Assembly: GCF_020387415.1 (NCBI RefSeq)
Contig: NZ_JAGWCB010000007.1
Span: forward strand, 186,001 to 250,000
DNA length: 64,000 nt
Source: Ideonella benzenivorans
GTDB lineage: Bacteria; Pseudomonadota; Gammaproteobacteria; Burkholderiales; Burkholderiaceae_C
Reading direction: 5' to 3'
Positions 1-64,000 of the stretch are shown here, piece by piece. Both the position numbers and the translations under genes were made by a program. Position 1 is the stretch's first letter; the number at the start of each line of letters is the position of its first letter. The notes under the pieces are model-generated. The model was not told the DNA's origin. It was given only the letters and a program-made list of their open reading frames with translations, and did not search any database.

Positions 1-1
1 G

Positions 2-409
2 GATGTCTGGGGGCGGCACAGCCACATCCTGCGCAGCCCGCAGGAGGCCCAGGCCTTCCAGCAGCAACTGGACGACCCGGCCTACTTCACCCAGGAACTG
101 GTGCGGGGCACGGTGGAATACACCACCCACCTGATCCGCCGCCGCGGTCAGCTGGTGGCGGAGGTGACGCTGGCGATGCAGTTCCCGTCCGATCTCTTCG
201 TCAAGGGGCCGGAGAAGCCGGTGAACCAGCGGCGCCTGTCCACACCCCACCTGCCGCTGTTGGAACGCATGCTGGCGGCGCTGGACTTCGAAGGTCTGTG
301 CTGCTTCAACTACAAGGAACGGGATGGGGTGCCGATGGTGTTCGAACTGAACCCGCGCTTTGGCGCCAGCCTGTGCAAACCCTTTCCGGCGGTCGTGGCC
401 CGGCTGTGA
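2..409 (+). CDS. ATP-grasp domain protein, C-terminal part (partial)
   Basis: The gene enters from the left edge, and the open frame runs from base 2 to the TGA at 407-409. The visible 135 residues end in a segment with the pattern of the ATP-grasp metal/ATP-binding end: a hydrophobic strand, a Glu, then the Asn-Pro-Arg-Phe-Gly motif (FELNPRFGAS), as in carbamoyl-phosphate-synthase-like ligases. This supports an ATP-dependent carboxylate-amine ligase fold. The substrate cannot be told because the N-terminal and central domains lie outside the window. It ends shortly before the cobalamin riboswitch and is not obviously related to it. Confidence 0.7.
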   Translation, partial: DVWGRHSHILRSPQEAQAFQQQLDDPAYFTQELVRGTVEYTTHLIRRRGQLVAEVTLAMQFPSDLFVKGPEKPVNQRRLSTPHLPLLERMLAALDFEGLCCFNYKERDGVPMVFELNPRFGASLCKPFPAVVARL

Positions 410-440
410 GCCGGCCGGCCAATGTTAAAGTTCGCAGCTG

Positions 441-657
441 TTGGTGCCTGGGCCGTCCGTCGTGACAGCCTGGGGTAAACGGGAAGCAGGAAGACGGATC
501 TCTCCGAGAGATGTCCAACCTGCGCTGCCCCCGCAACGGTAAGCGGACGTGGTGCTGAACAGGGTTCGGTGCTGCCGCTCGTGCTCCCAGTCACTGAGGG
601 TGATCCCCTCGGGAAGACCGCACGGGTCGTTCCGCCAGCCCGGATACCGGCCAACGG
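441..657 (+). promoter_or_regulatory. Cobalamin (AdoCbl-type) riboswitch upstream of btuB
   Basis: The 5' element GGTGCCTGGG lies near 444. The highly conserved core GCTGCCCCCGCAACGGTAA is at about 524-542, a GTCACTGAGGGTGATCCC segment is near 590-607, and the B12 box (GCCAGCCCGGATACCGGCC) is at 634-652. These are in the order expected of a cobalamin riboswitch. It lies in the btuB leader, about 155 bp before the start codon, so B12 excess should repress the uptake and salvage operon. The expression platform (terminator or RBS sequestration) in 657-810 was not resolved. Confidence 0.93.
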
Positions 658-810
658 GGGGCGTGGTGCCAAGGCACTGCGCCATGGGGTGAAGACTGGC
701 GGGGAAGCCGGTCCTCACGTGGCCGTGATGGCTGTCGTGGTTGGTCGTGTCGCCTGGGTTCATCAGGCCCGCCGCCGCCAGCTGCCGGCTCTGTTCGAGA
801 GTTCCTTCAC

Positions 811-2646
811 ATGTTCCTGCGCACGCCTGTCGCGCTCGCCGTGGCGCTGTCCGCGCCCTTGTTCGCGCACGCCCAGACCAGCGGCTCCGCCGACGCCTCC
901 ACCAACGACTACGTCGTCACCGCCAGCCGCATGCCCGAAGCGGCCCGGCAGGCCGTGCGTCCGGTCACCGTCATCACCGCCGAGGACATCCGCCAGGCCG
1001 GGGCCAGTTCCGTCATCGACCTGCTGCGCACCCTGGGCGGCGTCGAGGTGGTCCAGAACGGCGGCCTGGGCAGCGCCAGCAGCGTCTTCATCCGCGGTGC
1101 CAACAGCGACCACACCGTGGTGCTGGTCGATGGCGTGCGCATCGGTTCGGCCACCACCGGCACGGCCGCCTTCGAGGCCATTCCGCTGGCCCTGATCGAC
1201 CGCATCGAGGTGCTGCCCGGTTCGTCCAGCAGCCTCTATGGCTCCGACGCCATCGGTGGCGTGATCCAGATCTTCACCAAGAGCGCGCAGCGTTCGCCGG
1301 GCGCCTCGGTGGCGCTGACCAGTGGCAGCCACGACCTGCGCCAGGCCACCGCCAGCTACGCGGCCCAGGTGGCCGAAGGCACGCAGCTGTCGCTGGGCCT
1401 GAGCTACCTGAGCACCGATGGCATCAATGCCACCGTGCCCTCCAACGCCTCTTACTACACGCCCGACCGCGATGGCTTTCTGCAGCGCAGCGGCCAGCTC
1501 AAGCTGACCCAGCAGGTGACGGCAGACCATGAGCTGGGTCTGCAGTGGCTGCGCAGCAGCGACAAGACCCACTACGACGCCTACGGCCCGGAGGACGCCT
1601 ACGCCCAATCGGTCACCCAGACCCTGGGCGCGCACTGGAACGCCCAGTTCACCCAGGCCTGGCGCAGCGAGCTGAGCGTGGCTCGCTCCTTCGACCAGTA
1701 CGAGGACGTCAGCAGCTACCCCAGCCAGTTCAACACCCGGCAGGACCAGGCCAGCTGGCTCAACCGCCTGCCGGCCTTCGGTGGCACGGCCACCGTAGGC
1801 CTGGAGTGGCTCAAGCAGGCGGTGGACGGCAGCACGGCCTACGATGTGGATGAGCGAACCACCCGCAGCGGCATGCTGGGCTGGAAGGGGCAGTTCGGCG
1901 CCCATTCCCTGCAGGCCGATGTGCGCGAAGACCGCAACAGCCAGTTCGGCCACCACACCACCGGCCAGTTGGCCTGGGGCTGGCAGTTCGACACCGACTG
2001 GCGGCTGCGCGCGGCCTGGGGCAGCGCCTTCCATGCGCCGACCTTCAACTACCTCTACTACCCCGGTTTCGGCAACCCGGACCTCAAGCCCGAGAAGTCC
2101 GACAGTTATGAACTGGGCCTGGACGGCAAGCTGGCGGGCCTGGAGCTGGGCGCCACGGTGTTCGACAACCACATCCGCGACCTGATCGCGGCCGATGGCA
2201 CCACCGACTGGACGCCCGCCAACATCAACAAGGCCCGCATCACCGGGGTGAGCCTGAAGGCCGGTGGCGCGCTGATCGACCGCGACACCCGCTTCAAGCT
2301 CAACCTGACCTGGCAGGACCCGAAGAACGACGAAACCGACCAGTTGTTGCGCCGTCGGGCCCGTCTGTTCGGGGGGCTGCACCTGACCCACACCGCCGGT
2401 CCGGCCCAGATCGGCACCGACCTGAGCTGGGTGGGGCGTCGCTTCGACTCCAACGACCAGGCCGCCGGCACCGCCATGGGCGCCTATGGGCTGGTGGCCC
2501 TGTTCGGCAGTTGGACCTTCACGCCCGAGTGGCGCCTGGAAGCGCGGGTGAACAACCTGGGGGACAAGCGCTACACCACGGCCCAGGGCTACAACGCGCC
2601 GGGCCGCGAAGGGCAGGTGACCCTGCGCTGGACGCCGGCCTTCTGA
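811..2646 (+). CDS. btuB: TonB-dependent vitamin B12 outer-membrane receptor BtuB
   Basis: This 611-residue protein is the usual length for BtuB. It has an N-terminal signal peptide (about residues 1-21, ending FAHAQ) and a TonB-box-like segment around YVVTASRM. A plug domain follows (VIDLLRTLGGVEV, VFIRGANSDHTVVLVDGVR, LYGSDAIGGVIQI), then a 22-strand-type barrel ending in the C-terminal aromatic signature (RWTPAF). It should import cobalamin across the outer membrane using TonB energy. The cobalamin riboswitch upstream and the btuC/btuD and cob genes downstream make the B12 substrate assignment strong. Confidence 0.93.
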   Translation: MFLRTPVALAVALSAPLFAHAQTSGSADASTNDYVVTASRMPEAARQAVRPVTVITAEDIRQAGASSVIDLLRTLGGVEVVQNGGLGSASSVFIRGANSDHTVVLVDGVRIGSATTGTAAFEAIPLALIDRIEVLPGSSSSLYGSDAIGGVIQIFTKSAQRSPGASVALTSGSHDLRQATASYAAQVAEGTQLSLGLSYLSTDGINATVPSNASYYTPDRDGFLQRSGQLKLTQQVTADHELGLQWLRSSDKTHYDAYGPEDAYAQSVTQTLGAHWNAQFTQAWRSELSVARSFDQYEDVSSYPSQFNTRQDQASWLNRLPAFGGTATVGLEWLKQAVDGSTAYDVDERTTRSGMLGWKGQFGAHSLQADVREDRNSQFGHHTTGQLAWGWQFDTDWRLRAAWGSAFHAPTFNYLYYPGFGNPDLKPEKSDSYELGLDGKLAGLELGATVFDNHIRDLIAADGTTDWTPANINKARITGVSLKAGGALIDRDTRFKLNLTWQDPKNDETDQLLRRRARLFGGLHLTHTAGPAQIGTDLSWVGRRFDSNDQAAGTAMGAYGLVALFGSWTFTPEWRLEARVNNLGDKRYTTAQGYNAPGREGQVTLRWTPAF

Positions 2647-2671
2647 GCCACGGAGCACGGGAGCACCGACC

Positions 2672-3442
2672 ATGACCCTGCGCCCGCCCACCGAGCCCCC
2701 GCGCTGGCGGCGCGTCGGGCTGCCGCGTGCGGGCGGGGTGTTGGCGGTGTTGGCGTTGCACGGCGTGGCCGTGGCCGCCTGGTGGCTGGGCCTGCGGGCG
2801 GCGCCCCCGGCCGCGGCGGCCCCGGAGCGGGTCGGCCAGCTGGTGATGCTGAGTTGGCCGGTGGCGGCCGCTTTGCCGGTGCCCGCAGCGCCGGCGGTGC
2901 CGGCCCCTGCGCCAGCCCACCGGGCCGGTCGCACGGTGGCGCCCTCGACCACGCCCTCGCTGTCGGTGCCTGCCGCCACCCGGTCTTCGGCCCCCGTGGG
3001 CCCGAGCCACGACCAGCCCCCGCTGGCGACGGCGGGGGCGCCGGGCGCCGGTCCGCAGACATCGCCCGCCGCCTCGCAGGGTGGCACCACCGCCGTGGCC
3101 ATGGCCGCGCCGGCCTCGGTGGCGGCGCCGGTGTCCCATCCACCGCGTGCCTTGGCGGGTAACCCGCTGCCCGCCTACCCGGAGGCCGCCCGCGAGGACG
3201 GCCTGGAAGGCTCGGTCCGCCTGGCGGTGGACGTGGATGCGCTGGGCCACGTGACCAGCGTGCGCTGGGACCGCCGCTCCGGCGTGATGCTGTTGGACGT
3301 GGCCGCGCGGGACGCGGTGCGCCAGTGGCGCTTCGAGCCCGCGCGCCATGCGGGCCAGGCCGTGTCCGCCACTGTGGCGGTGACCCTGCAATTCCGGCTG
3401 GACGCCCCGGTGCGCTGGCTGGCCCAAGCCGATAGCCGATGA
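2672..3442 (+). CDS. TonB-family energy transducer
   Basis: This 256-residue protein has a single N-terminal membrane segment (about residues 20-43) and a long Pro/Ala-rich linker through the periplasm. A TonB C-terminal domain occupies about residues 165-250 (YPEAAREDGLEGSVRLAVDV, then the QWRFEPA motif). It should couple the proton-motive force to an outer-membrane receptor, most simply BtuB 25 bp upstream. A GGGAG ribosome-binding site precedes the ATG. Its stop overlaps the start of the permease gene (ATGA), so the two are translationally coupled. ExbB and ExbD are not in the window, so they must be supplied elsewhere. Confidence 0.85.
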   Translation: MTLRPPTEPPRWRRVGLPRAGGVLAVLALHGVAVAAWWLGLRAAPPAAAAPERVGQLVMLSWPVAAALPVPAAPAVPAPAPAHRAGRTVAPSTTPSLSVPAATRSSAPVGPSHDQPPLATAGAPGAGPQTSPAASQGGTTAVAMAAPASVAAPVSHPPRALAGNPLPAYPEAAREDGLEGSVRLAVDVDALGHVTSVRWDRRSGVMLLDVAARDAVRQWRFEPARHAGQAVSATVAVTLQFRLDAPVRWLAQADSR

Positions 3443-4461
3443 TCCTTCACCGTCCCGTCACCCTGGCGCGCGCCCTGGCCGTCTGCGGCGCGCTGCTCGC
3501 ACTTGGCGTGCTGGTGCTGGTCTGGTCGCTGGCCAGCGGCAGCGATGCGCTGTCCTGGGCCGACCTGCCGCGCCTGCTGCTGTCGCCCGACGACAGCACC
3601 GCCTCGGAGATCCTGCACCGGCTGCGCCTGCCGCGCGCGCTGGCGGCGCTCAGCACCGGCGCCTTGCTGGCCTTGTCCGGGGCCTTGATGCAGGTGCTGC
3701 TGCGCAACCCGCTGGCCGATCCGTATGTGCTGGGCCTGTCGGGCACGGCCGCGCTGGGCGCCTTGCTGATGCTGGCGCTGGGCTGCAGTTTTCTGGCGGT
3801 GCAGGCCGGGGCGTTCGTGGGCGCGCTGGCGGCCATCGCCATCGTGTTCCTGCTGGCCCGGCACGACCTGGGCCGGCTGGAGGCCACCAGCAGCCAGGAC
3901 AGCACGCCGCGCCTGCTGCTGACCGGCGTGATGCTGTCCTCCATGGCCATGGCCGGCGTCAGCCTGGTGCTGAGCCTGGCCCCCAATGAACAACTGCGCG
4001 GCATGCTGTTCTGGATGATGGGCGACCTCTCCGGCGCGGATGTGCCGGCCACCGTGCTGCTGCTGCCGGTGCTGCTGCTGGCCTTGCTGCTGCCCTTCGG
4101 GCGCGATCTGAACCTGCTGCTGCGCGGCCCGGGCCCGGCGCAGATGCTGGGTGTGCCGGTGCGGCGGGTGCGGGCGCTGATCTATCTGTGCGCCTCGGCG
4201 GCCGCGGCCACCGCCGTCACCGTCGCCGGCTCGGTCGGTTTCGTCGGCCTGGTGGTGCCGCACGCATTGCGCCTGCTGCTGGGCAACGACCAGCGCCTGC
4301 TGCTGCCGGCCAGCGCGCTGACCGGGGCCGCCTTTCTGCTGGCCGCCGACACCCTGGCCCGCACCCTGGCCGACCCGCTGCAACTGCCGGTGGGCGTCAT
4401 CACCGCCCTGGTGGGCGCGCCCACCTTCATCGTGCTGCTGACGCGGCGGGGGCGGGCATGA
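3439..4461 (+). CDS. btuC: FecCD-family cobalamin ABC permease BtuC
   Basis: This 340-residue protein is rich in hydrophobic helices and carries typical FecCD/BtuC signatures: LRLPRALAALSTGALLALSG near residue 55, QVLLRNPLADPYVLG near 78, and GSVGFVGLVVPHALRLLLG near 260. It would form the inner-membrane channel for cobalamin. It overlaps the TonB-like gene by 4 bp and the ATPase gene by 4 bp. FecCD permeases also move haem and siderophores, so the B12 role rests on the riboswitch and neighbours. The periplasmic partner BtuF is not found here. Confidence 0.88.
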   Translation: MILHRPVTLARALAVCGALLALGVLVLVWSLASGSDALSWADLPRLLLSPDDSTASEILHRLRLPRALAALSTGALLALSGALMQVLLRNPLADPYVLGLSGTAALGALLMLALGCSFLAVQAGAFVGALAAIAIVFLLARHDLGRLEATSSQDSTPRLLLTGVMLSSMAMAGVSLVLSLAPNEQLRGMLFWMMGDLSGADVPATVLLLPVLLLALLLPFGRDLNLLLRGPGPAQMLGVPVRRVRALIYLCASAAAATAVTVAGSVGFVGLVVPHALRLLLGNDQRLLLPASALTGAAFLLAADTLARTLADPLQLPVGVITALVGAPTFIVLLTRRGRA

Positions 4462-5276
4462 GCCGGGCGCTGCAGGCCGTGCCCGGCGCGCCCTTGCTGG
4501 CGGCCCAGGGCCTGGGCGTGCAGGTGCCGGGGGCCCGGGGTGAGGCCCCGCGCTGGTTGCTGCGCGGCCTGACGCTGGCGGTGCAGCCCGGCCAGTGCTG
4601 GGCGCTGCTGGGGCGCAATGGCGCCGGCAAAACCCAACTGCTGCACACGCTGGCCGGGGCCCGCGCGCCGGCCGTGGGCACGCTGGCCGTCGCCGGTCAG
4701 CCGCTGGCGGCCTGGCCGTTGGGCGCGCTGGCCTGCTGGCGCGGCTACGTGCCCCAGCAGGTGGTGGACGCCTTTCCGGCGCCGGTGCTGGACGTGGTGC
4801 TGCAGGGCCGGCACCCGCACCTGTCGCGCTGGCACTGGGAGGGCGAGACCGACGAGGCCCTGGCCCGCGCCGCGCTGGCCCGGGTCGGCCTGGCCGGCTG
4901 GGAGGCGCGCGACGTGACCACCCTGTCCGGTGGTGAACGCCAGCGCGTGGCGCTGGCCACGCTGCTGACCCAGGACCCGCCGCTGGCGCTGCTGGACGAA
5001 CCGCTGGCCCACCTGGACCTGGCGCAGCAGCTGCGCATGCTGGACCTGCTGGGCGAGGACGTGCGCAGCGGCCGCCGGGCGCTGATCGTCTCCATCCACG
5101 ACCTGAGCCTGGCGCAGCGCGTGGCCACCCATGCCCTGCTGCTGGACGGGCAGGGCGGGCCGGCGCTGGCGGGGCCGGTGGCCGAGGTGATGCGCGAGGA
5201 CACGCTCTCCGCCGCCTTCGACCACCCCCTGCGCCGCCGTGAAATGGACGGCCACATCTGGTGGCTGCCCGCCTGA
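4458..5276 (+). CDS. btuD: Cobalamin ABC transporter ATPase BtuD
   Basis: This 272-residue ABC ATPase has Walker A GRNGAGKT, a Q-loop near VPQQV, the signature LSGGERQRV, Walker B LALLDEPLAHLD and the switch histidine in SIHDLSLA. The ATG at 4458 overlaps the permease stop (ATGA) and gives a normal-length protein; longer upstream readings of the frame lie inside the permease gene and are not credible. It would power cobalamin import with the permease. ABC ATPases of the FecCD type are hard to tell apart, so the substrate is inferred from the operon. Confidence 0.88.
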   Translation: MSRALQAVPGAPLLAAQGLGVQVPGARGEAPRWLLRGLTLAVQPGQCWALLGRNGAGKTQLLHTLAGARAPAVGTLAVAGQPLAAWPLGALACWRGYVPQQVVDAFPAPVLDVVLQGRHPHLSRWHWEGETDEALARAALARVGLAGWEARDVTTLSGGERQRVALATLLTQDPPLALLDEPLAHLDLAQQLRMLDLLGEDVRSGRRALIVSIHDLSLAQRVATHALLLDGQGGPALAGPVAEVMREDTLSAAFDHPLRRREMDGHIWWLPA

Positions 5277-5285
5277 AAGCCCCCG

Positions 5286-5915
5286 ATGCCGGACCACGAC
5301 ACCCCGACCGACCCCGCCGCCACCGAGGCCCGCCACCAGGCCAAGATGCAGCGCCACAAGGCCGCGGTCGATGCCCGCATCGCCCGCGCCGACCAGGACG
5401 CCGGCCTGCTGCTGGTGCTGACCGGCCCCGGCAAGGGCAAGAGCAGCTCGGCCTTCGGCATGGTGGCCCGCACGCTGGGGCATGGCGGCAAGGTGGGCGT
5501 GGTGCAGTTCATCAAGGGCGCCATCCCGACCGGGGAGGAGCGCTTCTTCCGCCGCTTCCCCGACGAGGTCGAGTTCCACGTCACCGGCGAAGGCTTCACC
5601 TGGGAGACCCAGAACCGCGCCCGTGACATCGCGCGTGTCGAGGCCGGCTGGGCCATCGCCCGCGGCCTGCTGCAGCGTCCGGACATCGCGCTGGTGGTGC
5701 TGGACGAACTCAACATCGTGCTCGCGCACGATTACCTGCCGGTGGCCACCGTGCTGGCCGACCTGGCCGCCCGCCCGGCCGGGCAGCATGTGGTCGTCAC
5801 CGGGCGCGGCGCCCCCGCGGCCCTGCTGGACGCCGCCCACACCGTCAGCGAGCTCAAGGTCGTCAAGCACGCCTTCAAGCAGGGCATCCGCGCCCAGGCC
5901 GGCATCGAATACTGA
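5286..5915 (+). CDS. cobO: Cob(I)yrinic acid a,c-diamide adenosyltransferase (CobO/BtuR type)
   Basis: This 209-residue protein has the P-loop TGPGKGKSSSAFGM near residue 47 and the conserved segments VVQFIKGA, GEGFTWETQN and VLDELN that define the CobA/CobO/BtuR family. It transfers the 5'-deoxyadenosyl group of ATP to reduced corrinoid, making the adenosylated form needed for salvage or synthesis. It starts 9 bp after btuD and is followed by cobT, so it belongs to the riboswitch-controlled B12 operon. The length matches the family. Confidence 0.94.
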   Translation: MPDHDTPTDPAATEARHQAKMQRHKAAVDARIARADQDAGLLLVLTGPGKGKSSSAFGMVARTLGHGGKVGVVQFIKGAIPTGEERFFRRFPDEVEFHVTGEGFTWETQNRARDIARVEAGWAIARGLLQRPDIALVVLDELNIVLAHDYLPVATVLADLAARPAGQHVVVTGRGAPAALLDAAHTVSELKVVKHAFKQGIRAQAGIEY

Positions 5916-5942
5916 ATCACCGCTCACCGAGAACCACACACC

Positions 5943-6989
5943 ATGACCACCTTCCACGTTGAGATCCCCGCCCTGCCCAGCGCGCTGGACGCCGCGCTGC
6001 AGCACAAGATCGACACCAAGACCAAGCCGCTGGGCGCGCTGGGCCGGCTGGAGTCGCTGGCCTTCCAGATCGGCCGGGTGCAGCAGACGCTGACGCCGCG
6101 CCTGTCGCAGCCGCGCGTGCTGGTGTTCGCCGGCGACCACGGCATCGCGCTGGAAGGTGTCAGCGCCTATCCGCAGGACGTGACCTGGCAGATGGTGATG
6201 AACTTCCTGGCCGGCGGGGCCGCCGTCAACGTGCTGGCCCGTGACCAGGGCCTGTCGGTGCAGGTGGTGGATGCCGGCGTGAACCACGACTTCGGTGGCC
6301 TGCCGGGCCTGGTGCACGCCAAGATCGCCCCGGGCACCGCCAACAGCGCGGTGCAGCCCGCGATGACGCTGGCCCAGGCCGTGCAGGCGCTGGAGACCGG
6401 CCGCGCCATGGCCCGTCAGGCCCGCGAGCAGGGCTGCAACGTGCTGGCCTTCGGCGAGATGGGCATTGCCAACACCAGCGCGGCCTCGCTGCTGCTGCAC
6501 AAGCTGGCCGACGTGCCGCTGGACGTGGCCACCGGCCGCGGCACCGGGGTGGACGAGGCCGGTCTGCAGCGCAAGCAGGCGGTGCTGGCCCGCGCGGCGG
6601 CCCGCACCGGCGCGCTGCGCGACCAGCCGCTGCAGGCGCTGGCCGAGTACGGCGGTTTCGAGATCGCGATGATGGCCGGCGCCATGCTGGGCGCGGCCGA
6701 AGCCGGCATGCTGGTGCTGGTCGACGGCTTCATCACCAGCAGCGCGATGCTGGTGGCCTCGCGCCTGGCGCCGGCCGTGCTGCAGTACGCGGTGTTCGCC
6801 CACCAGTCGGCCGAGCGCGGCCACCAGGCCATGCTGCAGGCCATGCAGGCCCAGCCGCTGATGATGCTGGACCTGCGCCTGGGCGAAGGCACGGGCGCGG
6901 TGCTGGCCTATGGCCTGGTGCGCGCCGCGGTGGCCTTCCTCAACGAGATGGCCAGCTTCGAGTCGGCCGGCGTGTCCAACAAGGACTGA
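5943..6989 (+). CDS. cobT: Nicotinate-nucleotide--dimethylbenzimidazole phosphoribosyltransferase CobT
   Basis: This 348-residue protein is the standard length for CobT. It has the recognisable [11 protein letters not shown] segment near residue 26, [17 protein letters not shown] near 60, the [12 protein letters not shown] motif near 175, the [12 protein letters not shown] motif near 200, and the glutamate in [11 protein letters not shown] near 318 that acts as catalytic base in the family. It activates the lower-ligand base to alpha-ribazole phosphate for the cobalamin nucleotide loop. It lies 27 bp after cobO. Later nucleotide-loop genes (cobS, cobU, cobC) are not present downstream. Confidence 0.95.
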
Positions 6990-6994
6990 GCCCG

Positions 6995-8299
6995 GTGGCC
7001 GCCTGCCGCGCACTGATGGTCAGCGCCCCGGCCTCTGGCCAGGGCAAGACCACCGTGACCGCCGCGCTGGCCCGCCTGTGGCGCCGCCAGGGCTGGCGGG
7101 TGCGGGTGTTCAAGACCGGGCCGGACTTTCTGGACCCGATGATCCATGCCCGCGCCAGCGGTCAGCCTTGCTGGCAGCTGGACCTGTGGATGGGCGGCGA
7201 GGCCCACTGCCGCCGCCTGCTGGCCGAGGCGGCGCAGCGCAATGACATCGTGCTGGTGGAAGGCGTGATGGGCCTGTTTGACGGCACCCCCAGCAGCGCC
7301 GACCTGGCCCAGACCTTCGATCTGCCCGTGCTGGCCGTGGTGGAAGCCGCCGCGATGGCCCAGACCTTTGGCGCGCTGGCGCTGGGCCTGCAGCAATACC
7401 GGCCGGGCCTGCCGTTCAGCGGCGTGCTGGCCAACCGGGTGGGCAGCCCCGGCCATGCGCAGATGCTGCGCGAGAGCCTGCCGCCCGGCCTGACCTGGTA
7501 CGGCGCGCTGCCGCGCGAGGCGGGCTTTGAGCTGCCCTCCCGCCATCTGGGCCTGGTGCAGGCCGACGAGCTGGCCGACCTGGACGCCCGGCTGGACCGG
7601 GCCGCCGATGCCCTGGCCGCGCTGGACCTGCCCTTGCCGCCCGTGGTGGACTGGGCGCCGCCCGCACCCGACCCGGACGCGGCCGTCTATGCCGCCGCCC
7701 CGCTGGCCGGCCAGTGCATCGCCATCGCCCGCGACGCGGCCTTCGCCTTCCTGTACCCCGCCAATGTGGACGTGCTGCAGCGCCTGGGCGCCGGCATCTG
7801 CTTCTTCTCCCCGCTGGCCGGCGAGCCGGTGCCCACCGGCGCCACCGCGGTCTACCTGCCCGGCGGCTACCCGGAGCTGCATGCCGCCACGCTGGCCGCC
7901 CAGCACGGCGTGCGCGACAGCCTGGCGGCCCACTGCGCCGCCGGCCGGCCGCTGGTGGCCGAATGCGGCGGCATGCTGGCGCTGGCCGACGGCCTGACCG
8001 ACGCGCAGGGCGTGCGCCATGCCGGCTGGGGCCTGCTGCCCGGCGAAGCCTGCATGCGCCCGCGGCTGGTCAACCTGGGCCTGCAGTCAGTGGATCTGCC
8101 CGAAGGCCCGGTGCGGGGCCACACCTTCCACCACGCCACTTTTGAGAGCCCGCTGACACCGATCGCCCAGACCCGGGCCCAGCGCCAGCACGGCCGACCC
8201 GAGGCCGTCTACCGCCAGGGACGCCTGCAGGCCAGCTTTCTGCACGCCTATTTCCCCAGCGCGCCGGCGGCGGTGGCGGGGTGGTTTGCGGTGGGGTGA
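6995..8299 (+). CDS. cobB: Cobyrinate a,c-diamide synthase CobB
   Basis: This 434-residue protein starts with GTG, 5 bp after cobT. The N-terminal ATP-dependent amidoligase domain has the P-loop SAPASGQGKTTVTAALA and the segment FKTGPDFLDP. The C-terminal class I glutamine amidotransferase domain has YLPGGYPELHA and the nucleophile cysteine in VAECGGMLAL, with a histidine in HGR/HAYF near the end. It amidates side chains a and c of cobyrinic acid (or the hydrogenobyrinate analogue) using glutamine. It is the last recognisable gene of the B12 operon; no terminator with a T-run is visible downstream. Confidence 0.93.
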   Translation: MAACRALMVSAPASGQGKTTVTAALARLWRRQGWRVRVFKTGPDFLDPMIHARASGQPCWQLDLWMGGEAHCRRLLAEAAQRNDIVLVEGVMGLFDGTPSSADLAQTFDLPVLAVVEAAAMAQTFGALALGLQQYRPGLPFSGVLANRVGSPGHAQMLRESLPPGLTWYGALPREAGFELPSRHLGLVQADELADLDARLDRAADALAALDLPLPPVVDWAPPAPDPDAAVYAAAPLAGQCIAIARDAAFAFLYPANVDVLQRLGAGICFFSPLAGEPVPTGATAVYLPGGYPELHAATLAAQHGVRDSLAAHCAAGRPLVAECGGMLALADGLTDAQGVRHAGWGLLPGEACMRPRLVNLGLQSVDLPEGPVRGHTFHHATFESPLTPIAQTRAQRQHGRPEAVYRQGRLQASFLHAYFPSAPAAVAGWFAVG

Positions 8300-8494
8300 A
8301 GGCCTTGGGTGGGGACAGGCAGGGATGCCTGTTGGATCCCGCGTGAGACGGCCGTTGGTTCACCGACGGCTTCACCAGCCAGACCCGCGTGCTCACCGCG
8401 CTCCTCGACCAGGCGCGCATCGCTGGCCGAGGCATTGGAGCGGCGCTCAGGCCTGACCAGGCCACCTGCATTCACCGAATTCTTCGCAGAGCGC

Positions 8495-9073
8495 TCAATC
8501 ACCCGGCGCCTGATAATTGGCCAGAAGAAAAATACGCCGCAGGAGAATCACTGCAAGAGCCAAAAAAGCTGCTAAAAGTTGGCAGAGCATGAAAAGAAGC
8601 AGCGGCCCCATGTCGTGCATTTCACTCCAGGTCCGCCCCATGCCTCCCGGCAACGCGAGGAGGCCGAGAAGCGGCGTTGTCATGCATAGCAGAAAGGTGA
8701 GATATGTTTGCAACGATTTCCTTGGCCTGATCTCTGCTGAAGACATTTCTTCCGGCTTGGTTTTTTCGCCGCATTTCCTCATCCAAAAAAAGAATGCAAC
8801 TTCTAGAAATGCCGCGCCGCTTGCAATGCAGGCAATAGCCAAAACTGCAGTTTCTATTGCAGTTTCTTCGGCATAAGCGGGATTGGTAATTTGAAGCAGT
8901 GCGCCTGTTAAGTTTGCTAAAAAGGAGAAGATGCTAGAGTAAAATATGAAAGGCAGTAACTTGTTGGAGAAATAAATCTGTATTTTATTAAGCCTAAATA
9001 TAATTGATTGACTATTATTTTGCGGGTGAAAAGTCAGTGTGAAATACTCTGCATCACCATTTCGAAAGAACAC
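8495..9073 (-). CDS. Hypothetical multi-pass membrane protein, AT-rich
   Basis: This 192-residue protein is of no family I recognise. It has about four hydrophobic segments: around residues 38-60, 72-98, 122-145 and 152-180. A charged, Lys/Glu-rich loop lies between the second and third, and the N-terminus is rich in Asn/Gln/Phe. Base composition is strikingly lower in GC than in every neighbour, and codon use is AT-ending, which suggests recent transfer. It lies next to an IS110 remnant, which supports a mobile origin. No close neighbour suggests a role. Confidence 0.6.
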   Translation of the reverse strand: MFFRNGDAEYFTLTFHPQNNSQSIIFRLNKIQIYFSNKLLPFIFYSSIFSFLANLTGALLQITNPAYAEETAIETAVLAIACIASGAAFLEVAFFFWMRKCGEKTKPEEMSSAEIRPRKSLQTYLTFLLCMTTPLLGLLALPGGMGRTWSEMHDMGPLLLFMLCQLLAAFLALAVILLRRIFLLANYQAPGD

Positions 9074-9333
9074 CGGCCCTCCCTTTTTAATAGGTTTTCA
9101 AAAACTTGATTGTTCAATTGTAAATCAACAGTTGGCACGAAAATAGGCGTTCGCCCAGCACTTCGTCGAATATCATTGCATGTACCGCGTTGTACGTAGG
9201 TGGACGCCCGGAACAGAAGGCTGTTCAACCACCACCACCAGGTGAACCCGCTGGGCTACAGGCGCACCGAAGCCCCATCACCTTCGACAACGCACTGGTC
9301 AGACCGCGACCGTCTGACTTAAACCTACTGGCC

Positions 9334-9555
9334 TCCGCGAAACCCGGGGCGACTCAGTTCGCCGTGCACGGCATCAACGAGGCCGGACGTCCTGAACTGG
9401 TACGACCGGCGGTGCAGCGCAATAGGCTGCAGGCCCTGGTCTCGGCGCTGCCTCCCTGAGTGGTCGGCTTGGATGCCTGCTCTGTCGCCCACCACTGGGC
9501 TCGCAGAGGATACGCCGAGGCACGGTGGGTTAAACCCTCCGTGCCTCGACAGTAG
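9334..9555 (+). pseudogene. IS110-family transposase N-terminal remnant with in-frame stop
   Basis: One reading frame contains the IS110 N-terminal pattern: TQFAVHGINEAGRPEL, then LQALVSALPP, then after a TGA stop at 9457-9459 the same frame continues VVGLDACSVAHHWARR. Family members usually have PPCxxGMEAC-xxHHWAR here, so the stop sits where a cysteine codon (TGT/TGC) is expected. The frame ends soon after at 9553-9555, inside or just beyond a long hairpin. The rest of the transposase (DDE-like and Tnp20 domains) is absent. This is a dead fragment. Confidence 0.65.
9516..9548. repeat. Long perfect-arm hairpin next to the IS110 remnant
   Basis: The arms CGAGGCACGG (9516-9525) and CCGTGCCTCG (9539-9548) are exact complements. 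The 13-bp middle itself contains GGGT/ACCC, so the whole is close to a 33-bp palindrome. No T-run follows on either strand, so a simple intrinsic terminator is unlikely. It could be a REP-like or IS-associated palindrome. It lies 37 bp past the 3' end of metQ. Confidence 0.6.
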
Positions 9556-9585
9556 GTGGGGCCCGGACTACACGGGCACAGGCCC

Positions 9586-10377
9586 TCAGAACGCCGGCAC
9601 CACCGCGCCCTGGTACTTCTGCTCGATGAACTGGCGCGTCTCGGCGCTGTGCAGCTCGGCGTTGAGCTTTTGCAGCGCGGCGCTGTTCTTGTTGTCCGGC
9701 CGGGCGACCAGCACGTTGGCGTAGGGCGAGGTCTTCTCGATGAACAGCGCATCCTTGCGCGGCGAGAGCTTGGCCTCCAGCGCGTAGTTGGTGTTGATCA
9801 GCGCCAGGTCCACCTGGGGCAGCACGCGCGGCAGGGTGGCGGCTTCCAGTTCACGGAACTTCAGGTGCTTGGGGTTGCCCACCACGTCCTTGGGTGTGGC
9901 CAGGATGTTGGCCGGGTCCTTCAGCGTGACCAGCCCGTTGGCGGCCAGCAGCAGCAGCGCGCGGCCGGCGTTGGTGGGGTCGTTGGGCAGGGCCACGGTG
10001 GCGCCGTCCGGCAGCTCAGACACCTTCTTGTGCTTGACCGAATAGGCCGCGAAGGGCTCGATGTGCACCGGCTGGCCCACCACCACCAGGTGGGTGCTGC
10101 GGCTCTTGTTGAAGCTGTCCAGGTAGGGCACGTGCTGGAAGTAGTTGGCGTCCAGGTGCTTTTCCTCGACCTGCACATTGGGTTGCACGTAGTCGTTGAA
10201 GACCTTGATGTCCAGGTCCACGCCCTGTTTGGCCAGGCGCGGCTTGAGCTGTTCCAGGATCTCCGCGTGCGGCACGGGCGAGGCGGCCACGGTCAGCTTG
10301 ACGTTCTGGGCCCAGGCGGACGCCGCAGCCAGCGGCAACAGGGCGGCCACCAGGGCGCGACGGGTGAAAACGGTCAT
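9586..10377 (-). CDS. metQ: D-methionine ABC transporter substrate-binding protein MetQ
   Basis: This 263-residue NlpA/MetQ-family protein has a cleavable signal peptide (about residues 1-23, ending SAWA) and no lipobox cysteine at the cleavage site, so it is probably a free periplasmic protein. Family signatures include VAASPVPHAEIL, DANYFQHVPYL, ALPNDPTNAGRALLLL and the INTNYA segment. A near-perfect AAGGAG site lies 6 bp before the ATG. It follows metI by 128 bp. It delivers methionine to MetNI. Confidence 0.92.
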   Translation of the reverse strand: MTVFTRRALVAALLPLAAASAWAQNVKLTVAASPVPHAEILEQLKPRLAKQGVDLDIKVFNDYVQPNVQVEEKHLDANYFQHVPYLDSFNKSRSTHLVVVGQPVHIEPFAAYSVKHKKVSELPDGATVALPNDPTNAGRALLLLAANGLVTLKDPANILATPKDVVGNPKHLKFRELEAATLPRVLPQVDLALINTNYALEAKLSPRKDALFIEKTSPYANVLVARPDNKNSAALQKLNAELHSAETRQFIEQKYQGAVVPAF

Positions 10378-10505
10378 GAAGAACTCCTTGTCAGAGCAGA
10401 GGGGTTGAAAGGCAGGGACGAAAACCCCCCGGGCGGGTGGCCATCGGCCACGTCACCCTCGGTCCGAGGTGGGGGGGAGGAAACGCTGGCGGCTCTGGCG
10501 GCCGC

Positions 10506-11183
10506 TCAGCGGGTGCGACATCGGCGGACCAGCCGGTCGCCGAGGGTCTGGAGGACTTGCACCAGCACCAGCATCAGGGCCACGGTGACGACCATGACCT
10601 CGGTCTGGAAGCGCTGGTAGCCGTAGCGCACGGCCAGGTCGCCCAGGCCGCCGCCGCCGATCACGCCGGACATGGCGGTGTAGGACACCAGGGCCACGGC
10701 GGTCACGGTGCTGGCGCCGATCAGGCCGGGCAGAGCCTCGGGCAGCAGCACCTTGAAGACCAGCTGGTGCAGGCGGGCGCCCATGGCCTGGCTGGCTTCC
10801 ACCACGCCAGGGTCCACCTCGCGCAAGGTGTTCTCGGCCAGGCGGGCAAAGAACGGCGCGGCGGCGGCCACCAGCGGCGGGATGGCCCCGGCCACGCCCA
10901 GCGAGGTGCCCACCAGGCGCAGCGTGAGCGGGATCATCACGATCAGCAGGATGATGAAGGGCAGCGAGCGCAGCAGGTTGATGGCCAGCGACAGCGCCGC
11001 GTACAGGCGCGGGCGGGCCAGCAGCGCGCCCGGCGCGGTGAGGTACAGCAACACGCCCAGTGGCAGGCCGATCAGCACCGTGAACGCCAGGGCCAGGCCC
11101 AGCATGGTCAGGGTGTCGAGGCCGGCCGTGCCGATCTCGGGCCAGTCGATGGTCGCGAAGGCGGCCCAGTTCAGCTCGTTCAT
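10506..11183 (-). CDS. metI: D-methionine ABC transporter permease MetI
   Basis: This 225-residue permease has about five membrane segments and the MetI signatures: LDTLTMLGLALAFTVLIGLP near the start, NLLRSLPFIILL, and the EAA loop around VVEASQAMGARLHQLVFKV. It forms the inner-membrane channel for methionine. Its ATG overlaps the metN stop by 4 bp. Length and organisation match the family. Confidence 0.93.
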   Translation of the reverse strand: MNELNWAAFATIDWPEIGTAGLDTLTMLGLALAFTVLIGLPLGVLLYLTAPGALLARPRLYAALSLAINLLRSLPFIILLIVMIPLTLRLVGTSLGVAGAIPPLVAAAAPFFARLAENTLREVDPGVVEASQAMGARLHQLVFKVLLPEALPGLIGASTVTAVALVSYTAMSGVIGGGGLGDLAVRYGYQRFQTEVMVVTVALMLVLVQVLQTLGDRLVRRCRTR

Positions 11184-12241
11184 GCGCAGGCCTCCTCACG
11201 CTGCGGTGCGTCTTGCGGCGGGGAGAGCCATTCGGCTTCGGCCCCCAGCGCCGCGACCCGGGCTGGCAGTTCGCGCAGCGCCACGTCGGTGGCCAGCACC
11301 TCGGCGCGCAGCCGGGCCACCGGGATGCCTTTGAGGCGGGTCAGTCGGCCTTCCAGCAGGTTCACCCGCAGGCCGGTGCTGTCGCGCAGGGTCTCCAGCA
11401 GGGGCTGGCGCGCGGCGTCGCCAATGGCGGTCAGTTGCAGCACCGGCCGCCCGGAGTCGGGGGCATCCCCCTCGTCGAGCAGGAAGCCGGCGTTGGCCAG
11501 CAGAGCGCGTGTGGTGGTGTGGCGCGGATGCAGAAAGACGTCGATCACCGGGCCCTGCTCGACGATGCGGCCGCGCTCCAGCACGGCCACCCGGTCGCAC
11601 AGGGCGTGGATGACGTGCATCTCGTGCGTGATGAGCAGGATGGTGAGCCGCAGCCGGCGGCTGATGTCGCCCAGCAGGGTCAGGATCTGTTCGGTGGTTT
11701 CCGGGTCCAGCGCGGAGGTGGCTTCATCGCACAGCAGCACCTCGGGTTGATTGGCCAGGGCGCGGGCGATGCCGACCCGCTGCTTCTGCCCGCCGGAGAG
11801 TTGCGCGGGGTGGCGGTCCCGCTGTTCGCTCAGGCCCACCAGGGCCAGCAGCTCGTCCACCCGGGCGTCCATCTGGGCGGCGCTGCGGCCGCCGGCCAGC
11901 TCCATCGGGAAGCGCACATTGCCGGCCACGGTGCGCGACTGCAGCAGGTTGAAGTGCTGGAACACCATGCCGATGCGCTGGCGCTGGCGTTGCAGTTCGC
12001 GGGCCGACAGGGCGGTCAGGTCGATGTCGCCCACGCGCACGGTGCCGCTGTCCGGACGCTCCAGCAGGTTGATGCTGCGGATCAGAGTGCTTTTGCCGGC
12101 GCCGGAGCGGCCGATGACGCCAAAGATTTCGCCGGCGGGGACGGTCAAGGAAACCTGGTCGAGGGCCAGGGTGGGTGGGGCGGAGGCGCCACGCGGGCTG
12201 GCGTAGCGCTTGGTCAGGCTGTCGAGTTGGATCACGGACAC
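11180..12241 (-). CDS. metN: Methionine ABC transporter ATPase MetN
   Basis: This 353-residue ATPase has Walker A GRSGAGKST, signature LSGGQKQRVGIARAL, Walker B VLLCDEATSALDPET and switch histidine ITHEMHV. A C-terminal NIL-type domain (about residues 270-345) binds methionine in the family and gives transinhibition. The first start is GTG at 12241; a second GTG at 12235 would give a protein beginning at IQLDSLTKRY, closer to other MetN proteins, so the start is uncertain by two codons. It is the first gene of metNIQ. Confidence 0.92.
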   Translation of the reverse strand: MSVIQLDSLTKRYASPRGASAPPTLALDQVSLTVPAGEIFGVIGRSGAGKSTLIRSINLLERPDSGTVRVGDIDLTALSARELQRQRQRIGMVFQHFNLLQSRTVAGNVRFPMELAGGRSAAQMDARVDELLALVGLSEQRDRHPAQLSGGQKQRVGIARALANQPEVLLCDEATSALDPETTEQILTLLGDISRRLRLTILLITHEMHVIHALCDRVAVLERGRIVEQGPVIDVFLHPRHTTTRALLANAGFLLDEGDAPDSGRPVLQLTAIGDAARQPLLETLRDSTGLRVNLLEGRLTRLKGIPVARLRAEVLATDVALRELPARVAALGAEAEWLSPPQDAPQREEACA

Positions 12242-12393
12242 AAAGGCCGTCCGGGCAACAAGCCCCGGATCAGGGGCCGTGCCAGGTGGGGCAAAACGCC
12301 TTCTGGTGAGGCTGGAGAGCCAGTCTAGACAGCTTGAATCAGACGGGGAAGTTCTGAATTTCTATTTGTTTAGATGGCTATCTGAATAAGGAC
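12242..12393. promoter_or_regulatory. Probable promoter region for metNIQ (minus strand)
   Basis: The 12330-12390 stretch is AT-rich compared with its surroundings and lies upstream of metN. It includes AGAT/ATCT half sites separated by 4 bp near 12371. No riboswitch pattern (SAM-type) was recognised, and no confident -35/-10 pair was assigned. The region also lies beyond the 3' end of the PP2C/kinase gene. Confidence 0.35.
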
Positions 12394-14115
12394 TCAGCGC
12401 AGCAGGGCGGCGGTGAGCCCGATCACCAGCAGGCCGAGGACCGCGCTGACGGTCTGCCAGAAGCGCACCGGGTGGCGTTCGATCAGCGGCAGCGGGCGGG
12501 GCTCGCTCACCGCCGGGCCGGGGGCCGTCAGGGCATGGGTGAACTCGGACAGCAGTTCGGGGCGGCGCTGCGGCTGGGGCTGCAGGGCGCGGTTCAGCAC
12601 CGCCTCCAGCCAGGCCGGGAGGTCCGGCCGGTGCGCCCGCAGCGGCACCGCGCGGCGGTGGCGCCAGTCGGCCGGGCTGGGGGGCGTGGCGCCGGTGGCC
12701 GGGTAGGGCAGCTGGCCGCTCAGCATCTGGTAGGTCAGCACCGCCAGCGCGAACAGGTCAGCCTGCGGCCCGGGGGCGCCGCCGGCCCCGCACTCGGGCG
12801 CGCTGTAGGGCGAGGCGCTGGCGGCGTCGGGCGAGGGGGCGCTGTCTTCGGCCAGGCCGAAGGCGCGCACGGCGCCAAAGTCGATCAGCTGCACGGTGCC
12901 GGTGCGGTCGATCAGCACGTTGTCCGGGCTGAGCCCGCCATAGAGCAGGCCGCGCCGATGGAAGGCCTGCAGGCCACGGGCGATCTGCATCACCAGCTGG
13001 CGCACGGCGTCCAGCTCGGGGCGGGGGTGGTCGGCCATCCACTGGGCCAGGGTCTGGCCTTCCACATAGGCCAGCGCCACGCACAGGTAGCGGTGCGGGC
13101 GTTCGCTGGCGGCGGGCTTGCGCACATGCGGGTTGTCGATCCGGCGCGCCACCCATTCCTCATGCTGGAAGCGGGCCAGGGCGGCCAGGTCCTGCTGCAG
13201 CGCCGGGGCCGGCACCTTCAGCGCCAGGGTCTCGCCCTGTGCGCCGTCCACCGCCAGCCAGACCTGGCTGCGGGCGCTGTGGTGCAGCTCGCGCACCAGG
13301 GTGCAGCCCTCGAACGACATGCCGGCCTGCAGCGGCGGCGGGCAGGGCAGGTGGCTGTCGTCCTGGCGCGGTGCGTCGGTGCCGGGCGGCAGGGCGTCGA
13401 TGCGCACCAGCAGCACGGTGATGTTGTCCTGGCTGCAGCGCTCCAGCGCCATCGCCGCCAGGGTGGAGGCGGCGGCGTCCAGTTGGTCGGGGTGACGGGC
13501 CAGCGCCGCCTGCACGTCGGCGGCGTTCAGGTACTCGTAGGCCCCTTCGGTGGTCAGCAGGTAGACCTCGCCCTGGGCCAGCGGCCAGTGGCGGTCGTCC
13601 ACCGCCACCGTGGCGTCCAGGCCCAGCGCACGGCCCTGGTAGCCCAGCACCGCGGGGCCGCGCACCCGGTGGTCCTGCGTCAGCGGCTCCAGCGTCTGGG
13701 CCTGCAGCCGGTAGATGCGGCAGTCGCCCACATGCAGCAGGTGGCCTTCGCGCCCCCGCAGGATCAGCGCGCTGAAGGCGCAGACCTGGCCCTTGCGCGG
13801 GTCGGCCTGCGCGCCCAGGCTTTGCGTCTGGGCGTACAGGCGTTGGTTCAGTTCCTCCAGCACCGGCCGGGCCGCTTGCTCGACGCTGGCCGGGTGGTCC
13901 ACTTGGTAGTAGGCCTGCAGAAAACCCTGCACAGCCTGCGCGCTGGCCTGGTGGCTGACCGGGCTGCCGCTCAGCCCGTCGGCCAGCGCCAGCGTGATGC
14001 CATGGCTGGCCAGGGCCTCGCCGGTGGGGACGCGCACGCCGTGGCTGTCCTGGTTGATGGGTTTGCGGCCGGCCAGCGAGTGCTGGCCGATCGAGACGCG
14101 CAGTTCCTGAGTCAT
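12394..14115 (-). CDS. PP2C phosphatase / kinase-like bifunctional protein of the nitrite operon
   Basis: This 573-residue protein is read from the ATG at 14115. Residues about 1-235 form a PP2C-type phosphatase (LALADGLSGS, HVGDCRIYR, CSQDNITVLLV). Residues about 255-510 form a Ser/Thr-kinase-like domain with the Lys of ALKV and a DFG motif (LIDFGAVRA). The last 25 residues are a membrane anchor. The catalytic loop, normally HRDLKPxN, reads YGGLSPDN, so the HRD aspartate is lost and the kinase half may be inactive. The PP2C metal motif near SDG reads TEG. Such proteins accompany nitrate/nitrite assimilation genes in proteobacteria. It starts 22 bp after the ANTAR gene. Confidence 0.85.
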   Translation of the reverse strand: MTQELRVSIGQHSLAGRKPINQDSHGVRVPTGEALASHGITLALADGLSGSPVSHQASAQAVQGFLQAYYQVDHPASVEQAARPVLEELNQRLYAQTQSLGAQADPRKGQVCAFSALILRGREGHLLHVGDCRIYRLQAQTLEPLTQDHRVRGPAVLGYQGRALGLDATVAVDDRHWPLAQGEVYLLTTEGAYEYLNAADVQAALARHPDQLDAAASTLAAMALERCSQDNITVLLVRIDALPPGTDAPRQDDSHLPCPPPLQAGMSFEGCTLVRELHHSARSQVWLAVDGAQGETLALKVPAPALQQDLAALARFQHEEWVARRIDNPHVRKPAASERPHRYLCVALAYVEGQTLAQWMADHPRPELDAVRQLVMQIARGLQAFHRRGLLYGGLSPDNVLIDRTGTVQLIDFGAVRAFGLAEDSAPSPDAASASPYSAPECGAGGAPGPQADLFALAVLTYQMLSGQLPYPATGATPPSPADWRHRRAVPLRAHRPDLPAWLEAVLNRALQPQPQRRPELLSEFTHALTAPGPAVSEPRPLPLIERHPVRFWQTVSAVLGLLVIGLTAALLR

Positions 14116-14137
14116 GAGGGTGGCGGCACCGAGGCCT

Positions 14138-15427
14138 TCAGTGCGCAGTGGGGTCGCCCGCGGGGCGGGCAAAGGCCAGATCGGGCAGGGCCAGGGTGGC
14201 CTCGGCGATGTCCAGCAGGCGGCGGTTCTGGTCCATCGCGGTCTTCTGCAGCGTGCGGAAGGCGGTTTCCTCGGTCATGCCCAGGCGGGCCATCAGCACG
14301 CCCTTGGCCCGTTCGATGACCTTGCGTTCGTGCAGCGCCCGCTTGGCGGCTTCCAGCTCGATCTCCATGCGGGCCAGGCGGGCGCCCTGGGCCTGCAGCT
14401 GCTCGACCATCGAGGACAGCGCCTGCGTGTCGGCGGCGGGCAGGGTGGGGGCTCGGGGCGGTGGCTCGTCCTGGCTGAAGAAGGCGCTCACCGCGTCGGC
14501 ATGGGCGGGCGGGTGTTCGCGCAGGCGCTGCATCAACCCTTCGGTGTCGGCCAACTCCTGCTCCAGGGTTTCCAGCTGGTTGGCGCAATAGAAGCGCAGG
14601 CCCTGGACCAGTTCGGTCTCCAGCTGCCAGAGGTCGGTGATGCGTTCGCTGGTGATGTCGAACCAGCGGTTGGTGAGCTCGGTGTCCAGGGCCGTGCCGG
14701 GCCGGGCGCTGCACAGCGTGCGCCGCAGGCGTTCCAGCTGGGCCACTTGGGGGGTGAGCTGCAGCCGGTCCCATTGCGCCTTCAGGCCGTCGTCGGCGAA
14801 TTCGGCGAACACGGTCAGGTTGCGGTCCTGGGCCTCGATCAGGTGGGCCAGGCGTTGTTGCTGCGGGTCGCTGGCCAGGCCGGAGGCGAACAGCAGGCCG
14901 CCCAGCGCCCGCTCCTGGCCGGCGGCTTCCTTGCCCTGCACCAGGTGCACATAGGCCACCAGCCGGCGCGAGACCCCGGGGTGGATGGTCGGGTCGGCCA
15001 GCTGGGCCACCAGCTCGACCAGGCCGGCGATGATGCGGCTGAAGGCGGCGATGCAGTCCAGGGCCCCGATCTGGGCCTGGTCCACCTGCTGGCGCAGCGT
15101 GTCCAGCGCGGTCAGGTCCATCAGCACCCAGGCCGTCAGGGCCATGATGCGGGCGGTGGCGCAGCGGTTGGGCTGCAGCTGTTCGTCGAACTGCGCGCGC
15201 AACCGGTCGGCCAGCGGCTGGGCCATCTCGCGGGCCTGGTCCCTCAGGTCGGCCAGTTGCTGGCCCTGCGAGGCCAGGAAGACGGTGCTGGCGCCGCGTT
15301 CGCGCTGCAGCACCTGCACCAGCTGGCCGACCGTGGTGGCCAGCTCGGCCCGGCTGGCCAGGTTGCGGACGGATTCGATCTCCAGTTGCTTGGCGCGCAG
15401 AAGAAAACGGGAGGCAGGCAGCGGCAT
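14138..15427 (-). CDS. NIT-domain and ANTAR-domain antitermination regulator (NasR-like)
   Basis: This 429-residue protein has an N-terminal helical nitrate/nitrite-sensing (NIT) type domain, about residues 30-290, with the ERGASTVFLAS segment. A C-terminal ANTAR RNA-binding domain covers about residues 355-415 (ALHERKVIERAKGVLMARLG, then the A-F-R-x-L-Q pattern). NasR of Klebsiella has this architecture: ligand binding lets ANTAR stabilise a two-hairpin RNA that prevents termination in the nitrate assimilation leader. It is the third gene after nirB and nirD, and the nirB leader carries two matching hairpins, so autoregulated control of its own operon is likely. Confidence 0.88.
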   Translation of the reverse strand: MPLPASRFLLRAKQLEIESVRNLASRAELATTVGQLVQVLQRERGASTVFLASQGQQLADLRDQAREMAQPLADRLRAQFDEQLQPNRCATARIMALTAWVLMDLTALDTLRQQVDQAQIGALDCIAAFSRIIAGLVELVAQLADPTIHPGVSRRLVAYVHLVQGKEAAGQERALGGLLFASGLASDPQQQRLAHLIEAQDRNLTVFAEFADDGLKAQWDRLQLTPQVAQLERLRRTLCSARPGTALDTELTNRWFDITSERITDLWQLETELVQGLRFYCANQLETLEQELADTEGLMQRLREHPPAHADAVSAFFSQDEPPPRAPTLPAADTQALSSMVEQLQAQGARLARMEIELEAAKRALHERKVIERAKGVLMARLGMTEETAFRTLQKTAMDQNRRLLDIAEATLALPDLAFARPAGDPTAH

Positions 15428-15485
15428 GGGCAGACAAACGGAAGCTTCCCTCGATTGTCTGCAAGTTGGGTGCCGCGTGGAACCG

Positions 15486-15830
15486 TCAGTGTGCGTCGGT
15501 GTTCACCAGCACCTGACCATCCTCCACCCGTACGCCGTAGGTGCGCACCGACCAGTCGGGCGATTCCAGGCATTCGCCGCTGCGCAGGTCGATGTGGTTC
15601 TTGTAGAGCGGCGAGGCGACGACCAGGTGCTCGCCCAGGTTGCCCACCAGCCCGCGCGAGAGCACGCTGGCGCCGGACTTGGGGTCCACGTTGTCGATGG
15701 CATGGAACTCGTGTTGGCCGATGCGGAAGATGGCCACCTGGTGGTCGTCCACCCGGGCGCAGACGCCGGTGTTGGGCAGGATGTCCTCGACCGCGCAGAC
15801 CGCGGTCCAGTTCGAGACGGTGGTGTTCAT
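15486..15830 (-). CDS. nirD: Assimilatory nitrite reductase (NADH) small subunit NirD
   Basis: This 114-residue Rieske-fold NirD protein lies directly downstream of nirB (21 bp gap). Characteristic segments are CAVEDILPNTGVCARV, FHAIDNVDPKSGASVLSRG and VASPLYKNHIDLRSGECLE. NirD proteins keep the Rieske-like fold but lack the full Cys/His cluster ligand set, and that is so here. It works with NirB in the cytoplasm to reduce nitrite to ammonium. Confidence 0.95.
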   Translation of the reverse strand: MNTTVSNWTAVCAVEDILPNTGVCARVDDHQVAIFRIGQHEFHAIDNVDPKSGASVLSRGLVGNLGEHLVVASPLYKNHIDLRSGECLESPDWSVRTYGVRVEDGQVLVNTDAH

Positions 15831-15851
15831 GGGACAGGTCTCCGAAGCGGG

Positions 15852-18392
15852 TCAGGCGGTGGCATCGGTGGTGGTGTTGGTCGAAGCGTCCGTGCGCTCC
15901 TCCGGGCGGGCCGGGCGGATCTGGCCGCGTTCCTGCACGAACACGATGTGCTCGTCGGGCTGCGCGCTGTTGACGAAGCTGCGGAAGCGCTGGCGCACGG
16001 CGGGCGTGGTGACGGCGGTCTTCCATTCGCACTGGTAGGTGTCCACCACGTGCTGCATCTGGGCCTCCAGCTCGGCGGCCAGCCCCAGCGTGTCGCGCAG
16101 CAGCACGCCCTTCAGGTAGTCCAGGCCTCCCTCCAGGTTGTCGCGCCAGGTGCTGGTGCGCTGCAGGCGGTCGGCGGTGCGCACGTAGAACATCAGGAAG
16201 CGGTCGATCAGGCGAATCAACGCGTCTTGGGTCAGGTCGCTGGCGATCAGCTCGGCGTGGCGCGGCTTCATGCCGCCATTGCCGCAGACATAGAGGTTCC
16301 AGCCCTTGTCGGTGGCGATGATGCCCACGTCCTTGCTCTGGGCCTCGGCGCATTCGCGGGTGCAGCCCGAGACGCCGAACTTGATCTTGTGCGGTGCGCG
16401 CAGGCCCTTGTAGCGGTTCTCCAGCGCGATGGCCAGGCCAGTGCTGTCGTCCACCCCGTAGCGGCACCAGGTGCTGCCCACGCAGCTCTTCACGGTGCGC
16501 AGGCTCTTGCCATAGGCATGGCCGCTCTCGAAGCCGGCGGCGATCAGCTCCTCCCAGATCAGCGGCAGTTGCTCGACGCGGGCGCCGAACAGGTCGACCC
16601 GCTGGCCGCCGGTGATCTTGGTGTACAGGCCGTACTTCTTGGCCACCTGGCCCACGGCGATCAGGCCCTCGGGCGTCACCTCGCCGCCTGGCATGCGCGG
16701 CACCACCGAGTAGCTGCCATCCTTCTGGATGTTGCCCAGGAAGTAGTCGTTGCTGTCCTGCAGAGCGGCCAGTTCGGGTTGGAGCACGAAGTCGTTCCAG
16801 ACCGAGGCCAGGATCGAGGCGGCGGTGGGCTTGCAGATGTCGCAGCCCAGGCCCTGGCCGTGCTGGGTCAGCAACTCCTCGAAGGTCTTGATCTGGCCGA
16901 CGCGGATCAGGTGGAACAGCTCCTGGCGCGAGTAGGCAAAGTGCTCGCACAGGTGGTTGTCCACCGCCATGCCGCGCTTGGCCATCTCGGCCTTCATCAC
17001 CTGGGTCACCAGGGGCACGCAGCCGCCGCAGGTGGCGCCAGCCTTGCAGCAGGCCTTGAGCGCGGCGATGCTGGTGGCGCCGCCGGCCACGGCCTCGGCG
17101 ATCTGGCCCTTGCTGACATTGTTGCAGGAGCAGATGGGGGCGCTGTCGGGCAGGGCGTCCACGCCCAGGCCGGCCTTGGCCTGGCCGTCGCTGGCCGGCA
17201 GGATCAGCGATTCAGGGTGCTCGGGCAGGGCGATGCCGTTCAAGGCCATCTGCAGCAGGGTGCCGTACTCGGCGGCGTCGCCCACCAGCACCGCGCCCAA
17301 CAGCTGGCGGCCGTCCCCGCTGACGACGATCTTCTTGTAGACGCCGTTCAGTTCGTCGGTGAAGGAGAAGCTGCGGCAGTGCGGCGTATTGCCGTGGGCA
17401 TCGCCGATGCTGGCCACGTCCACACCCATCAGCTTGAGCTTGGTGCTCATGTCGGCGCCTGCGAAGGCGGCCGAGGCCTCGCCGGCGATGTGGCGCGCGG
17501 CCACGCGCGCCATCTCGTAGCCTGGGGCCACCAGGCCGAAGGTCTGTTCGTTCCAGGACGCGCATTCGCCGATGGCGTAGACATGCGGGTCGCTGCTGCG
17601 GCAGTGGTCGTCGATCACCACGCCGCCGCGCGGGCCGATGGCCAGCACGCATTGGCGGGCGAGTTCGTCGCGCGGCCGGATGCCGGCGGAGAAGACGATC
17701 AGGTCGGTCTCGAGGTGGCTGCCGTCCTCGAACACCATGCGGTGGCGGTGCTCGGCGCCGTCGGTGATCTGGGTGGTGCTGCGCCGGGTGTGCACGTGCA
17801 CGCCCAGGGCCTCGATCTTCTCGCGCAGGATGCGGCCACCGCCCTCGTCCACCTGCACCGCCATCAGACGCGGGGCGAACTCGACCACATGGGTTTCCAG
17901 GCCCAGGTCACGCAGGGCCTTGGCGCATTCCAGGCCCAGCAGGCCACCGCCCACCACCACGCCGCGCCGGGCCTTGGCGCCGGCCGCCTGCATGGCCTCC
18001 AGGTCCTCGATGGTGCGGTAGACGAAGCAGTGGGGACGCTCGCGGCCGGCGATGGGGGGCACGAAGGGCACGGAGCCGGTGGCCAGCACCAGCACGTCGT
18101 AGGGCAGCACCTCGCCATCGGCGGTGGTGACGGTGCGCACCCGGCGATCCACCGCGGCGGCGCGGGCGGCCAGGCGCAGGTCGAAGCCGGTGCGCTCGAA
18201 GAAGCCGGGCTCGATCAACGACAGGTCCTGGGCGGACTTGCCGGCGAAGAACTCGGAAAGGTGGACCCGGTCGTAGGCCGGACGGGGTTCCTCGCACAGG
18301 ACGGTGACCTGCACGTCCGTCAGGCCGGTCTCAGCGAGGCTTTCGAGAAATTTATGGCCGACCATGCCGTGGCCGGCGACGACGATCTTCAT
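15852..18392 (-). CDS. nirB: Assimilatory nitrite reductase (NADH) large subunit NirB
   Basis: This 846-residue protein is read from the ATG at 18392 (MKIVVAGHGMVGHKFLE), which fits the family length; in-frame extension further upstream would cross the leader and promoter and is rejected. It has N-terminal FAD/NADH-binding domains (GHGMVGHKF, VVVGGGLLGLECAKAL), a BFD-type [2Fe-2S] region (ICSCNNVSKGQI, CCKAGATCGGC), and C-terminal sirohaem/[4Fe-4S] half domains with the cluster motif CVGSTWCRYG and GVSGCTRECAEA. It reduces nitrite to ammonium with NADH. Confidence 0.96.
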   Translation of the reverse strand: MKIVVAGHGMVGHKFLESLAETGLTDVQVTVLCEEPRPAYDRVHLSEFFAGKSAQDLSLIEPGFFERTGFDLRLAARAAAVDRRVRTVTTADGEVLPYDVLVLATGSVPFVPPIAGRERPHCFVYRTIEDLEAMQAAGAKARRGVVVGGGLLGLECAKALRDLGLETHVVEFAPRLMAVQVDEGGGRILREKIEALGVHVHTRRSTTQITDGAEHRHRMVFEDGSHLETDLIVFSAGIRPRDELARQCVLAIGPRGGVVIDDHCRSSDPHVYAIGECASWNEQTFGLVAPGYEMARVAARHIAGEASAAFAGADMSTKLKLMGVDVASIGDAHGNTPHCRSFSFTDELNGVYKKIVVSGDGRQLLGAVLVGDAAEYGTLLQMALNGIALPEHPESLILPASDGQAKAGLGVDALPDSAPICSCNNVSKGQIAEAVAGGATSIAALKACCKAGATCGGCVPLVTQVMKAEMAKRGMAVDNHLCEHFAYSRQELFHLIRVGQIKTFEELLTQHGQGLGCDICKPTAASILASVWNDFVLQPELAALQDSNDYFLGNIQKDGSYSVVPRMPGGEVTPEGLIAVGQVAKKYGLYTKITGGQRVDLFGARVEQLPLIWEELIAAGFESGHAYGKSLRTVKSCVGSTWCRYGVDDSTGLAIALENRYKGLRAPHKIKFGVSGCTRECAEAQSKDVGIIATDKGWNLYVCGNGGMKPRHAELIASDLTQDALIRLIDRFLMFYVRTADRLQRTSTWRDNLEGGLDYLKGVLLRDTLGLAAELEAQMQHVVDTYQCEWKTAVTTPAVRQRFRSFVNSAQPDEHIVFVQERGQIRPARPEERTDASTNTTTDATA

Positions 18393-18420
18393 GTTGCGCT
18401 CCGTGGGAACTGGATGGGAA

Positions 18421-18440
18421 GCGCCGGCCAGGCCGGACGC
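18421..18440 (-). terminator. Possible attenuator hairpin in the nirB leader
   Basis: On the minus strand this 20-nt segment folds as GCG-U-CCGGC-CUG-GCCGG-CGC, an eight-pair stem with one bulged U. It is followed by UUCCC rather than a long U-run. It lies directly after the second ANTAR-type hairpin and 28 nt before the nirB start codon. It could be the terminator that the regulator overrides, or could affect ribosome access. The weak U-tract leaves this open. Confidence 0.4.
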
Positions 18441-18449
18441 CAACAGAAA

Positions 18450-18492
18450 ACCGCCGTCGTTAGCGGTGGGCTCGTGCAACGACGCTGCTGCA
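18450..18492 (-). promoter_or_regulatory. Tandem ANTAR-type hexaloop hairpins in the nirB leader
   Basis: Two hairpins of identical design lie 7 nt apart in the transcript. P1 (18492-18475) has stem UGCAGC/GUUGCA and loop AGCGUC. P2 (18467-18450) has stem ACCGCU/GGCGGU and loop AACGAC. Both have six-pair stems and six-base loops with A at position 1 and G at position 4, the established ANTAR recognition pattern. U-rich sequence (UUUCUGUU) continues from P2's last pair. They start about 9 nt after the start site predicted from the sigma-54 promoter. The probable ligand is the NIT-ANTAR protein encoded in this operon. Confidence 0.82.
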
Positions 18493-18510
18493 GGAACCAC
18501 GCGCCATCCC

Positions 18511-18529
18511 AAGCAAGTCTGGTGCCAAG
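18511..18529 (-). promoter_or_regulatory. Sigma-54 promoter of the nirBD operon
   Basis: The minus strand reads CTTGGCACCAGACTTGCTT, matching the sigma-54 consensus TGGCAC-N5-TTGC with the invariant GG and GC dinucleotides at the correct 12-base phase. The predicted start is near 18501, giving a leader of about 110 nt before nirB. This agrees with NtrC-type nitrogen control of assimilatory nitrite reduction, combined with ANTAR antitermination. No NtrC enhancer site was assigned. Confidence 0.82.
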
Positions 18530-18677
18530 CCTCAAGGGACCGGGAACCGGCCCCAACGGCCCGACATGCACCGGCAGCGCGCGGCGGGACGGCCGCACTG
18601 CCCTGGACTGGTGCCTCTCTTCCCGTCGCCTGCGCCCGGTCAAGCCCCGGTTGGGGGAGCCCGCCGACACTGAGCGC

Positions 18678-18941
18678 ATGGCCAAGCGATTCCCTCTGCA
18701 CCCGGCACATCCCGAACGCACCTGCTGGGGATGCGACCGCTACTGCCCCGCCCAGTCCATGGCCTGCGGCAATGGATCGGACCGCACCCAGCACCCCGAG
18801 GAGCTGTTCGGGGCGGATTGGGCCGACTGGGTGCCGCCCACGGAAGGTGGCGCTGAGGCTGAGATGGAGCCGCCGGCCCTGGCGCTGACGGCCGAGGTGG
18901 CCCAGGCGCCGGTCAGAACACCCCGCTCACCCAGTCGATGA
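18678..18941 (+). CDS. DUF3079 family protein
   Basis: This 87-residue protein has an N-terminal 50 residues matching the DUF3079 pattern: MAKRFPLHPAHPERTCWGCD, then CxxxxxxxxCGNG and HPEELFGADW. Four cysteines (two in CWGCD, one in YCPA, one in ACGNG) could bind a metal; that is inference. The C-terminal 30 residues are low-complexity Pro/Ala/Glu. It is divergent from nirB across the sigma-54 promoter region, and its 3' end overlaps the convergent LysR gene by 29 bp. The family has no established function. Confidence 0.8.
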   Translation: MAKRFPLHPAHPERTCWGCDRYCPAQSMACGNGSDRTQHPEELFGADWADWVPPTEGGAEAEMEPPALALTAEVAQAPVRTPRSPSR

Positions 18942-19794
18942 AGGCCCGCAGGCGCGGGGAGGGCAGCCGGCCGCGGGCGTGGACCAGCGACACCGGGAGG
19001 GGCGGCGGGGGGCAGTCCTCCAGCAGCGCGACCAGGCGGCCGGCCGCCAGATCGTCCTGCAGCCGGTAGCGCGGCGCCTGGATGATGCCCAGCCCCGCCA
19101 GTGCCGCGCCGGCGTAGGCCTCCGCGCCGCTGACGCGCAAGCGGGTCGGCAGAGACACCTGCTGCAGGGCACCGCCGACGCTGAACACCAGCGGCAGCAC
19201 CGCGCCCAGGGCCGAGGACTGGAACCCAACCATCGTGTGGCCGGCCTGCAGATCGTCCAGCTGGCGCGGCACACCGTGGCGGGCGCAGTAGTCCGCCGAG
19301 GCGCAGGTGACCTCCGGCAGCAGGGTCAGGCGCCGGGCGACCAGTTCGCTGTCGCGCAGCGGGCCGATGCGGATCGCGCAGTCCACCCCCTCCCGCACCA
19401 GGTCGACGAAGCGGTCGCCCTCGCTGATGTCCAGCGCGATCTCGGGGTAGCGGGTCAGGAACTCGGGCAGCCTGGGGCACAACAGCAGACGGGCCATCGT
19501 GCCATGGACCTCGATGCGCAGGCGGCCCCGCGGCTGGCCGGTGGAGAAGGCGTTTTCCGCGTCCTCCACCTCGGCGATCAGCTGCAGGCAGCGGCTGTAG
19601 AACGCCTCGCCCTCCAGCGTGGGCGCCACCTGGCGGGTGGTGCGCTGCAACAGCCGCACACCCAGACGCGCCTCCAGCGCCTGGATGGCCTCGGTCACCG
19701 TGGCCCGGGGCAGGTTCAGATCGGCGGCTGCGCGGGTGAAGCTGCGGCATTCCACGATGCGCGTGAAGACGCGCATGGCATCGAAGCGGTCCAT
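18913..19794 (-). CDS. LysR-family transcriptional regulator
   Basis: This 293-residue regulator starts at the ATG at 19794 (MDRFDAMRVFTRIVECRSFT), which aligns with the usual LysR start; the open frame upstream extends into the intergenic promoter. The winged helix-turn-helix is at residues 1-60 and the ligand-binding domain follows. It is divergent from an SDR gene 116 bp away, the typical arrangement for a LysR regulator and its target. An imperfect inverted repeat (TTCG-N6-CGAA) at 19808-19821 lies just upstream of its start and could be its site. Confidence 0.88.
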   Translation of the reverse strand: MDRFDAMRVFTRIVECRSFTRAAADLNLPRATVTEAIQALEARLGVRLLQRTTRQVAPTLEGEAFYSRCLQLIAEVEDAENAFSTGQPRGRLRIEVHGTMARLLLCPRLPEFLTRYPEIALDISEGDRFVDLVREGVDCAIRIGPLRDSELVARRLTLLPEVTCASADYCARHGVPRQLDDLQAGHTMVGFQSSALGAVLPLVFSVGGALQQVSLPTRLRVSGAEAYAGAALAGLGIIQAPRYRLQDDLAAGRLVALLEDCPPPPLPVSLVHARGRLPSPRLRAFIDWVSGVF

Positions 19795-19910
19795 GGGCTG
19801 TTGATTGTTCGGAATTGCGAATGGTGATGCCGATTCTGGCTTGTTTATCCGGATGGAGCGAATGCCTACAGTGAACCCACGCTGATCGAGCGGATGACAG
19901 GAGCCAACCC

Positions 19911-20657
19911 ATGAATGAACTTTCACAGGCCCAGCCGGTGGCCATCGTGACCGGTGGATCGCGCGGCATCGGGGCCGCCATCGCCCAGCGCCTGGCCGCC
20001 GACGGCTTCGCGGTGGTCATCAACTACGCCGGCCACCGCGACGAGGCCGACGGCCTGGTGCGCCAGATCACCACCGCCGGTGGGCAGGCCCTGGCCGTCC
20101 AGGCCGATGTGAGCGATGCGGCCGCCGTGCGGCGGCTGTTCGACGCCGCCGAGGCGGCCTATGGCGGGGTGGACGTGTGGGTCAACAACGCCGGGGTGAT
20201 GACGCTGGCCCCCTTGACCGAGGCCAGCGACGAGGACTTCGACCGGCTGGTGGCCGTCAACCTGCGCGGCACCTTCCACGGCATGCGCGAGGCCGGGCGC
20301 CGGCTGCGGACCGGCGGGCGCATCATCAACTTTTCCAGCAGCGTGGTCGGCCTGCGGCTGGAACGCTACGGCCTGTACGCCGCCACCAAGTCCGCGGTCG
20401 AGGCCCTGACCGCCATCCAGGCGCGCGAGCTGCGCGGCCGTGCGATCACGGTCAACGCGGTGGCGCCGGGGCCCACCGCCACTGCGCTGTTCCTGGAGGG
20501 CAAGTCGCCCGAGCTGATCGACACCCTGGCCCGCATGAACCCGCTGGAGCGCCTGGGCACGCCGCAGGACATTGCCGCGGTGGTGGCCTTCCTGGCCGGG
20601 CCGCAGGGCGGCTGGATCAACGGGCAGGTGATCCGCGCCAACGGCGGCATGGTCTGA
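19911..20657 (+). CDS. Short-chain dehydrogenase/reductase
   Basis: This 248-residue classical SDR has the cofactor motif TGGSRGIG, the NNAG motif (VNNAGVMTLAP), a catalytic Ser in NFSSSVVGL and YGLYAATKSA giving the Tyr-x-x-x-Lys pair. The C-terminus ends INGQVIRANGGMV, as in 3-oxoacyl-ACP-reductase-like SDRs. The VINYAGHRDEAD segment after strand 2 favours NADP(H). The substrate is unknown. It is divergent from a LysR gene that probably regulates it. Confidence 0.87.
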   Translation: MNELSQAQPVAIVTGGSRGIGAAIAQRLAADGFAVVINYAGHRDEADGLVRQITTAGGQALAVQADVSDAAAVRRLFDAAEAAYGGVDVWVNNAGVMTLAPLTEASDEDFDRLVAVNLRGTFHGMREAGRRLRTGGRIINFSSSVVGLRLERYGLYAATKSAVEALTAIQARELRGRAITVNAVAPGPTATALFLEGKSPELIDTLARMNPLERLGTPQDIAAVVAFLAGPQGGWINGQVIRANGGMV

Positions 20658-20672
20658 ACCGGGCGCCTGCCG

Positions 20673-21596
20673 CTAAGCCAGCGGGAGCTGCTCCACCAGC
20701 GTCCGGCAACGTGCCACCAGGAAGTCCCGCAGCTGCTGCAGGGCCGGGCTCAGGCTGGCCCGGTCGGGGCAGACCATCTGCAGCGGGGCCGGCTCACCCC
20801 AGGCCTGCGGAAAGAGCGCCACCAGCCGGCCGGCCTGCAGGTCGGCCGCCACATCCAGGGCCGATTTGTAGGTGACGCCGTGGCCGGCCAGGGCCCAGCG
20901 TCGCACCACCTCGCCATCGTCGCTGATGCGGTCGCCACGCACCGGCACGGCCTGCGGCCCCCCTTGCGCCGTGGGCAGCTGGAAGGTCCAGCGTTCGTGG
21001 GTGTGGTCCCCCATCACGTAGCGCAGGCAGTTGTGCTGCTTCAGCTCGGCCGGCGTGGCCGGGCGGCCATGGCGGGCCAGGTAGGTCGGGGCGGCACAGG
21101 CGATGCGCCGGTTGTCCGGCGCCAGTGGCAGCGAGACCAGGCCTGAGTCGGGCAGCTCACCGTAGCGGAGGCCGGCGTCCACGGTGGCGCGAAACAGGTC
21201 GGTGAAGCGGTCGCTGATGCGCAGCTGCAGCTGCAGACGCGGGTGCTGGGCCTGGAAGTCGTCCAGCCAGGGCAGCAGCACCTGCCGCCCCAGGTCGGAG
21301 GGCACCGACAGGCGCAGCGGCCCGCCGATCTCGGCGCGTCCCTGGTCCAGGGCCTCACGGCCGGCCGCCAGGGCGTCCAGCACACCACGGGCATGGGGCA
21401 GGTAGCGACTGCCTTCGTCCGACAGCCGCATGCTGCGGGTGGAGCGCACGAACAGGCGCAGCGCCAGCTCGCGTTCCAGCCGCTGCACCGCGCTGCTGGC
21501 CAGTGCCGGGGTCAGGTCCAGCTGTCGGGCGGCGGCCGAGAAGCTGCCCGCTTCCGCCGTCTGGACAAAGACCTGCAGGTCGTCGATGCGGATCAT
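20673..21596 (-). CDS. LysR-family transcriptional regulator
   Basis: This 307-residue regulator is read from the ATG at 21596 (MIRIDDLQVFVQTAEAGSFS). It has an N-terminal winged helix-turn-helix (AARQLDLTPALASSAVQRLE) and a C-terminal substrate-binding domain of the CrgA/DsdC-like class. It is convergent with the SDR gene (15 bp gap) and divergent from the SnoaL-like/SDR/porin genes, which it may control. The AT-rich 21597-21660 region probably holds the divergent promoters. Confidence 0.87.
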   Translation of the reverse strand: MIRIDDLQVFVQTAEAGSFSAAARQLDLTPALASSAVQRLERELALRLFVRSTRSMRLSDEGSRYLPHARGVLDALAAGREALDQGRAEIGGPLRLSVPSDLGRQVLLPWLDDFQAQHPRLQLQLRISDRFTDLFRATVDAGLRYGELPDSGLVSLPLAPDNRRIACAAPTYLARHGRPATPAELKQHNCLRYVMGDHTHERWTFQLPTAQGGPQAVPVRGDRISDDGEVVRRWALAGHGVTYKSALDVAADLQAGRLVALFPQAWGEPAPLQMVCPDRASLSPALQQLRDFLVARCRTLVEQLPLA

Positions 21597-21717
21597 TTTC
21601 CTGTCCGTCAAGAAAGTATTTGAGATTGGCTGCGCTTTATCTGTTGCAGACGTTAAATCAAAGTGCCTGTCCATGCCGGGTCCCGGCCTTTGCAACATCT
21701 CTTGGGAGCGCATCGAC

Positions 21718-22251
21718 ATGCACCGTTCTTTGTCACCGTGGTGGTTGGCGGCCTGGTTGACCGTCGCGGGGTCCGTCCACGCCGAGGAGGCGCTGATCCA
21801 GGCCCGCACCCTGGTGGTGGATCCTCACCTCGACACCGTCCAGGCCCAGGGCGAGATCCTGGCGGCACGCCGCTATGGCACCTTCTGGTCCACCGGGGAC
21901 GCCGCGCTGGCCCGCGCGGCCCTGGCGCCGGACTTCATGGACCGCACCCTGCCCCCCGGGCGGGCGCAGGGACTGCCAGGGCCGTTGGCCGCGTCCGAGG
22001 GCTTTCGCCAGGCGGTGCCGGACCTGCGCTGCGAGATCGAACAGATGATCGTCGCCGGTGACCGGGTCGTGTCGCACCTGCGTTTCACCGGGCACTTCAG
22101 CGGTCGGTTCCAGGGGCGCCAGGGGCAGGGGCAGGCGGTGAACTTCATCGCCACCGACATCTACCGGGTCCAGGACGGTCGCATTGCCGAAAACTGGCAT
22201 CTCGAGGACAACCTGACCCTGCTGCAGCAAATGGGGCTGGTGGCCCTGTGA
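21718..22251 (+). CDS. Secreted SnoaL-like (NTF2-fold) protein
   Basis: This 177-residue protein has a signal peptide (residues 1-22, ending VHAEE). The rest follows the SnoaL/ester-cyclase-like pattern: RRYGTFWSTGDAALARAALA, FMDRTLPPGR, a central DLRCEIEQMIVAGDRVVSHL segment and a final TDIYRVQDGRIAENWHLED. Family members are small alpha+beta barrels that act as isomerases, hydrolases or binding proteins. The substrate is not predictable. The ATG at 21718 is preferred because the signal peptide begins there. It is followed by an SDR gene. Confidence 0.75.
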   Translation: MHRSLSPWWLAAWLTVAGSVHAEEALIQARTLVVDPHLDTVQAQGEILAARRYGTFWSTGDAALARAALAPDFMDRTLPPGRAQGLPGPLAASEGFRQAVPDLRCEIEQMIVAGDRVVSHLRFTGHFSGRFQGRQGQGQAVNFIATDIYRVQDGRIAENWHLEDNLTLLQQMGLVAL

Positions 22252-22299
22252 GCGGGGCTATTCGCGTCAGGTCACACTCCCCCTCTCAGGAGCATGCAC

Positions 22300-23094
22300 A
22301 TGAAGATTGATCTCACGGGCCGCGTGGCCCTCGTCACGGCCTCTTCGTCTGGCATCGGCCATGCCATCGCCCAGGGCCTGGCGGAAAGCGGTGCCGAGGT
22401 GGTGGTGCAGGGCCGCAGCAGCGCCACGGTGGAGCGCGCGCTGCAGGCCCTGCGGGCCGCGTTGCCCACCGCCCGGCTGCGCGGCGCGGTGGCGGACCTC
22501 AGCGACGCCGCCGGCGCCGAAGCCCTGCTGGCCGCCGTGCCGCAGGTGGACATCCTGGTCAACAACGCCGGCATCTACGGCCCGCAGGATTTCTTCGAGA
22601 CCGATGACGCCACCTGGGAGCGCTACTGGCAGACCAACGTGATGTCGGGCGTGCGCCTGTCGCGTGCGCTGCTGCCAGCCATGGTGCGGCAGGGCTGGGG
22701 CCGGGTGGTGTTCATCGCCTCGGAATCGGCCCGCAACATCCCGGCCGACATGATCCATTACGGGGTCAGCAAGACGGCGCTGCTGGGGCTGTCCCGCGGC
22801 CTGGCCAAGCGGGTGGCGGGCAGCGGCGTGACGGTCAACAGCGTGCTGCCCGGCCCGACCCTGTCGGACGGCGTGGCCGAGATGCTCAAGGACGAGGTGG
22901 CCCGCAGCGGCCAGTCTCTGGAAGCCGTCTTCGACGGCTTCGTGCGGGCGCACCGGCCCAGCTCGGTGATCCAGCGCGCCGCCACGGTCGACGAGGTGGC
23001 GGCGATGGTGGTGTACGTCTGCTCGCCGCAGGCCTCGGCCACCACCGGCGCGGCGCTGCGGGTGGACGGTGGCGTGGTGGATGACATCGTCTGA
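22300..23094 (+). CDS. Short-chain dehydrogenase/reductase
   Basis: This 264-residue SDR has the cofactor motif TASSSGIG, the NNAG motif (ILVNNAGIYGPQ), serines in FIASESARNIP and YGVSKTALLG giving the Tyr-x-x-x-Lys pair. There are two nearby ATGs. The one at 22300 lies 7 bp after AGGAG at 22288-22292, whereas the one at 22294 is almost on top of it, so 22300 is chosen. The substrate is unknown. It sits between a SnoaL-like gene and a broken FadL-type porin. Confidence 0.87.
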   Translation: MKIDLTGRVALVTASSSGIGHAIAQGLAESGAEVVVQGRSSATVERALQALRAALPTARLRGAVADLSDAAGAEALLAAVPQVDILVNNAGIYGPQDFFETDDATWERYWQTNVMSGVRLSRALLPAMVRQGWGRVVFIASESARNIPADMIHYGVSKTALLGLSRGLAKRVAGSGVTVNSVLPGPTLSDGVAEMLKDEVARSGQSLEAVFDGFVRAHRPSSVIQRAATVDEVAAMVVYVCSPQASATTGAALRVDGGVVDDIV

Positions 23095-23136
23095 CACGGT
23101 GGCGGCGCCCCCGTCTCATCAACGAAGGATGTCTTG

Positions 23137-24224
23137 ATGTTGCGCCGTGTTTCGCTGCCCTTGTGGTCCGTGCTGATCGGTGGGGCGGCCGGTCTGCCGC
23201 TGGCGGCCCATGCCACCAACGGCTATTTCTCGCACGGCTACGGGGTCCAGGCCGAAGGCATGGCCGGCCCCATTTCTTCATCCCCGAGTTCGGCTGGACG
23301 CACCAGTGGGACGACCGGCTCAGCCTGGGGCTGGCGGTCTATGGCAATGGGGGGATGAACACCCAGTACAACCACAGCCCGTTTGAGGCCTTCGGGGTCA
23401 CCGGCCACACCGGGGTCAACCTCGAACAGCTGTTTGTGTCGCCCTCGGTGGCCTATCGGCTCAATGACAGCCATACCGTCAGCCTGGCGCTGAACCTGGC
23501 CCACCAGCGCTTCTCGGCCCAGGGCATCGGGCCCTTCGCGGCGGCCTCGGCCGCGCCGGAGGCGCTGAGCGACCAGGGCACCGACACCTCCACCGGCGTG
23601 GGCGTGCGGCTGGGCTGGATCGGGCAACTGAGCCCGCAATGGCGGGTGGGGGCCACCTGGTCGTCCAAGATCTCGGGCCGCTTTGACAAGTACAAGGGCC
23701 TGTTCGCCGACCAGGGCGGCTTCGACATCCCGGCCAACTACGGGGTCGGCCTGGCCTACCAGCCCACCGAGGCCTGGACCCTGGCGGCCGATTACCAGGT
23801 CATCCAGTACAGCCGTGTGGGCGCGGTGGGCAACCCGCTCAGCCGGCTGGCGGCCGGGGTGCCGCTGGGCGCCTCGGACGGGCCGGGCTTTGGCTGGCGG
23901 GATGTGAAGGTGATCAAGCTGGGGGCCGCCTACCAATGGCAGCCGAACCTGACCCTGCGGGCCGGCTACAGCCACGCCACCCAGCCCGTGCCCGCCAGCG
24001 AGACCTTCTTCAACATCCTGGCGCCGGGCGTGGTGCAGCACCATGTGACCGTCGGCTTCACCTGGAAGGCAAACCGGGCGGACAACTGGAGCGCCTTCTA
24101 CGGCCATGCCTTCAACCGCACGGTGGCGGGCCAGCAATCCCTGCCCACCGCCTTCGGCGGTGGCGAGGCCCAGGTGCATCTGAAGGAAAACACCCTGGGC
24201 GTGGCCTGGGGCCGCGCCTTCTGA
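23137..24224 (+). pseudogene. FadL/OmpP1-type outer-membrane transporter, internally deleted and frameshifted
   Basis: The ATG at 23137 opens a signal peptide and the FadL start ATNGYFSHGYGVQAEGMAG. The frame then changes: past about 23268 the coding frame is the one reading HFFIPEFGWTHQWDDRLSLG onward to a normal FadL C-terminus at 24224. Intact family members have about 70-80 residues between these two parts, including the plug segment with the ATNPAG motif. Both the missing segment and the frame change are visible, so a full protein cannot be made. Intact homologues import long-chain fatty acids or aromatic hydrocarbons. Confidence 0.82.
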
Positions 24225-24256
24225 CGGGGTTTGCCAGAATCCGGGGGTCTTCCCCA

Positions 24257-24286
24257 TCCTGCGGCGGTTCAAGACCGGCCGCAGGA
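24257..24286. terminator. Strong hairpin between the FadL pseudogene and the hydrogenase operon
   Basis: The arms TCCTGCGGC and GCCGCAGGA pair exactly over 9 bp, with a further GGT/ACC inside. It lies 33 bp after the FadL stop. No T-run follows, so termination is possible but not certain; it may insulate the hydrogenase operon from upstream transcription. Confidence 0.4.
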
Positions 24287-24372
24287 CGCCGACAATAGGG
24301 ATGAGGACCCGGTCCGAGGAAGTCGCTTTCCTGGTGAACGGGGGCGCGGTCACTTTCCCCAGGGCGGATTCC

Positions 24373-25314
24373 ATGGCGACACTCTTATGGCTTCAAACCG
24401 GAGCCTGCGGCGGCGATTCCCTGGCCATCCTGAGTGCCGAGTCGCCCAGCCTGGAGCAGCTGCTGCAGGACAGCGGCGTCGAGTTGCTGTGGCATCCGTC
24501 CCTGTCGCATGGCCACGCCCGCCGGTTCGACCGGCTGGTTGACGACATCCTGTCCGGCCAACAGCCGCTGGACATCCTGTGCGTCGAGGGCAGCATCGTC
24601 ACCGCGCCACGCGGCACCGGGCTGTACGACCCCTACCGCGGCCGCGGCAAGATGGACCTGGTGCGCGACCTGGCGGCTCGCGCCGACGTGGTGGTGGCCA
24701 TGGGCACCTGCGCCGCGTTCGGCGGGGTGCATGCCGCGCCGCCCAACCCTTCGGACTGCATCGGCCTGCAGTTCGACCATGCCCAGCCGGGCGGGCTGTT
24801 GCCGGCCGACTGGCGGTCCCGCGGCGGCTGGCCGGTGGTCAATGTGGCCGGCTGCCCGGCCCATCCGCACACCATGACCCAGACCCTGGCCACGCTGGCG
24901 CTGGGCCTGCCGCTGCCGCTGGATGGCCTGAACCGGCCGGCCTCGCACTTCAGCACCGTGGTGCACCAGGGCTGCACCCGCAACGAATACCACGAGTACG
25001 ACATCGAGGACAGCCAGCCCGGTGGCCGGGCCTGCCTGTTCTTCAACCTGGGGTGCCAGGGCCCGCTGACCCAGGCGGTCTGCAATGCCGACCTCTGGAA
25101 TGGCGTCAGCAGCAAGACGCGCGCAGGCGTGCCGTGCTTTGGCTGCACCTCCCCCCAGTTCCCGCGCGATGGCGACCTGTTCCGCACCGAAAAGATGGGC
25201 GAGGTGCCCATCCGTTTGCCGCTGGGGGTGGAGCGCCCACGCTACATGGCTTACAAGAACCTGGCCCGCGCGGCGGCACCACAACGGGTGCGTGACAAGA
25301 AGATGAAGCCCTGA
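24373..25314 (+). CDS. hupU: H2-sensing type [NiFe] hydrogenase small subunit (HupU/HoxB-like)
   Basis: This 313-residue protein is read from the ATG at 24373 (MATLLWLQTGACGGDS), which matches regulatory hydrogenase small subunits. An in-frame ATG at 24301 would add 24 unrelated residues. It lacks the twin-arginine signal of respiratory uptake enzymes, so it is cytoplasmic. Cluster-binding motifs are visible: GACGGDS and MGTCAAFGG, NVAGCPAHPHT, HQGCTRNEYHEY, FFNLGCQGPLTQAVC and VPCFGCTSP, enough for three Fe-S clusters. It pairs with the large subunit 27 bp downstream. Members of this group sense H2 rather than supply energy. Confidence 0.9.
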   Translation: MATLLWLQTGACGGDSLAILSAESPSLEQLLQDSGVELLWHPSLSHGHARRFDRLVDDILSGQQPLDILCVEGSIVTAPRGTGLYDPYRGRGKMDLVRDLAARADVVVAMGTCAAFGGVHAAPPNPSDCIGLQFDHAQPGGLLPADWRSRGGWPVVNVAGCPAHPHTMTQTLATLALGLPLPLDGLNRPASHFSTVVHQGCTRNEYHEYDIEDSQPGGRACLFFNLGCQGPLTQAVCNADLWNGVSSKTRAGVPCFGCTSPQFPRDGDLFRTEKMGEVPIRLPLGVERPRYMAYKNLARAAAPQRVRDKKMKP

Positions 25315-25341
25315 GCCACGGCTTGGGTAGCATCCCCGGAC

Positions 25342-26883
25342 ATGGCCCGCATTGAACTCAACGTCGATCTCAACCGCGTCGAAGGCGATCTCAGCATCCA
25401 GGTGACGCTGGAGGACGGCGTGGTGGTGGCGGCGCGCACCCAGGGCACGATGTACCGTGGCTTCGAGCAGATCCTGCTCGGCCGCGCGCCCCGCGACGCG
25501 ATGGTCATCACGCCCCGGGTCTGCGGCATCTGCGGCACCGCCCACCTCTACGCCGGCGTGCTGGCGCTGGAGCAGATCTGGTCCACCCCGGTGCCGCCCC
25601 AGGCCACCCGCATTCGCAACCTGTGCCTGATCGCCGAAGGGCTGCAGAATGACCTGCGCCAGACCTTTCTGTTCTTCGCGCCGGACCTGTGCCACCCGCG
25701 GTACGCGGCCGACCCGCTCTACGCGCCGATGCTGCAGGCCTTCGAGCCCTTCAAGGGCACGGTCTACCGCGAGACGCTGGCCATCACCCGCAAGGTGCTG
25801 CAGATCGTCGCCCACTTTGGCGGCCAGTGGCCGCACTCGTCCTACATGCTGCCCGGCGGCGTGGTGACGCCGGTGGACACGGCCCGGCTGATTGCCTGCC
25901 GCAGCATCCTGGGCGATGTGCAGCGCTGGTACGAGCAACGGATCATCGGCGGCCCGCTGGACGACTGGCTGGCGCTGGCCTCGGCCGACGCCCTCTGGGG
26001 CTGGCTGGCGCGTCCCGCGGCGGCGGACGCGGCGCTGGGCCTGCTGACCCGCTTCCTGCGTGCCCGCGGCCTGGCCCGGTTGGGCGCGGGCACGCCGCAC
26101 ATGCTGTCCTTTGGCACCTGGTGCGATCCCGAACGCTGGGGGCCCGGGGCCTCGGCCCATGTGCTGCCGGCCGGCTTCTACGATGGCGAGACCGGCGCCA
26201 TCGAGCGCCTGGATCCCGCGCAGATCTCCGAGCATGTGCGGCATTCCTGGTTTCGGCCGTATGAAGGGGGGCGCCACCCCTTCGACGGCGAGACCGTGCC
26301 CGATTACCAGCCCGGCACCGACCGCTACACCTGGGCCAAGGCCCCCCGTTACGGAGGCCGGGTGGTGCAGACCGGCCCGCTGGCGGAACTGGTGATCGCC
26401 GGCGACACGCTGGCGCGCGAGTTGCTGGCCTGCGAAGGCAGTGGTGCCTGGCTGCGCCAGTTCGCCCGGGTGCGCCACATTGGGGTGGCGCTGCGGCAGG
26501 CCTGGCGCACGCTCGACGAACTGGCGGCCGACCTGGGCAGCCCCCACTTCGTGCCGCCTGCGCCAGGCACCGAGGTCGATGGCGACGGGGCCGGCCTGCT
26601 GATGGCGGCCCGCGGTGCCTTGGGCCACTGGGTGCAGGTACGCGACGGGGTGGTGCACCGCTACCAGATCATCACCCCCACGGGCTGGAATGCCTCGCCG
26701 CGCGACAGCGCCGGCGTGCCCGGCCACTGGGAAGCCAGCCTGGTGGGGCTGCGCGTCGCCGACCCCGAGGACCCGATCGAGATCGGGCACCTGATTCGCT
26801 CGCACGACCCCTGCCTGGTCTGCACGGTGCATTTCGTTGGCGCCGACGGGGCGCCCGCGGGGGCGTTGAGGATCGGGACATGA
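25342..26883 (+). CDS. hupV: H2-sensing type [NiFe] hydrogenase large subunit (HupV/HoxC-like)
   Basis: This 513-residue protein binds the Ni-Fe centre through RVCGICGTAH (Cys61, Cys64) and DPCLVCTVH (Cys491, Cys494, His497). The N-terminus (MARIELNVDLNRVEGDL) is HupV-like. After His497 there are 16 more residues (FVGADGAPAG and onward), which looks like a cleavable extension. Well-studied regulatory hydrogenases are reported not to need C-terminal cleavage, yet here a maturation protease gene overlaps the stop by 4 bp, so processing may occur. Confidence 0.9.
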   Translation: MARIELNVDLNRVEGDLSIQVTLEDGVVVAARTQGTMYRGFEQILLGRAPRDAMVITPRVCGICGTAHLYAGVLALEQIWSTPVPPQATRIRNLCLIAEGLQNDLRQTFLFFAPDLCHPRYAADPLYAPMLQAFEPFKGTVYRETLAITRKVLQIVAHFGGQWPHSSYMLPGGVVTPVDTARLIACRSILGDVQRWYEQRIIGGPLDDWLALASADALWGWLARPAAADAALGLLTRFLRARGLARLGAGTPHMLSFGTWCDPERWGPGASAHVLPAGFYDGETGAIERLDPAQISEHVRHSWFRPYEGGRHPFDGETVPDYQPGTDRYTWAKAPRYGGRVVQTGPLAELVIAGDTLARELLACEGSGAWLRQFARVRHIGVALRQAWRTLDELAADLGSPHFVPPAPGTEVDGDGAGLLMAARGALGHWVQVRDGVVHRYQIITPTGWNASPRDSAGVPGHWEASLVGLRVADPEDPIEIGHLIRSHDPCLVCTVHFVGADGAPAGALRIGT

Positions 26884-27374
26884 CCTCCCTTGCGGTCGAC
26901 GCCGCGCCCCATCGCGTGCTGTGCTTTGGCAACGAGTTGCATGGCGATGATGGTTTCGCGTTGGCCGTTGGCCGGCAACTGGCGGCCCAGGGCCTGCCGG
27001 CCGGCTGGAGCCTGCACGAGGTTGGCACCCGCGGGCTGGACGCCCTGGCGCTGCTGCTTGACTGCCAGACGGCGCTGCTGCTGGACGCCGCGCAGCCCGC
27101 GGGCCAGCCCGGGCGCCTGGCTGAGCTCGACCCGCGGACCGTGCCGGTCGAAACCGGTCTGGCCGGCCATGCCATGGGCCTGGGTTACACCCTGCAGGCG
27201 CTGCGCAGCAGCGGGGCCCCCTGGCCCGCACTGCGCCTGTTGACCGCCGAGATGGCGGCGGTGCAACCGTACCGGCTGGGTCTGTCGGCGGCGGTGCAGC
27301 AGGCTGTGGCCCCCGCGGTGCAGCAGGTGCGGGCCTGGATGCAGGCGCAAGACACGGTGGAGCCGGCGCCATGA
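26880..27374 (+). CDS. Hydrogenase maturation protease (HyaD/HybD family)
   Basis: This 164-residue protein has the family motif CFGNELHGDDGF. Candidate nickel-ligand residues Glu19, Asp69 (LLLDAAQP) and His97 (AGHAMGLG) match the spacing of Glu16, Asp62 and His93 of HybD. These proteases clip the large-subunit C-terminus once nickel is inserted. It overlaps the large-subunit gene and the next gene by 4 bp each, so it is made with them. Its presence in a sensor-type hydrogenase operon is unusual. Confidence 0.85.
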   Translation: MTSLAVDAAPHRVLCFGNELHGDDGFALAVGRQLAAQGLPAGWSLHEVGTRGLDALALLLDCQTALLLDAAQPAGQPGRLAELDPRTVPVETGLAGHAMGLGYTLQALRSSGAPWPALRLLTAEMAAVQPYRLGLSAAVQQAVAPAVQQVRAWMQAQDTVEPAP

Positions 27375-30025
27375 AGCAGCACGACGCCCTGCTGTCGTTC
27401 TGGCCCGCCGAGCCGGCCGTCCCGGCCGGCGATGCCCTGGACCTGCTGCGCACCGAACTCGAGGCCCTGCGCCTGGCCAATACCGCGTTGCAGGACGAGC
27501 TGACGCATGGCGCGGAGCAGGCGGACACGATGCTGCTGGCGCTGGAGCGCCAGCGGGCCGAACTGCAGGCGGCGCGCGACCGTGAACAGGCCCTGTCGGC
27601 CTTTGCCGAACGCATCATGGAGACGGTGGGCGGGGCGGTGCTGGTGCTGGACCCGTCCGGGCGGCTGCGGCACGGCAACGCGCATTGCACCCAGGTCCTG
27701 GCGCCGCTGGCGGAAGGCGAGAGCATCGACGCCCTGCTGCATCCTGCCGACCGCGCCGCCCTGGCGGCCGCGTTGCCGGCCCTGCCATGGGCCGTGCACT
27801 CGGTGCTGTTCGAGCAGGTGCGGCGTCAGGGACGCTACCGGGCCGAACACCGGCTGGCCATGCGCGATGGCAGCCACCGCTACCACCTGGTCGAGGGCGC
27901 AGTGCTCTACAGCGCCCAGGGCAAGGAGGAAGGCGCGGTCATCACCTGCACCGACATCTCGGTGCTCAAGCGCAAGGAGCAGGAGCTGCTGGCCAGCGAT
28001 GCCCGCTTCAACCAGGCGGAGAGCGTGGCCCGGGTGGGCAGCTGGGAGCTGGACCCGCTCAGCGAGACCATGAGCTGGTCGGCCGAGACCCATCTGCTGC
28101 TGGATGTCCGGCCCGAGGTGTCGCCCAGCCTGGCCACGCTGTTCACCGCGATCCACCGCGAGGACCGGCTGGAGACGGCCCAGGCCTTCATGCTGGCGTT
28201 GAGCGCCCACGAGCCCTGCGACCTGGAATTCCGCATCGACACGGCCGACCAGTCGGTGCGCTGGGTCCACCTGCGGGCCAGTACCTTCGTGGCCGCCGAC
28301 CGGACGCCCCGCAGCGTGGGCACGGTGCAGGACATCACCGCCCGCCGCCATGCCGAGGATGAGCTGCGCCTGGCCGCCACGGTGTTCGACAACAGCCTGA
28401 ACGCGGTGCTGATCGCCGATGCCGAGGGCCGCATCCGCAAGATCAACCGCGCCTTCACCGCCATCCTGGGCTATGAAGAGGCCGACGTGCTGGGCCGCCA
28501 GCCCAATGTGATGAAGTCGGGCCAGCACCCGCCCAGCTTCTACCAGGACATGTGGGGCCAGTTGCACGAACGCGGTCACTGGGAGGGCGAGATCCTCAAC
28601 CGCCACCGCGACGGCCACATCGTCTCCATCTGGCAGAACATCACCACCGTGCGGGGTGGGGCGGGCGAGATCAAGTACTACATCGGCATCTTCTCGGACA
28701 TCACCGAGCAGAAGGCCCAGGCCCAGCGCATCCACCAACTGGCCTATTACGACGCCCTGACCGGCCTGCCCAACCGGGCCCTGCTGATGGACCGCTGCCG
28801 CCAGGCGCTGGCCCGCGCGCGGCGCTCGCACGGGCTGCTGGCGGTGCTGTTCATGGACCTGGACCGCTTCAAGCACATCAACGACAGCCTGGGTCACCCG
28901 GTGGGGGATGCGCTGCTGCAGGCGGTCGGGATCCGGCTGCAGCAGGTGGTGCGCGACACCGACACCGTGGCCCGCCTGGGCGGCGATGAGTTCGTGGTGC
29001 TGCTGGAGAACATCGACTCCCTGCTGGATGTCGAGGCCAGCGCGCACCGCATCATCCAGGCCTTCCACGAGCCCTTCGTGCTGGAGTCGCACACGCTGTC
29101 GGTGGCCACCACCATCGGCGTGAGCCTCTATCCCGAGCATGGTGCGGATGTCACCAGCCTGTTCAAGTTTGCCGACCTGGCGCTCTACCAGGCCAAGGAG
29201 ACGGCCCGCGGCGGCTACCGGCTGTTTGAGCCGCACCTGAACGAGCTGGCGCTGGATCGGATGCGGCTGGAGAACGACCTGCGGCGCGCACTGGAGCGCG
29301 ACGAGTTCGTGCTGAACTACCAGCCCGTCTATGCCCTGGGCGATGGCCGGCTGGTGGGCGCCGAGGTGCTGCTGCGCTGGCCCCACCCGGAGCTGGGGCC
29401 GGTCTCGCCGGCCACCTTCATCCCGGTGGCGGAGGACAGCGGCCTGATCATCCCGATCGGGGCCTGGGTGCTGGAGACGGCCTGCCGCCAGGCCCGGGCC
29501 TGGCTGGACGCCGGGTTGGAGATCGGCGTGATCGCCGTCAACGTGGCCGGCCTGCAGATCCAGCGCGGCGACCTGGCCGAGACGGTGGCTCGCGTGCTGC
29601 AGCACACCGGCTTGCCAGCGCAGCGGTTGGAGCTGGAGATCAGCGAGTCCTACATCATGCGGCATGCCGAGCGCGACCTGCAGCAGCTGGCCGATCTGCG
29701 CGCCCTGGGCGTGGCGCTGGCCATCGACGACTTCGGCACCGGACAGACCTCGCTCAGCCACCTCTGGCGCCTGCCGCTCAACAAGCTCAAGGTGGACCGC
29801 GCCTTCATCAAGGACCTGGAGCGTGACACCGCCGGTGCCACCGTGACCCGCGCCATCATCGGCCTGGGCCATGGCCTGGGCTTCGTGGTGCAGGCCGAGG
29901 GGGTGGAGACCGACGCCCAGGCCGAGTTCCTGCGCGCCCACAGTTGCGACCTGGTGCAGGGCTTCCGCTTCGCTCGCCCGCTGCCGGCGGAGGAATTCGC
30001 GCGCCGCTGTCCCTCGCGTTCGTGA
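27371..30025 (+). CDS. PAS-GGDEF-EAL cyclic-di-GMP protein coupled to the sensor hydrogenase
   Basis: This 884-residue, apparently soluble protein has an N-terminal coiled-coil-like stretch (residues 20-75) and about three PAS/PAC units (about 75-195, 210-325, 330-450). GGDEF is intact at about residue 537, with an inhibitory-site RDTD five residues before it. The EAL domain has EVLLRW at about 665, LEISES, DDFGTG at about 786 and AEGVET, so catalytic residues are kept. It may make and break cyclic-di-GMP. It overlaps the protease gene by 4 bp and stands where a PAS histidine kinase (HupT/HoxJ) sits in classical H2-sensing systems. Confidence 0.92.
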   Translation: MKQHDALLSFWPAEPAVPAGDALDLLRTELEALRLANTALQDELTHGAEQADTMLLALERQRAELQAARDREQALSAFAERIMETVGGAVLVLDPSGRLRHGNAHCTQVLAPLAEGESIDALLHPADRAALAAALPALPWAVHSVLFEQVRRQGRYRAEHRLAMRDGSHRYHLVEGAVLYSAQGKEEGAVITCTDISVLKRKEQELLASDARFNQAESVARVGSWELDPLSETMSWSAETHLLLDVRPEVSPSLATLFTAIHREDRLETAQAFMLALSAHEPCDLEFRIDTADQSVRWVHLRASTFVAADRTPRSVGTVQDITARRHAEDELRLAATVFDNSLNAVLIADAEGRIRKINRAFTAILGYEEADVLGRQPNVMKSGQHPPSFYQDMWGQLHERGHWEGEILNRHRDGHIVSIWQNITTVRGGAGEIKYYIGIFSDITEQKAQAQRIHQLAYYDALTGLPNRALLMDRCRQALARARRSHGLLAVLFMDLDRFKHINDSLGHPVGDALLQAVGIRLQQVVRDTDTVARLGGDEFVVLLENIDSLLDVEASAHRIIQAFHEPFVLESHTLSVATTIGVSLYPEHGADVTSLFKFADLALYQAKETARGGYRLFEPHLNELALDRMRLENDLRRALERDEFVLNYQPVYALGDGRLVGAEVLLRWPHPELGPVSPATFIPVAEDSGLIIPIGAWVLETACRQARAWLDAGLEIGVIAVNVAGLQIQRGDLAETVARVLQHTGLPAQRLELEISESYIMRHAERDLQQLADLRALGVALAIDDFGTGQTSLSHLWRLPLNKLKVDRAFIKDLERDTAGATVTRAIIGLGHGLGFVVQAEGVETDAQAEFLRAHSCDLVQGFRFARPLPAEEFARRCPSRS

Positions 30026-30028
30026 TGG

Positions 30029-30046
30029 ACCCGGGAAAACCCGGGT
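30029..30046. terminator. Hairpin after the hydrogenase/c-di-GMP operon
   Basis: ACCCGGG, an AAAA loop and CCCGGGT form a perfect 7-bp stem 4 bp past the stop of the GGDEF-EAL gene. No T-run follows on the plus strand. It may end or weaken transcription before the cytochrome gene. Confidence 0.45.
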
Positions 30047-30132
30047 TGCATCGGGGGGAAGCCCGACTCACCCCCGAGCGGGTAAACGCCTAACCTCTCC
30101 GGCAAAACCTTGGCAACAAAAAGGTCTTGCCC

Positions 30133-32217
30133 ATGAGAGAAGTTAACAGCCCCCGCATCCGGCGCTACGGCCTCATCGCCGCCGCCGTGGTGGCCGTGGT
30201 CGGTGCGGCCGCGGTCTGGATGGCCATGCCGCCCAGCGTCGAGAACAAGGACCCTGGCTTCGGCGCCAAAGCCGATGACGCCCTGGTGGCCCAGGGCCGC
30301 TACGTGGCCCAGCTGGGCGATTGCGTGGCCTGCCACACCGCCCCGGGTGGCGGCGAGATGGCCGGTGGTCGCCCGCTGGAGACCCCGTTCGGCACCATCT
30401 ACTCGACCAACATCACCCCCGACGCGCAGCACGGCATCGGCCAGTGGACCTACGGCCAGTTCGACCGCGCCATGCGCCATGGCGTGTCGGCCGACGGGCA
30501 TCGGCTGTATCCGGCCATGCCTTACCCGTCGTACGCCAAGATGACTGACGCGGACATGAAGGCCTTGTGGGCCTACCTGCGCCAGGGGGTGCAGCCGGTG
30601 GCCCAGGCCAACCCGCCGCTGGGCATGCACTTCCCGTTCAACCAGCGCTGGGGCCTGGCCTACTGGGATGCGGTGTTCGCCGACAAGACCCCCTTCGTGC
30701 CCAACCCGCAGAAGGACGCGGTCTGGAACCGCGGCGCCTACCTGGTGCAGGGCCTGGGCCACTGCGGCGCCTGCCACACGCCGCGCGGCATCGGCTTCCA
30801 GGAGCAGGCCATGAGCGACATGGGCTCCAAGGGCAAGCTGTTCCTGTCGGGCGCCCAGGTCGAGCACTGGAATGCGGTGGAGCTGCGGGACCTCTGGACC
30901 GTGCCGGACACCGTTGAGATGCTCAAGACCGGGCAGAACCGCTTTGCCACCGCGTCGGGCAGCATGACCGACGTGATCCTGCACTCGACCCAGCATGTGA
31001 ACGACCCGGACCTGGTGGCCATCGCCACCTATCTGAAGTCGCTGCCGTCGGACAAGCCCAAGACCGCCGCGCCAGCACCGGTGGCGGCCAGCACCGAAGC
31101 GCCGGCCAAGCTGTTCACCACCGCCGGTGGCCTGGGCTACACCCAGTTCTGCACCGACTGCCACCGCCCGAGCGGCAGCGGCGTGAAGGGCGTGTTCCCG
31201 GCCCTGGCCGGCAACCCGACGGTGGCGGCCAAGGACCCGGCCACGCTGATCCACATCACGCTGACGGGCTGGAAGACCGCCTCCACCGGCGCCCATCCGC
31301 GGGTCTACACCATGCCGGCCTTTGCCCGGCTCAGCGATGCCGAGATCGCCGAGATCCTGAGCTTCGTGCGCGAAAGCTGGGGGCAGGGCGCCGGTGCGGT
31401 GGCGGCGGCGGACGTGGCCGCAGCGCGCAAGAACCTGGACCCGAAGATCGACAAGTCGGCCTTTGAGACGCCGCGCCTGTCCAAGCTGCTGGCAGAGCCC
31501 AACGCGGCCCAACTGGTGCGCGGCATGCGGCTGAACTCGGAAACCCACATCCTGCTGCCCAAGAACGTTGGCAATGACCTGAACTGCACCTCCTGCCACC
31601 TGAATGCGGGGACGGTGGCCGATGGCTCGCCGTATGTGGGCATCACCGCCTTCTTCCCCTCGTATGCGCCGCGGGCCGGCAAGGTCATCACCATCGAGGA
31701 CCGCATCAACGGCTGCTTCCGCCGCTCGATGAACGGCAAGCCGCTGCCGCCCGATTCGGACGACATGAAGGCGATGGTGGCCTACTTCGACTGGATGAAG
31801 GGCAACACCAAGAAGGAAGACAAGGTGCCCGGCCGCGGCGTGGGCAAGGTCGACCCGAAGATCGTGCCCAACCTGGCCAACGGTGAGAAGGTCTATGGCG
31901 CCCAATGCGCGGTCTGCCACGGTGCCAATGGCGAAGGCCTGAAGGACGCCGCCGGCCGCACCGTCTACCCGCCGCTGTGGGGCGACCGCTCCTTCAACAT
32001 CGGTGCCGGCATGGCCCGCACCTACACCGCGGCCGCCTTCGTCAAGCGCAACATGCCCATCGGCTTCCATGAGAAGTTCCCGCTGGGCCAGGGCGGCCTG
32101 TCGGATCAGGATGCGGTGGACGTGGCCGAGTACTTCAGCCACCAGCCCCGCCCGGACTTCCCCGACAAGGTGAAGGACTGGCCGAAGGACCCCAAGCCCA
32201 AGGATGCGCGCTACTGA
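30133..32217 (+). CDS. tsdA: Five-haem cytochrome: dehydrogenase-type cytochrome fused to thiosulfate dehydrogenase TsdA
   Basis: This 694-residue protein starts at the ATG at 30133, 8 bp after AAGG. An N-terminal membrane segment (about residues 12-34) anchors or exports it. Residues about 45-420 carry three c-type haem motifs, CVACH (64), CGACH (211) and CTDCH (340), and resemble the cytochrome subunit of membrane alcohol/gluconate dehydrogenases. Residues about 450-694 are TsdA: CTSCH (485), CAVCH (592), and Cys528 in INGCFRRSMNG at the place of the cysteine axial ligand of the active-site haem. TsdA joins two thiosulfates to tetrathionate, or the reverse. Usual TsdA proteins have two haems. 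Confidence 0.9.
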   Translation: MREVNSPRIRRYGLIAAAVVAVVGAAAVWMAMPPSVENKDPGFGAKADDALVAQGRYVAQLGDCVACHTAPGGGEMAGGRPLETPFGTIYSTNITPDAQHGIGQWTYGQFDRAMRHGVSADGHRLYPAMPYPSYAKMTDADMKALWAYLRQGVQPVAQANPPLGMHFPFNQRWGLAYWDAVFADKTPFVPNPQKDAVWNRGAYLVQGLGHCGACHTPRGIGFQEQAMSDMGSKGKLFLSGAQVEHWNAVELRDLWTVPDTVEMLKTGQNRFATASGSMTDVILHSTQHVNDPDLVAIATYLKSLPSDKPKTAAPAPVAASTEAPAKLFTTAGGLGYTQFCTDCHRPSGSGVKGVFPALAGNPTVAAKDPATLIHITLTGWKTASTGAHPRVYTMPAFARLSDAEIAEILSFVRESWGQGAGAVAAADVAAARKNLDPKIDKSAFETPRLSKLLAEPNAAQLVRGMRLNSETHILLPKNVGNDLNCTSCHLNAGTVADGSPYVGITAFFPSYAPRAGKVITIEDRINGCFRRSMNGKPLPPDSDDMKAMVAYFDWMKGNTKKEDKVPGRGVGKVDPKIVPNLANGEKVYGAQCAVCHGANGEGLKDAAGRTVYPPLWGDRSFNIGAGMARTYTAAAFVKRNMPIGFHEKFPLGQGGLSDQDAVDVAEYFSHQPRPDFPDKVKDWPKDPKPKDARY

Positions 32218-32259
32218 TCCTCTGAAACTCCGTCAGGCCACTGAGACAACGGCCTGTTC

Positions 32260-32290
32260 GGCCGGTCCCCGCGAGGGGGCCGGCCTTTTT
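32260..32290 (+). terminator. Intrinsic terminator of the tsdA fusion gene
   Basis: An 11-pair stem (GGCCGGTCCCC with GGGGGCCGGCC, one G-T pair) closes a GCGA loop and is followed by TTTTT at 32286-32290. It lies 43 bp past the tsdA stop. It is the clearest intrinsic terminator in the window. The next gene starts only about 20 bp beyond it. Confidence 0.92.
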
Positions 32291-32311
32291 GCCTGTGCTA
32301 GCGTGCCCGGC

Positions 32312-34087
32312 GTGTTGCGCTCTCTCGTCCTTCCTTTCCTGATCCTGGCGGCGGCGGCCGGCGGGCCGACGCAGGCCCGGGCCGACACCGTGCGCATCGC
32401 CGTGCTGGCCTTCCAGGGCTCCGAGCGGGCGGCCAAGGACTTCGAGCCCACGCTGGCCTACCTCGGCCGGGCCCTGCCGCAGCACCGGTTCGAAATGGTG
32501 CCGCTGGACCCGGACGGCATCGAGCAGGCGGTGCAGGCCCACACGGTGGACTTCGTGGTCACCAACCCCGGCGACTATGTGGACCTGGAGGCCGGCCAGG
32601 GCGTCACCCGGCTGGCCACGCTGGAAAGCAGCGACCACGCGGTGCCGACGGACACCGTGGGCTCCACCGTCATCGTGCCGAACCGGCCCGGCCATCCCAC
32701 CCGCTTCCAGGACCTGGCCCACCGCCGGCTGGCGGTGGTGTCGGACGACGCCTTCGGCGGCTGGCGCGTCATCTGGCGCGAGATGGTGGAGTCGGGTGTC
32801 GAACCCGAGCACCTGCAGGCCCTGGTGGTCACCGGCTTCCCGATGGAATCGGTGATCGAGGCGGTGCGCTCCGGCCGGGCGGCGGCCGGTGTGCTGCGCA
32901 CCTGCCTGCTGGAGGAGGAGATCGCCGAGGGCCGGGTGCGGCCGGACGAATTCGCGGTGGTGGCCGAGCGCACCCAGCCCGGCTTCCCCTGCCGGCTGTC
33001 CTCGCGCCTGTACCCTGACTGGCCCTTCGCCCGCCTGGCCGGCACGCCGCCGGAGCTGGCCAAGGCGGTGACGGCCAGCCTGCTGACCATGCCGGCGGTG
33101 GATGGCCGGGCCTGGACCGCACCGCAGGACTACACCACCGTCCACGCGCTGTTCCGCGAGCTGAAGATCGGCCCCTACGCCTACCTGGCCCACACCACGG
33201 TGAGCGGCTTCGTCCGCGGTCACTGGCAGTGGTTCGTGGTGGCGGCCCTGGCGGTGCTGTGGTGGGTGTTCCATGTGGTGCGGGTCGAAACCCTGGTGCG
33301 GCGCCGCACCGCCGAGCTGACCCGGGCCATCGAAGGCCGTGAGGCGGCCGAGCGCGTGGCCCGCCAGCACCGCGAGGAGCGCGACCAGTTCTCCCGCCTG
33401 GGCATCCTGGGCGAAATGGCCTCCAACATCGCCCACGAGCTGAACCAGCCGCTGGCCGCCATCACCAACTACGCCGAGGGCATCACCCGCGTGATCGACG
33501 CCGGCCGCGTCGATCCGGCCTTCATCCGCAACGGCGCGCGCGGCATCGCCGGCCAGGCGGAGCGGGCCGGGGTCATCATCCGCCGCATCCGCGGCTTCGT
33601 GCGGCGGCGCGAGGTGAAGCTGGAGCACCTGAGCGTCAACGAGGTGGTGCGCGAAACGCTGGCGCTGTTCGAGGGCCAGGCCCTGCTGCGCGGGGTGCCG
33701 CTGTCGGTGCAGCTGGCCGAGGGCCTGCCGCGCATCGCGGCCGACCAGATCGAGGTCGAGCAGGTGCTGCTCAACCTGCTGCAGAACGCGCTGGACGTGA
33801 TGGAAGGCAGCCCGAACAAGGCGCTGGGCATCACCGTGGCCACCCGCCGCACCGAGGACAACGTGGAGGTGGCCGTGCGCGACCACGGCAGCGGCCTGAC
33901 ACCCGAGGTGCAGGCCCACCTGTTCGATCCCTTCTTCACCACCAAGCCGCAGGGCCTGGGCCTGGGCCTGTCGATCTGCCGCACCATCGTCGAAAGCCAT
34001 GGCGGGCACCTGTGGGCCACCAACGAACCCGAGGGCGGGCTGAGCATGCGCTTCACCCTGCCCGTTCTTGCGGAGGACACCCCGTGA
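32312..34087 (+). CDS. Sensor histidine kinase with PhnD-like periplasmic domain (TtrS-like)
   Basis: The protein is about 591 residues from the GTG at 32312; a GTG at 32303 is an alternative, and no good ribosome-binding site helps choose. It has a signal peptide, then a periplasmic phosphonate-binding-type domain (about residues 25-290: VLAFQGSERAAKDFEPTLAY, VVTNPGDYVDL, DAFGGWRVIW). One membrane helix follows (WFVVAALAVLWWVF), then HisKA with the phospho-histidine in ASNIAHELNQPL and HATPase motifs (NLLQNALDVM, DHGSGL, GLGLGLSICRTIV). TtrS tetrathionate sensors have this layout, and the adjacent TsdA would form tetrathionate. The ligand is inference. Confidence 0.85.
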   Translation: MLRSLVLPFLILAAAAGGPTQARADTVRIAVLAFQGSERAAKDFEPTLAYLGRALPQHRFEMVPLDPDGIEQAVQAHTVDFVVTNPGDYVDLEAGQGVTRLATLESSDHAVPTDTVGSTVIVPNRPGHPTRFQDLAHRRLAVVSDDAFGGWRVIWREMVESGVEPEHLQALVVTGFPMESVIEAVRSGRAAAGVLRTCLLEEEIAEGRVRPDEFAVVAERTQPGFPCRLSSRLYPDWPFARLAGTPPELAKAVTASLLTMPAVDGRAWTAPQDYTTVHALFRELKIGPYAYLAHTTVSGFVRGHWQWFVVAALAVLWWVFHVVRVETLVRRRTAELTRAIEGREAAERVARQHREERDQFSRLGILGEMASNIAHELNQPLAAITNYAEGITRVIDAGRVDPAFIRNGARGIAGQAERAGVIIRRIRGFVRRREVKLEHLSVNEVVRETLALFEGQALLRGVPLSVQLAEGLPRIAADQIEVEQVLLNLLQNALDVMEGSPNKALGITVATRRTEDNVEVAVRDHGSGLTPEVQAHLFDPFFTTKPQGLGLGLSICRTIVESHGGHLWATNEPEGGLSMRFTLPVLAEDTP

Positions 34088-34737
34088 CCCCGAGCGCCGA
34101 CCCGAGCGAGCTCAGCAGCCCGCTGATCCTGATCGTCGATGACGACGAGGCCATGCGCAGTTCGATGGCCTTTCTGTTCGCCTCCATTGGCCTGGCGGCG
34201 CAGAGCTTTCCGGATGCGGCCAGCTTCCTGGCCGCGCTGCCGCCCGAGGGCGCGCAGCGGCCCGGCGCGCTGGTGCTGGACGTGCGCATGCCCGGCATGA
34301 GCGGGCTGGAGCTGCAGCGGCTGCTGGCCGAGCGCCACTTCCCGCTGCCCATCCTGATCGTCACCGGCCACGGCGACGTGCCGATGGCGGTGCAGGCCCT
34401 GAAGGCCGGGGCCTACGACTTCATCGAGAAGCCCTTCAAGGAGCAGTACCTGCTGGACATGGTGGGCGCGGCGATCCGCGTCTCCGAGGAGACGCTGGCC
34501 CGGCAAAGCCGCCAGCGCTCCATCGCCGAGCGCCTGGCCCGCCTGGGCCGGCGCGAGCGCGAGGTTCTGGAGGGCATCCTGACGGGCAAGCTCAACAAGG
34601 TCATCGCCTATGAGCTGGACCTGTCGGTCAAGACGGTGGAGGCTTACCGGGCCTCGATCATGCTGAAGATGGAGGCCGGTTCGCTGGCCGAGTTGGCCAG
34701 GATGGTCCCGACGTCCGGCTGGGGCGAACCGTCCTGA
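34084..34737 (+). CDS. FixJ/TtrR-type response regulator
   Basis: This 217-residue protein starts with a GTG that overlaps the kinase stop (GTGA). The receiver domain (residues about 12-130) has the acidic pair VDDDEAM, the phosphorylation Asp in LVLDVRMPG, VTGHGDV and the Lys of EKPFKEQY. A LuxR/NarL-type helix-turn-helix follows (LGRREREVLEGILTGKLNKVIAYEL, then SVKTVEAYRASIM; shown here in parts of one segment). It is the partner of the TtrS-like kinase. Its last 80 bp overlap the convergent hydroxylase gene. Confidence 0.9.
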   Translation: MTPSADPSELSSPLILIVDDDEAMRSSMAFLFASIGLAAQSFPDAASFLAALPPEGAQRPGALVLDVRMPGMSGLELQRLLAERHFPLPILIVTGHGDVPMAVQALKAGAYDFIEKPFKEQYLLDMVGAAIRVSEETLARQSRQRSIAERLARLGRREREVLEGILTGKLNKVIAYELDLSVKTVEAYRASIMLKMEAGSLAELARMVPTSGWGEPS

Positions 34738-35263
34738 AGACCTGATCCCACAGCGCGGTCGTGACCCCATAGAAGCCCGGCTGGTCACCGTGGTGGTGAA
34801 GCGAGTGGTGGCGTTTTCGCTGGCGCAGCCAGGCGTTGTCGGCGCGCCAGTGGTGGATGGCGTGGTGGGTGAGGGAATAGAACTGGTAGCCGATCAGCAA
34901 GCCCAGCGTCAGGGGGCAGGCGCGCCAGAGGCCGCCCAGAGCCCACGCGGGGGCGAACACCAGCCCCGCAAAGAGCGCGCCGCTGACCAGGGTGGGCGTG
35001 CAGATCAGCGCGGTGGGCCGTGCGTGGTGCTGCGCATGCCACCCGCAAAACGGGGGCAGGCCATGCAGCACGAAGCGGTGCATGGCGTACTCAATGAGCG
35101 TCCAGGCGCCCAGGCCCAGCCCGACCCAGGCCAGGCTCTGCCAGCGCAGCGGACCCGGCACGAACGCGATCACGAAGCCGCCGAGCGCGACGATGGCCAG
35201 GCCATACAGCAGCGCGTCGGCCCAGTAGACCGTCTTGCTGTGTTCGAGGGAAAGCAGGCTCAT
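34658..35263 (-). CDS. Fatty-acid hydroxylase / sterol desaturase family membrane protein
   Basis: This 201-residue protein has about four hydrophobic segments and the clustered histidines of the di-iron membrane hydroxylases: HRFVLHG near residue 62, HAQHHARP near 76, HHAIHH near 133 and HHSLHHHG near 151. This set binds two irons that activate O2 to hydroxylate lipid chains or carotenoids. The substrate is unknown. The C-terminal 27 residues lie in the overlap with the response regulator and look unlike the family, so the reading frame may have been extended by a lost stop codon. Confidence 0.82.
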   Translation of the reverse strand: MSLLSLEHSKTVYWADALLYGLAIVALGGFVIAFVPGPLRWQSLAWVGLGLGAWTLIEYAMHRFVLHGLPPFCGWHAQHHARPTALICTPTLVSGALFAGLVFAPAWALGGLWRACPLTLGLLIGYQFYSLTHHAIHHWRADNAWLRQRKRHHSLHHHGDQPGFYGVTTALWDQVFRTVRPSRTSGPSWPTRPANRPPSSA

Positions 35264-35616
35264 GGGCAGATCCTTTGCGGACCTCTCCGCGCGGGAGGCA
35301 GAGGGTCTTGTTGTCCTGGGGAAACCAGGCTTTGGAGGCCATGTGTACAGCAGGCGCCCTTCCTGGCCACGCTGTCGCGTTCCTGGCGCTTCACATTGAG
35401 ATCGTCCGGATTCAGCTTACCTCACTGTTCCTGAACTGGGGGATGCCTTGTGCGCAGAGACCGTCGAGGACCTGGGTCACCAGGTCTTCATCGCCTTGTG
35501 TGCGCTGGCAGACAGTCGGGCCACACGGCTTGTGCCCACACTTCGAACGGACGGCGGGTGGTCCGGTCTGGAAGGACGCCTGCGACATCTGTCACCACTG
35601 ACTTCGGGAGCGCCTG
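35264..35616. other. Intergenic region, possibly with a response-regulator relic
   Basis: No intact gene is seen. In one plus frame from about 35400 to 35600 the translation includes LCAETVEDLGHQVFIA and GGWSGLEGRLRHL, which loosely recall a CheY-like receiver (a helix after the first strand, then the segment after the phosphorylated Asp). The acidic pocket is not preserved. It is at most a decayed fragment. Confidence 0.3.
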
Positions 35617-35775
35617 ATGAGCCTGGGATCCTTCTTGCTGATTGTCTTGATCCTCATGCTGATCGGTGTCGTGCCGACCTGGCCACACAGCAGAGGCTGG
35701 GGTTATGGCCCCAGCGGTGCACTGGGCGTGGTGGTGCTGTTGCTCATCGTCTTGCTGTTGATGGGACGTCTCTGA
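35617..35775 (+). CDS. DUF3309 family small membrane protein
   Basis: This 52-residue protein begins MSLGSFLLIVLILMLIGVVP, followed by PTWPHSRGWGYGPSGALGVV and a second hydrophobic helix ending LLMGRL. The two helices with the intervening W-P-x-S-x-x-W-G-Y-x-P-S/T pattern are typical of DUF3309, a small inner-membrane family of unknown role. A CGGGAG stretch (35605-35610) lies just upstream of the ATG. No obvious operon partner; the SYLF-domain gene begins 390 bp downstream. Confidence 0.82.
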   Translation: MSLGSFLLIVLILMLIGVVPTWPHSRGWGYGPSGALGVVVLLLIVLLLMGRL

Positions 35776-36165
35776 GGACGCGGCGCAGTGCGGGGAGGGG
35801 CAGCCCTGCGGCTCCCGGGATGAGCGGGCCAAGAAGGTGGCCCGGCACATTGCCGATCGCAGGCACATCGTTCGCAACCTGGCCCATCGCGGCGAGACGC
35901 GCTCCACGCGGGGACAGCGTGCTGCTTGCCACCCGTGGAACGACCTTTGACCCCTGTCCGTATGTCCCGCTCAATTTGTTCTTGTCGATGCTGGCGGGCG
36001 GTTTCATCTGTGCGATGGCGCACAGCCAGTGGGGTGTGTGAGGGCTATGGTGCCGAGAGAGGTCCATCTGGGCCTCCCTCTGGGCCTGGCTGGCCCGGCC
36101 GCGCGCATGCAGTCGGCCACGGGACAGCACCGGCCTGCCATTGACGATTGAACAAGGACAGCGAC
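35776..36165. other. Intergenic region upstream of the SYLF-domain gene
   Basis: No gene with a start codon and consistent coding character is seen. A short plus-strand frame around 35813-35940 reads DERAKKVARHIADRRHIVRN and looks protein-like but has no start codon and ends quickly. The region before 36166 must hold the promoter for the SYLF gene; no clear -35/-10 pair was assigned. Confidence 0.4.
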
Positions 36166-36735
36166 ATGACCATTCAAACCCCCCATCCCATTCGCCGGGC
36201 CGCGCTGTTCACCGCTGCGCTTGCCCTCGTGGGGGCCGGCAGCCTGTCGGCGAACGCCGCCACCACCGCGGAACTCGACCGGGATTCGGCCGAGACGCTG
36301 CAGGCCTTGTACAAGGTCAACCCGGTGGCCGAGGCCATCTCCAAGAAGGCCAAGGGCATTCTGATCTTCCCCAAGATCATCAAGGCGGGTCTGGTGTTTG
36401 GCGGCAGCTACGGCGAAGGGGTCCTGATGAAGGGATCCCAGATCAATGGGTACTTCAACTCCGTGTCGGGCTCGTGGGGCTGGCAGGCGGGCGCGGAGTC
36501 CTACGCCTATGTCGTCTTTCTGACCAGCAACAAGGCCATCAAGTACCTGGATGAGTCCAAGGGCTGGGAAATCGGTGTCGGGCCGAGCGTGGTGGTCGTG
36601 GATGCGGGCCGGGCCAAGAACCTGTCCACCTCGACCTTGAAGGACGATGCCTATGCCTTCATCACCGACCAGCAGGGCCTGATGGTGAGCCTCAGCATCG
36701 AAGGCACCAAGATCAGCCGCATCAAGAAGGATTGA
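36166..36735 (+). CDS. Exported SYLF-domain (Ysc84-like) protein
   Basis: This 189-residue protein has a signal peptide (about residues 1-32, ending LSANAA). The SYLF lipid-binding domain follows: LQALYKVNPVAEAISKKAKG, ILIFPKIIKAGLVFGGSYGE, GYFNSVSGSWGWQAGAES and DAYAFITDQQGLMVSLSIEG. The ATG at 36166 is 7 bp after AAGGA at 36154-36158 and is chosen over a TTG at 36148. Bacterial members are periplasmic proteins of unclear function that may bind phospholipid. No operon partner is visible. Confidence 0.88.
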   Translation: MTIQTPHPIRRAALFTAALALVGAGSLSANAATTAELDRDSAETLQALYKVNPVAEAISKKAKGILIFPKIIKAGLVFGGSYGEGVLMKGSQINGYFNSVSGSWGWQAGAESYAYVVFLTSNKAIKYLDESKGWEIGVGPSVVVVDAGRAKNLSTSTLKDDAYAFITDQQGLMVSLSIEGTKISRIKKD

Positions 36736-36780
36736 TGCCGTCGCTGGGGGACAGGGCCGCGGCGCAGCCCAACTCCCGCG

Positions 36781-37557
36781 TCATTTGGTGGTGTAGCCCC
36801 CATTGATCAGCAAGGTCTGGCCGGTGACCCACCAGCCATCGCTGACCAGATGGCGGATGAACGGGACCACGTCCTCGATGTCGGTCAGGCCGGTCTTGCT
36901 GAAGGCCGACAGGGCGGCGGCGGACTGGTGGTAGGCCACCGCGTCGGCCTGCTCCTGGCCGTAGAAGAAGGGCGTGTCCATGGGGCCGGGGCCGACGGCG
37001 GTGACCGAGATGCCGCGCGCCCCGAACTCCTTGGCCGCGGCGCGGGTGAAGTGCTCGACCGGGGCCTTGGTGCCCGCATAGGCGCTGTAAAAGGGCGTGA
37101 AGGCGCCCAGCAGTGAGGTGACCAGGGTGCAGATCTTGCCGTGGTCGTTGAGATGCCGGCCCGCCTCCTTCAGGAAGAAGAAGGCGGTCTTGGCGTTGAC
37201 TGTGCTCATGGTGTCGTATTCGGCCTCGCTGATCTCCAGCAGCGGCTTCTTGAGCACCTTGCCGACGGTGTTGATCGCGATGTCGGGCCGGCCCACCGCG
37301 GCCACCGCATCGGCGAACAGCTTCTCCATCGCCGCGGCCGTGCTCAGGTCCGCCTGCAGGGCCACGGCCTGCGCGCCGGCCGCCTGCACGGCCGCCACGG
37401 TGGCCTCGGCGTCGGCCCGGGTGGCCGCGCTGTTGTAGTGGATGGCCACCGCCTTGGCGCCGTGCTGGGCCAGGTCGCGGGCGATCAGGCCGCCCAGGTT
37501 CTTCGCACCACCGGCGATCAGCACCACCTTGCCTTCGAGACTGTGCCGTGAGGACAT
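36781..37557 (-). CDS. Short-chain dehydrogenase/reductase
   Basis: This 258-residue SDR has the cofactor motif AGGAKNLGG, an altered NNAG (INTVGKV in place of NNAG), a catalytic Ser in LVTSLLGAF and YSAYAGTKAPVEH giving the Tyr-x-x-x-Lys pair. The C-terminus GQTLLINGGYTT is typical of FabG-like enzymes. The change of NNAG to NTVG affects a structural asparagine but is found in some active SDRs. It is divergent from a LysR gene 109 bp away, its likely regulator. Confidence 0.87.
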   Translation of the reverse strand: MSSRHSLEGKVVLIAGGAKNLGGLIARDLAQHGAKAVAIHYNSAATRADAEATVAAVQAAGAQAVALQADLSTAAAMEKLFADAVAAVGRPDIAINTVGKVLKKPLLEISEAEYDTMSTVNAKTAFFFLKEAGRHLNDHGKICTLVTSLLGAFTPFYSAYAGTKAPVEHFTRAAAKEFGARGISVTAVGPGPMDTPFFYGQEQADAVAYHQSAAALSAFSKTGLTDIEDVVPFIRHLVSDGWWVTGQTLLINGGYTTK

Positions 37558-37666
37558 GTCGAGCTCCTTGAATGGGTTGTGATGGCGCAGCAGCTTATTG
37601 GTTTGACAGAATAGATAAATGCGTCTTTCAATACAGGACTATTCAGTGATTGATACCAATTGAGCG

Positions 37667-38569
37667 ATGGATCGGATCGACACCCTGCGGGTCTTTTTGC
37701 GCGTGGCGGCCACGGGCAGCTTCTCGCTGGCGGCAGACCAACTGGGCCTGCCCCGGCCCTCCGTCTCGCTGGCCATCCAGCAGCTGGAGGCGCGGCTGGG
37801 CGTGCGGGTGTTCCACCGCACCACGCGCAAGGTGACCTTGACCCAGGATGGCCAAGCCCTGCTGGAGCGGGCCTCGGCCCTGGTCGGCGACATGGAGGAC
37901 CTGGAAGCCCGCTTCCACCCCCCGGGCGAAGGCGGGGTGGTGGGACGGCTGCGGGTGGACGTGCCCAGCCGCATTGGCCGCCGGCTGATCGCCCCGGCCC
38001 TGCCGGAGCTGTTGGCACGCCACCCAAGGCTGGAGATCGAGCTGGGCTCCACCGACCGGGCGGTCGACCTGGTGGCCGAAGGCATCGACTGCGCGCTGCG
38101 TGTCGGGGCGCTGGGCGACAGCAGCCTGGTGGCGCATCCGCTGGGCCAGTTCACCCTGATCAACTGCGCCAGCCCGGCCTATGTGCAGCGCTTCGGCGTG
38201 CCGCAGTCCCCCAAGGACCTGGCACAGCACCAGGTGGTGCAGTACCTCTCACCGTCCACCGGGCAGGCGGTGCCCTGGGAGTGGCAGGAGGGCGGAACCT
38301 GCCGCAGCTTGCCGCTGGCTGGGCGGGTGGGGGTGAACAATGCCGAGACCTACATCGCTTGCGCGCTGGCGGGCCTGGGCCTGATCCAGATCCCCCGCTT
38401 CGACGTGCGGGAACACCTGGACGACGGCAGCCTGGTCGAGCTGCTGCCGCAGCACCGGCCGGCGCCCATGCCAGTGCAGGTGGTGTATCCGCACCGCCGT
38501 CATCTGTCCCGTCGGGTGCAGGTCTTCATGGCCTGGACGGCCGAACTGCTGAGCGATCAGAGCCCGTGA
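37667..38569 (+). CDS. LysR-family transcriptional regulator
   Basis: This 300-residue regulator begins MDRIDTLRVFLRVAATGSFS, with a helix-turn-helix (AADQLGLPRPSVSLAIQQLE) and a C-terminal ligand-binding domain of the same subgroup as the regulator at 18913-19794. Divergent orientation to the SDR gene suggests that it controls that gene. The intergenic region 37558-37666 is AT-rich and contains the promoters. Confidence 0.9.
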   Translation: MDRIDTLRVFLRVAATGSFSLAADQLGLPRPSVSLAIQQLEARLGVRVFHRTTRKVTLTQDGQALLERASALVGDMEDLEARFHPPGEGGVVGRLRVDVPSRIGRRLIAPALPELLARHPRLEIELGSTDRAVDLVAEGIDCALRVGALGDSSLVAHPLGQFTLINCASPAYVQRFGVPQSPKDLAQHQVVQYLSPSTGQAVPWEWQEGGTCRSLPLAGRVGVNNAETYIACALAGLGLIQIPRFDVREHLDDGSLVELLPQHRPAPMPVQVVYPHRRHLSRRVQVFMAWTAELLSDQSP

Positions 38570-38580
38570 GCTCTAGAATA

Positions 38581-38594
38581 TAGGGTTTTCCCTA
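38581..38594. promoter_or_regulatory. Inverted repeat TAGGG-TTTT-CCCTA before the DUF3563-like gene
   Basis: Five-base arms TAGGG and CCCTA are separated by TTTT, inside an AT-rich stretch (GAATATAGGG to CTAAAAATA). It lies 8 bp before the GTG and 32 bp before the ATG candidates of the next gene and overlaps the probable promoter. It could be an operator or part of the core promoter. No regulator is assigned. Confidence 0.5.
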
Positions 38595-38602
38595 AAAATA
38601 CA

Positions 38603-38815
38603 GTGTCTCAGAACACTGACAACACCATGCGCTCTGTCCTGACCTTACTGAAAGACCTGTTCCACACCGCCCCGTCCTCGCTGGAGGACAGCCGTGCGGC
38701 CTATCTGGCCGAAGCGGCCCATCTGGGTGACGCCGAGCGTCGCCGCTGCGAAATCGAGCACCGTCAGCGCACCCTGCTGATGTTGGCGCCGCAGCTCACC
38801 CCGTTCATCCGCTGA
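38603..38815 (+). CDS. DUF3563-like small protein
   Basis: The protein has 70 residues from a GTG at 38603, or 62 from the ATG at 38627; no ribosome-binding site decides. The middle (LEDSRAAYLAEAAHLGDAER, then RRCEIEHRQR) resembles the DUF3563 pattern of a tyrosine in a YLAEA segment followed by D-x-E-R-R. It is rich in charged residues and has no signal peptide or membrane segment. The family has no known function. Confidence 0.6.
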   Translation: MSQNTDNTMRSVLTLLKDLFHTAPSSLEDSRAAYLAEAAHLGDAERRRCEIEHRQRTLLMLAPQLTPFIR

Positions 38816-38852
38816 ACGGGCTGGCGCCCGCCGGGGATCGGAGGGCGCCTCC

Positions 38853-39836
38853 TTATTTCTCCATGTCCAGCCAGGCCCGATGCGCGATCTGGTTGCGCCC
38901 AGCCTGCTTGGCTTGATAGAGCAGCTGGTCCACCTGCCCCAGGGCCTGCTGCGGGCTGAAGCCCTCCGAGGGCATCACCGTGCCCACCCCGATGCTGGCC
39001 GTGACCCGCTGGCCATGCGGTGACTGCGCGTGGGGCAGCGCCAGCTTCTCGATCAGGCGCTGGCAGCGCTCGGCCACCCGCAGTGCACCCTCGCCATCGG
39101 TCTCGGGCAGGACCAGCACGAACTCCTCGCCGCCGTAGCGCGCCACCAGATCGCGCGGGCCCACCAGGGCCAGGCTGAGCATCTGCGCAATTTCGCGCAG
39201 GCAGGTGTCGCCCTGCAGATGGCCGTACAGGTCGTTGTACTGCTTGAACAGGTCCACATCGACCAGCAGCAGGGACAAGGGCTGCTGGCTGTGGCGTGCG
39301 CTGTCCCATTCGAGGGCCAGGCTGGTGTCGAGTTGGCGCCGGTTGGCGATGCCGGTCAGGCCGTCCTTGAAGGACAGGGCCTCCAGTTCCTTTTGCAGGG
39401 CCAGCAGCTTCTCCTCGGTCTTCTTGCGTTCGCTGATGTCGAACATGAAGCCGACCAGGGCCTCGACTTCCCCCGCGCCGTTGCGCACCACATGCACCAC
39501 GTCGCGGATCCAGACGTAGCCGTTGTCCTGCGTCAGCGCCCGGTAGTCGGCTTCGTGGTCCACCCCGGCCTGGGACTGGGCGATGCAGAAGTTCACCACC
39601 CGCTCCCGGTCCTCGGGGTGGATGCGGCTGGCCCAGTCGTTGGCGCTGACCCAGCTGTCCTGGCGCCAACCCAGCAGCGGTTCGATCTGCGGGCCGATGT
39701 AGCCGAAGGTCATCATGGGCCAGTCGATCTTCCAGGGAATGGCCTGGGTGGATTCGAGAAGGGTCTTGTAGACGGCGCTGTCGGTCTGGAGCTCGCGGAT
39801 CTCAGGCATGGGAGGTGCTGCAGGTGTCCAAGGCAC
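38853..39836 (-). CDS. PAS-domain diguanylate cyclase
   Basis: This 327-residue protein is read from a GTG at 39836 with GGGGAG 6 bp upstream; an ATG nine codons later (39809) lacks such a site. A PAS/PAC domain (about residues 20-145, IHPEDRERVVNF, DISERKKTEE) is joined by a short coiled coil to a GGDEF domain with active-site motif YGGEEFVLVLPE. The inhibitory RxxD site is not present (GPRD at that place), so product inhibition may be absent. It should make cyclic-di-GMP in response to an unknown signal. Confidence 0.9.
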   Translation of the reverse strand: MPWTPAAPPMPEIRELQTDSAVYKTLLESTQAIPWKIDWPMMTFGYIGPQIEPLLGWRQDSWVSANDWASRIHPEDRERVVNFCIAQSQAGVDHEADYRALTQDNGYVWIRDVVHVVRNGAGEVEALVGFMFDISERKKTEEKLLALQKELEALSFKDGLTGIANRRQLDTSLALEWDSARHSQQPLSLLLVDVDLFKQYNDLYGHLQGDTCLREIAQMLSLALVGPRDLVARYGGEEFVLVLPETDGEGALRVAERCQRLIEKLALPHAQSPHGQRVTASIGVGTVMPSEGFSPQQALGQVDQLLYQAKQAGRNQIAHRAWLDMEK

Positions 39837-39888
39837 CGCATTCTCCCCGGGTCTTCATCGGGCTGCGGTGACACCGCAGTCACCCTGG

Positions 39889-40997
<1,109 letters not shown>

Positions 40998-41001
<4 letters not shown>

Positions 41002-42425
41002 GACGGGTCTCGCGCCGCGTCGGTGGGGGGCTGCTCTTCGAAGGCGCACACGCGGTAGCGCGCCAGCGTCAGGTCTTCGGCCCAGAAGTCGGCCGGCAAG
41101 CCGGCCTTGCGCTTGAGGGCGGCCAGGAAATCCATCGGGTCGGGCAGCTGTTGCCAGACCTGAGGCAAAAAGGTGGCCTGCCGGCCGCGCCAGTTCAGGA
41201 TCACGCCGTCCACCCCGGGGTGCAGCCGGGCGCAGGCATCGGCCTCGTCGCGCACCGGCAGGGGCTCGGGTGCGGTCAGCAGCGAGACTTCCAGCTGCAG
41301 GTCGGGCCACTCTTCGGCGGTCAGCGGGGCGAAGCGCGGGTCTTCAAAGGCGGCGTTCCGGGCGTTGCGGCGAACATCTTCGTCCAGCGAATGGCGGCCC
41401 GCCTCCAGCCGGCCGATGCAGCCGCGCAGCGCGCCGCCCCGGTGCAGCGTGACGAAGGTGGCGCCGGGCAGCGCCAGGGCCGGGTGCGCGGGCTCGGGGC
41501 GCAGCGGCAAGTTCAGCACGCTGGCGATGGCGTTGCGTGCCCGGGCCAGCAGGGCGCGGCCCAGCAGCGGGTCGGCATCGGGGTCCAGGGGCGCGGTCGG
41601 GCGGTCCGGGGGCGCGGCCTCGGCCGACGCCGCAAAGGCCAGGGCGGCATAGCCGACCACCCGGCTGCGGTCACCCGCGGTGTCGCCGGAATTGCGCAGA
41701 TCCAGCAGGCGGGGCGCCAGGTGGTGGCGCCGGGCGCACAGCAACGCGCCGTTCAGCGGCATGGCGCCGCAGGCCTCCTGCGGGTCCAGCTCCGGCAGGC
41801 GGTGCAGCAACCGGTCCACCGTGTGCGCGTCCACCGCCCGGGCCTGGTCGTAGGGCAGGTAGTGCGACAGGTCGGAGCTGATGACGATCAGTGTCTCGTC
41901 GTCGCCCCACAGGCGTTCCAGCACCTGGGCCACCGCCTCGGGCGCAGCATCGCCCACGGCCAGCGGCACCAGCTGGAAGTCGTCCAGCACCAGCTGCAGA
42001 AACGGCAGCTGCACCTCCAGCGCATGCTCCTGGGCGTGTGCCCGGTCGCTGAAGCTCACCTGGGGCAGATCGGCCAGCCCGTCCAGCGCGGCCCGGTCCA
42101 ACGGCACCGGCCCCAGCGGGGTGTCGAAGGCGGCCACCGTGGGCGCGGCCAAGCCATGCACCGCCACGCGGTGGGTGGGGCCCAGCAGCACCACGCGGTG
42201 GATGCGGTCGTGCCAGGGCCGGAGCAGTGCATAAGCGTGCGCGGCGACGGGGCCGGAATACACCGTGCCCGCATGCGGCACCACCAGCAGCTTGGGCGGC
42301 TGTGAGGCCGGCGGCGGTGCCGGCACCTCGTCCAGATAGCCCTGCAACTCGGCCCGCAGCCGCGCTGGCGCCGCCGGGTAGAAACGGCCCGCAACGGCGG
42401 CGGGGCGGTGGGCGGCAGTGGGCAT
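40998..42425 (-). CDS. amrB: AmmeMemoRadiSam proteins B and A fused (Memo-AMMECR1)
   Basis: This 475-residue protein has residues about 1-270 as the Memo-like domain (AVAGRFYPAAP, VVPHAGTVYSGPVAAHAY, VLLGPTHR, ISSDLSHYLPY), related to extradiol-type dioxygenases. Residues about 285-470 are the AMMECR1 domain (FVTLHRGGALRGCIG with the conserved cysteine-containing LRGCIG motif, and FLPQVWQQLPDPMDFLAAL). In many genomes these are separate genes. With AmrS this gives the complete three-part system in two coupled genes. Confidence 0.93.
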
Positions 42426-42912
42426 GGCAGACCTCCTGAAGGGACTGCCGCGAAGATGAGCCCTCCGGGGCGGAAATTCAAGCCCGTGGGGTCAAGCCGG
42501 TCACGGGGCTGGCTGCCAGGCGGGCCCTGATGGGGATGACGGGAGACGTGGCAGCCGGGTGACGTGGTGACTGGCTTGTTGGGCAGGGGATGTGTCGGGT
42601 TTCGACCCACTGCAGGCACTCCCCCTGTCGAAATGGCTATCCGAAACCCGACGATTGGAGCTGCCGGCGGCAAACGACAGCTTGTGCCGCAAAGCCGACG
42701 GCTGTGTGCAAGTCGAGGTATAGGCAACTCTGCGCTTGTCGATCCGCCAACAATAACGCAGCAATTGCGAGGCACGCCTCAGAACGAGCGCAGCTGTCCC
42801 ACGATGGCGTGCGGTCATGCGTACCCCACCTAGGCTGTCAAACGCTGACGCCCAGCGAGGCAAAAGGCCTCCTGCGTGGCGTCCCGCCGGCAGCGGTGCG
42901 GGTTTCGTCTCG
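42426..42912. other. Intergenic region at the left border of the caspase island
   Basis: No convincing gene. GC content falls from about 42.6 kb onward. A perfect 11-bp inverted repeat lies at 42594-42652 (annotated separately). A small stem (GAGGC/GCCTC with loop AAAAG) occurs around 42858-42872, 3' of the caspase gene, but lacks a T-run. Confidence 0.45.
42594..42652. repeat. 11-bp inverted repeat bordering the caspase island
   Basis: GTCGGGTTTCG at 42594-42604 is matched by CGAAACCCGAC at 42642-42652 with a 37-bp spacer. A second overlapping pair, TTTCGAC (42600-42606) and GTCGAAA (42627-42633), gives an alternative fold. The position at the composition change suggests a recombination site, element end or recombination scar. 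It lacks the integron attC core consensus. Confidence 0.55.
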
Positions 42913-44775
42913 TCAGCTCTCCAAGAGAAACCACGCTTGCCGATCTGGGTATAGGAGTGATGCGGCAATTGCCAGAGAGGCGATAAGCGGTGTTTGCGGG
43001 GAGGTCTTCGGCGGGGGCCAGCTTGCAACAAAGTCCGCAGTCTTGAACACGTCGTAGCCGATCGACCAAACGAGGTTCTCTCCACCCTCCATGAGGTGAT
43101 CACCGAATCGCACGTAGTCAGCGGGCAAGTAGGCGCTGAACGCGAGCCCGTCGATCTTCCAGAGGCTCTCATCAAAGACATCTTCGAGCCCGAGTTGCAC
43201 GGCCGCTTTAAGAAGCACGGTGAGCAAATCGACAGGACGCGCGACCAGATCCACGGAATCGGAATAGTCGTTTTGACGTCGGGCGATCAGGTAGTCGAGT
43301 GCTCTGTCGCGAGGCAAGTCGCCCCTCGCGACCTTTCCTTCGCACTGGATCAGCGAGTTGAAGAGCAAGCCTGCCAGTTGTTCGCCTTCATCTCGTAGAC
43401 CCAGTCTCGTGCATGTCGACAGCGCCACACAACATCCTGCGGCCTGCGCGTCGCTGAATGAGGCTACAGAGCCGCTGTAGTAAGCCAAAATCAGCCTGGT
43501 CAAACGTCCGTACAGAGCCTCGGCTTCCGCGCGCAGCGTTGCGTCCCGGCTGATTCCTGTTGCCGCGGCTGACCAGCCGAGCACCTTGGTGATCCGTACG
43601 GGCAACTCGTGAAGCTCGCTCAAGACACCGCTTCGGTCAGACAGCAGCGCGTACTTGTCAGATTCGAGATCCTTCACAAGTGCCGCCGTCGCACCGACTA
43701 GCGACTGCGCTACGTGGTCAACCAAACGTTCAGCGGTCTCCGCGACCAGTTGGTGTCCAAGCGCAGGGAGCAGCGCGACGGCAAGCGTCGCTGCGACTTC
43801 CACACTTCTAAACGGGTCGCGAGCTTGGGTCGCTCGCTGAAGGAAGGTGATTGCCAGGCGCTCAGCTAGGCTTGCCATGACCTCCGGATCACTGGCTGAT
43901 GGCAGAAGCATCGCGCGCACTAGCGACGAGAACTTTCTTGGATCCCAAACCCCGCCAACCGCAGAGTAGGCGGTCCATAGCTCGTCATAGTTCCGTTTGA
44001 TGACCTCGTCGCTGCCAGTCGGCCAAGTGTGGAGCGCGTGGCGGAGCGAAGAGGCTGGATCGCTTCCGAATCTGGGGTTCTTACAGAAGCCGCGAGAGCC
44101 AAACAGGTTCAGGCCCCATACCACCGGGTTCTGCCCGCTTCGGCACAAACGCTGCGAAACCTTCATCCCAATTTCGATGAGATCGAGATTGGCCTTGTGG
44201 TCCTGCACAAAGTCGCGACCTTCAATGCAGTCCAGGAGCGCGATCGTTCCGGTACCACCTGCAGGTGTATCGCCCGCGCCCTGATCCTGCGCTGCAGTCG
44301 CAACCAGCGTTAGACCAGGGGAGTGTGCGTTGCCCAGGAGGCTCGGCTTGAGCAGGACGCCCAGGTCTTCAATGAGGCCGCCGCTCTCGCAGGCGTCGAT
44401 GATGATGTTGCTTTGTCCCGGGGCAGCTTCGTTGAGATTTCTGAAGACATCTGCAAGCGACAGTGCTGAAGCCGATAGACCCTTGGGATTCGAGTCGCGC
44501 AGCCACATGTAGAAGGCGCCGGCGGACACACTCCCGTGACCTGCGAAGAACAGGGTGAAGGTATCGGGCTGAGGATCTGTGAAGAGCGCATCCCTCAGAA
44601 CTTGCCTGAGCTCATCGTAGCGTGGCGAAAGCAGCAGGCGCGAACGGCCAGGGTCGTAGTCACCAACTTGCGGCTGAACGAGCGCGTCGAACATTCGCTG
44701 TGCGTCCCGCTCGGCCCCGTTAAGCTTTCTCGCGTGGTCGTAGAAGTCGCATCCGATCGCTAGAAGCACTCTCAT
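42913..44775 (-). CDS. Caspase-like (peptidase C14) protease with large unknown C-terminal region
   Basis: This 620-residue protein has an N-terminal 240 residues with a caspase/metacaspase p20-type fold: start MRVLLAIGCDFYDHARKLNG, catalytic His80 in LFFAGHGS and catalytic Cys129 in IIIDACESGG. Residues about 250-620 are mostly helical by composition and match no domain I know. The ATG at 44775 overlaps the stop of the upstream gene (ATGA). GC content and codon use are clearly below the neighbours. Caspase-like proteases in such pairs can act in regulated cell death or phage defence; here that is inference. Confidence 0.85.
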   Translation of the reverse strand: MRVLLAIGCDFYDHARKLNGAERDAQRMFDALVQPQVGDYDPGRSRLLLSPRYDELRQVLRDALFTDPQPDTFTLFFAGHGSVSAGAFYMWLRDSNPKGLSASALSLADVFRNLNEAAPGQSNIIIDACESGGLIEDLGVLLKPSLLGNAHSPGLTLVATAAQDQGAGDTPAGGTGTIALLDCIEGRDFVQDHKANLDLIEIGMKVSQRLCRSGQNPVVWGLNLFGSRGFCKNPRFGSDPASSLRHALHTWPTGSDEVIKRNYDELWTAYSAVGGVWDPRKFSSLVRAMLLPSASDPEVMASLAERLAITFLQRATQARDPFRSVEVAATLAVALLPALGHQLVAETAERLVDHVAQSLVGATAALVKDLESDKYALLSDRSGVLSELHELPVRITKVLGWSAAATGISRDATLRAEAEALYGRLTRLILAYYSGSVASFSDAQAAGCCVALSTCTRLGLRDEGEQLAGLLFNSLIQCEGKVARGDLPRDRALDYLIARRQNDYSDSVDLVARPVDLLTVLLKAAVQLGLEDVFDESLWKIDGLAFSAYLPADYVRFGDHLMEGGENLVWSIGYDVFKTADFVASWPPPKTSPQTPLIASLAIAASLLYPDRQAWFLLES

Positions 44776-45413
44776 TGAGAGTCCCCATAGCATACGAAGC
44801 GCGCCTTCCGCTCAACCTCACGCGCCAGAGCCTCCGCTGACTTGCGAGCTTTGATCTCTTCGATGCGTTGGTGGAATTCAGGCGGCGCCTCGGCGATGGA
44901 TTGCTGAAGCTTGTTCGCTGCATCAGGGTGGGAATGGATTTCGGGCAGCTTGACCTTGCCGAACTTGTCCGCAGCGAATTCCACTTTCTCCAGCATCTGC
45001 GCGAATGCTTCGCGCGGCGAGCCCTCAGACGGGGAATCGACTACGTTTCCCACACTCGCGGCGGCGGCCGACACAGTGGAATACATCATCTGAGCGAACT
45101 GGCGTTCCATGTCCTCGACAAGCCCGCCGACAACTTGGTCGATGACAGTGAGATCGTGGTTCGCAATCTTCTCGAATGGAACTGAGGTCTCAGAAGAGTG
45201 CTCTTTGAGACCGGTGGTTAGCGCCTGAGGAGCCGCTGGGTGCGCCCATTGACCCCCGTGCTTGAAACGTTGGGTGTTTTCTGCTCGAAGGTACTTTGAG
45301 AACGCGTTCGCTTGCGCTTTGGCCATGAACTTCGTGAACGAGAGGTGGAATTCATCCTCACCAACTTCGTCGGAGAAGTAGTTGGCGCGCTTCCTCAAGG
45401 GAGCTGTAGTCAT
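44772..45413 (-). CDS. Unknown protein coupled to the caspase-like protease
   Basis: This 213-residue protein starts at the ATG at 45413, 5 bp after a perfect GGAGG; longer frames upstream ignore this site. It is soluble, with no signal peptide or membrane helix. Composition suggests mainly helices: residues about 18-45 (FHLSFTKFMAKAQANAFSKY), 88-115, 135-150 and 175-205 (charged, coiled-coil-like, EIKARKSAEALAREVERKAR). No domain is recognised. Translational coupling to the protease suggests a regulator, adaptor or substrate of it. Confidence 0.75.
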   Translation of the reverse strand: MTTAPLRKRANYFSDEVGEDEFHLSFTKFMAKAQANAFSKYLRAENTQRFKHGGQWAHPAAPQALTTGLKEHSSETSVPFEKIANHDLTVIDQVVGGLVEDMERQFAQMMYSTVSAAAASVGNVVDSPSEGSPREAFAQMLEKVEFAADKFGKVKLPEIHSHPDAANKLQQSIAEAPPEFHQRIEEIKARKSAEALAREVERKARFVCYGDSQ

Positions 45414-45951
45414 TCTTTCCTCCCATGTAACTGCGCTCGCCGCCGCTCCAATGCGACGGACACCACTGTTGAGTTGACCTTGGGTTTGTACGGCAGTGTA
45501 AGGTGACCGCTGGATCGCCACGGCCGACTGCTTGGGTAGCGGATGCGGTCGCTCGCCGAGCCCGGGCAGCCTCGGCGCTGGGCCGATCGCATCGTCGGTA
45601 CCTGACGCTCGCGTGCGGCAGCTATTGGCCGGGAGCTGCCGACGGCGGCCGGGCGCTGCAGGTGGGCACTCCTCACGACACTTCTCTCGTCCGAATGAAT
45701 GACCAATTCAAAGGACAAAGGCAACGCTCAGCCCCGCTGGCGCCAACCCTGGGCCGCGCGGGCCAGTTCTTGCGGGGGCAGCACACGCCGGGGTGAATTG
45801 ACCTGGCGATGAACGGCCAGGTCGCTGAAGGCCTGCACTCGCCGCGGAATGGCTCGAGCCGGTCTCCGAAGCCCCAGATCGCACGGCCCCTCAGGGCGTT
45901 TGAACAACGAGGGGCCCGGCATGAAAGACGTGCCGCAGGCGGGCGCAGCCT
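45414..45951. other. Intergenic region at the right border of the caspase island
   Basis: The promoter for the two-gene caspase operon must lie just beyond 45413. An inverted repeat CGGCAGCT (45616-45623) / AGCTGCCG (45634-45641) with a 10-bp spacer is visible. A minus-strand open frame at 45728-46051 has a segment (PRRVQAFSDLAV) faintly like a LysR C-terminus but is not credible as a gene. No intact gene seen. Confidence 0.4.
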
Positions 45952-46185
45952 TCAAGCCGGCTTGGCAAGCCGGCTGCGCAGGATGATCTGTCGGTGGATG
46001 TTCTCGCCGACCACGGTCAGGCGCAGGCCACCCGCGTGCCATTCCAGCCAATCCAGCGCCACATAGTCGTCGATGTACCCGGCTTCGATCTCACTCGCAC
46101 GTCGAAGACGCAGCAGGTCGACACACGCGGGAAGTGCCTCACGCAGGGACTCTCGGCGAAGTGCCAGCGTTGACTGAGGAGTCAC
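45952..46185 (-). CDS. Small conserved-looking hypothetical protein
   Basis: The protein has 77 residues from a GTG at 46185 preceded by AAAGG at 7 bp; an upstream start at 46251 is possible but lacks such a site. The C-terminal half (EAGYIDDYVALDWLEWHAGG, then LRLTVVGENIHRQI) has strong coding character and resembles short betaproteobacterial hypothetical proteins. There is no signal peptide or membrane segment. No function can be proposed. Confidence 0.6.
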   Translation of the reverse strand: MTPQSTLALRRESLREALPACVDLLRLRRASEIEAGYIDDYVALDWLEWHAGGLRLTVVGENIHRQIILRSRLAKPA

Positions 46186-46341
46186 GGTCAGACCTTTCAG
46201 GCTGGAGACTGTGCGGGCGAACGGCCGTTCATGCGTGCCGAGAACGCCCACGGCACAAGGCCGCAGGGAACCCGACGAACGGATCGCGCCGACCCGATCA
46301 CCCCATCGTACCCCGCATGGGAGCCTCGTGCCGGCGGCCTG

Positions 46342-47781
46342 CTACGAAATCTGCGCAGGCAGGTCGATGGCCGAGGGGGGCAGGCCCGCCAGGTGACGGG
46401 CCCACATCTGCGCGTACAGCGCTTCGAGCGAGGTGGTGTAGCCGGCCACGTCGAACAGGTGCGCGGCGTGGCGCTGGCGCTCGAAGCCCTGACGCAGCGC
46501 CCGCAGCCGCGGCGGGTCAAGCGCCAGGGCGCGGGCCAGGGCCACGTAGTCCGCGCGCGAGTAGGTGATCAGCTCCGGCAGGCCCGCGGCGGTCAGCAGC
46601 CCCCCGGCCACCCGCGAGGCAAAGGTCTCCCCGGTCAGGGTCACCAGCGGCACGCCGGCCGAGAGGGCGTCGCTGGCCGTGGTGTGGGCGTTGTAGGGCC
46701 AGGTGTCAAGCATCAGGTCCATCAGTGGCAGGCGCGCCAGATGGGCCGCTTGGGACAGATCGGGCGCGAAGATCAGGCGATGCGGCGACACGCCGCGTTC
46801 CAGGGCTTCGTTGCGCAGGTTGCCGCTGGCCTGCGGGTCGTCGAGCAGCCACAGCACGCTGTCGGGCACCGTGCGCAGCAGCTCGCACCAGGCGTCAAAG
46901 ACCTCCGGCGTCAGCTTCCAGGCCTGGTTGAAGCAGGCGAAGACGAAGGCCTGCTCCGGCAGACCGGCGGCCTGGCGGGTCGGCGGCGGTGGCGGCAGGC
47001 CGTTCACCCGGCCGCGTGGCTGGTAGCTGTGGGGCAGGCAGGCCAGCGCCTCCTGGTAGTCGCCCGCGGCGCTGTGGGGCGTGACGAAGCGGTCGCTGAT
47101 CAGGTAGTCGACGAAGTCCTGGCCCAGGGTGCCGGGGTAGCCCAGGAAGCTCACCTGCACTGGCGCGGGCCGGTGGGCGAGCAGCAGGGTCCGGCTGCCC
47201 AGGGTGTAGCCCTTGAGATCGACCAGGATGTCGATGGCGTCGTCCCGCATCTGCTGGGCCGCCTGGCGGTCGTCCAGCGCCTGGATGTCACGGAACACGT
47301 CGAACTGGGCCATCAACCGCTGGCGCATGCCTTTGCCATCGTCCTTGGCGTGGCTGTAGGCATAGAGCTCGATGCGGTGGCGATCATGGGCCTCGAGCAT
47401 TTCCACCATCAGCATCGCGGTGGCGTGCTGCTGGAAGTCGCCGGACAGGTAGCCCACCCGCAGACGGGTCTGGCCCGCTGGGCCTGGCGGGCCGCCGGGC
47501 GGGCGGTGAGCGAGGGGCTGCGCCGTGTCAGCCGTGGCCTGCAGCGCCGCCAGTCGCACCGACAGCCAGCGCGCGGCACACAGACGCTGCGCGGCCGCGT
47601 CGATGCCGGGCATGGCCAGCAGCAGGAAGGGCGGCCAGGCGGCGGCGTCCGGATCGGCCATGTCGGCCCGCACGCGCTCGGGCCAGGTGTGGAAGTCCGC
47701 CCACTCGCACCAGGCCCGGGCCCGGGCGTAGTGTCGGATGTGTCGGGAGCCCGACACGATGGGGGCGGCTGGAGGGGGCAT
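46342..47781 (-). CDS. GT41-family glycosyltransferase (O-GlcNAc-transferase-like), no TPR region
   Basis: The protein has 479 residues from the ATG at 47781. Both Rossmann halves of the SPINDLY/OGT catalytic region are present: LRVGYLSGDFQQHATAMLMV, ILVDLKGYTLGSR, PVQVSFLGYPGTLG, DYLISDRFVTP, FVFACFNQAWKLTPEVFDAW, LWLLDDPQASGNLR and LMLDTWPYNAHTTASDAL with TLTGETFASRVAGGLL. Typical bacterial members carry many TPRs before this region; none is present here. The frame can be extended to 47853, but those 24 codons have AT-rich third positions unlike the gene. It may transfer a sugar to protein. Confidence 0.87.
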   Translation of the reverse strand: MPPPAAPIVSGSRHIRHYARARAWCEWADFHTWPERVRADMADPDAAAWPPFLLLAMPGIDAAAQRLCAARWLSVRLAALQATADTAQPLAHRPPGGPPGPAGQTRLRVGYLSGDFQQHATAMLMVEMLEAHDRHRIELYAYSHAKDDGKGMRQRLMAQFDVFRDIQALDDRQAAQQMRDDAIDILVDLKGYTLGSRTLLLAHRPAPVQVSFLGYPGTLGQDFVDYLISDRFVTPHSAAGDYQEALACLPHSYQPRGRVNGLPPPPPTRQAAGLPEQAFVFACFNQAWKLTPEVFDAWCELLRTVPDSVLWLLDDPQASGNLRNEALERGVSPHRLIFAPDLSQAAHLARLPLMDLMLDTWPYNAHTTASDALSAGVPLVTLTGETFASRVAGGLLTAAGLPELITYSRADYVALARALALDPPRLRALRQGFERQRHAAHLFDVAGYTTSLEALYAQMWARHLAGLPPSAIDLPAQIS

Positions 47782-48106
47782 GGGACGCTTAAGCAAGTCC
47801 TGAGCCGAACCGGGTGCAAGAATCCCAGCGCACTCATGAAACGAGATCATCAATGGCCCGGAGCAGCGACATCGGCGATGGGGCCGCGGCTCGCGCCGCT
47901 GCTGCTGGCCTCCCCGGTCATCCAGGCGGAGGCCTTGCGCTACCGACGGCCGGGGTTGGGTGAGCGGCCGTCCAAGGGCCGCACGCGCAACCGGGCCGTT
48001 CGGGCGGATTCATGAGTGCGATTCATGAGGCCTAGAGGTCTGTCCCGACTACACAGCGGCCGTCTGGCGTCTTAATGTTCTGCCTTCATGCCCGGACGAT
48101 CGGGGC
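47782..48106. other. Divergent intergenic region between the GT41 gene and xdhC
   Basis: No gene assigned. The in-frame extension of the GT41 gene to 47853 has non-coding-like third positions. A 7-bp hairpin (GACGGCC 47945-47951 / GGCCGTC 47966-47972) is visible. Promoters for both flanking genes are expected here but none was firmly identified. Confidence 0.4.
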
Positions 48107-48814
48107 ATGCGTCACCAGAACGCACAGGGAAGGAGGCCGGCCGTGGAGCCATTGGATGCACAGGTGCTGCGCCAGAGCCTGCAATGGCAGGCCCAGGGGC
48201 GGGCAGTCTTGCTTGTCACCGTGGCCCGCACCTGGGGCTCGTCGCCGCGTCCACCGGGCTCCTTGATGGCCTTGTGCGAGGATGGGCGGACGGTGGGCTC
48301 GGTTTCCGGGGGCTGCGTCGAGGACGATCTGGTCCACCGCCTGCGCCAGGGCGACACCCCGCTGCACGCCCACCCGGCCCGGCCCGGGCTGGTGCTGATC
48401 GGCGCCGGCGACCTGTCGCGCTACCTGGCCAGCATGGCCCGTGGCATGGGGTTTGATGTGATCGTCTGCGACCCCCGGCCCGAGCAGGCCCAGTGGCGCG
48501 AGCCCGGCATCGGCTTCAGCCGCGAGATGCCCGACGACCTGGTGCAGCGCCTGCAGCCCGACCGGCGCACCGCTGTGGTGGCGGTGACCCATGACCCCAA
48601 GCTCGACGACCTGGCGCTGATCGACGCGCTGCAGACCGAGGCCCAGCTCGCGCGCCTGCATGGCCCGGCCGGCCTCTGCATTGGCAGCAAGACACCGGCG
48701 GAGATTGCCCTGTCCATCCTGGCCGAGGTGGTGGCCGTCAAGAACGGCGTGGCCCAGGCCAAGCAGGGCCTGGCCCCCCCACCGTCAACGCAACAGTCTG
48801 TCTGCGTGCTCTGA
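48107..48814 (+). CDS. xdhC: XdhC/CoxI-family molybdoenzyme maturation factor, shortened
   Basis: This 235-residue protein is XdhC-like at both ends: VARTWGSSPRPPGSLMA, SGGCVEDDLVHRL, then the Rossmann segment LVLIGAGDLSRYLA, VCDPRPEQAQW, AVVAVTHDPKLDDLALIDAL and LHGPAGLCIGSKTPAEIALS. Two stretches usual in the family are missing in frame. One, after CVEDDLVHRLRQGD, would hold the CGG-containing region. The other, after DALQTE, would hold the GAIGSRR segment. XdhC binds molybdenum cofactor and helps insert it into enzymes such as the IorAB downstream. Confidence 0.8.
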   Translation: MRHQNAQGRRPAVEPLDAQVLRQSLQWQAQGRAVLLVTVARTWGSSPRPPGSLMALCEDGRTVGSVSGGCVEDDLVHRLRQGDTPLHAHPARPGLVLIGAGDLSRYLASMARGMGFDVIVCDPRPEQAQWREPGIGFSREMPDDLVQRLQPDRRTAVVAVTHDPKLDDLALIDALQTEAQLARLHGPAGLCIGSKTPAEIALSILAEVVAVKNGVAQAKQGLAPPPSTQQSVCVL

Positions 48815-48865
48815 GCGCAGCGGGCGCTGGCCTTTCCAACCCCCTACCGCCGTGGTGAACCCCTC

Positions 48866-49333
48866 ATGACAACCCTGAAGATCAATGGCCGCTCCGTGGC
48901 GGTCGACACCCCACCCGAGACCCCGCTGCTGTGGGTGCTGCGCGACGAGCTCGGCATGACCGGCACCAAGTTCGGCTGCGGCATGGCCCTGTGCGGTGCC
49001 TGCACCGTGCACATCGACGGGCAGCCCATCCGCTCCTGTGTCACCCCCATGGCCGCGGTGGGCGACCGGGCGGTGCACACCATCGACGCCATGGCCGATG
49101 ACCAGGTGGGGCAGACCGTGCAGCAGGCCTGGGTGGAGCTGGGCGTGGCCCAGTGCGGCTATTGCCAGGCCGGGCAGATCATGTCGGCGGTGGCTCTGCT
49201 CAAGCAACAGCCCCGGCCCAGCGAGCGCCAGATCGACGCGGCAATGGACGGCAACATCTGCCGCTGCGGTACCTATCCGCGCATTCGCGCGGCCATCCAG
49301 CTGGCGGCCGCCCGCCTGCAAGGAGCCAAGTGA
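48866..49333 (+). CDS. iorA: Molybdenum hydroxylase [2Fe-2S] subunit (isoquinoline 1-oxidoreductase alpha type)
   Basis: This 155-residue protein has a plant-type ferredoxin motif ([19 protein letters not shown] with a further Cys in IRSCVTP) and a second helical cluster domain ([22 protein letters not shown]). These are the two [2Fe-2S] centres of the xanthine oxidase family small subunit. It passes electrons from the molybdenum subunit encoded next, with which it overlaps by 1 bp (TGATG). The actual substrate is unknown; the IorAB type includes aldehyde and N-heterocycle oxidising enzymes. Confidence 0.92.
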
Positions 49334-51621
49334 TGAACACCGCCACATTGCAACTGTCGCGCCGCACGGTGCTCAAGGCGGCCGCCGGCGGCCTGGTGCT
49401 CAGCGTGGGGCTGGACGGCGTGGTGCACGCCGCCTCCGAGGCCAAGAGGTACGGCGCCGACGCCATGCCCGGTGGCACGGTGGACAGCCCCCTGGTCTTT
49501 GTGTCCATCGGCACGGACGGCCTGGTCCAGATCGTGGCCCACCGGGCCGAGATGGGCACCGGTGTGCGCACCAGCCTGCCCATGGTGGTGGCCGATGAGC
49601 TGGAGGCGGACTGGGGCTGGGTGAAGGTCGTGCAGGCCGATGCCGACGAGACGCGCTACGGCAACCAGAACACCGACGGCTCGCGCAGCATCCGCCACTT
49701 CTACCAACCCATGCGGCGGGTGGGGGCGGCGGCGCGCCAGATGCTGGAGGCCGCGGCCGCCGCCCAGTGGGGCGTGCCGGTGGGCGAGGTGAAGGCCCAG
49801 CGCCACGAGGTGCTGCACAGCGCCAGCGGCCGGCGCCTGGGCTACGGCGCGCTGGCCCAGGCGGCCGCGGCCCTGCCGGTGCCGGCCGCCGCCACCCTGC
49901 GGCTGAAGACGCCGGCCGAGTTCCGCTACATCGGCAAGGGCCAGGTGCGCGCGGTGGACCTGGCCGACATCGGGCAGGGCAAGGCGGTGTACGGGCAGGA
50001 CATCCACCTGCCCGGCATGGTCTATGCCGTGGTGGCCCGCCCGCCGGTGGTGGGCGGCAAGGTCAAGGCGGTGGACAGCGCCGCGGCCCTGCAGGTCGCG
50101 GGGGTGCAGAAGATTGTCGACATCCCGCCGTTCAAGGGCGTGCCGGCCTTCCAGCCGCTGGGCGGCGTGGCGGTGGTGGCGCGCAACACCTGGGCGGCCA
50201 TGCAGGGCCGCGCGGCGCTGAAGATCGAGTGGGACGACGGCCCCAATGGCCGCTACGACTCCGCCCGCTACCGCCAGGCCTTGGAGGCCAGTGCCCGTGC
50301 GCCGGGCAAGGCGGTGCGCAGCGACGGCGACGCCTTGGCTGCCCTGGCCCAGGCGGCCCCCGCGCAGAAGCTGGTGGCCGAGTACTACCTGCCCCACCTG
50401 GCGCACGCCAGCATGGAGCCGCCGGCGGCCACGGCCCTCTTCACCGAGGGGCACTGCGAGGTCTGGACCTCCTGCCAGAACCCGCAGGCGGCGGTGGCCG
50501 GCGTGGCGAGCGCGCTGGGCCTCCAACCCGCGCAGGTGCAGGTGCACCAGGCCCTGCTGGGTGGTGGCTTCGGCCGCAAGTCCAAGCCCGACTATGTGGT
50601 GGAGGCGGCGCTGATTGCCAAGACGCTGCCGGGCACGCCGGTCAAGGTGGTGTGGACCCGCGACGACGACGTGCGCCACGACTACCTGCACACCGTGTCG
50701 CTGGAGCGCCTGGAAGCGGTGCTGGGGCCCGATGGCCGGCCGCAGGCCTGGCTGCACCGCTCGGTGGCGCCGTCCATTGCCTCGCTGTTTGCGCCGGGCG
50801 TCAAGACCGAGGCCGAGTTCGAGATTGGCATGACGGCCATCAACGTGCCCTACGCCATCCCGAACGTGCGCATCGAGGTGGGCGAGGCCGAGGCCATGGC
50901 CCGCATCGGCTGGTTCCGCTCGGTCTCCAACATCCCGCACGCCTTCGCGGTGCAGTGTTTCCTGAGTGAGCTGGCCCACCGCGCCGACCGGGACCCGAAG
51001 GTCTATGCACTGGAACTGATCGGCCCGCCGCGCCGGATCGCCCCGGCCGCGCTGGGCGACCACTGGAACTACGGCGAATCGCCCGAGCTGTACCCGGTGG
51101 ACACCGGGCGGCTGCGCGGCGTGATCGAGGCGGTAACCCAAGGCGCCCGCTGGGGCCGCAAGCTGCCCCAGGGCCACGGCCTGGGCCTGGCTTTCGCCTA
51201 CAGCTTCATGAGCTACGCCGCGACCGTGGTGGAAGTGGCGGTGGACGGCCAGGGCGCGCTGCAGATCGTGGCGGTGGACATGGGCATCGACTGCGGCCCG
51301 CAGATCAACCCCGAGCGCATCCGTGCGCAGATGGAAGGGGCCGCGGTGATGGGCATCGGCCTGGCGCTGACCGGCGAGATCAGCTTCGAGAGCGGGCACG
51401 TCAAGCAGAGCAACTTCCACGACTACGAGGTGCTGCGCCACGCCCAGTCGCCGCGCACCATCCGCACCCACCTGGTCAACAACGACCCGGCCCTGCCACC
51501 GGGCGGCGTGGGCGAGCCGCCGCTGCCACCGGTGGCGCCCGCGCTGTGCAACGCGATCTTCGCGGCCACGGGAAAGCGCATCCGCAGCCTGCCGGTGCGT
51601 GATCAACTGGCCCGGGCCTGA
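49333..51621 (+). CDS. iorB: Molybdenum hydroxylase large subunit (isoquinoline 1-oxidoreductase beta type)
   Basis: This 762-residue protein starts with an ATG that overlaps the iorA stop. A twin-arginine signal (SRRTVLKAAAGGLVLSVGLD) marks export as a folded enzyme to the periplasm, as in IorB-type proteins. Molybdopterin-binding segments are visible: VDIPPFKGVPAFQPLGGVAV, ASMEPPAATALF, ALLGGGFGRKSKPDYVVEA and, near the end, PGGVGEPPLPPVAPAL, where the catalytic Glu of the family (GVGE) is seen. The substrate is unknown. No cytochrome subunit follows. Confidence 0.92.
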   Translation: MNTATLQLSRRTVLKAAAGGLVLSVGLDGVVHAASEAKRYGADAMPGGTVDSPLVFVSIGTDGLVQIVAHRAEMGTGVRTSLPMVVADELEADWGWVKVVQADADETRYGNQNTDGSRSIRHFYQPMRRVGAAARQMLEAAAAAQWGVPVGEVKAQRHEVLHSASGRRLGYGALAQAAAALPVPAAATLRLKTPAEFRYIGKGQVRAVDLADIGQGKAVYGQDIHLPGMVYAVVARPPVVGGKVKAVDSAAALQVAGVQKIVDIPPFKGVPAFQPLGGVAVVARNTWAAMQGRAALKIEWDDGPNGRYDSARYRQALEASARAPGKAVRSDGDALAALAQAAPAQKLVAEYYLPHLAHASMEPPAATALFTEGHCEVWTSCQNPQAAVAGVASALGLQPAQVQVHQALLGGGFGRKSKPDYVVEAALIAKTLPGTPVKVVWTRDDDVRHDYLHTVSLERLEAVLGPDGRPQAWLHRSVAPSIASLFAPGVKTEAEFEIGMTAINVPYAIPNVRIEVGEAEAMARIGWFRSVSNIPHAFAVQCFLSELAHRADRDPKVYALELIGPPRRIAPAALGDHWNYGESPELYPVDTGRLRGVIEAVTQGARWGRKLPQGHGLGLAFAYSFMSYAATVVEVAVDGQGALQIVAVDMGIDCGPQINPERIRAQMEGAAVMGIGLALTGEISFESGHVKQSNFHDYEVLRHAQSPRTIRTHLVNNDPALPPGGVGEPPLPPVAPALCNAIFAATGKRIRSLPVRDQLARA

Positions 51622-51628
51622 ACGGCGC

Positions 51629-52540
51629 TCAGTCCGGGCGGGCCGGCTGCAAGGCCTGCCAGACATGGCGCAGGGCGGGATTGCGGTTGGCCACGTTCCG
51701 GTAGGCCGCATAGGACAGGCGCAGCGACCAGCGTTCGTCCCCCAGCGGCCGCAACTCGCCACGGGCCACGGCGGGCTCGGCGATGCAGCCCGGCAGCCAG
51801 GCGATGCCCAGCCCTTCGATGGCCATCTGGCACAGGACCTCGGCCATGTCGCTGCGGAACACGGCCTGCTCGGGCAGCGGCACCCCGCGCGCTTCGAAGA
51901 CCCGGCGCACCAACTGCCCCATGTAGGTGCCGTCGGTGTAGAGCAGGTGGCTGGGCGTGGGCCTCTTCGCCGCGGCCGCGTGCGGCGCGGGCAGCGTCGC
52001 TTGCAGGGCCGGTGCGGCGTAGGGCCGCAGCGTGTCGTGCAACAGCAGCTTGCGCTCGAAACGATCGGCTTCGAGCTGGATGGGCAGCAAGGGGCTGTCG
52101 TAGCACAGCAGCAGGTCGGCCGAGTCGGAGACCAGTGCCGTCACCGCGTCATGCAGATTGCTGGGTCGGGTGTCGCAGTTCGGCGCGGCGCGGTCGGCGA
52201 ACCAGCTTCGCCACCAGCGCGGCAGCAGGTGGGTCGCCACGGTCAGCGGCAGCGCGATGCGCAGCAGGTCGCTGGATGGATGAGTGCCCAGGGTCGCTTC
52301 GTCACGCGATTCGTTGGCCAGCCGCAGCATCTCGGTGGCCTGGGCCACGAAGCGCTCGCCCTGTGCGGTCAGGCAGCTCGGGTACACGGCGCGGTCGATC
52401 AGCCGGGCGCCCAGCCAGGCCTCCAGCTGCTGGATGCGGCGGCTCAGCGCGGCCTGCGAGGTGTGGCGCAGCTCTGCCGCCCGCGTGAAGTTGCGCGTCT
52501 CGGCGACAGCCAGAAAGTCATGCAGCCAGCGAAGTTCCAT
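51629..52540 (-). CDS. LysR-family transcriptional regulator
   Basis: This 303-residue regulator is read from the ATG at 52540 (MELRWLHDFLAVAETRNFTR), the normal LysR start; the open frame upstream is the shadow of the binding-protein gene. It has a helix-turn-helix (AAELRHTSQAALSRRIQQLE) and a C-terminal ligand domain. Divergent from the amino-acid binding protein and DadA-like genes, it probably controls them. The 210-bp intergenic region has the promoters. Confidence 0.9.
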   Translation of the reverse strand: MELRWLHDFLAVAETRNFTRAAELRHTSQAALSRRIQQLEAWLGARLIDRAVYPSCLTAQGERFVAQATEMLRLANESRDEATLGTHPSSDLLRIALPLTVATHLLPRWWRSWFADRAAPNCDTRPSNLHDAVTALVSDSADLLLCYDSPLLPIQLEADRFERKLLLHDTLRPYAAPALQATLPAPHAAAAKRPTPSHLLYTDGTYMGQLVRRVFEARGVPLPEQAVFRSDMAEVLCQMAIEGLGIAWLPGCIAEPAVARGELRPLGDERWSLRLSYAAYRNVANRNPALRHVWQALQPARPD

Positions 52541-52750
52541 CGCGCGCCCTTGCGGATCCAGGGGGCCACTGTAGCGCCGTGCAGGACCGCGGCCCGGCCA
52601 GGGGCCCCAAGGGGCTCTTGCAAAAAATGCATCGCTGTCCTTCCCGCAGGCCGGGCAGAGGGGCGCCGCCATGCAGACTTTGCAACCCCTGCCGGGCCCC
52701 GGCTTCCTACAGTCGACCGCAGAGCATCTTCGCTCGTTCTGGAGGACGGC

Positions 52751-53659
52751 ATGAAACTGCATTGGCTGGGGGGTGTCGCGTGGCTCTGTGTGGCGATGGG
52801 CGCGCACGCCCAAAACCTGGATGGCACGCTGGCCAAGATCAAGGCCTCGGGCAAGATCGTCATCGGCACCCGTGACGCCTCGGCGCCGCTGGCGTACAGC
52901 ATCGGCGCGGGCCACTACATCGGCTACCACGTCGATGTCTGCAAGCGCGTGGTCGAGGCCATCAAGACCGAGCTGAAGATGCCCGGCCTGGTGACCGAAT
53001 ACACGCTGGTCACCTCGCAGAATCGCCTGCCCTTGCTGATGAACGGCACCATCGACCTGGAGTGCGGCTCGACCAACAACAACGCCACCCGCCAGCAGCA
53101 GGTGGCCTTTGCGCCCACGACCTATGTGGTCAACGTGCGCATGCTGGTGCCGGCCAGTTCGACCCTGACGTCGATCAGCCAGCTGGGGGGCAAGAATTTG
53201 GTGACGACGCTGGGCACGACGTCCGTGCAGCACTTGCGCAAGAACGAGCGCTCGGCCAACCTGAAATACAACGTGGTCTACGGCAAGGACCACAGTGACA
53301 GCTTCCTGGTCCTGGAATCGGGCCGGGCCGATGCGATGGTGATGGACGACAACGTCCTGGCCGGCCTGAAAGCCAGCGCCAAGGACCCGGCCGCCTTCAA
53401 GATCGTCGGCGAATCGCTGAGCGAGGAGCCCTGCGCGATCGTCTACCGCAAGGACGACGCCGGGTTCAAGAAGGTGGTGGACGGCACGGTGAAGTCGCTG
53501 ATGCGCAGCGGTGAACTGGCCAAGCTCTACGCCCAGTGGTTTGTCGCCCCGATCCCCCCGCGCAATGTGTCCGTGGGCATGCCGATGAGCGCGGCGCTGA
53601 AGAACGCGATCGCGAACCCCAACGACCGGCCGGCCGAGGCTTACGCCCTTGCCAAGTAA
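52751..53659 (+). CDS. Amino-acid ABC transporter periplasmic binding protein (GltI-like)
   Basis: This 302-residue protein has a signal peptide (residues 1-20, ending GAHAQ) and family 3 solute-binding protein features: KASGKIVIGTRDASAPLAYS, YIGYHVDVCKRVVEAI, QNRLPLLMNGTIDLECGSTN and AMVMDDNVLAGLKA. It resembles the glutamate/aspartate binding protein GltI. A GGAGG site lies 5 bp before the ATG. No permease or ATPase gene follows, so it must use a transporter encoded elsewhere. The next gene, a DadA-like oxidase, suggests uptake of an amino acid for oxidation. Confidence 0.9.
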   Translation: MKLHWLGGVAWLCVAMGAHAQNLDGTLAKIKASGKIVIGTRDASAPLAYSIGAGHYIGYHVDVCKRVVEAIKTELKMPGLVTEYTLVTSQNRLPLLMNGTIDLECGSTNNNATRQQQVAFAPTTYVVNVRMLVPASSTLTSISQLGGKNLVTTLGTTSVQHLRKNERSANLKYNVVYGKDHSDSFLVLESGRADAMVMDDNVLAGLKASAKDPAAFKIVGESLSEEPCAIVYRKDDAGFKKVVDGTVKSLMRSGELAKLYAQWFVAPIPPRNVSVGMPMSAALKNAIANPNDRPAEAYALAK

Positions 53660-53674
53660 CGAGGCCCGTCTCTG

Positions 53675-54961
53675 ATGAACGATGCAACCCGGGTGAACGG
53701 GCCGCGCCACGCAGTGGTGATCGGTGCGGGGGCGGTGGGCTGTGTCACCGCCATCGAGGCCGTGCGCGCCGGCCTGCGCGTGACCCTGATTGAGCCGGAG
53801 ACGCCCGGCAGCCCGCACGCGACGAGCTATGGCAACTCTGGTTGGCTGTCGACCCACTCCGTCATTCCCCCGGCCACGCCGGGGGCCTGGCGCAAGGTGC
53901 CCGGCTGGTTGCTGGACCCGATGGGCCCGCTGGCCGTGCGCTGGCGCCATCTGCCCCAGGCCTTGCCCTGGCTGCTGCGCTACCTGGCCGCTGGCTGGAC
54001 CGAGGCGCGTGTGCAGCGCACGGCCGATGCGCTGCGCACGATGCTGGTCGATGCCCCGGCCCTGCACCGGCGCCTGGCGCAGGAAGCGGGCGTTGCCGAG
54101 CTGATCGAGCAGCGCGGGCTGCTGCATGTGTACCGCTCGCGGCAGGCCTTCGAGGCCGAGGCCCTGGGCTGGCGCGTGCGCGCCCGCACGGGGGTGCAGT
54201 GGGAGGAATGGGATGCCGCCGAGCTGCACCGCCGCGAGCCCGACCTGGACCCGCGCTACACGCTGGGCATCTACGTGGCGGAAGCCGGCCATTGCCGGGA
54301 CCCGGGCGCCTATGTGGCCGCGCTGGCCCGCCATGCGCAGTTGCTGGGCGTGCGCGTGGTGCGGGCCCAGGCCACCGGCTTTCGCATCGAGGGCAGGCGC
54401 CTGCGCGCGGTGCGGCTGGCCGGCGACGAGATCGCCTGCGATGCGGCCGCCATCTGCGCGGGTGCGCGCTCAGCGCCGCTCGCCGCAGCGGCGGGCTCGC
54501 GCGTGCCGCTCGAGTCGGAGCGGGGCTACCACGTGCAGATCACGGACGCCGTCCGCGGCCCCCGCACGCCGATGATGGTGGGCGAGGACAAACTGGTCGT
54601 GCACTGGATGAACGGTGGCTTGCGCGCTGGTGGTCAGGTCGAGATCGCCGGGCTGGCCGCGCCGCCCGACTGGCGGCGGGCCGACATCCTCTTCGGGCAT
54701 GTGAGCCGGATGTTCACCGGGCTGCCGCCGAGCGCCGAGGCGCCCAACGTGCAACGCTGGCTGGGCCACCGACCCAGCACGCCCGACGGCCTGCCCTGCA
54801 TCGGGCCGTCGGCCGCCACGCGGGACGTGGTGCTGGCCTTCGGCCACGGGCACGTCGGCCTGGGCGGCTCTGCCCGGACGGGGCGGTGGGTGGCGCAGAC
54901 CCTGGCCGGCCAGGACCTGGACGCTGTCCTGCGGCCGTTCAGCCCGGCGCGCTTTCGCTGA
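53675..54961 (+). CDS. FAD-dependent amino-acid dehydrogenase/oxidase (DadA-like)
   Basis: This 428-residue protein has the FAD-binding GAGAVGCVTAIEAVRAG near residue 16, the DadA-type SYGNSGWLSTHSVIPPATPG segment, a central substrate domain, and a C-terminal GHRPSTPDGLPCIGPSAATR with the GHGHVGLGGS motif that closes the flavin site. It should oxidise a D-amino acid or related amine to the keto acid. It lies 15 bp after the binding protein, so the two are probably co-transcribed. Confidence 0.9.
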   Translation: MNDATRVNGPRHAVVIGAGAVGCVTAIEAVRAGLRVTLIEPETPGSPHATSYGNSGWLSTHSVIPPATPGAWRKVPGWLLDPMGPLAVRWRHLPQALPWLLRYLAAGWTEARVQRTADALRTMLVDAPALHRRLAQEAGVAELIEQRGLLHVYRSRQAFEAEALGWRVRARTGVQWEEWDAAELHRREPDLDPRYTLGIYVAEAGHCRDPGAYVAALARHAQLLGVRVVRAQATGFRIEGRRLRAVRLAGDEIACDAAAICAGARSAPLAAAAGSRVPLESERGYHVQITDAVRGPRTPMMVGEDKLVVHWMNGGLRAGGQVEIAGLAAPPDWRRADILFGHVSRMFTGLPPSAEAPNVQRWLGHRPSTPDGLPCIGPSAATRDVVLAFGHGHVGLGGSARTGRWVAQTLAGQDLDAVLRPFSPARFR

Positions 54962-55020
54962 AGACGCCCCGGGGCTGGCGTCGTCGAAGAACACGATGCT
55001 GGCCTGGCCGCGGGCCACTT

Positions 55021-55050
55021 CCCCGCCGCGTCGCATGATGCGTGGCGGGG
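55021..55050. terminator. Long hairpin between the DadA-like and MaoC genes
   Basis: The outer arms CCCCGCC (55021-55027) and GGCGGGG (55044-55050) pair exactly, and an inner CGCAT/ATGCG (55032-55036, 55038-55042) adds more. It lies 60 bp past the DadA-like stop and just before the palindromic operator. No T-run follows. Likely ends the dadA transcript or protects it. Confidence 0.5.
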
Positions 55051-55061
55051 CAGAGGGTTGA

Positions 55062-55083
55062 ATAGATTTCAATTGAAATCTAT
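55062..55083. promoter_or_regulatory. 22-bp perfect palindromic operator upstream of maoC-tetR
   Basis: The half-site ATAGATTTCAA is followed directly by its exact reverse complement, giving a perfect 22-bp palindrome in otherwise GC-rich DNA. It lies 65 bp before the MaoC start, where the promoter should be. TetR dimers bind such sites, and a tetR gene follows maoC, so autoregulation is likely. The AT-rich operator probably overlaps the -35 or -10 region. Confidence 0.8.
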
Positions 55084-55147
55084 TTTGGGTATGCTGCGGG
55101 TCATTCCATCACCCCAGCGCCGTCGGCGCACCGCAGGAGACCGCCCC

Positions 55148-55603
55148 ATGCCCCCCCAGCCGGCCACCGTGTACCTCGAAGACCTGTCGGTCGGGGACGA
55201 ATTCCGCAGTGGCGAATACCAGCTCGACGAGGATCAGATCGTCGCCTTCGCCCGCGAGTTCGACCCCCAGCCCTTCCACACCGATGGCGAGGCGGCCCAG
55301 CAGACCTTCTTCCAGGGCCTGGCCGCCAGCGGCTGGCACACGGCGGCCATCACCATGAAGCTGCTGGTGCAGAGCGTGCCGCTGGGCGGCGGCCTGATCG
55401 GCGCGGGCGGCTCGCTGGAGTGGCCGCGCCCGACCCGACCGGGCGACACGCTGCGGGCCCACTGCCGGGTGCTGGAGATCAAGCCCTCCCGCTCCAAGCC
55501 GGACCGAGGCATCGTGACCACGGAGACGCTGACGCTGAACCAGCGGGGTGAGACCTGCCAGCGTCTGGTGACGCAGATGGTGGTCATGCGCCGGCCGGCC
55601 TGA
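55148..55603 (+). CDS. MaoC-family dehydratase (R-hydratase-like)
   Basis: This 151-residue protein has the hot-dog fold hydratase motif: the catalytic Asp/His segment EFDPQPFHTDGEAAQQTFFQ followed by GLAASGWHTAAITM, with a later GAGGSLEWPRPTRPGD. The ATG at 55148 is 9 bp after AGGAG. MaoC proteins hydrate enoyl-CoA or similar. It is 3 bp upstream of the tetR gene, so both belong to one operon under the palindromic operator. Confidence 0.9.
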   Translation: MPPQPATVYLEDLSVGDEFRSGEYQLDEDQIVAFAREFDPQPFHTDGEAAQQTFFQGLAASGWHTAAITMKLLVQSVPLGGGLIGAGGSLEWPRPTRPGDTLRAHCRVLEIKPSRSKPDRGIVTTETLTLNQRGETCQRLVTQMVVMRRPA

Positions 55604-55606
55604 GCG

Positions 55607-56212
55607 ATGGGACGGGTGTCGCGGGCCCAAGCGGAGCTCAACCGGCAGCACATTGTCGAGACCGCCAGCCGTTTGTTCCGTCAGCACGGGGTCGAGAACG
55701 TCTCCATTGCGGACATCATGGGCGCGGCCGGCCTGACCGCGGGCGGCTTCTACAGGCACTTCGCCAGCAAGGAGGCGCTGATCGACGAGGCGTTCGCGTT
55801 GGCCTTCCAGCAGGCGCTGGGAGCCTGGGAGCAGGTGGCGCGGCGCGGGCGTCCGGACGATGAAAGCGCCCTGGCGTCCCTGGTGAGGTTCTACTTCCGA
55901 CGCCGTGCGCCGGAGTGGACCTGCCCGGTGCTGGCCTTCGCCTCCCGGGGCGATGCGATAGCACCGCAGGAGCCCGCCACGGCCACCTACCGCCAGGGGG
56001 TGGAGGCCCTGCTGGCGCGGTTCCGGCAGCTGGCGCAGCAGGCCTCGGCTCAGGCGGGCACCCCGGCGCCGGCCACGGGCGAGCTGGACCTGCTTTTCGC
56101 AGCCATGGTGGGCACCGGCCTGCTGTCGCGGGCGGTGGGCGATGTGCCCTGGATCCGCGACCTGCAGGCCGCGGTGCTGGCCGCCCTGCCGGCGACAGCA
56201 CCAAAGGCCTGA
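55607..56212 (+). CDS. TetR-family transcriptional repressor
   Basis: This 201-residue regulator has an N-terminal helix-turn-helix (HIVETASRLFRQHGVENVSI, then DIMGAAGLTAGGFYRHFASKE in the next part) and a helical ligand-binding region. It resembles TetR proteins of the NemR/AcrR class with Cys115 in WTCPVLAFAS. It follows maoC by 3 bp. It likely binds the 22-bp palindrome at 55062-55083 and represses its own operon; the inducer is unknown. Confidence 0.9.
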   Translation: MGRVSRAQAELNRQHIVETASRLFRQHGVENVSIADIMGAAGLTAGGFYRHFASKEALIDEAFALAFQQALGAWEQVARRGRPDDESALASLVRFYFRRRAPEWTCPVLAFASRGDAIAPQEPATATYRQGVEALLARFRQLAQQASAQAGTPAPATGELDLLFAAMVGTGLLSRAVGDVPWIRDLQAAVLAALPATAPKA

Positions 56213-56226
56213 CCGGCCGGGCCCGC

Positions 56227-56718
56227 TCAGGCGGGCAAGGCGCTCAGGCTATCCAGCGTGGCCAGGCAGGCCTGTGCAGCCTCCTGCCCCTTCGTGATGA
56301 AGTGGGTGCGGAAGAAGTTCTGGTGTTCCTCATGCGCGTGGAAGTCGCGCGGGGTCAGCACCACCGAGAACACGGGCACGCCGGTGTCGAGCTGGATGCG
56401 CATCAGCGCGTCGATCACCGCGCTGGTGACGAACTCATGGCGGTAGATGCCGCCGTTGACCACCAGACCGCAGGCGATCAGCGCGTCGTACCGGCCGCTG
56501 CGGGCCAGCCGCTGCAGGTGCAGCGGGATCTCGAACGCGCCGGGCACCTCGAACTGGTCGATCTGGTGCTGGCCGGGGCGCTGGCGCGCGTACTCGGTGC
56601 GGATGCCTTCGACGGCGTTGTGGACGATGTCCCGGTGCCAGCTGGCGCTGACGATGGCGATGCGGTGCATCGTCGAGCCCTGGGCGGGCGAGAGGGAGGT
56701 GGTGAGGGGCTGATTCAT
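56227..56718 (-). CDS. ribH: 6,7-dimethyl-8-ribityllumazine synthase, type II
   Basis: This 163-residue protein starts at the ATG at 56718 with GAGGA 5 bp upstream; the longer frame from 56730 is less likely. Lumazine synthase motifs are present: SASWHRDIVHNAVEGI, FEVPGAFEIPL, ACGLVVNGGIYRHEFV and VFSVVLTPRDFHAHEEH. The last is like the RibH2 (decameric) branch. It makes the last riboflavin precursor from two substrates. It stands alone behind an FMN riboswitch and is convergent with the tetR gene (14 bp gap). Confidence 0.95.
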   Translation of the reverse strand: MNQPLTTSLSPAQGSTMHRIAIVSASWHRDIVHNAVEGIRTEYARQRPGQHQIDQFEVPGAFEIPLHLQRLARSGRYDALIACGLVVNGGIYRHEFVTSAVIDALMRIQLDTGVPVFSVVLTPRDFHAHEEHQNFFRTHFITKGQEAAQACLATLDSLSALPA

Positions 56719-56801
56719 GGTGATCCTCAAGATGAGTGGCCAGAATCAGGGCGAACGCAGCAGCGCCACCGGCGCCGGAACGCGGTGGCGAAGACATGCG
56801 C

Positions 56802-56948
56802 TCTCTTTCATCCGGACTGTGACCGTCGGCCCTGGCCTCGCACCAGGTCTGCTGACCCCCGCGGCCGTGGTGAGCTGCGGGGCGCTCGCGGGCTCCCATG
56901 ACATGCATGGATACCGCCGGTGGGGAGTTCCACCCCGCCCTGAGAACG
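56802..56948 (-). promoter_or_regulatory. FMN riboswitch upstream of ribH
   Basis: On the minus strand the conserved 5' part CGTTCTCAGGGCGGGGTG begins near 56948, and the 3' part GACGGTCACAGTCCGGATGA ends near 56807. Between them are GGCGGTAT-like, GCGAGCGCCCC and GGTCAGCAGA segments in the expected RFN order. The element lies about 85 bp before ribH, so FMN should turn the gene down. The 56719-56800 region holds the expression platform; no clear terminator was resolved. Confidence 0.95.
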
Positions 56949-57038
56949 CTTGCCGGTCACGGGGACCGACGCTGACGATTCTAGGCGCCGGCCGAAAACA
57001 GCGGTCCCCGCAGGGCCGTCGGGCGGCCCTCACCCGCC

Positions 57039-57341
57039 TCAGAGCACCGCGTCGAACAGCTCCAACTGGGGCGGACCGAGGTAGAGGTCGCGCTGGACGC
57101 CGGCCTGGCCGTGGGCGCGGCGGAAGGCCTCCGAGCGGGTCCAGTCCTCGAAGGCCTGGCGGGAGGCCCAGACCGTGTGCGAGGCGAACAACGTGGCCTC
57201 GGCCGTGCCGGGCCCCTGCAGCAGATGGAAGCTCTCGAACCCGGGCACGCCGTCCAGGTGGCTTTCACGCTGGCGCCAGACGGCGATGAAATCGGCTTCG
57301 CGGCCCGGCGCGATGCGAAAGCGGTTCATGGCGATGAACAT
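57039..57341 (-). CDS. Antibiotic-biosynthesis-monooxygenase (ABM) domain protein
   Basis: This 100-residue protein is a single ABM-fold unit: MNRFRIAPGREADFIAVWRQ near the start, then VPGFESFHLLQG, and SHTVWASRQAFEDWTRSEAF. The last is typical of HmoA/IsdG-like haem-degrading or small quinone-forming monooxygenases. The W at the HTVWxS motif and the histidine just before are kept. The function could be haem handling, but the family is broad. Its start at 57341 is MFIAM; a start four codons later is possible. Confidence 0.8.
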   Translation of the reverse strand: MFIAMNRFRIAPGREADFIAVWRQRESHLDGVPGFESFHLLQGPGTAEATLFASHTVWASRQAFEDWTRSEAFRRAHGQAGVQRDLYLGPPQLELFDAVL

Positions 57342-57408
57342 GCAGTCCCTCCAGTCACCCCGGCGGGGTGGCGCGGCTGCAGTATGACCGCCACGCGCGG
57401 CACCGGGC

Positions 57409-57663
57409 TCAGAACAGGTCGCAGGCCCGGTAGCGCAGTCGGGTGTTGAGGTCGCCGCAGACGGGCGCCCACTCGTTGGTGTCGTCCATCATGCTTTCCA
57501 GGGCCCGGGCCTGTTGCAGGCTCCAGAACGGAGCCTCGCACAAACGCAGCTGCAGCGACAGCGGGCGGTGGGCATCGATGAAGCGGTCGATGGCCCCGTT
57601 GTCGCTGGGCAGGCCCAGCTGGGAGAACAGTTCCGGCAGGTTGTGGCGGGTGGCAGACAGCAT
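57409..57663 (-). CDS. DUF2789 family protein
   Basis: This 84-residue protein has the DUF2789 pattern: LPELFSQLGLPSDNGAIDRF, IDAHRPLSLQLRLCEAPFWS, then the acidic helix MMDDTNEWAPVCGDLNTRLR. The TAG/TGA boundary gives a typical family length. The family is small, cytoplasmic and of unknown function. It lies between the ABM gene and the divergent GH8 gene. Confidence 0.87.
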   Translation of the reverse strand: MLSATRHNLPELFSQLGLPSDNGAIDRFIDAHRPLSLQLRLCEAPFWSLQQARALESMMDDTNEWAPVCGDLNTRLRYRACDLF

Positions 57664-57835
57664 GGCAGGCTCCTGACGAACGGCCGAACCAGTCTAGGCA
57701 GCGGGCACCGGGCCTGAACTGGGACAAACCAGCAAATGGCCTGACCTGGCGCAAGCGTGCCCCTGGGACGGACCCGGTGGCGGACGCGGTAGGCTTGGGG
57801 GCCGGCCGCTGCCGGGGTCCATTTCTCTTTCTCCG

Positions 57836-58876
57836 ATGCAACGTCGTCACTGGCTTTTGTGGGGGGCCGTCAGCCCCCTGGGCGCGCAGGCCGCCCGTCC
57901 GCTGCCCACCCCGCGCCCCGCGCCCCTGTCGGCGCTGGTGCTGGCCTGGGCCGACTATGCGCAGCGTTTCGTCACCCCCGACGGCCGGGCCCTTGACCCC
58001 GGCAACCAGGGCATCACCCACACCGAGGGGCAGGGTGTGTCGATGCTGGTGGCCCAGGCCTGTGGCGACCGGGCACGCTTCGAGGCGCTGTTTCGCTTCT
58101 GCGGCCAGCTGCGGCGGGACGACGGCCTGTACGCCTGGCGTTGGGAGCCGGGCCAGGGCATCACCGACCGCAACAACGCCACCGATGGCGACCTCTACAT
58201 CGCCTGGGCCCTGGCCCGGGCCGGGCGGCGCTGGAACGCACCGGCGTACCTGGCGGCGGCGGGGGCCCTGGCGCGGGCGGTGCGCACCCAACTGGCGGTC
58301 GAGGTGCGCGGGCAGCCCCTGCTGCTGCCGGGCCAGGCCGGCTTCTGGGACACGCCGGCGGCCGGCGGCGCGCCCATTGCGGTGGTGAACCCGTCCTACC
58401 TGATCCTGCCGGCGCTGGCCGAGCTGGCGCAGGTGGATGCCTCGCCCTTCTGGGCGGCGCTGACCCAGTCCACGCTGCGTCTGCTGGACACCGCCCGCTT
58501 TGGCGCGCGGCAGTTGCCGGCCGACTGGCTGTGGATGGGTGAGCCGGTGAGGCCCTGGCCAGGCCGGCCAGCGCGCTTCGGCTACGAGGCCATCCGCATC
58601 GGCCTGTTCCTGGCCTGGTCACGCCAGTCGCGCCACCCCGCGCTGCAGGCGATCGGGCGCTTCATGGCCGAGCCCGGCTTTCCGGCCTGGGTGGACCTGC
58701 AGAGCGGGGAGACCGCGCCCTATCCCGCCCCGCCAGGCTTCGAGAGCGTGGCGGCGCTGGTGCGGCAGCAGCTGACCGGCAGCCCGCCGCGCTTTGGCGC
58801 GATCGACGCCGACTACTACTCCAGCAGCCTCAGCCTGCTGGCCCGGCTGGCCTGGCAGGACCTGGGCCACGCTTGA
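57836..58876 (+). CDS. Glycoside hydrolase family 8 (endoglucanase-like)
   Basis: This 346-residue protein has a short signal-like N-terminus (residues 1-20, MQRRHWLLWGAVSPLGAQAA). Family 8 catalytic motifs are present: the proton-donor Glu in THTEGQGVSMLVA near residue 63 and the catalytic base Asp region in NNATDGDLYIAWALARA near 120. Family 8 inverts beta-1,4-glucan or chitosan links and includes the cellulose-synthesis glucanase BcsZ. No other cellulose genes lie in the window, so the substrate is unclear. Confidence 0.88.
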   Translation: MQRRHWLLWGAVSPLGAQAARPLPTPRPAPLSALVLAWADYAQRFVTPDGRALDPGNQGITHTEGQGVSMLVAQACGDRARFEALFRFCGQLRRDDGLYAWRWEPGQGITDRNNATDGDLYIAWALARAGRRWNAPAYLAAAGALARAVRTQLAVEVRGQPLLLPGQAGFWDTPAAGGAPIAVVNPSYLILPALAELAQVDASPFWAALTQSTLRLLDTARFGARQLPADWLWMGEPVRPWPGRPARFGYEAIRIGLFLAWSRQSRHPALQAIGRFMAEPGFPAWVDLQSGETAPYPAPPGFESVAALVRQQLTGSPPRFGAIDADYYSSSLSLLARLAWQDLGHA

Positions 58877-58900
58877 GCGCGGCGCGTCTGCGGTGTTGCT

Positions 58901-59953
58901 TCAGGCGGCGCTGACCACCGGCGCCAGGCAGCGCAGCGTGCCAGCGTCGGCGTCCATCTCCACCCGCGCGCCCACCGGCAGCGTCAGCTTCAGCTTGACG
59001 TGGCCGAACTGGGCACCGCGGTAGACCGGCACGCCCAGGCCGCCGAAGTAGTCCTCGAACACCTCGTCGAGCGTCAGCGTGCCGTAGCCGTCGCCCGGCT
59101 CGCAGTTCGTGAACTGGCCCAGCACCACGCCGGCCAGTGCGTCCAGCGCGCCGGCCAGGCGCAGCGTGGACAGGGTGCGGTCCACCCGGTAGATGAATTC
59201 GTTGATGTCTTCCAGGAACAGGATGGCACCGCGGAAATCGGGCCAGTAGCGCGAGCCCGCCAGCGCCGCCAGCACCGTCAGGTTGCCTCCCACCAGCCGG
59301 CCGGTGGCCTTGCCGGGGCGCAGCGTGGTGATGCGGTGTTCGGTCGGAACCAGGCCGGCCGGCGTGCTGTCGACCGGGTTGCGCAGCAGCGCGGCCTGGC
59401 CGTCCATCACCAGCGCACGGAAGTTGGCCACGCTGTAGGGGTTCCATTCGGAGCTGGCGACCGGGCCGTGGAAGGTCACCAGCCCGGTCTGCTGCTGGAT
59501 GGCGTTGAGCAGGCAGGTGATGTCCGAGAAGCCGCCGAAGAACTTCGGGTGGCGGCGAATGTTGGCGTAGTCGAGCCGGTCGACGATGCGGGTGCAGCCC
59601 GAGCCGCCGGTCAGCGCGAAGATGCCGGCCACGCTGTCGTCGGCGAACATCGCGTTGAGGTCTTCGGCGCGCTGCGTGTCGGTGCCGCCGAACTGGCCGC
59701 GCCGGGCCCGCAGGTGCCGGCCTTCCTTGACCTGGAAGCCCAGCGCCCGCAGCGATTCGATCGCAATCGTGATCGGCTCCTGCTCGTAGGTGGCGTTGGC
59801 CGGGCTGACCAGCCCCACCGTGTCGCCCGGGCGCAGACGGCGTGGCGTGAGCACCGGCCGGGCCGGCGTGGCGGCCGCTGCGGCGCCCGCGCCCAGGCTG
59901 GCCCCGCTGGCGGAGGCGATCTGCAAGAACAGGCGGCGGCTGGCGGCGGTCAT
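58901..59953 (-). CDS. Exported S66 LD-carboxypeptidase (LdcA-like)
   Basis: The protein has 350 residues from the ATG at 59953, preceded by GAGG at 6 bp; the frame could begin at a TTG at 59968. A twin-arginine-like signal (ASRRLFLQIASASGASLGAG) indicates export. Peptidase S66 features follow: PGDTVGLVSPANATYEQEP, ALTGGSGCTRIVDRLDY, the nucleophile serine in GGFSDIT, GRLVGGNLTVLAALAG and FLEDINEFIYRVDRTL. Family enzymes remove the terminal D-Ala from the tetrapeptide of peptidoglycan. It is downstream of the VanX-type dipeptidase. Confidence 0.9.
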   Translation of the reverse strand: MTAASRRLFLQIASASGASLGAGAAAAATPARPVLTPRRLRPGDTVGLVSPANATYEQEPITIAIESLRALGFQVKEGRHLRARRGQFGGTDTQRAEDLNAMFADDSVAGIFALTGGSGCTRIVDRLDYANIRRHPKFFGGFSDITCLLNAIQQQTGLVTFHGPVASSEWNPYSVANFRALVMDGQAALLRNPVDSTPAGLVPTEHRITTLRPGKATGRLVGGNLTVLAALAGSRYWPDFRGAILFLEDINEFIYRVDRTLSTLRLAGALDALAGVVLGQFTNCEPGDGYGTLTLDEVFEDYFGGLGVPVYRGAQFGHVKLKLTLPVGARVEMDADAGTLRCLAPVVSAA

Positions 59954-59987
59954 GGCGGGCCTCGTCAAGAAGGGAAAGGATCAGGGC

Positions 59988-60605
59988 TCAGAGCACGCGA
60001 GGCAGGGTGGCGCGCACCTGGGTGCGGTCGCCGAAGTCGAAATGCCACCACTCGGTGCTGATGCCGTGGAAGCCGGCCTGGCGCATGGCCGCGCGCAACC
60101 AGCCGCGCTCGATCAGGTGCTGGGCGCTCAGCCAGCCCTGGGCCAGCTGCTCCACCTCGTACTCGGGGTGGGAGCCCGGCTCCATGGCGTCGAAGCCGGT
60201 GCCCATGTCCACCTCGCGGCCCTGTGGGTCCAGCAGCGTCACGTCCACCGCCATGCCGAAGGAGTGGATCGAGCCGATCTGCGGGTTCGCCAGGTAGCGC
60301 ACCAGCGGCGTGCCGCTGAGCTTGGCGTAGAGCCGTTCCTGCACCTGCTGCGGCCGCAGCGCGTCCAGCACCAGCAGCCGGTAGCCCGGCCGCTGCCGGC
60401 CCAGCCAGCTGGCCGCGTTGTCCAGCGCCTGGGCGGCCTCGCGCCGCAGGTAGGCCAGGTCCAGCGTGCCGTACACGTTGGCGCCGAAGAAGTTGTTGGC
60501 GGTGGCGTAGCGCAGCTCGATCGCGATGTCGGGCAGGGCGGCCAGGGCCTGGAAGTCCGGATGGCCGGGCACGGCCGCGCAGGGCAGGGTCAGAGGGGAG
60601 GTCAT
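59988..60605 (-). CDS. D-alanyl-D-alanine dipeptidase (VanX/DdpX family)
   Basis: This 205-residue protein has the zinc ligands and base of VanX-type dipeptidases: SIHSFGMAVDVTLLD (the SxHxxGxAxD motif) and EWWHFDFGD (Glu base and second His). The N-terminal LRYATANNFFGANVYG segment is typical. No signal peptide is seen, so it is cytoplasmic. It splits D-Ala-D-Ala released from cell-wall turnover for use as carbon/nitrogen. It lies 3 bp downstream of the LysR gene and upstream of the LdcA-like gene. Confidence 0.93.
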   Translation of the reverse strand: MTSPLTLPCAAVPGHPDFQALAALPDIAIELRYATANNFFGANVYGTLDLAYLRREAAQALDNAASWLGRQRPGYRLLVLDALRPQQVQERLYAKLSGTPLVRYLANPQIGSIHSFGMAVDVTLLDPQGREVDMGTGFDAMEPGSHPEYEVEQLAQGWLSAQHLIERGWLRAAMRQAGFHGISTEWWHFDFGDRTQVRATLPRVL

Positions 60606-60608
60606 GGT

Positions 60609-61508
60609 TCAGGGCAGCCGGGCCAGGCTTTCCTGGGCGATGTCGCCCAGGACCCGGACCAGCTTGCGCGCCGGCAGCCCCAGCGGGGCCTTGGCCAGCG
60701 TCAGCAGGTAGAGCTGCACCGGCACGGCGGGGGCCAGCCGCCGCACGCGGATGCGCTGGGGATGGGCCGCGGCGGCGGTGAACGGATCCACCAGGCTCAG
60801 GCCCATGCCGGATTCGACCAGCGCCCGTGCCAGCTGGTAGGTCTTGACGGTGACCAGCGGCTGCGGCGGGGCCTCGCCATCGCCGGCCAGGTTCATCACC
60901 GCGTGGCCCATCGGGTCGTCGTCGCCCAGGCCGATCAGCTCGCTGGTGATGTTGCCAATGGCCAGCGGGCCGTCCTGGCGCGCCTCGGGGCTGCTGACCG
61001 GGCACAGCGCCATCATCGTGCTGCTGGCGAGGGTCTCGGCGCGCAGGCCGGGGTGGTGCGGGTTCTGCAGCGACAGGCCCAGGTCGATGTCGCCGCTGAG
61101 CAGCGCGCTGACGATCTCGGTGGTGTGGTTGGTGCTCAGGTCCACCGGCGTGTGCGGCGCCAGCTTGCGCCAGCGCACCAGGGCCTCGGGCAGCAGGTCC
61201 ACGCCCAGCGTGGGGGTGATGCCGATGCGCACCCGCTCGGCCTGGCCGGTGCGCAGATTGGCCGCCAGGCGGCGCACGCCCAGCAGGTCGCGGTGCAGCC
61301 GGTCCACCTCGGCGAACAGGCGGTGCGCTTCCGGCGTGGGGTGCAGCTTGCCGGGCGTGCGCTCGAACAGCGGCATGCCCAGCTGCAGCTCGCAGTGCTG
61401 CAGCACCTTGGTGACGGCCGGCTGCGAGATGTGCAGCAGCTGCGCGGCGCCGCTGACCGAGCCGGCCTGCATGATGGCGTGGAAGACCTCGATGTGGCGC
61501 AGTCTCAT
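60609..61508 (-). CDS. LysR-family regulator of the wall-peptide cluster
   Basis: This 299-residue regulator begins MRLRHIEVFHAIMQAGSVSG with a helix-turn-helix (AAQLLHISQPAVTKVLQHCE). It resembles the CysB/MetR-like group. It overlaps the upstream binding-protein gene by 4 bp (ATGA) and lies 3 bp before the dipeptidase gene, so unusually it is inside the operon rather than divergent from it. It probably senses a wall-derived peptide or amino acid. Confidence 0.9.
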   Translation of the reverse strand: MRLRHIEVFHAIMQAGSVSGAAQLLHISQPAVTKVLQHCELQLGMPLFERTPGKLHPTPEAHRLFAEVDRLHRDLLGVRRLAANLRTGQAERVRIGITPTLGVDLLPEALVRWRKLAPHTPVDLSTNHTTEIVSALLSGDIDLGLSLQNPHHPGLRAETLASSTMMALCPVSSPEARQDGPLAIGNITSELIGLGDDDPMGHAVMNLAGDGEAPPQPLVTVKTYQLARALVESGMGLSLVDPFTAAAAHPQRIRVRRLAPAVPVQLYLLTLAKAPLGLPARKLVRVLGDIAQESLARLP

Positions 61509-63094
61509 TGGCGCACCACGTTCTTGAAGTCCACGCTGCCGTCGGGCGACATCACGAAACCATGGACGTCCTGGCGCACCGGGATGTAGACGGTGGAGTG
61601 GGCGATCGGGATCCAGGGCCGCTCGCGGTGGAAGATCAGCTGCGCCTGCTCGTAGAGCGCGGCACGGCGCGCCACGTCCGGCGTGGCGCGGGCCTGGTCC
61701 AGCAGGCGGTCGAACTCGCGGTTGCAGAACTTCACCCCGCTGCGGTTGGCTGCGCAGGACAGGTTGGGGCTGAGGAAGTCGTCGGGGTCGGCGGTGTCGC
61801 CCGACCAGCCGCTCATGTAGACATCGTGCTCGCCGTTGTTGGCGCGCTTGAGGTACTCGCCCCACTCGTAGGTCTTGATGTGGGCCCGCACGCCGATGCG
61901 GGCCCAGTCGGCCTGAATCAGCTGGGCCAGCAGCTGGCCGTTGGGGTTGGTGGGGCGGCTGACCGGCAGGGCCCAGAGGTCGATGTCCAGGCCCTGGGCG
62001 TAACCAGCCTGGGCCAGCAGGGCCTTGGCGCGGCTGGGGTTGTATTCGTTCTTCAGCGTGTGGTTGTAGCCCGGCACCATCGGCGGGAAGGCGCTGACGG
62101 CCTGGGTCGCGTCGCCGCGCGGGAACAGCACCTTGAAGATGGTGTTGCGGTCCACCGCGATGTCCAGCGCCTCGCGCACCAGCCGGTTGTTGGTCGGGGC
62201 CTTGCGCAGGTTGAACGACAGGTAGGAGACGTTGAGCGCCTGGGTCTGCAGCAGCCGGATGTCGGGCCGGCGCTGGATGGCGGCGATGTCCACATCGCGG
62301 ATCGGCGCAGTGACCTGGCATTCACCGGCCAGCAGCTTCTGCATCCGCACGTTGGGCTCGGTGGTGATGCTGTAGATCAGCGCCGGCGAGGCCTGGCGGC
62401 CGCCCCAGTAGCCCGGGTGCGGCAGCATGCGCACCACATCGTCCTTGGCATAGGACTTGAACTGGTAGGGGCCGGTGCCGATGGGCTGGTTGTTGATCTG
62501 GTTGGCGCGGCCCTGGCGCAGCAGCTGCGCGCCGTACTCGGCCGAGTGGATGCCCGCGAAGCCCATCGCGAAGTAGTTCTGGAAGCTGACGTTGGGCCGC
62601 GTGAGGTGAAAGCGCACCGTCATCGCATCGACCTTCTCGATGCGCTCGATCATCTGCGCCAGGCCCAGGTTCTCCGGGTAGACGAAGGTGGCCGGGAAGG
62701 CCTGGTTGAACGGGTGCTGCTTGTCGATCATGCGGCCGAAGGTGAACAGCACATCGTCCGCGTTGAAGTCCCGTGTGGGGGTGAAATAGGGTTCGGTGTG
62801 GAAGTGCACGCCCGGCCGCAGCTGGAACTCGATCGTGCGGGCGTCGGGCGAGATCTGCCAGCGCTGGGCCAGCGCCGGCACCAGCCTGGAGCTGCCGCGC
62901 TCGAAGGCCAGCAGGCCCTCGAACATCTGGGTGGTGACGTTGTGGGTGCTGGCCGAATCCCACAGTGAGGGGTCGAAGCCCTCGGGGCTGGCGTCGGCAC
63001 AGTAGACCAGCGGCCGGGCGGCCAGGGCCGGCTGCCCAGCCAGCGCGAACAGCAGGCAACCCAGGGTCAGCAGCGGCAGGGTGGGGAACTTCAT
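61505..63094 (-). CDS. Dipeptide/oligopeptide ABC transporter binding protein (DppA-like)
   Basis: This 529-residue family 5 solute-binding protein has a signal peptide (residues 1-25, ending PALAA). The N-terminal YCADASPEGFDPSLWDSAST and TQMFEGLLAFE are typical of DppA, with NQPIGTGPYQFKSY and SGWSGDTADPDDFLSPN later. The ATG at 63094 is chosen because it starts the signal peptide; the upstream frame belongs to the S66 peptidase gene. No Dpp permease genes are adjacent. It would bring in wall peptides for the carboxypeptidase and dipeptidase. Confidence 0.92.
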   Translation of the reverse strand: MKFPTLPLLTLGCLLFALAGQPALAARPLVYCADASPEGFDPSLWDSASTHNVTTQMFEGLLAFERGSSRLVPALAQRWQISPDARTIEFQLRPGVHFHTEPYFTPTRDFNADDVLFTFGRMIDKQHPFNQAFPATFVYPENLGLAQMIERIEKVDAMTVRFHLTRPNVSFQNYFAMGFAGIHSAEYGAQLLRQGRANQINNQPIGTGPYQFKSYAKDDVVRMLPHPGYWGGRQASPALIYSITTEPNVRMQKLLAGECQVTAPIRDVDIAAIQRRPDIRLLQTQALNVSYLSFNLRKAPTNNRLVREALDIAVDRNTIFKVLFPRGDATQAVSAFPPMVPGYNHTLKNEYNPSRAKALLAQAGYAQGLDIDLWALPVSRPTNPNGQLLAQLIQADWARIGVRAHIKTYEWGEYLKRANNGEHDVYMSGWSGDTADPDDFLSPNLSCAANRSGVKFCNREFDRLLDQARATPDVARRAALYEQAQLIFHRERPWIPIAHSTVYIPVRQDVHGFVMSPDGSVDFKNVVRQ

Positions 63095-63113
63095 CGGCAG
63101 CAGGGGTGGGGCA

Positions 63114-64000
63114 TCAGGGCAGGGGGTCGAGCAGACGCAGGGCGGCCGCCGCCACATCCATCTCGACGGGCACGCCCAGCGGCAGCGCGTGGTTCGGAAC
63201 GGTGTGGCCGGCGGGCCAGCCGGCCAGCACCGGCCGACCCAAGGGGTGCAGGTAGTCGGCCAGCACGGCGTCGGCATTGTCGGCCTCGGTGAAACCACCC
63301 AGCAAGAAACCGGCCACGCCATGCAAGGCGCCGGACAGCCGCAGCTGCGCCAGCAGCCGGTCGATGCGGTAGGGCGGCTCGGCCACGTCTTCCAGGAACA
63401 GGATGGCGCCCTCGGTGCGCGCCGCAAACGGCGTGCCCACCAGCGAGGCCAGCACCGTCAGGTTGCCGCCGATCAGCCGGCCCCGGGCCACGCCCGGCCG
63501 GTTGAGCGGGTGGGGGGCCGTGGGCGGCGCCAGCCGGTCGCCAGCGTGCCAACCCTGGCGCAGGGCCTCGCTCAGCCGGGCCCAGTCGTCCGGGGCCTTC
63601 AGGCCGTCCGAGGCGGGCATCGGCGCATGCAGGCCGGCCAGATCCCAGCGGTCGCGCAGCAGGTGCAGCGCGGTCAGGTCGCTGTAGCCGATCAGCGGCT
63701 TGGGGTGGGCGCGCATCAGCGCCGGGTCGATGCGGTCGAGCAGGCGGTCGCAGCCATAGCCACCGCGCAGGGCCAGCACCGCGTGCACGGCGGGGTCGGC
63801 CCAGGCGGCGTGCAGGTCGGCCAGGCGTTGGTCGTCGTCGGCGGCCAGATGGTCCAGGTGGGCCGGGCCATGGCAGCCGGTGTAGACGCGGACCTGCCAA
63901 CCCCGACCGCGCAGCAGTGCCTGCACCGGGGCCAGCTGCTCGCCGGGTGTCGGGCCGGCCGGGGCGACCAGCCCCAGGCAGGCGCCGGGCGGCAGCGGCG
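63114..64000 (-). CDS. S66 LD-carboxypeptidase (LdcA-like), N-terminus cut by window edge
   Basis: The visible part has about 295 residues; the 5' end runs off the right edge. In-frame sequence before 63926 reads CLGLVAPAGPTPGEQLAPVQ, the usual S66 start, so only a few residues are missing. ALRGGYGCDRLLDRID, the nucleophile serine in IGYSDLTALHL, GRLIGGNLTVLASLVG and FLEDVAEPPYRIDRLL match the family. No signal is visible in the part available, so this may be the cytoplasmic recycling enzyme, with the exported one at 58901-59953. Confidence 0.9.
   Translation of the reverse strand, partial: PLPPGACLGLVAPAGPTPGEQLAPVQALLRGRGWQVRVYTGCHGPAHLDHLAADDDQRLADLHAAWADPAVHAVLALRGGYGCDRLLDRIDPALMRAHPKPLIGYSDLTALHLLRDRWDLAGLHAPMPASDGLKAPDDWARLSEALRQGWHAGDRLAPPTAPHPLNRPGVARGRLIGGNLTVLASLVGTPFAARTEGAILFLEDVAEPPYRIDRLLAQLRLSGALHGVAGFLLGGFTEADNADAVLADYLHPLGRPVLAGWPAGHTVPNHALPLGVPVEMDVAAAALRLLDPLP

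Follow-up and report, generated by a model that had tools for sequence, protein, structure and literature searches.

The operon and its genes

The window is a 64,000-nucleotide stretch of the Ideonella benzenivorans genome (contig NZ_JAGWCB010000007.1, positions 186,001 to 250,000). An open reading frame check combined with Pfam located four genes on its + strand, encoding the two subunits of a NiFe hydrogenase, a maturation protease, and a signalling protein referred to here as the partner. This is the operon content given in an earlier note made from the sequence of this DNA, and the Pfam domains agree with it. The genes and their features are:

24373..25314, + strand: NiFe hydrogenase small subunit (313 aa; Pfam PF01058, Oxidored_q6, and PF14720, NiFe_hyd_SSU_C)
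25228..25311, + strand: small-subunit C-terminal tail (VERPRYMAYKNLARAAAPQRVRDKKMKP), beyond the Pfam domain; proposed docking surface
25342..26883, + strand: NiFe hydrogenase large subunit (513 aa; Pfam PF00374, NiFeSe_Hases), in the group 2c clade of the tree
26833..26880, + strand: large-subunit C-terminal extension, 16 residues past the last ligand His
26880..27374, + strand: hydrogenase maturation protease (164 aa; Pfam PF01750, HycI; NCBIfam TIGR00072 above cut-off)
27371..30025, + strand: partner protein (884 aa; helix-PAS-PAS-PAS-GGDEF-EAL)
27425..27625, + strand: partner residues 19-85, the N-terminal helix, modelled by AlphaFold as unbroken (pLDDT 57-72)
27635..27955, + strand: PAS1 (residues 89-195), PAS-like topology in the AlphaFold model, no Pfam call in the window protein
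28040..28333, + strand: PAS2 (residues 224-321), Pfam PAS_3 and AlphaFold model
28379..28711, + strand: PAS3 (residues 337-447), whose closest PDB matches are PAS domains from the redox sensors MmoS and NifL
28742..29209, + strand: GGDEF domain (Pfam PF00990), RDTD inhibitory site and GGDEF motif intact
29273..29980, + strand: EAL domain (Pfam PF00563), catalytic residues intact

The last three genes overlap by exactly 4 bp at each junction, as the note had read them (26880-26883 between large subunit and protease, 27371-27374 between protease and partner). The small-subunit start at 24373 (MATLLWLQTGACGG...) is the residue at which the open frames of several relatives begin; an alternative in-frame ATG lies at 24301. 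By reading of the sequence the small subunit carries no twin-arginine export signal, again as claimed. Its C-terminal tail recurs in the relatives compared (sets of 40 and 47 loci, partly overlapping), the exceptions being L109 and the cut locus L124, which have no tail, and L151, which has a partial one. In R. eutropha, HoxB uses its C-terminal domain to bind HoxJ (PMC8229454, in excerpt), and the tail may likewise be the docking surface of the window hydrogenase. Both nickel ligand motifs of the large subunit (RVCGIC and DPCLVC) are present, and its 16-residue extension is presumably removed at maturation. A gene for a multi-domain cytochrome c begins about 100 bp 3′ of the operon. Around 14 relatives, the sequence covered contains no match (E 1e-20) to the genes flanking the operon in the window, so synteny gives no signal target.

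Domains of the partner protein

Although Pfam makes no call for PAS1 in the window protein, the homologous region is called PAS_4 in two relatives (L057 and L058). The best two PDB sequence matches to PAS3 are 3ewk (E 6.3e-23) and 2gj3 (E 1.2e-16), and its model fits 2gj3, the FAD-containing NifL domain, with a TMt of 0.90 and an rmsd of 1.2. When the whole partner model is compared, the longer multi-PAS chains of FixL, PpsR, and DosP rank above 2gj3. The note's reading of an intact GGDEF motif, inhibitory site, and EAL domain was borne out, with every EAL motif in place (EVLLRW, VNVAG, LEISES, DDFGTG, LKVD, AEGVE, and VQG). On these residues the partner is predicted to be a dual GGDEF-EAL enzyme.

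The PAS3-GGDEF-EAL portion matches the NCBIfam DibA model at 685 bits, under the cut-off of 980, and this arrangement is common to the window partner and PAS-GGDEF-EAL enzymes such as DibA and DosP. The fold of PAS3, in turn, is like that of the redox PAS sensors NifL and MmoS. What sets the window partner apart from all four is its N-terminal helix, which was found hardly anywhere but beside this kind of hydrogenase.

Classification of the hydrogenase

The pairing of a hydrogenase with cyclic-di-GMP is not new, since HydDB lists NiFe group 2c as ‘diguanylate cyclase-linked (putative)’ (PMC5037454, in excerpt), in line with the note's remark that surveys mention sensor-type hydrogenases beside such genes. 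In the available text of the 2016 papers the link is a prediction only (PMC5037454, PMC4853749). The large-subunit phylogeny that the note had proposed as a check groups the window protein with Methylobacter tundripaludum SV96 and seven other Methylobacter loci in a single clade (SH-aLRT 99), apart from HoxC. Methylobacter proteins carry the 2c label (M. tundripaludum: PMC4853749; also PMC12810054; both in excerpt). The window protein and its sisters read SHDPCLVCTVH at the L2 motif, one difference from the 2c consensus SFDxCLVCTVH, and a Thiomargarita protein with SHD was judged most consistent with 2c (both from excerpts of PMC4853749). As the label would lead one to expect, the window hydrogenase is linked by Pfam to a GGDEF-EAL gene, and by reading it is likewise cytosolic; contrary to the label, most of the relatives gathered adjoin kinases and not cyclases. 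The parts of the group 2c descriptions available to us (PMC4853749, PMC5037454) mention no helix, Rieske addition, or output exchange. Among the matches listed in a search of open-licence papers, we found no characterised hydrogenase linked to cyclic-di-GMP, no docking helix, and no sensor hydrogenase with a Rieske link.

The note had also called the large subunit HupV/HoxC-type, and this part did not hold. The protein shares 39% identity with its own genome's HoxC, a branch with support 100 separates it from twenty-seven HoxC rows, and the C-terminal extension is missing in all 27 of these group 2b proteins, each of which ends at the last ligand His. A classical HupUV reading is ruled out by the separate clade, the extension, and a GGDEF-EAL partner where the operon kinase would be. 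There are nevertheless likenesses to the group 2b systems (HupUV/HoxBC with HupT/HoxJ): a cytosolic dimer without export signal, a small-subunit C-terminal tail, and an Ile/Phe pair, with CGIC and LFF of the window hydrogenase aligning with its own genome's HoxC at positions that we take to form the constriction of the gas channel. In both, a partner with a helix and PAS is encoded next door. In contrast to group 2b, the window system has the extension and a protease, a different output, and a helix that is not recognisably homologous on the helix alone. Comparing it with HoxJ (21 usable N-termini from 27 group 2b loci) gave a probability of 9% for the helix alone, 90% with the first PAS residues, and 98.5% for helix plus PAS, mainly from the PAS. 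The large subunit of the R. eutropha RH is also described without a C-terminal extension (PMC8229454, in excerpt).

The closest solved structures for both subunits belong to the group 2a enzyme Huc (7utd for the small subunit), and the 44 PDB matches found with the window small subunit include no regulatory hydrogenase. The small-subunit tail of Huc (HucSLM, M. smegmatis) can be aligned with the window tail. Huc is an energy enzyme feeding menaquinone, unlike the sensor role proposed for the window hydrogenase. The scaffold that binds its lobes, HucM, is alpha-helical, and its residues 20-79 have been modelled (PMC10017518, in excerpt). HucM was absent among the PDB matches listed for the helix profiles (the best 60 of 148 in one search, both of 2 in another).

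Partners and outputs among relatives

Loci were collected by large-subunit similarity alone, and six duplicates of ninety-seven were removed before counting. Seventy-nine unique loci, the window among them, offer 1500 bp or more of downstream sequence. In 78 of these the neighbour of the hydrogenase is a gene encoding a kinase, GGDEF, or EAL domain, which answers the neighbourhood survey that the note had suggested. The exception is L109, which has room downstream but lacks a partner and whose small subunit seems to be broken. The nearest relatives keep the hydrogenase/GGDEF-EAL pairing, but among eighty-two partners fifty-six are kinases and twenty-six are cyclic-di-GMP enzymes. The note's view that a GGDEF-EAL protein stands in place of a histidine kinase thus applies to the window branch, where the pairing is kept and helix-specific, and not to the wider family.

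GGDEF and the inhibitory site are intact in 26/26 cyclic-di-GMP partners, while EAL is absent in three and degenerate in one. Protease and kinase are fused in one open frame in five loci. At least fourteen kinase partners (setting L092 aside) have no room for a PAS domain between the helix and the kinase core, and PAS was rejected as a general coupling route for this reason. Seventeen loci encode a Rieske [2Fe-2S] domain whose CxH...CxxH ligands are intact, before the helix in sixteen and as a separate gene in L087. Because it occurs in only these seventeen, Rieske was likewise rejected as the general route. On the large-subunit tree as built (a quick search with no bootstrap, with nine rows lacking a readable partner omitted from the output count) there are at least six output changes, and the Rieske domain changes at least four times. 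These sequence comparisons suggest that the signalling output behind the hydrogenase was exchanged repeatedly, with a short helix marking the partner. A search of viral contigs gave three pattern matches, none confirmed.

Specificity and descent of the N-terminal helix

A helix of about 60 residues is kept at the N-terminus of partners whatever their output. Our first count (82/82) was iterative and biased and was replaced by held-out tests in two clades, A and B. In clade A, a profile built from seventeen kinase partners recovered 23/24 held-out partners, which scored 25-63 bits against at most 8.7 for any other ORF, and one built from twenty-three cyclic-di-GMP partners recovered 17/18 kinases at 15-59 bits (best other 6.9). 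Both missed only L092, where a separate ORF, scoring 78 and 55 bits, encodes the N-terminus; as its partner is split, this locus was excluded from clade A training and from the N-terminal tree. In clade B, a profile from three partners recovered 38/38 at 33-88 bits (best other 7.5), and the reverse profile from thirty-eight recovered 3/3 at 70-74 bits (best other 5.6, clade A partners, at 12.5 or below, aside). Clade A profiles hardly detect the 41 clade B partners, with 0, 0, and 2 rising above background. The helices of the two clades are hardly alike, so a single common origin does not follow. Coiled coils can resemble each other: searched against the PDB, a mixed helix profile matches a designed coil (E 3.3e-4) and gives weak matches to other coils.

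Genome-wide searches ranked the operon partners top in 16/16 genomes (seventeen operons, eleven of them outside the profile). Within the family, the helix and a window-type hydrogenase (at least 63% identity) occur in the same 4 of 250 genomes. Across the order, helix and hydrogenase (E 1e-105 or better) occur in the same 7 of 399, plus one false match to a coil-like protein with no adjoining hydrogenase. The N-terminal module tracks the large subunit, with a Mantel r of 0.91 that none of 2000 permutations reached; between pairs with different outputs the correlation falls to 0.45 (0.34 for the helix alone). In the N-terminal tree, two kinase partners group with the cyclic-di-GMP partners of the window (98/96) and not with other kinases.

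Proposed mechanism and alternatives

We propose that the group 2c hydrogenase acts as a plug-in H2 sensor: it would dock on the helix and control one of several interchangeable outputs, which in the window is cyclic-di-GMP. To this reading we assign a probability of roughly 0.6. The operon protease would process the hydrogenase, after which the cytosolic small-large dimer would dock on the 67-residue helix of the partner, probably through the small-subunit tail. H2 would reduce the NiFe site and the iron-sulphur clusters, and the resulting change could travel along the helix and PAS stack to the GGDEF-EAL end, altering the level of cyclic-di-GMP. Since a related hydrogenase and helix precede kinases in relatives, helix and hydrogenase together would be the sensor and GGDEF-EAL the output plugged in on the window branch. 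With both domains intact in the window, the direction of the signal is not readable there; control of the cyclase has a slight edge over control of the phosphodiesterase, given the invariably intact GGDEF and the occasional loss of EAL among the cyclic-di-GMP partners. A wider version, in which group 2c is a universal plug-in H2 sensor and the helix, a portable tag, couples any fused output in place of the PAS domains (cyclic-di-GMP enzyme, hybrid kinase, or Rieske-tagged versions), is tentative, and we hold it at slightly under even odds.

What this adds to the group 2c prediction, among the loci gathered, is the persistent helix, the swapped outputs, and the Rieske additions. If the proposal is right, a 60-residue helix marks the sensor/partner interface in eighty-two loci of several phyla (as labelled in the records), and hydrogenase-partner coupling becomes directly testable. 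For bacteria that use hydrogen or methane, H2 would then count as one more input controlling cyclic-di-GMP, and through it perhaps biofilm or motility.

Another route for the signal is an electron relay, in which electrons from H2 reduce a cofactor of the partner (Rieske in some relatives, perhaps a PAS3 flavin in the window) and so switch the output, the helix serving only as a tether. The Rieske loci with their intact ligands and the resemblance of PAS3 to MmoS and NifL would fit such a relay. We nevertheless think it unlikely, as the window partner has no Rieske domain, the kinase partners without room for PAS show that PAS or Rieske is not the general route, and PAS3-GGDEF-EAL may be a common chassis of the DibA kind.

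The remaining alternatives concern which proteins belong together. Although the note found no uptake hydrogenase in the window, the genome outside it carries an uptake-type enzyme on contig 9, with hyp genes and a HoxA-HoxB-HoxC-HoxJ set, as well as a group-3d-like hydrogenase on contig 13 (the labels HoxA, HoxJ, hyp, and 3d are putative, assigned with the help of gene order). The presence of this HoxJ bears on the note's own caution that a HupT-type kinase elsewhere might be the true partner of the window hydrogenase. That is very improbable: the kinase adjoins its own HoxC, while the window hydrogenase lies in another clade; the only copy of this helix in the genome is that of the window partner, with HoxJ giving no significant match and the next match at 13.7 bits; and each of the 4 family genomes with a window-type gene also has one of the HoxC type. 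The hydrogenase might instead be an ordinary uptake enzyme, with the GGDEF-EAL gene co-transcribed or regulating it, as its NiFe ligand motifs, its closest solved relative, and the cytochrome c gene downstream might suggest. This too seems improbable, because the four-gene unit holds no electron-transfer subunit, no counterpart of the cytochrome gene turned up near 14 relatives, a signalling partner adjoins nearly every hydrogenase of the family, and the partner's N-terminus is inherited together with the large subunit.

The operon and the class of its hydrogenase

The operon comprises four genes, the last three of which are joined by 4-bp overlaps:

24373-30025: operon of small subunit, large subunit, maturation protease and 884-residue PAS-GGDEF-EAL protein
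27371-30025 (+): the PAS-GGDEF-EAL protein, hereafter the partner of the hydrogenase

The GGDEF motif, RxxD inhibitory site and EAL residues of the partner are all intact; on these points and on the gene arrangement the earlier note is confirmed. The small-subunit start at 24373 is consistent with the starts of several relatives, and no export signal was found on reading the small subunit.

Relatives were gathered on large-subunit similarity alone. With its own genome counted each time, the window-type hydrogenase occurs in 4 of the 250 genomes of the family, in 7 of 399 from the order and, at E 1e-105, in 7 of 398 from the phylum. A threshold of E 1e-30 gives large-subunit matches in 41 of the 250 family genomes, most of them HoxC-type proteins with identities near 40%. 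From named genomes we took the best 80 of 586 confirmed candidates, and after removal of six duplicates the final set held 91 loci (L-numbers below), window included. In a tree of these loci and 27 HoxC rows (quick search, SH-aLRT support only), the 91 loci split from HoxC with support 100. Methylobacter falls with the window in clade A (45 rows, support 99). Many of the loci in clade B (45 rows, support 98) come from deltaproteobacterial and acidobacterial MAGs. L151 belongs to neither clade.

The hydrogenase of Methylobacter tundripaludum is assigned to group 2c in PMC4853749. The HydDB description (PMC5037454) gives 2c as putatively diguanylate cyclase-linked, of undetermined role and possibly sensing H2 via cyclic di-GMP. 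Given this description and the clade shared with Methylobacter, the phylogeny against NiFe group 2 proposed in the earlier note places the window operon in a named but unproved kind, group 2c; the class is not new. The HupUV/HoxBC-type (group 2b) identity given in that note is ruled out: unlike group 2b, the window large subunit has a C-terminal extension and an accompanying protease, and the extension is absent from all 27 HoxC sequences. In the 88 loci whose downstream sequence runs to 600 bp or more, the protease went undetected in eight of nine with extensions of up to 7 residues and was present in 71 of 79 with longer ones.

Seven large subunits (L120, L121, L124, L129, L133, L144, L150) have 0-5 residues past the last His, no protease was found at these loci, and proteolytic maturation has apparently been lost there within the family. 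In five others (L061, L090, L097, L100, L112) the maturation protease and sensor kinase form a single open frame, so that the protease maturing the sensor would be fused to the sensor's own kinase.

Constant pairing with exchanged outputs

Wherever at least 1500 bp lay downstream, a kinase, GGDEF or EAL gene adjoins the hydrogenase in 78 of 79 loci; the sole exception, L109, looks broken. The earlier note, which also suggested such a neighbourhood survey, is right about the pairing of hydrogenase and GGDEF-EAL protein. A HupT-type kinase elsewhere, named there as the possible true partner, does exist in the genome (4.49 Mb, 21 contigs), but it adjoins its own HoxC. Contig 9 carries an uptake-type hydrogenase, hyp genes and a HoxA-HoxB-HoxC-HoxJ set, and contig 13 a group-3d-like hydrogenase, several of these labels being read from gene order and not from a classifier. 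The HoxC type coexists with the window type in all four family genomes holding the latter.

That a cyclic-di-GMP enzyme replaces the kinase holds for the window but is too narrow for the family: the 82 classable partners (four on shorter contigs included) comprise 56 kinases and 26 cyclic-di-GMP enzymes. On the tree as built, with nine rows lacking a readable partner excluded, output changed between the two at least six times. All 26 cyclic-di-GMP partners keep an intact GGDEF and inhibitory site; EAL is absent from three, degenerate in L075 and truncated by a contig end in L110. The earlier interpretation is partly supported, and an H2 effect on cyclic-di-GMP stays putative.

The L075 partner (7984-10620), from Sedimenticola hydrogenitrophicus, keeps GGDEF and has lost the EAL catalytic residues, which makes this a good organism for probing cyclase output. 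Six loci (L113, L116, L126, L143, L145, L149) encode hybrid kinases with at least one receiver domain, plus a separate receiver gene just downstream; because of these receivers, H2 may feed larger phosphorelays there.

A shared N-terminal helix

The only element that the partners have in common is an N-terminal helix, about 60 residues long. The initial count (82/82) was iterative and hence biased; held-out tests were clean. When a profile was built from just the 26 cyclic-di-GMP partners, 54 of the 56 kinases scored at least 7 bits and 32 at least 20, against a maximum of 6.9 for the 48 ORFs that carry kinase or cyclic-di-GMP domains but are not partners; among 7285 ORFs, its top six other hits were cut or split partners. 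Within clade A, 17 kinases recovered 23/24 and 23 cyclic-di-GMP partners 17/18; within clade B, three recovered 38/38 and 38 recovered 3/3. Only L092 was missed in clade A, its N-terminus being encoded by a separate ORF (scores 78 and 55). Clade A profiles barely detect clade B (0, 0 and 2 of 41).

Across 16 operon-bearing genomes with 17 operons (11 outside the profile), the operon partners topped every other protein in helix score. Helix and hydrogenase co-occur in 4/4 cases in the 250 family genomes and 7/7 in the 399 order genomes (overlapping sets); these searches also gave a single false positive, a coil-like protein whose surrounding 14 kb contain no hydrogenase. Distances for the N-terminal module and large subunit correlate (Mantel r 0.91; 0.45 for different-output pairs). 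In both trees a well-supported group unites the kinase partners of Paucibacter and Roseateles with the window's cyclic-di-GMP partners, a pattern that output replacement behind a kept N-terminus would give. The helix offers a defined element for cutting and grafting.

Proposed docking and signal path

Residues 1-460 of the partner were modelled with AlphaFold (10-sequence alignment; mean pLDDT 81.7, pTM 0.42). In the model, residues 19-85 form a single continuous helix (pLDDT 57-72), followed by PAS1, PAS2 and PAS3 with helices between. By sequence, PAS3 has its nearest PDB relatives in the PAS domains of MmoS and NifL; by structure, its model fits the NifL domain that contains FAD (TMt 0.90, rmsd 1.2). 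PAS3 is a candidate flavin-binding domain.

In R. eutropha, HoxJ is bound by the C-terminal domain of the small subunit HoxB (PMC8229454). The small subunits of the relatives compared keep a C-terminal tail (exceptions L109, L124 and partly L151), and the lobes of Huc (group 2a) are bound to the alpha-helical protein HucM (PMC10017518). On these grounds the tail would meet the partner helix. HoxJ aligned in register with helix end plus PAS1 (98.5%), but the helix alone gave only 9%, so that a common ancestry of the docking elements is no more than possible.

Intact Rieske ligands occur in 17 loci: the domain is N-terminal to the helix in 11 cyclic-di-GMP and five kinase partners, and L087, a SAR324 MAG, has a separate 112-aa gene (3819-4157) between protease and kinase. 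Ligands have been lost in L073 and L106, and the window lacks the domain. In at least 14 kinase partners (L092 set aside) the kinase core begins 48-105 residues past the helix start, leaving no space for PAS. Such PAS-free partners argue for signal transmission through the helix, and a redox step added in some branches is indicated by the Rieske domains and the flavin-like PAS domains; both can be true together.

Flanking genes

Downstream, at 30127-34737, a SoxA/TsdA-type multi-domain cytochrome c precedes a sensor kinase of the phosphonate-binding type and a response regulator of the LuxR type, together resembling a tetrathionate set; no counterpart was found near 14 relatives. Upstream, a FadL/OmpP1-like porin (23163-24224) has a signal-peptide-like start just before it in a different frame; either the gene is broken or the assembly is wrong at this point.
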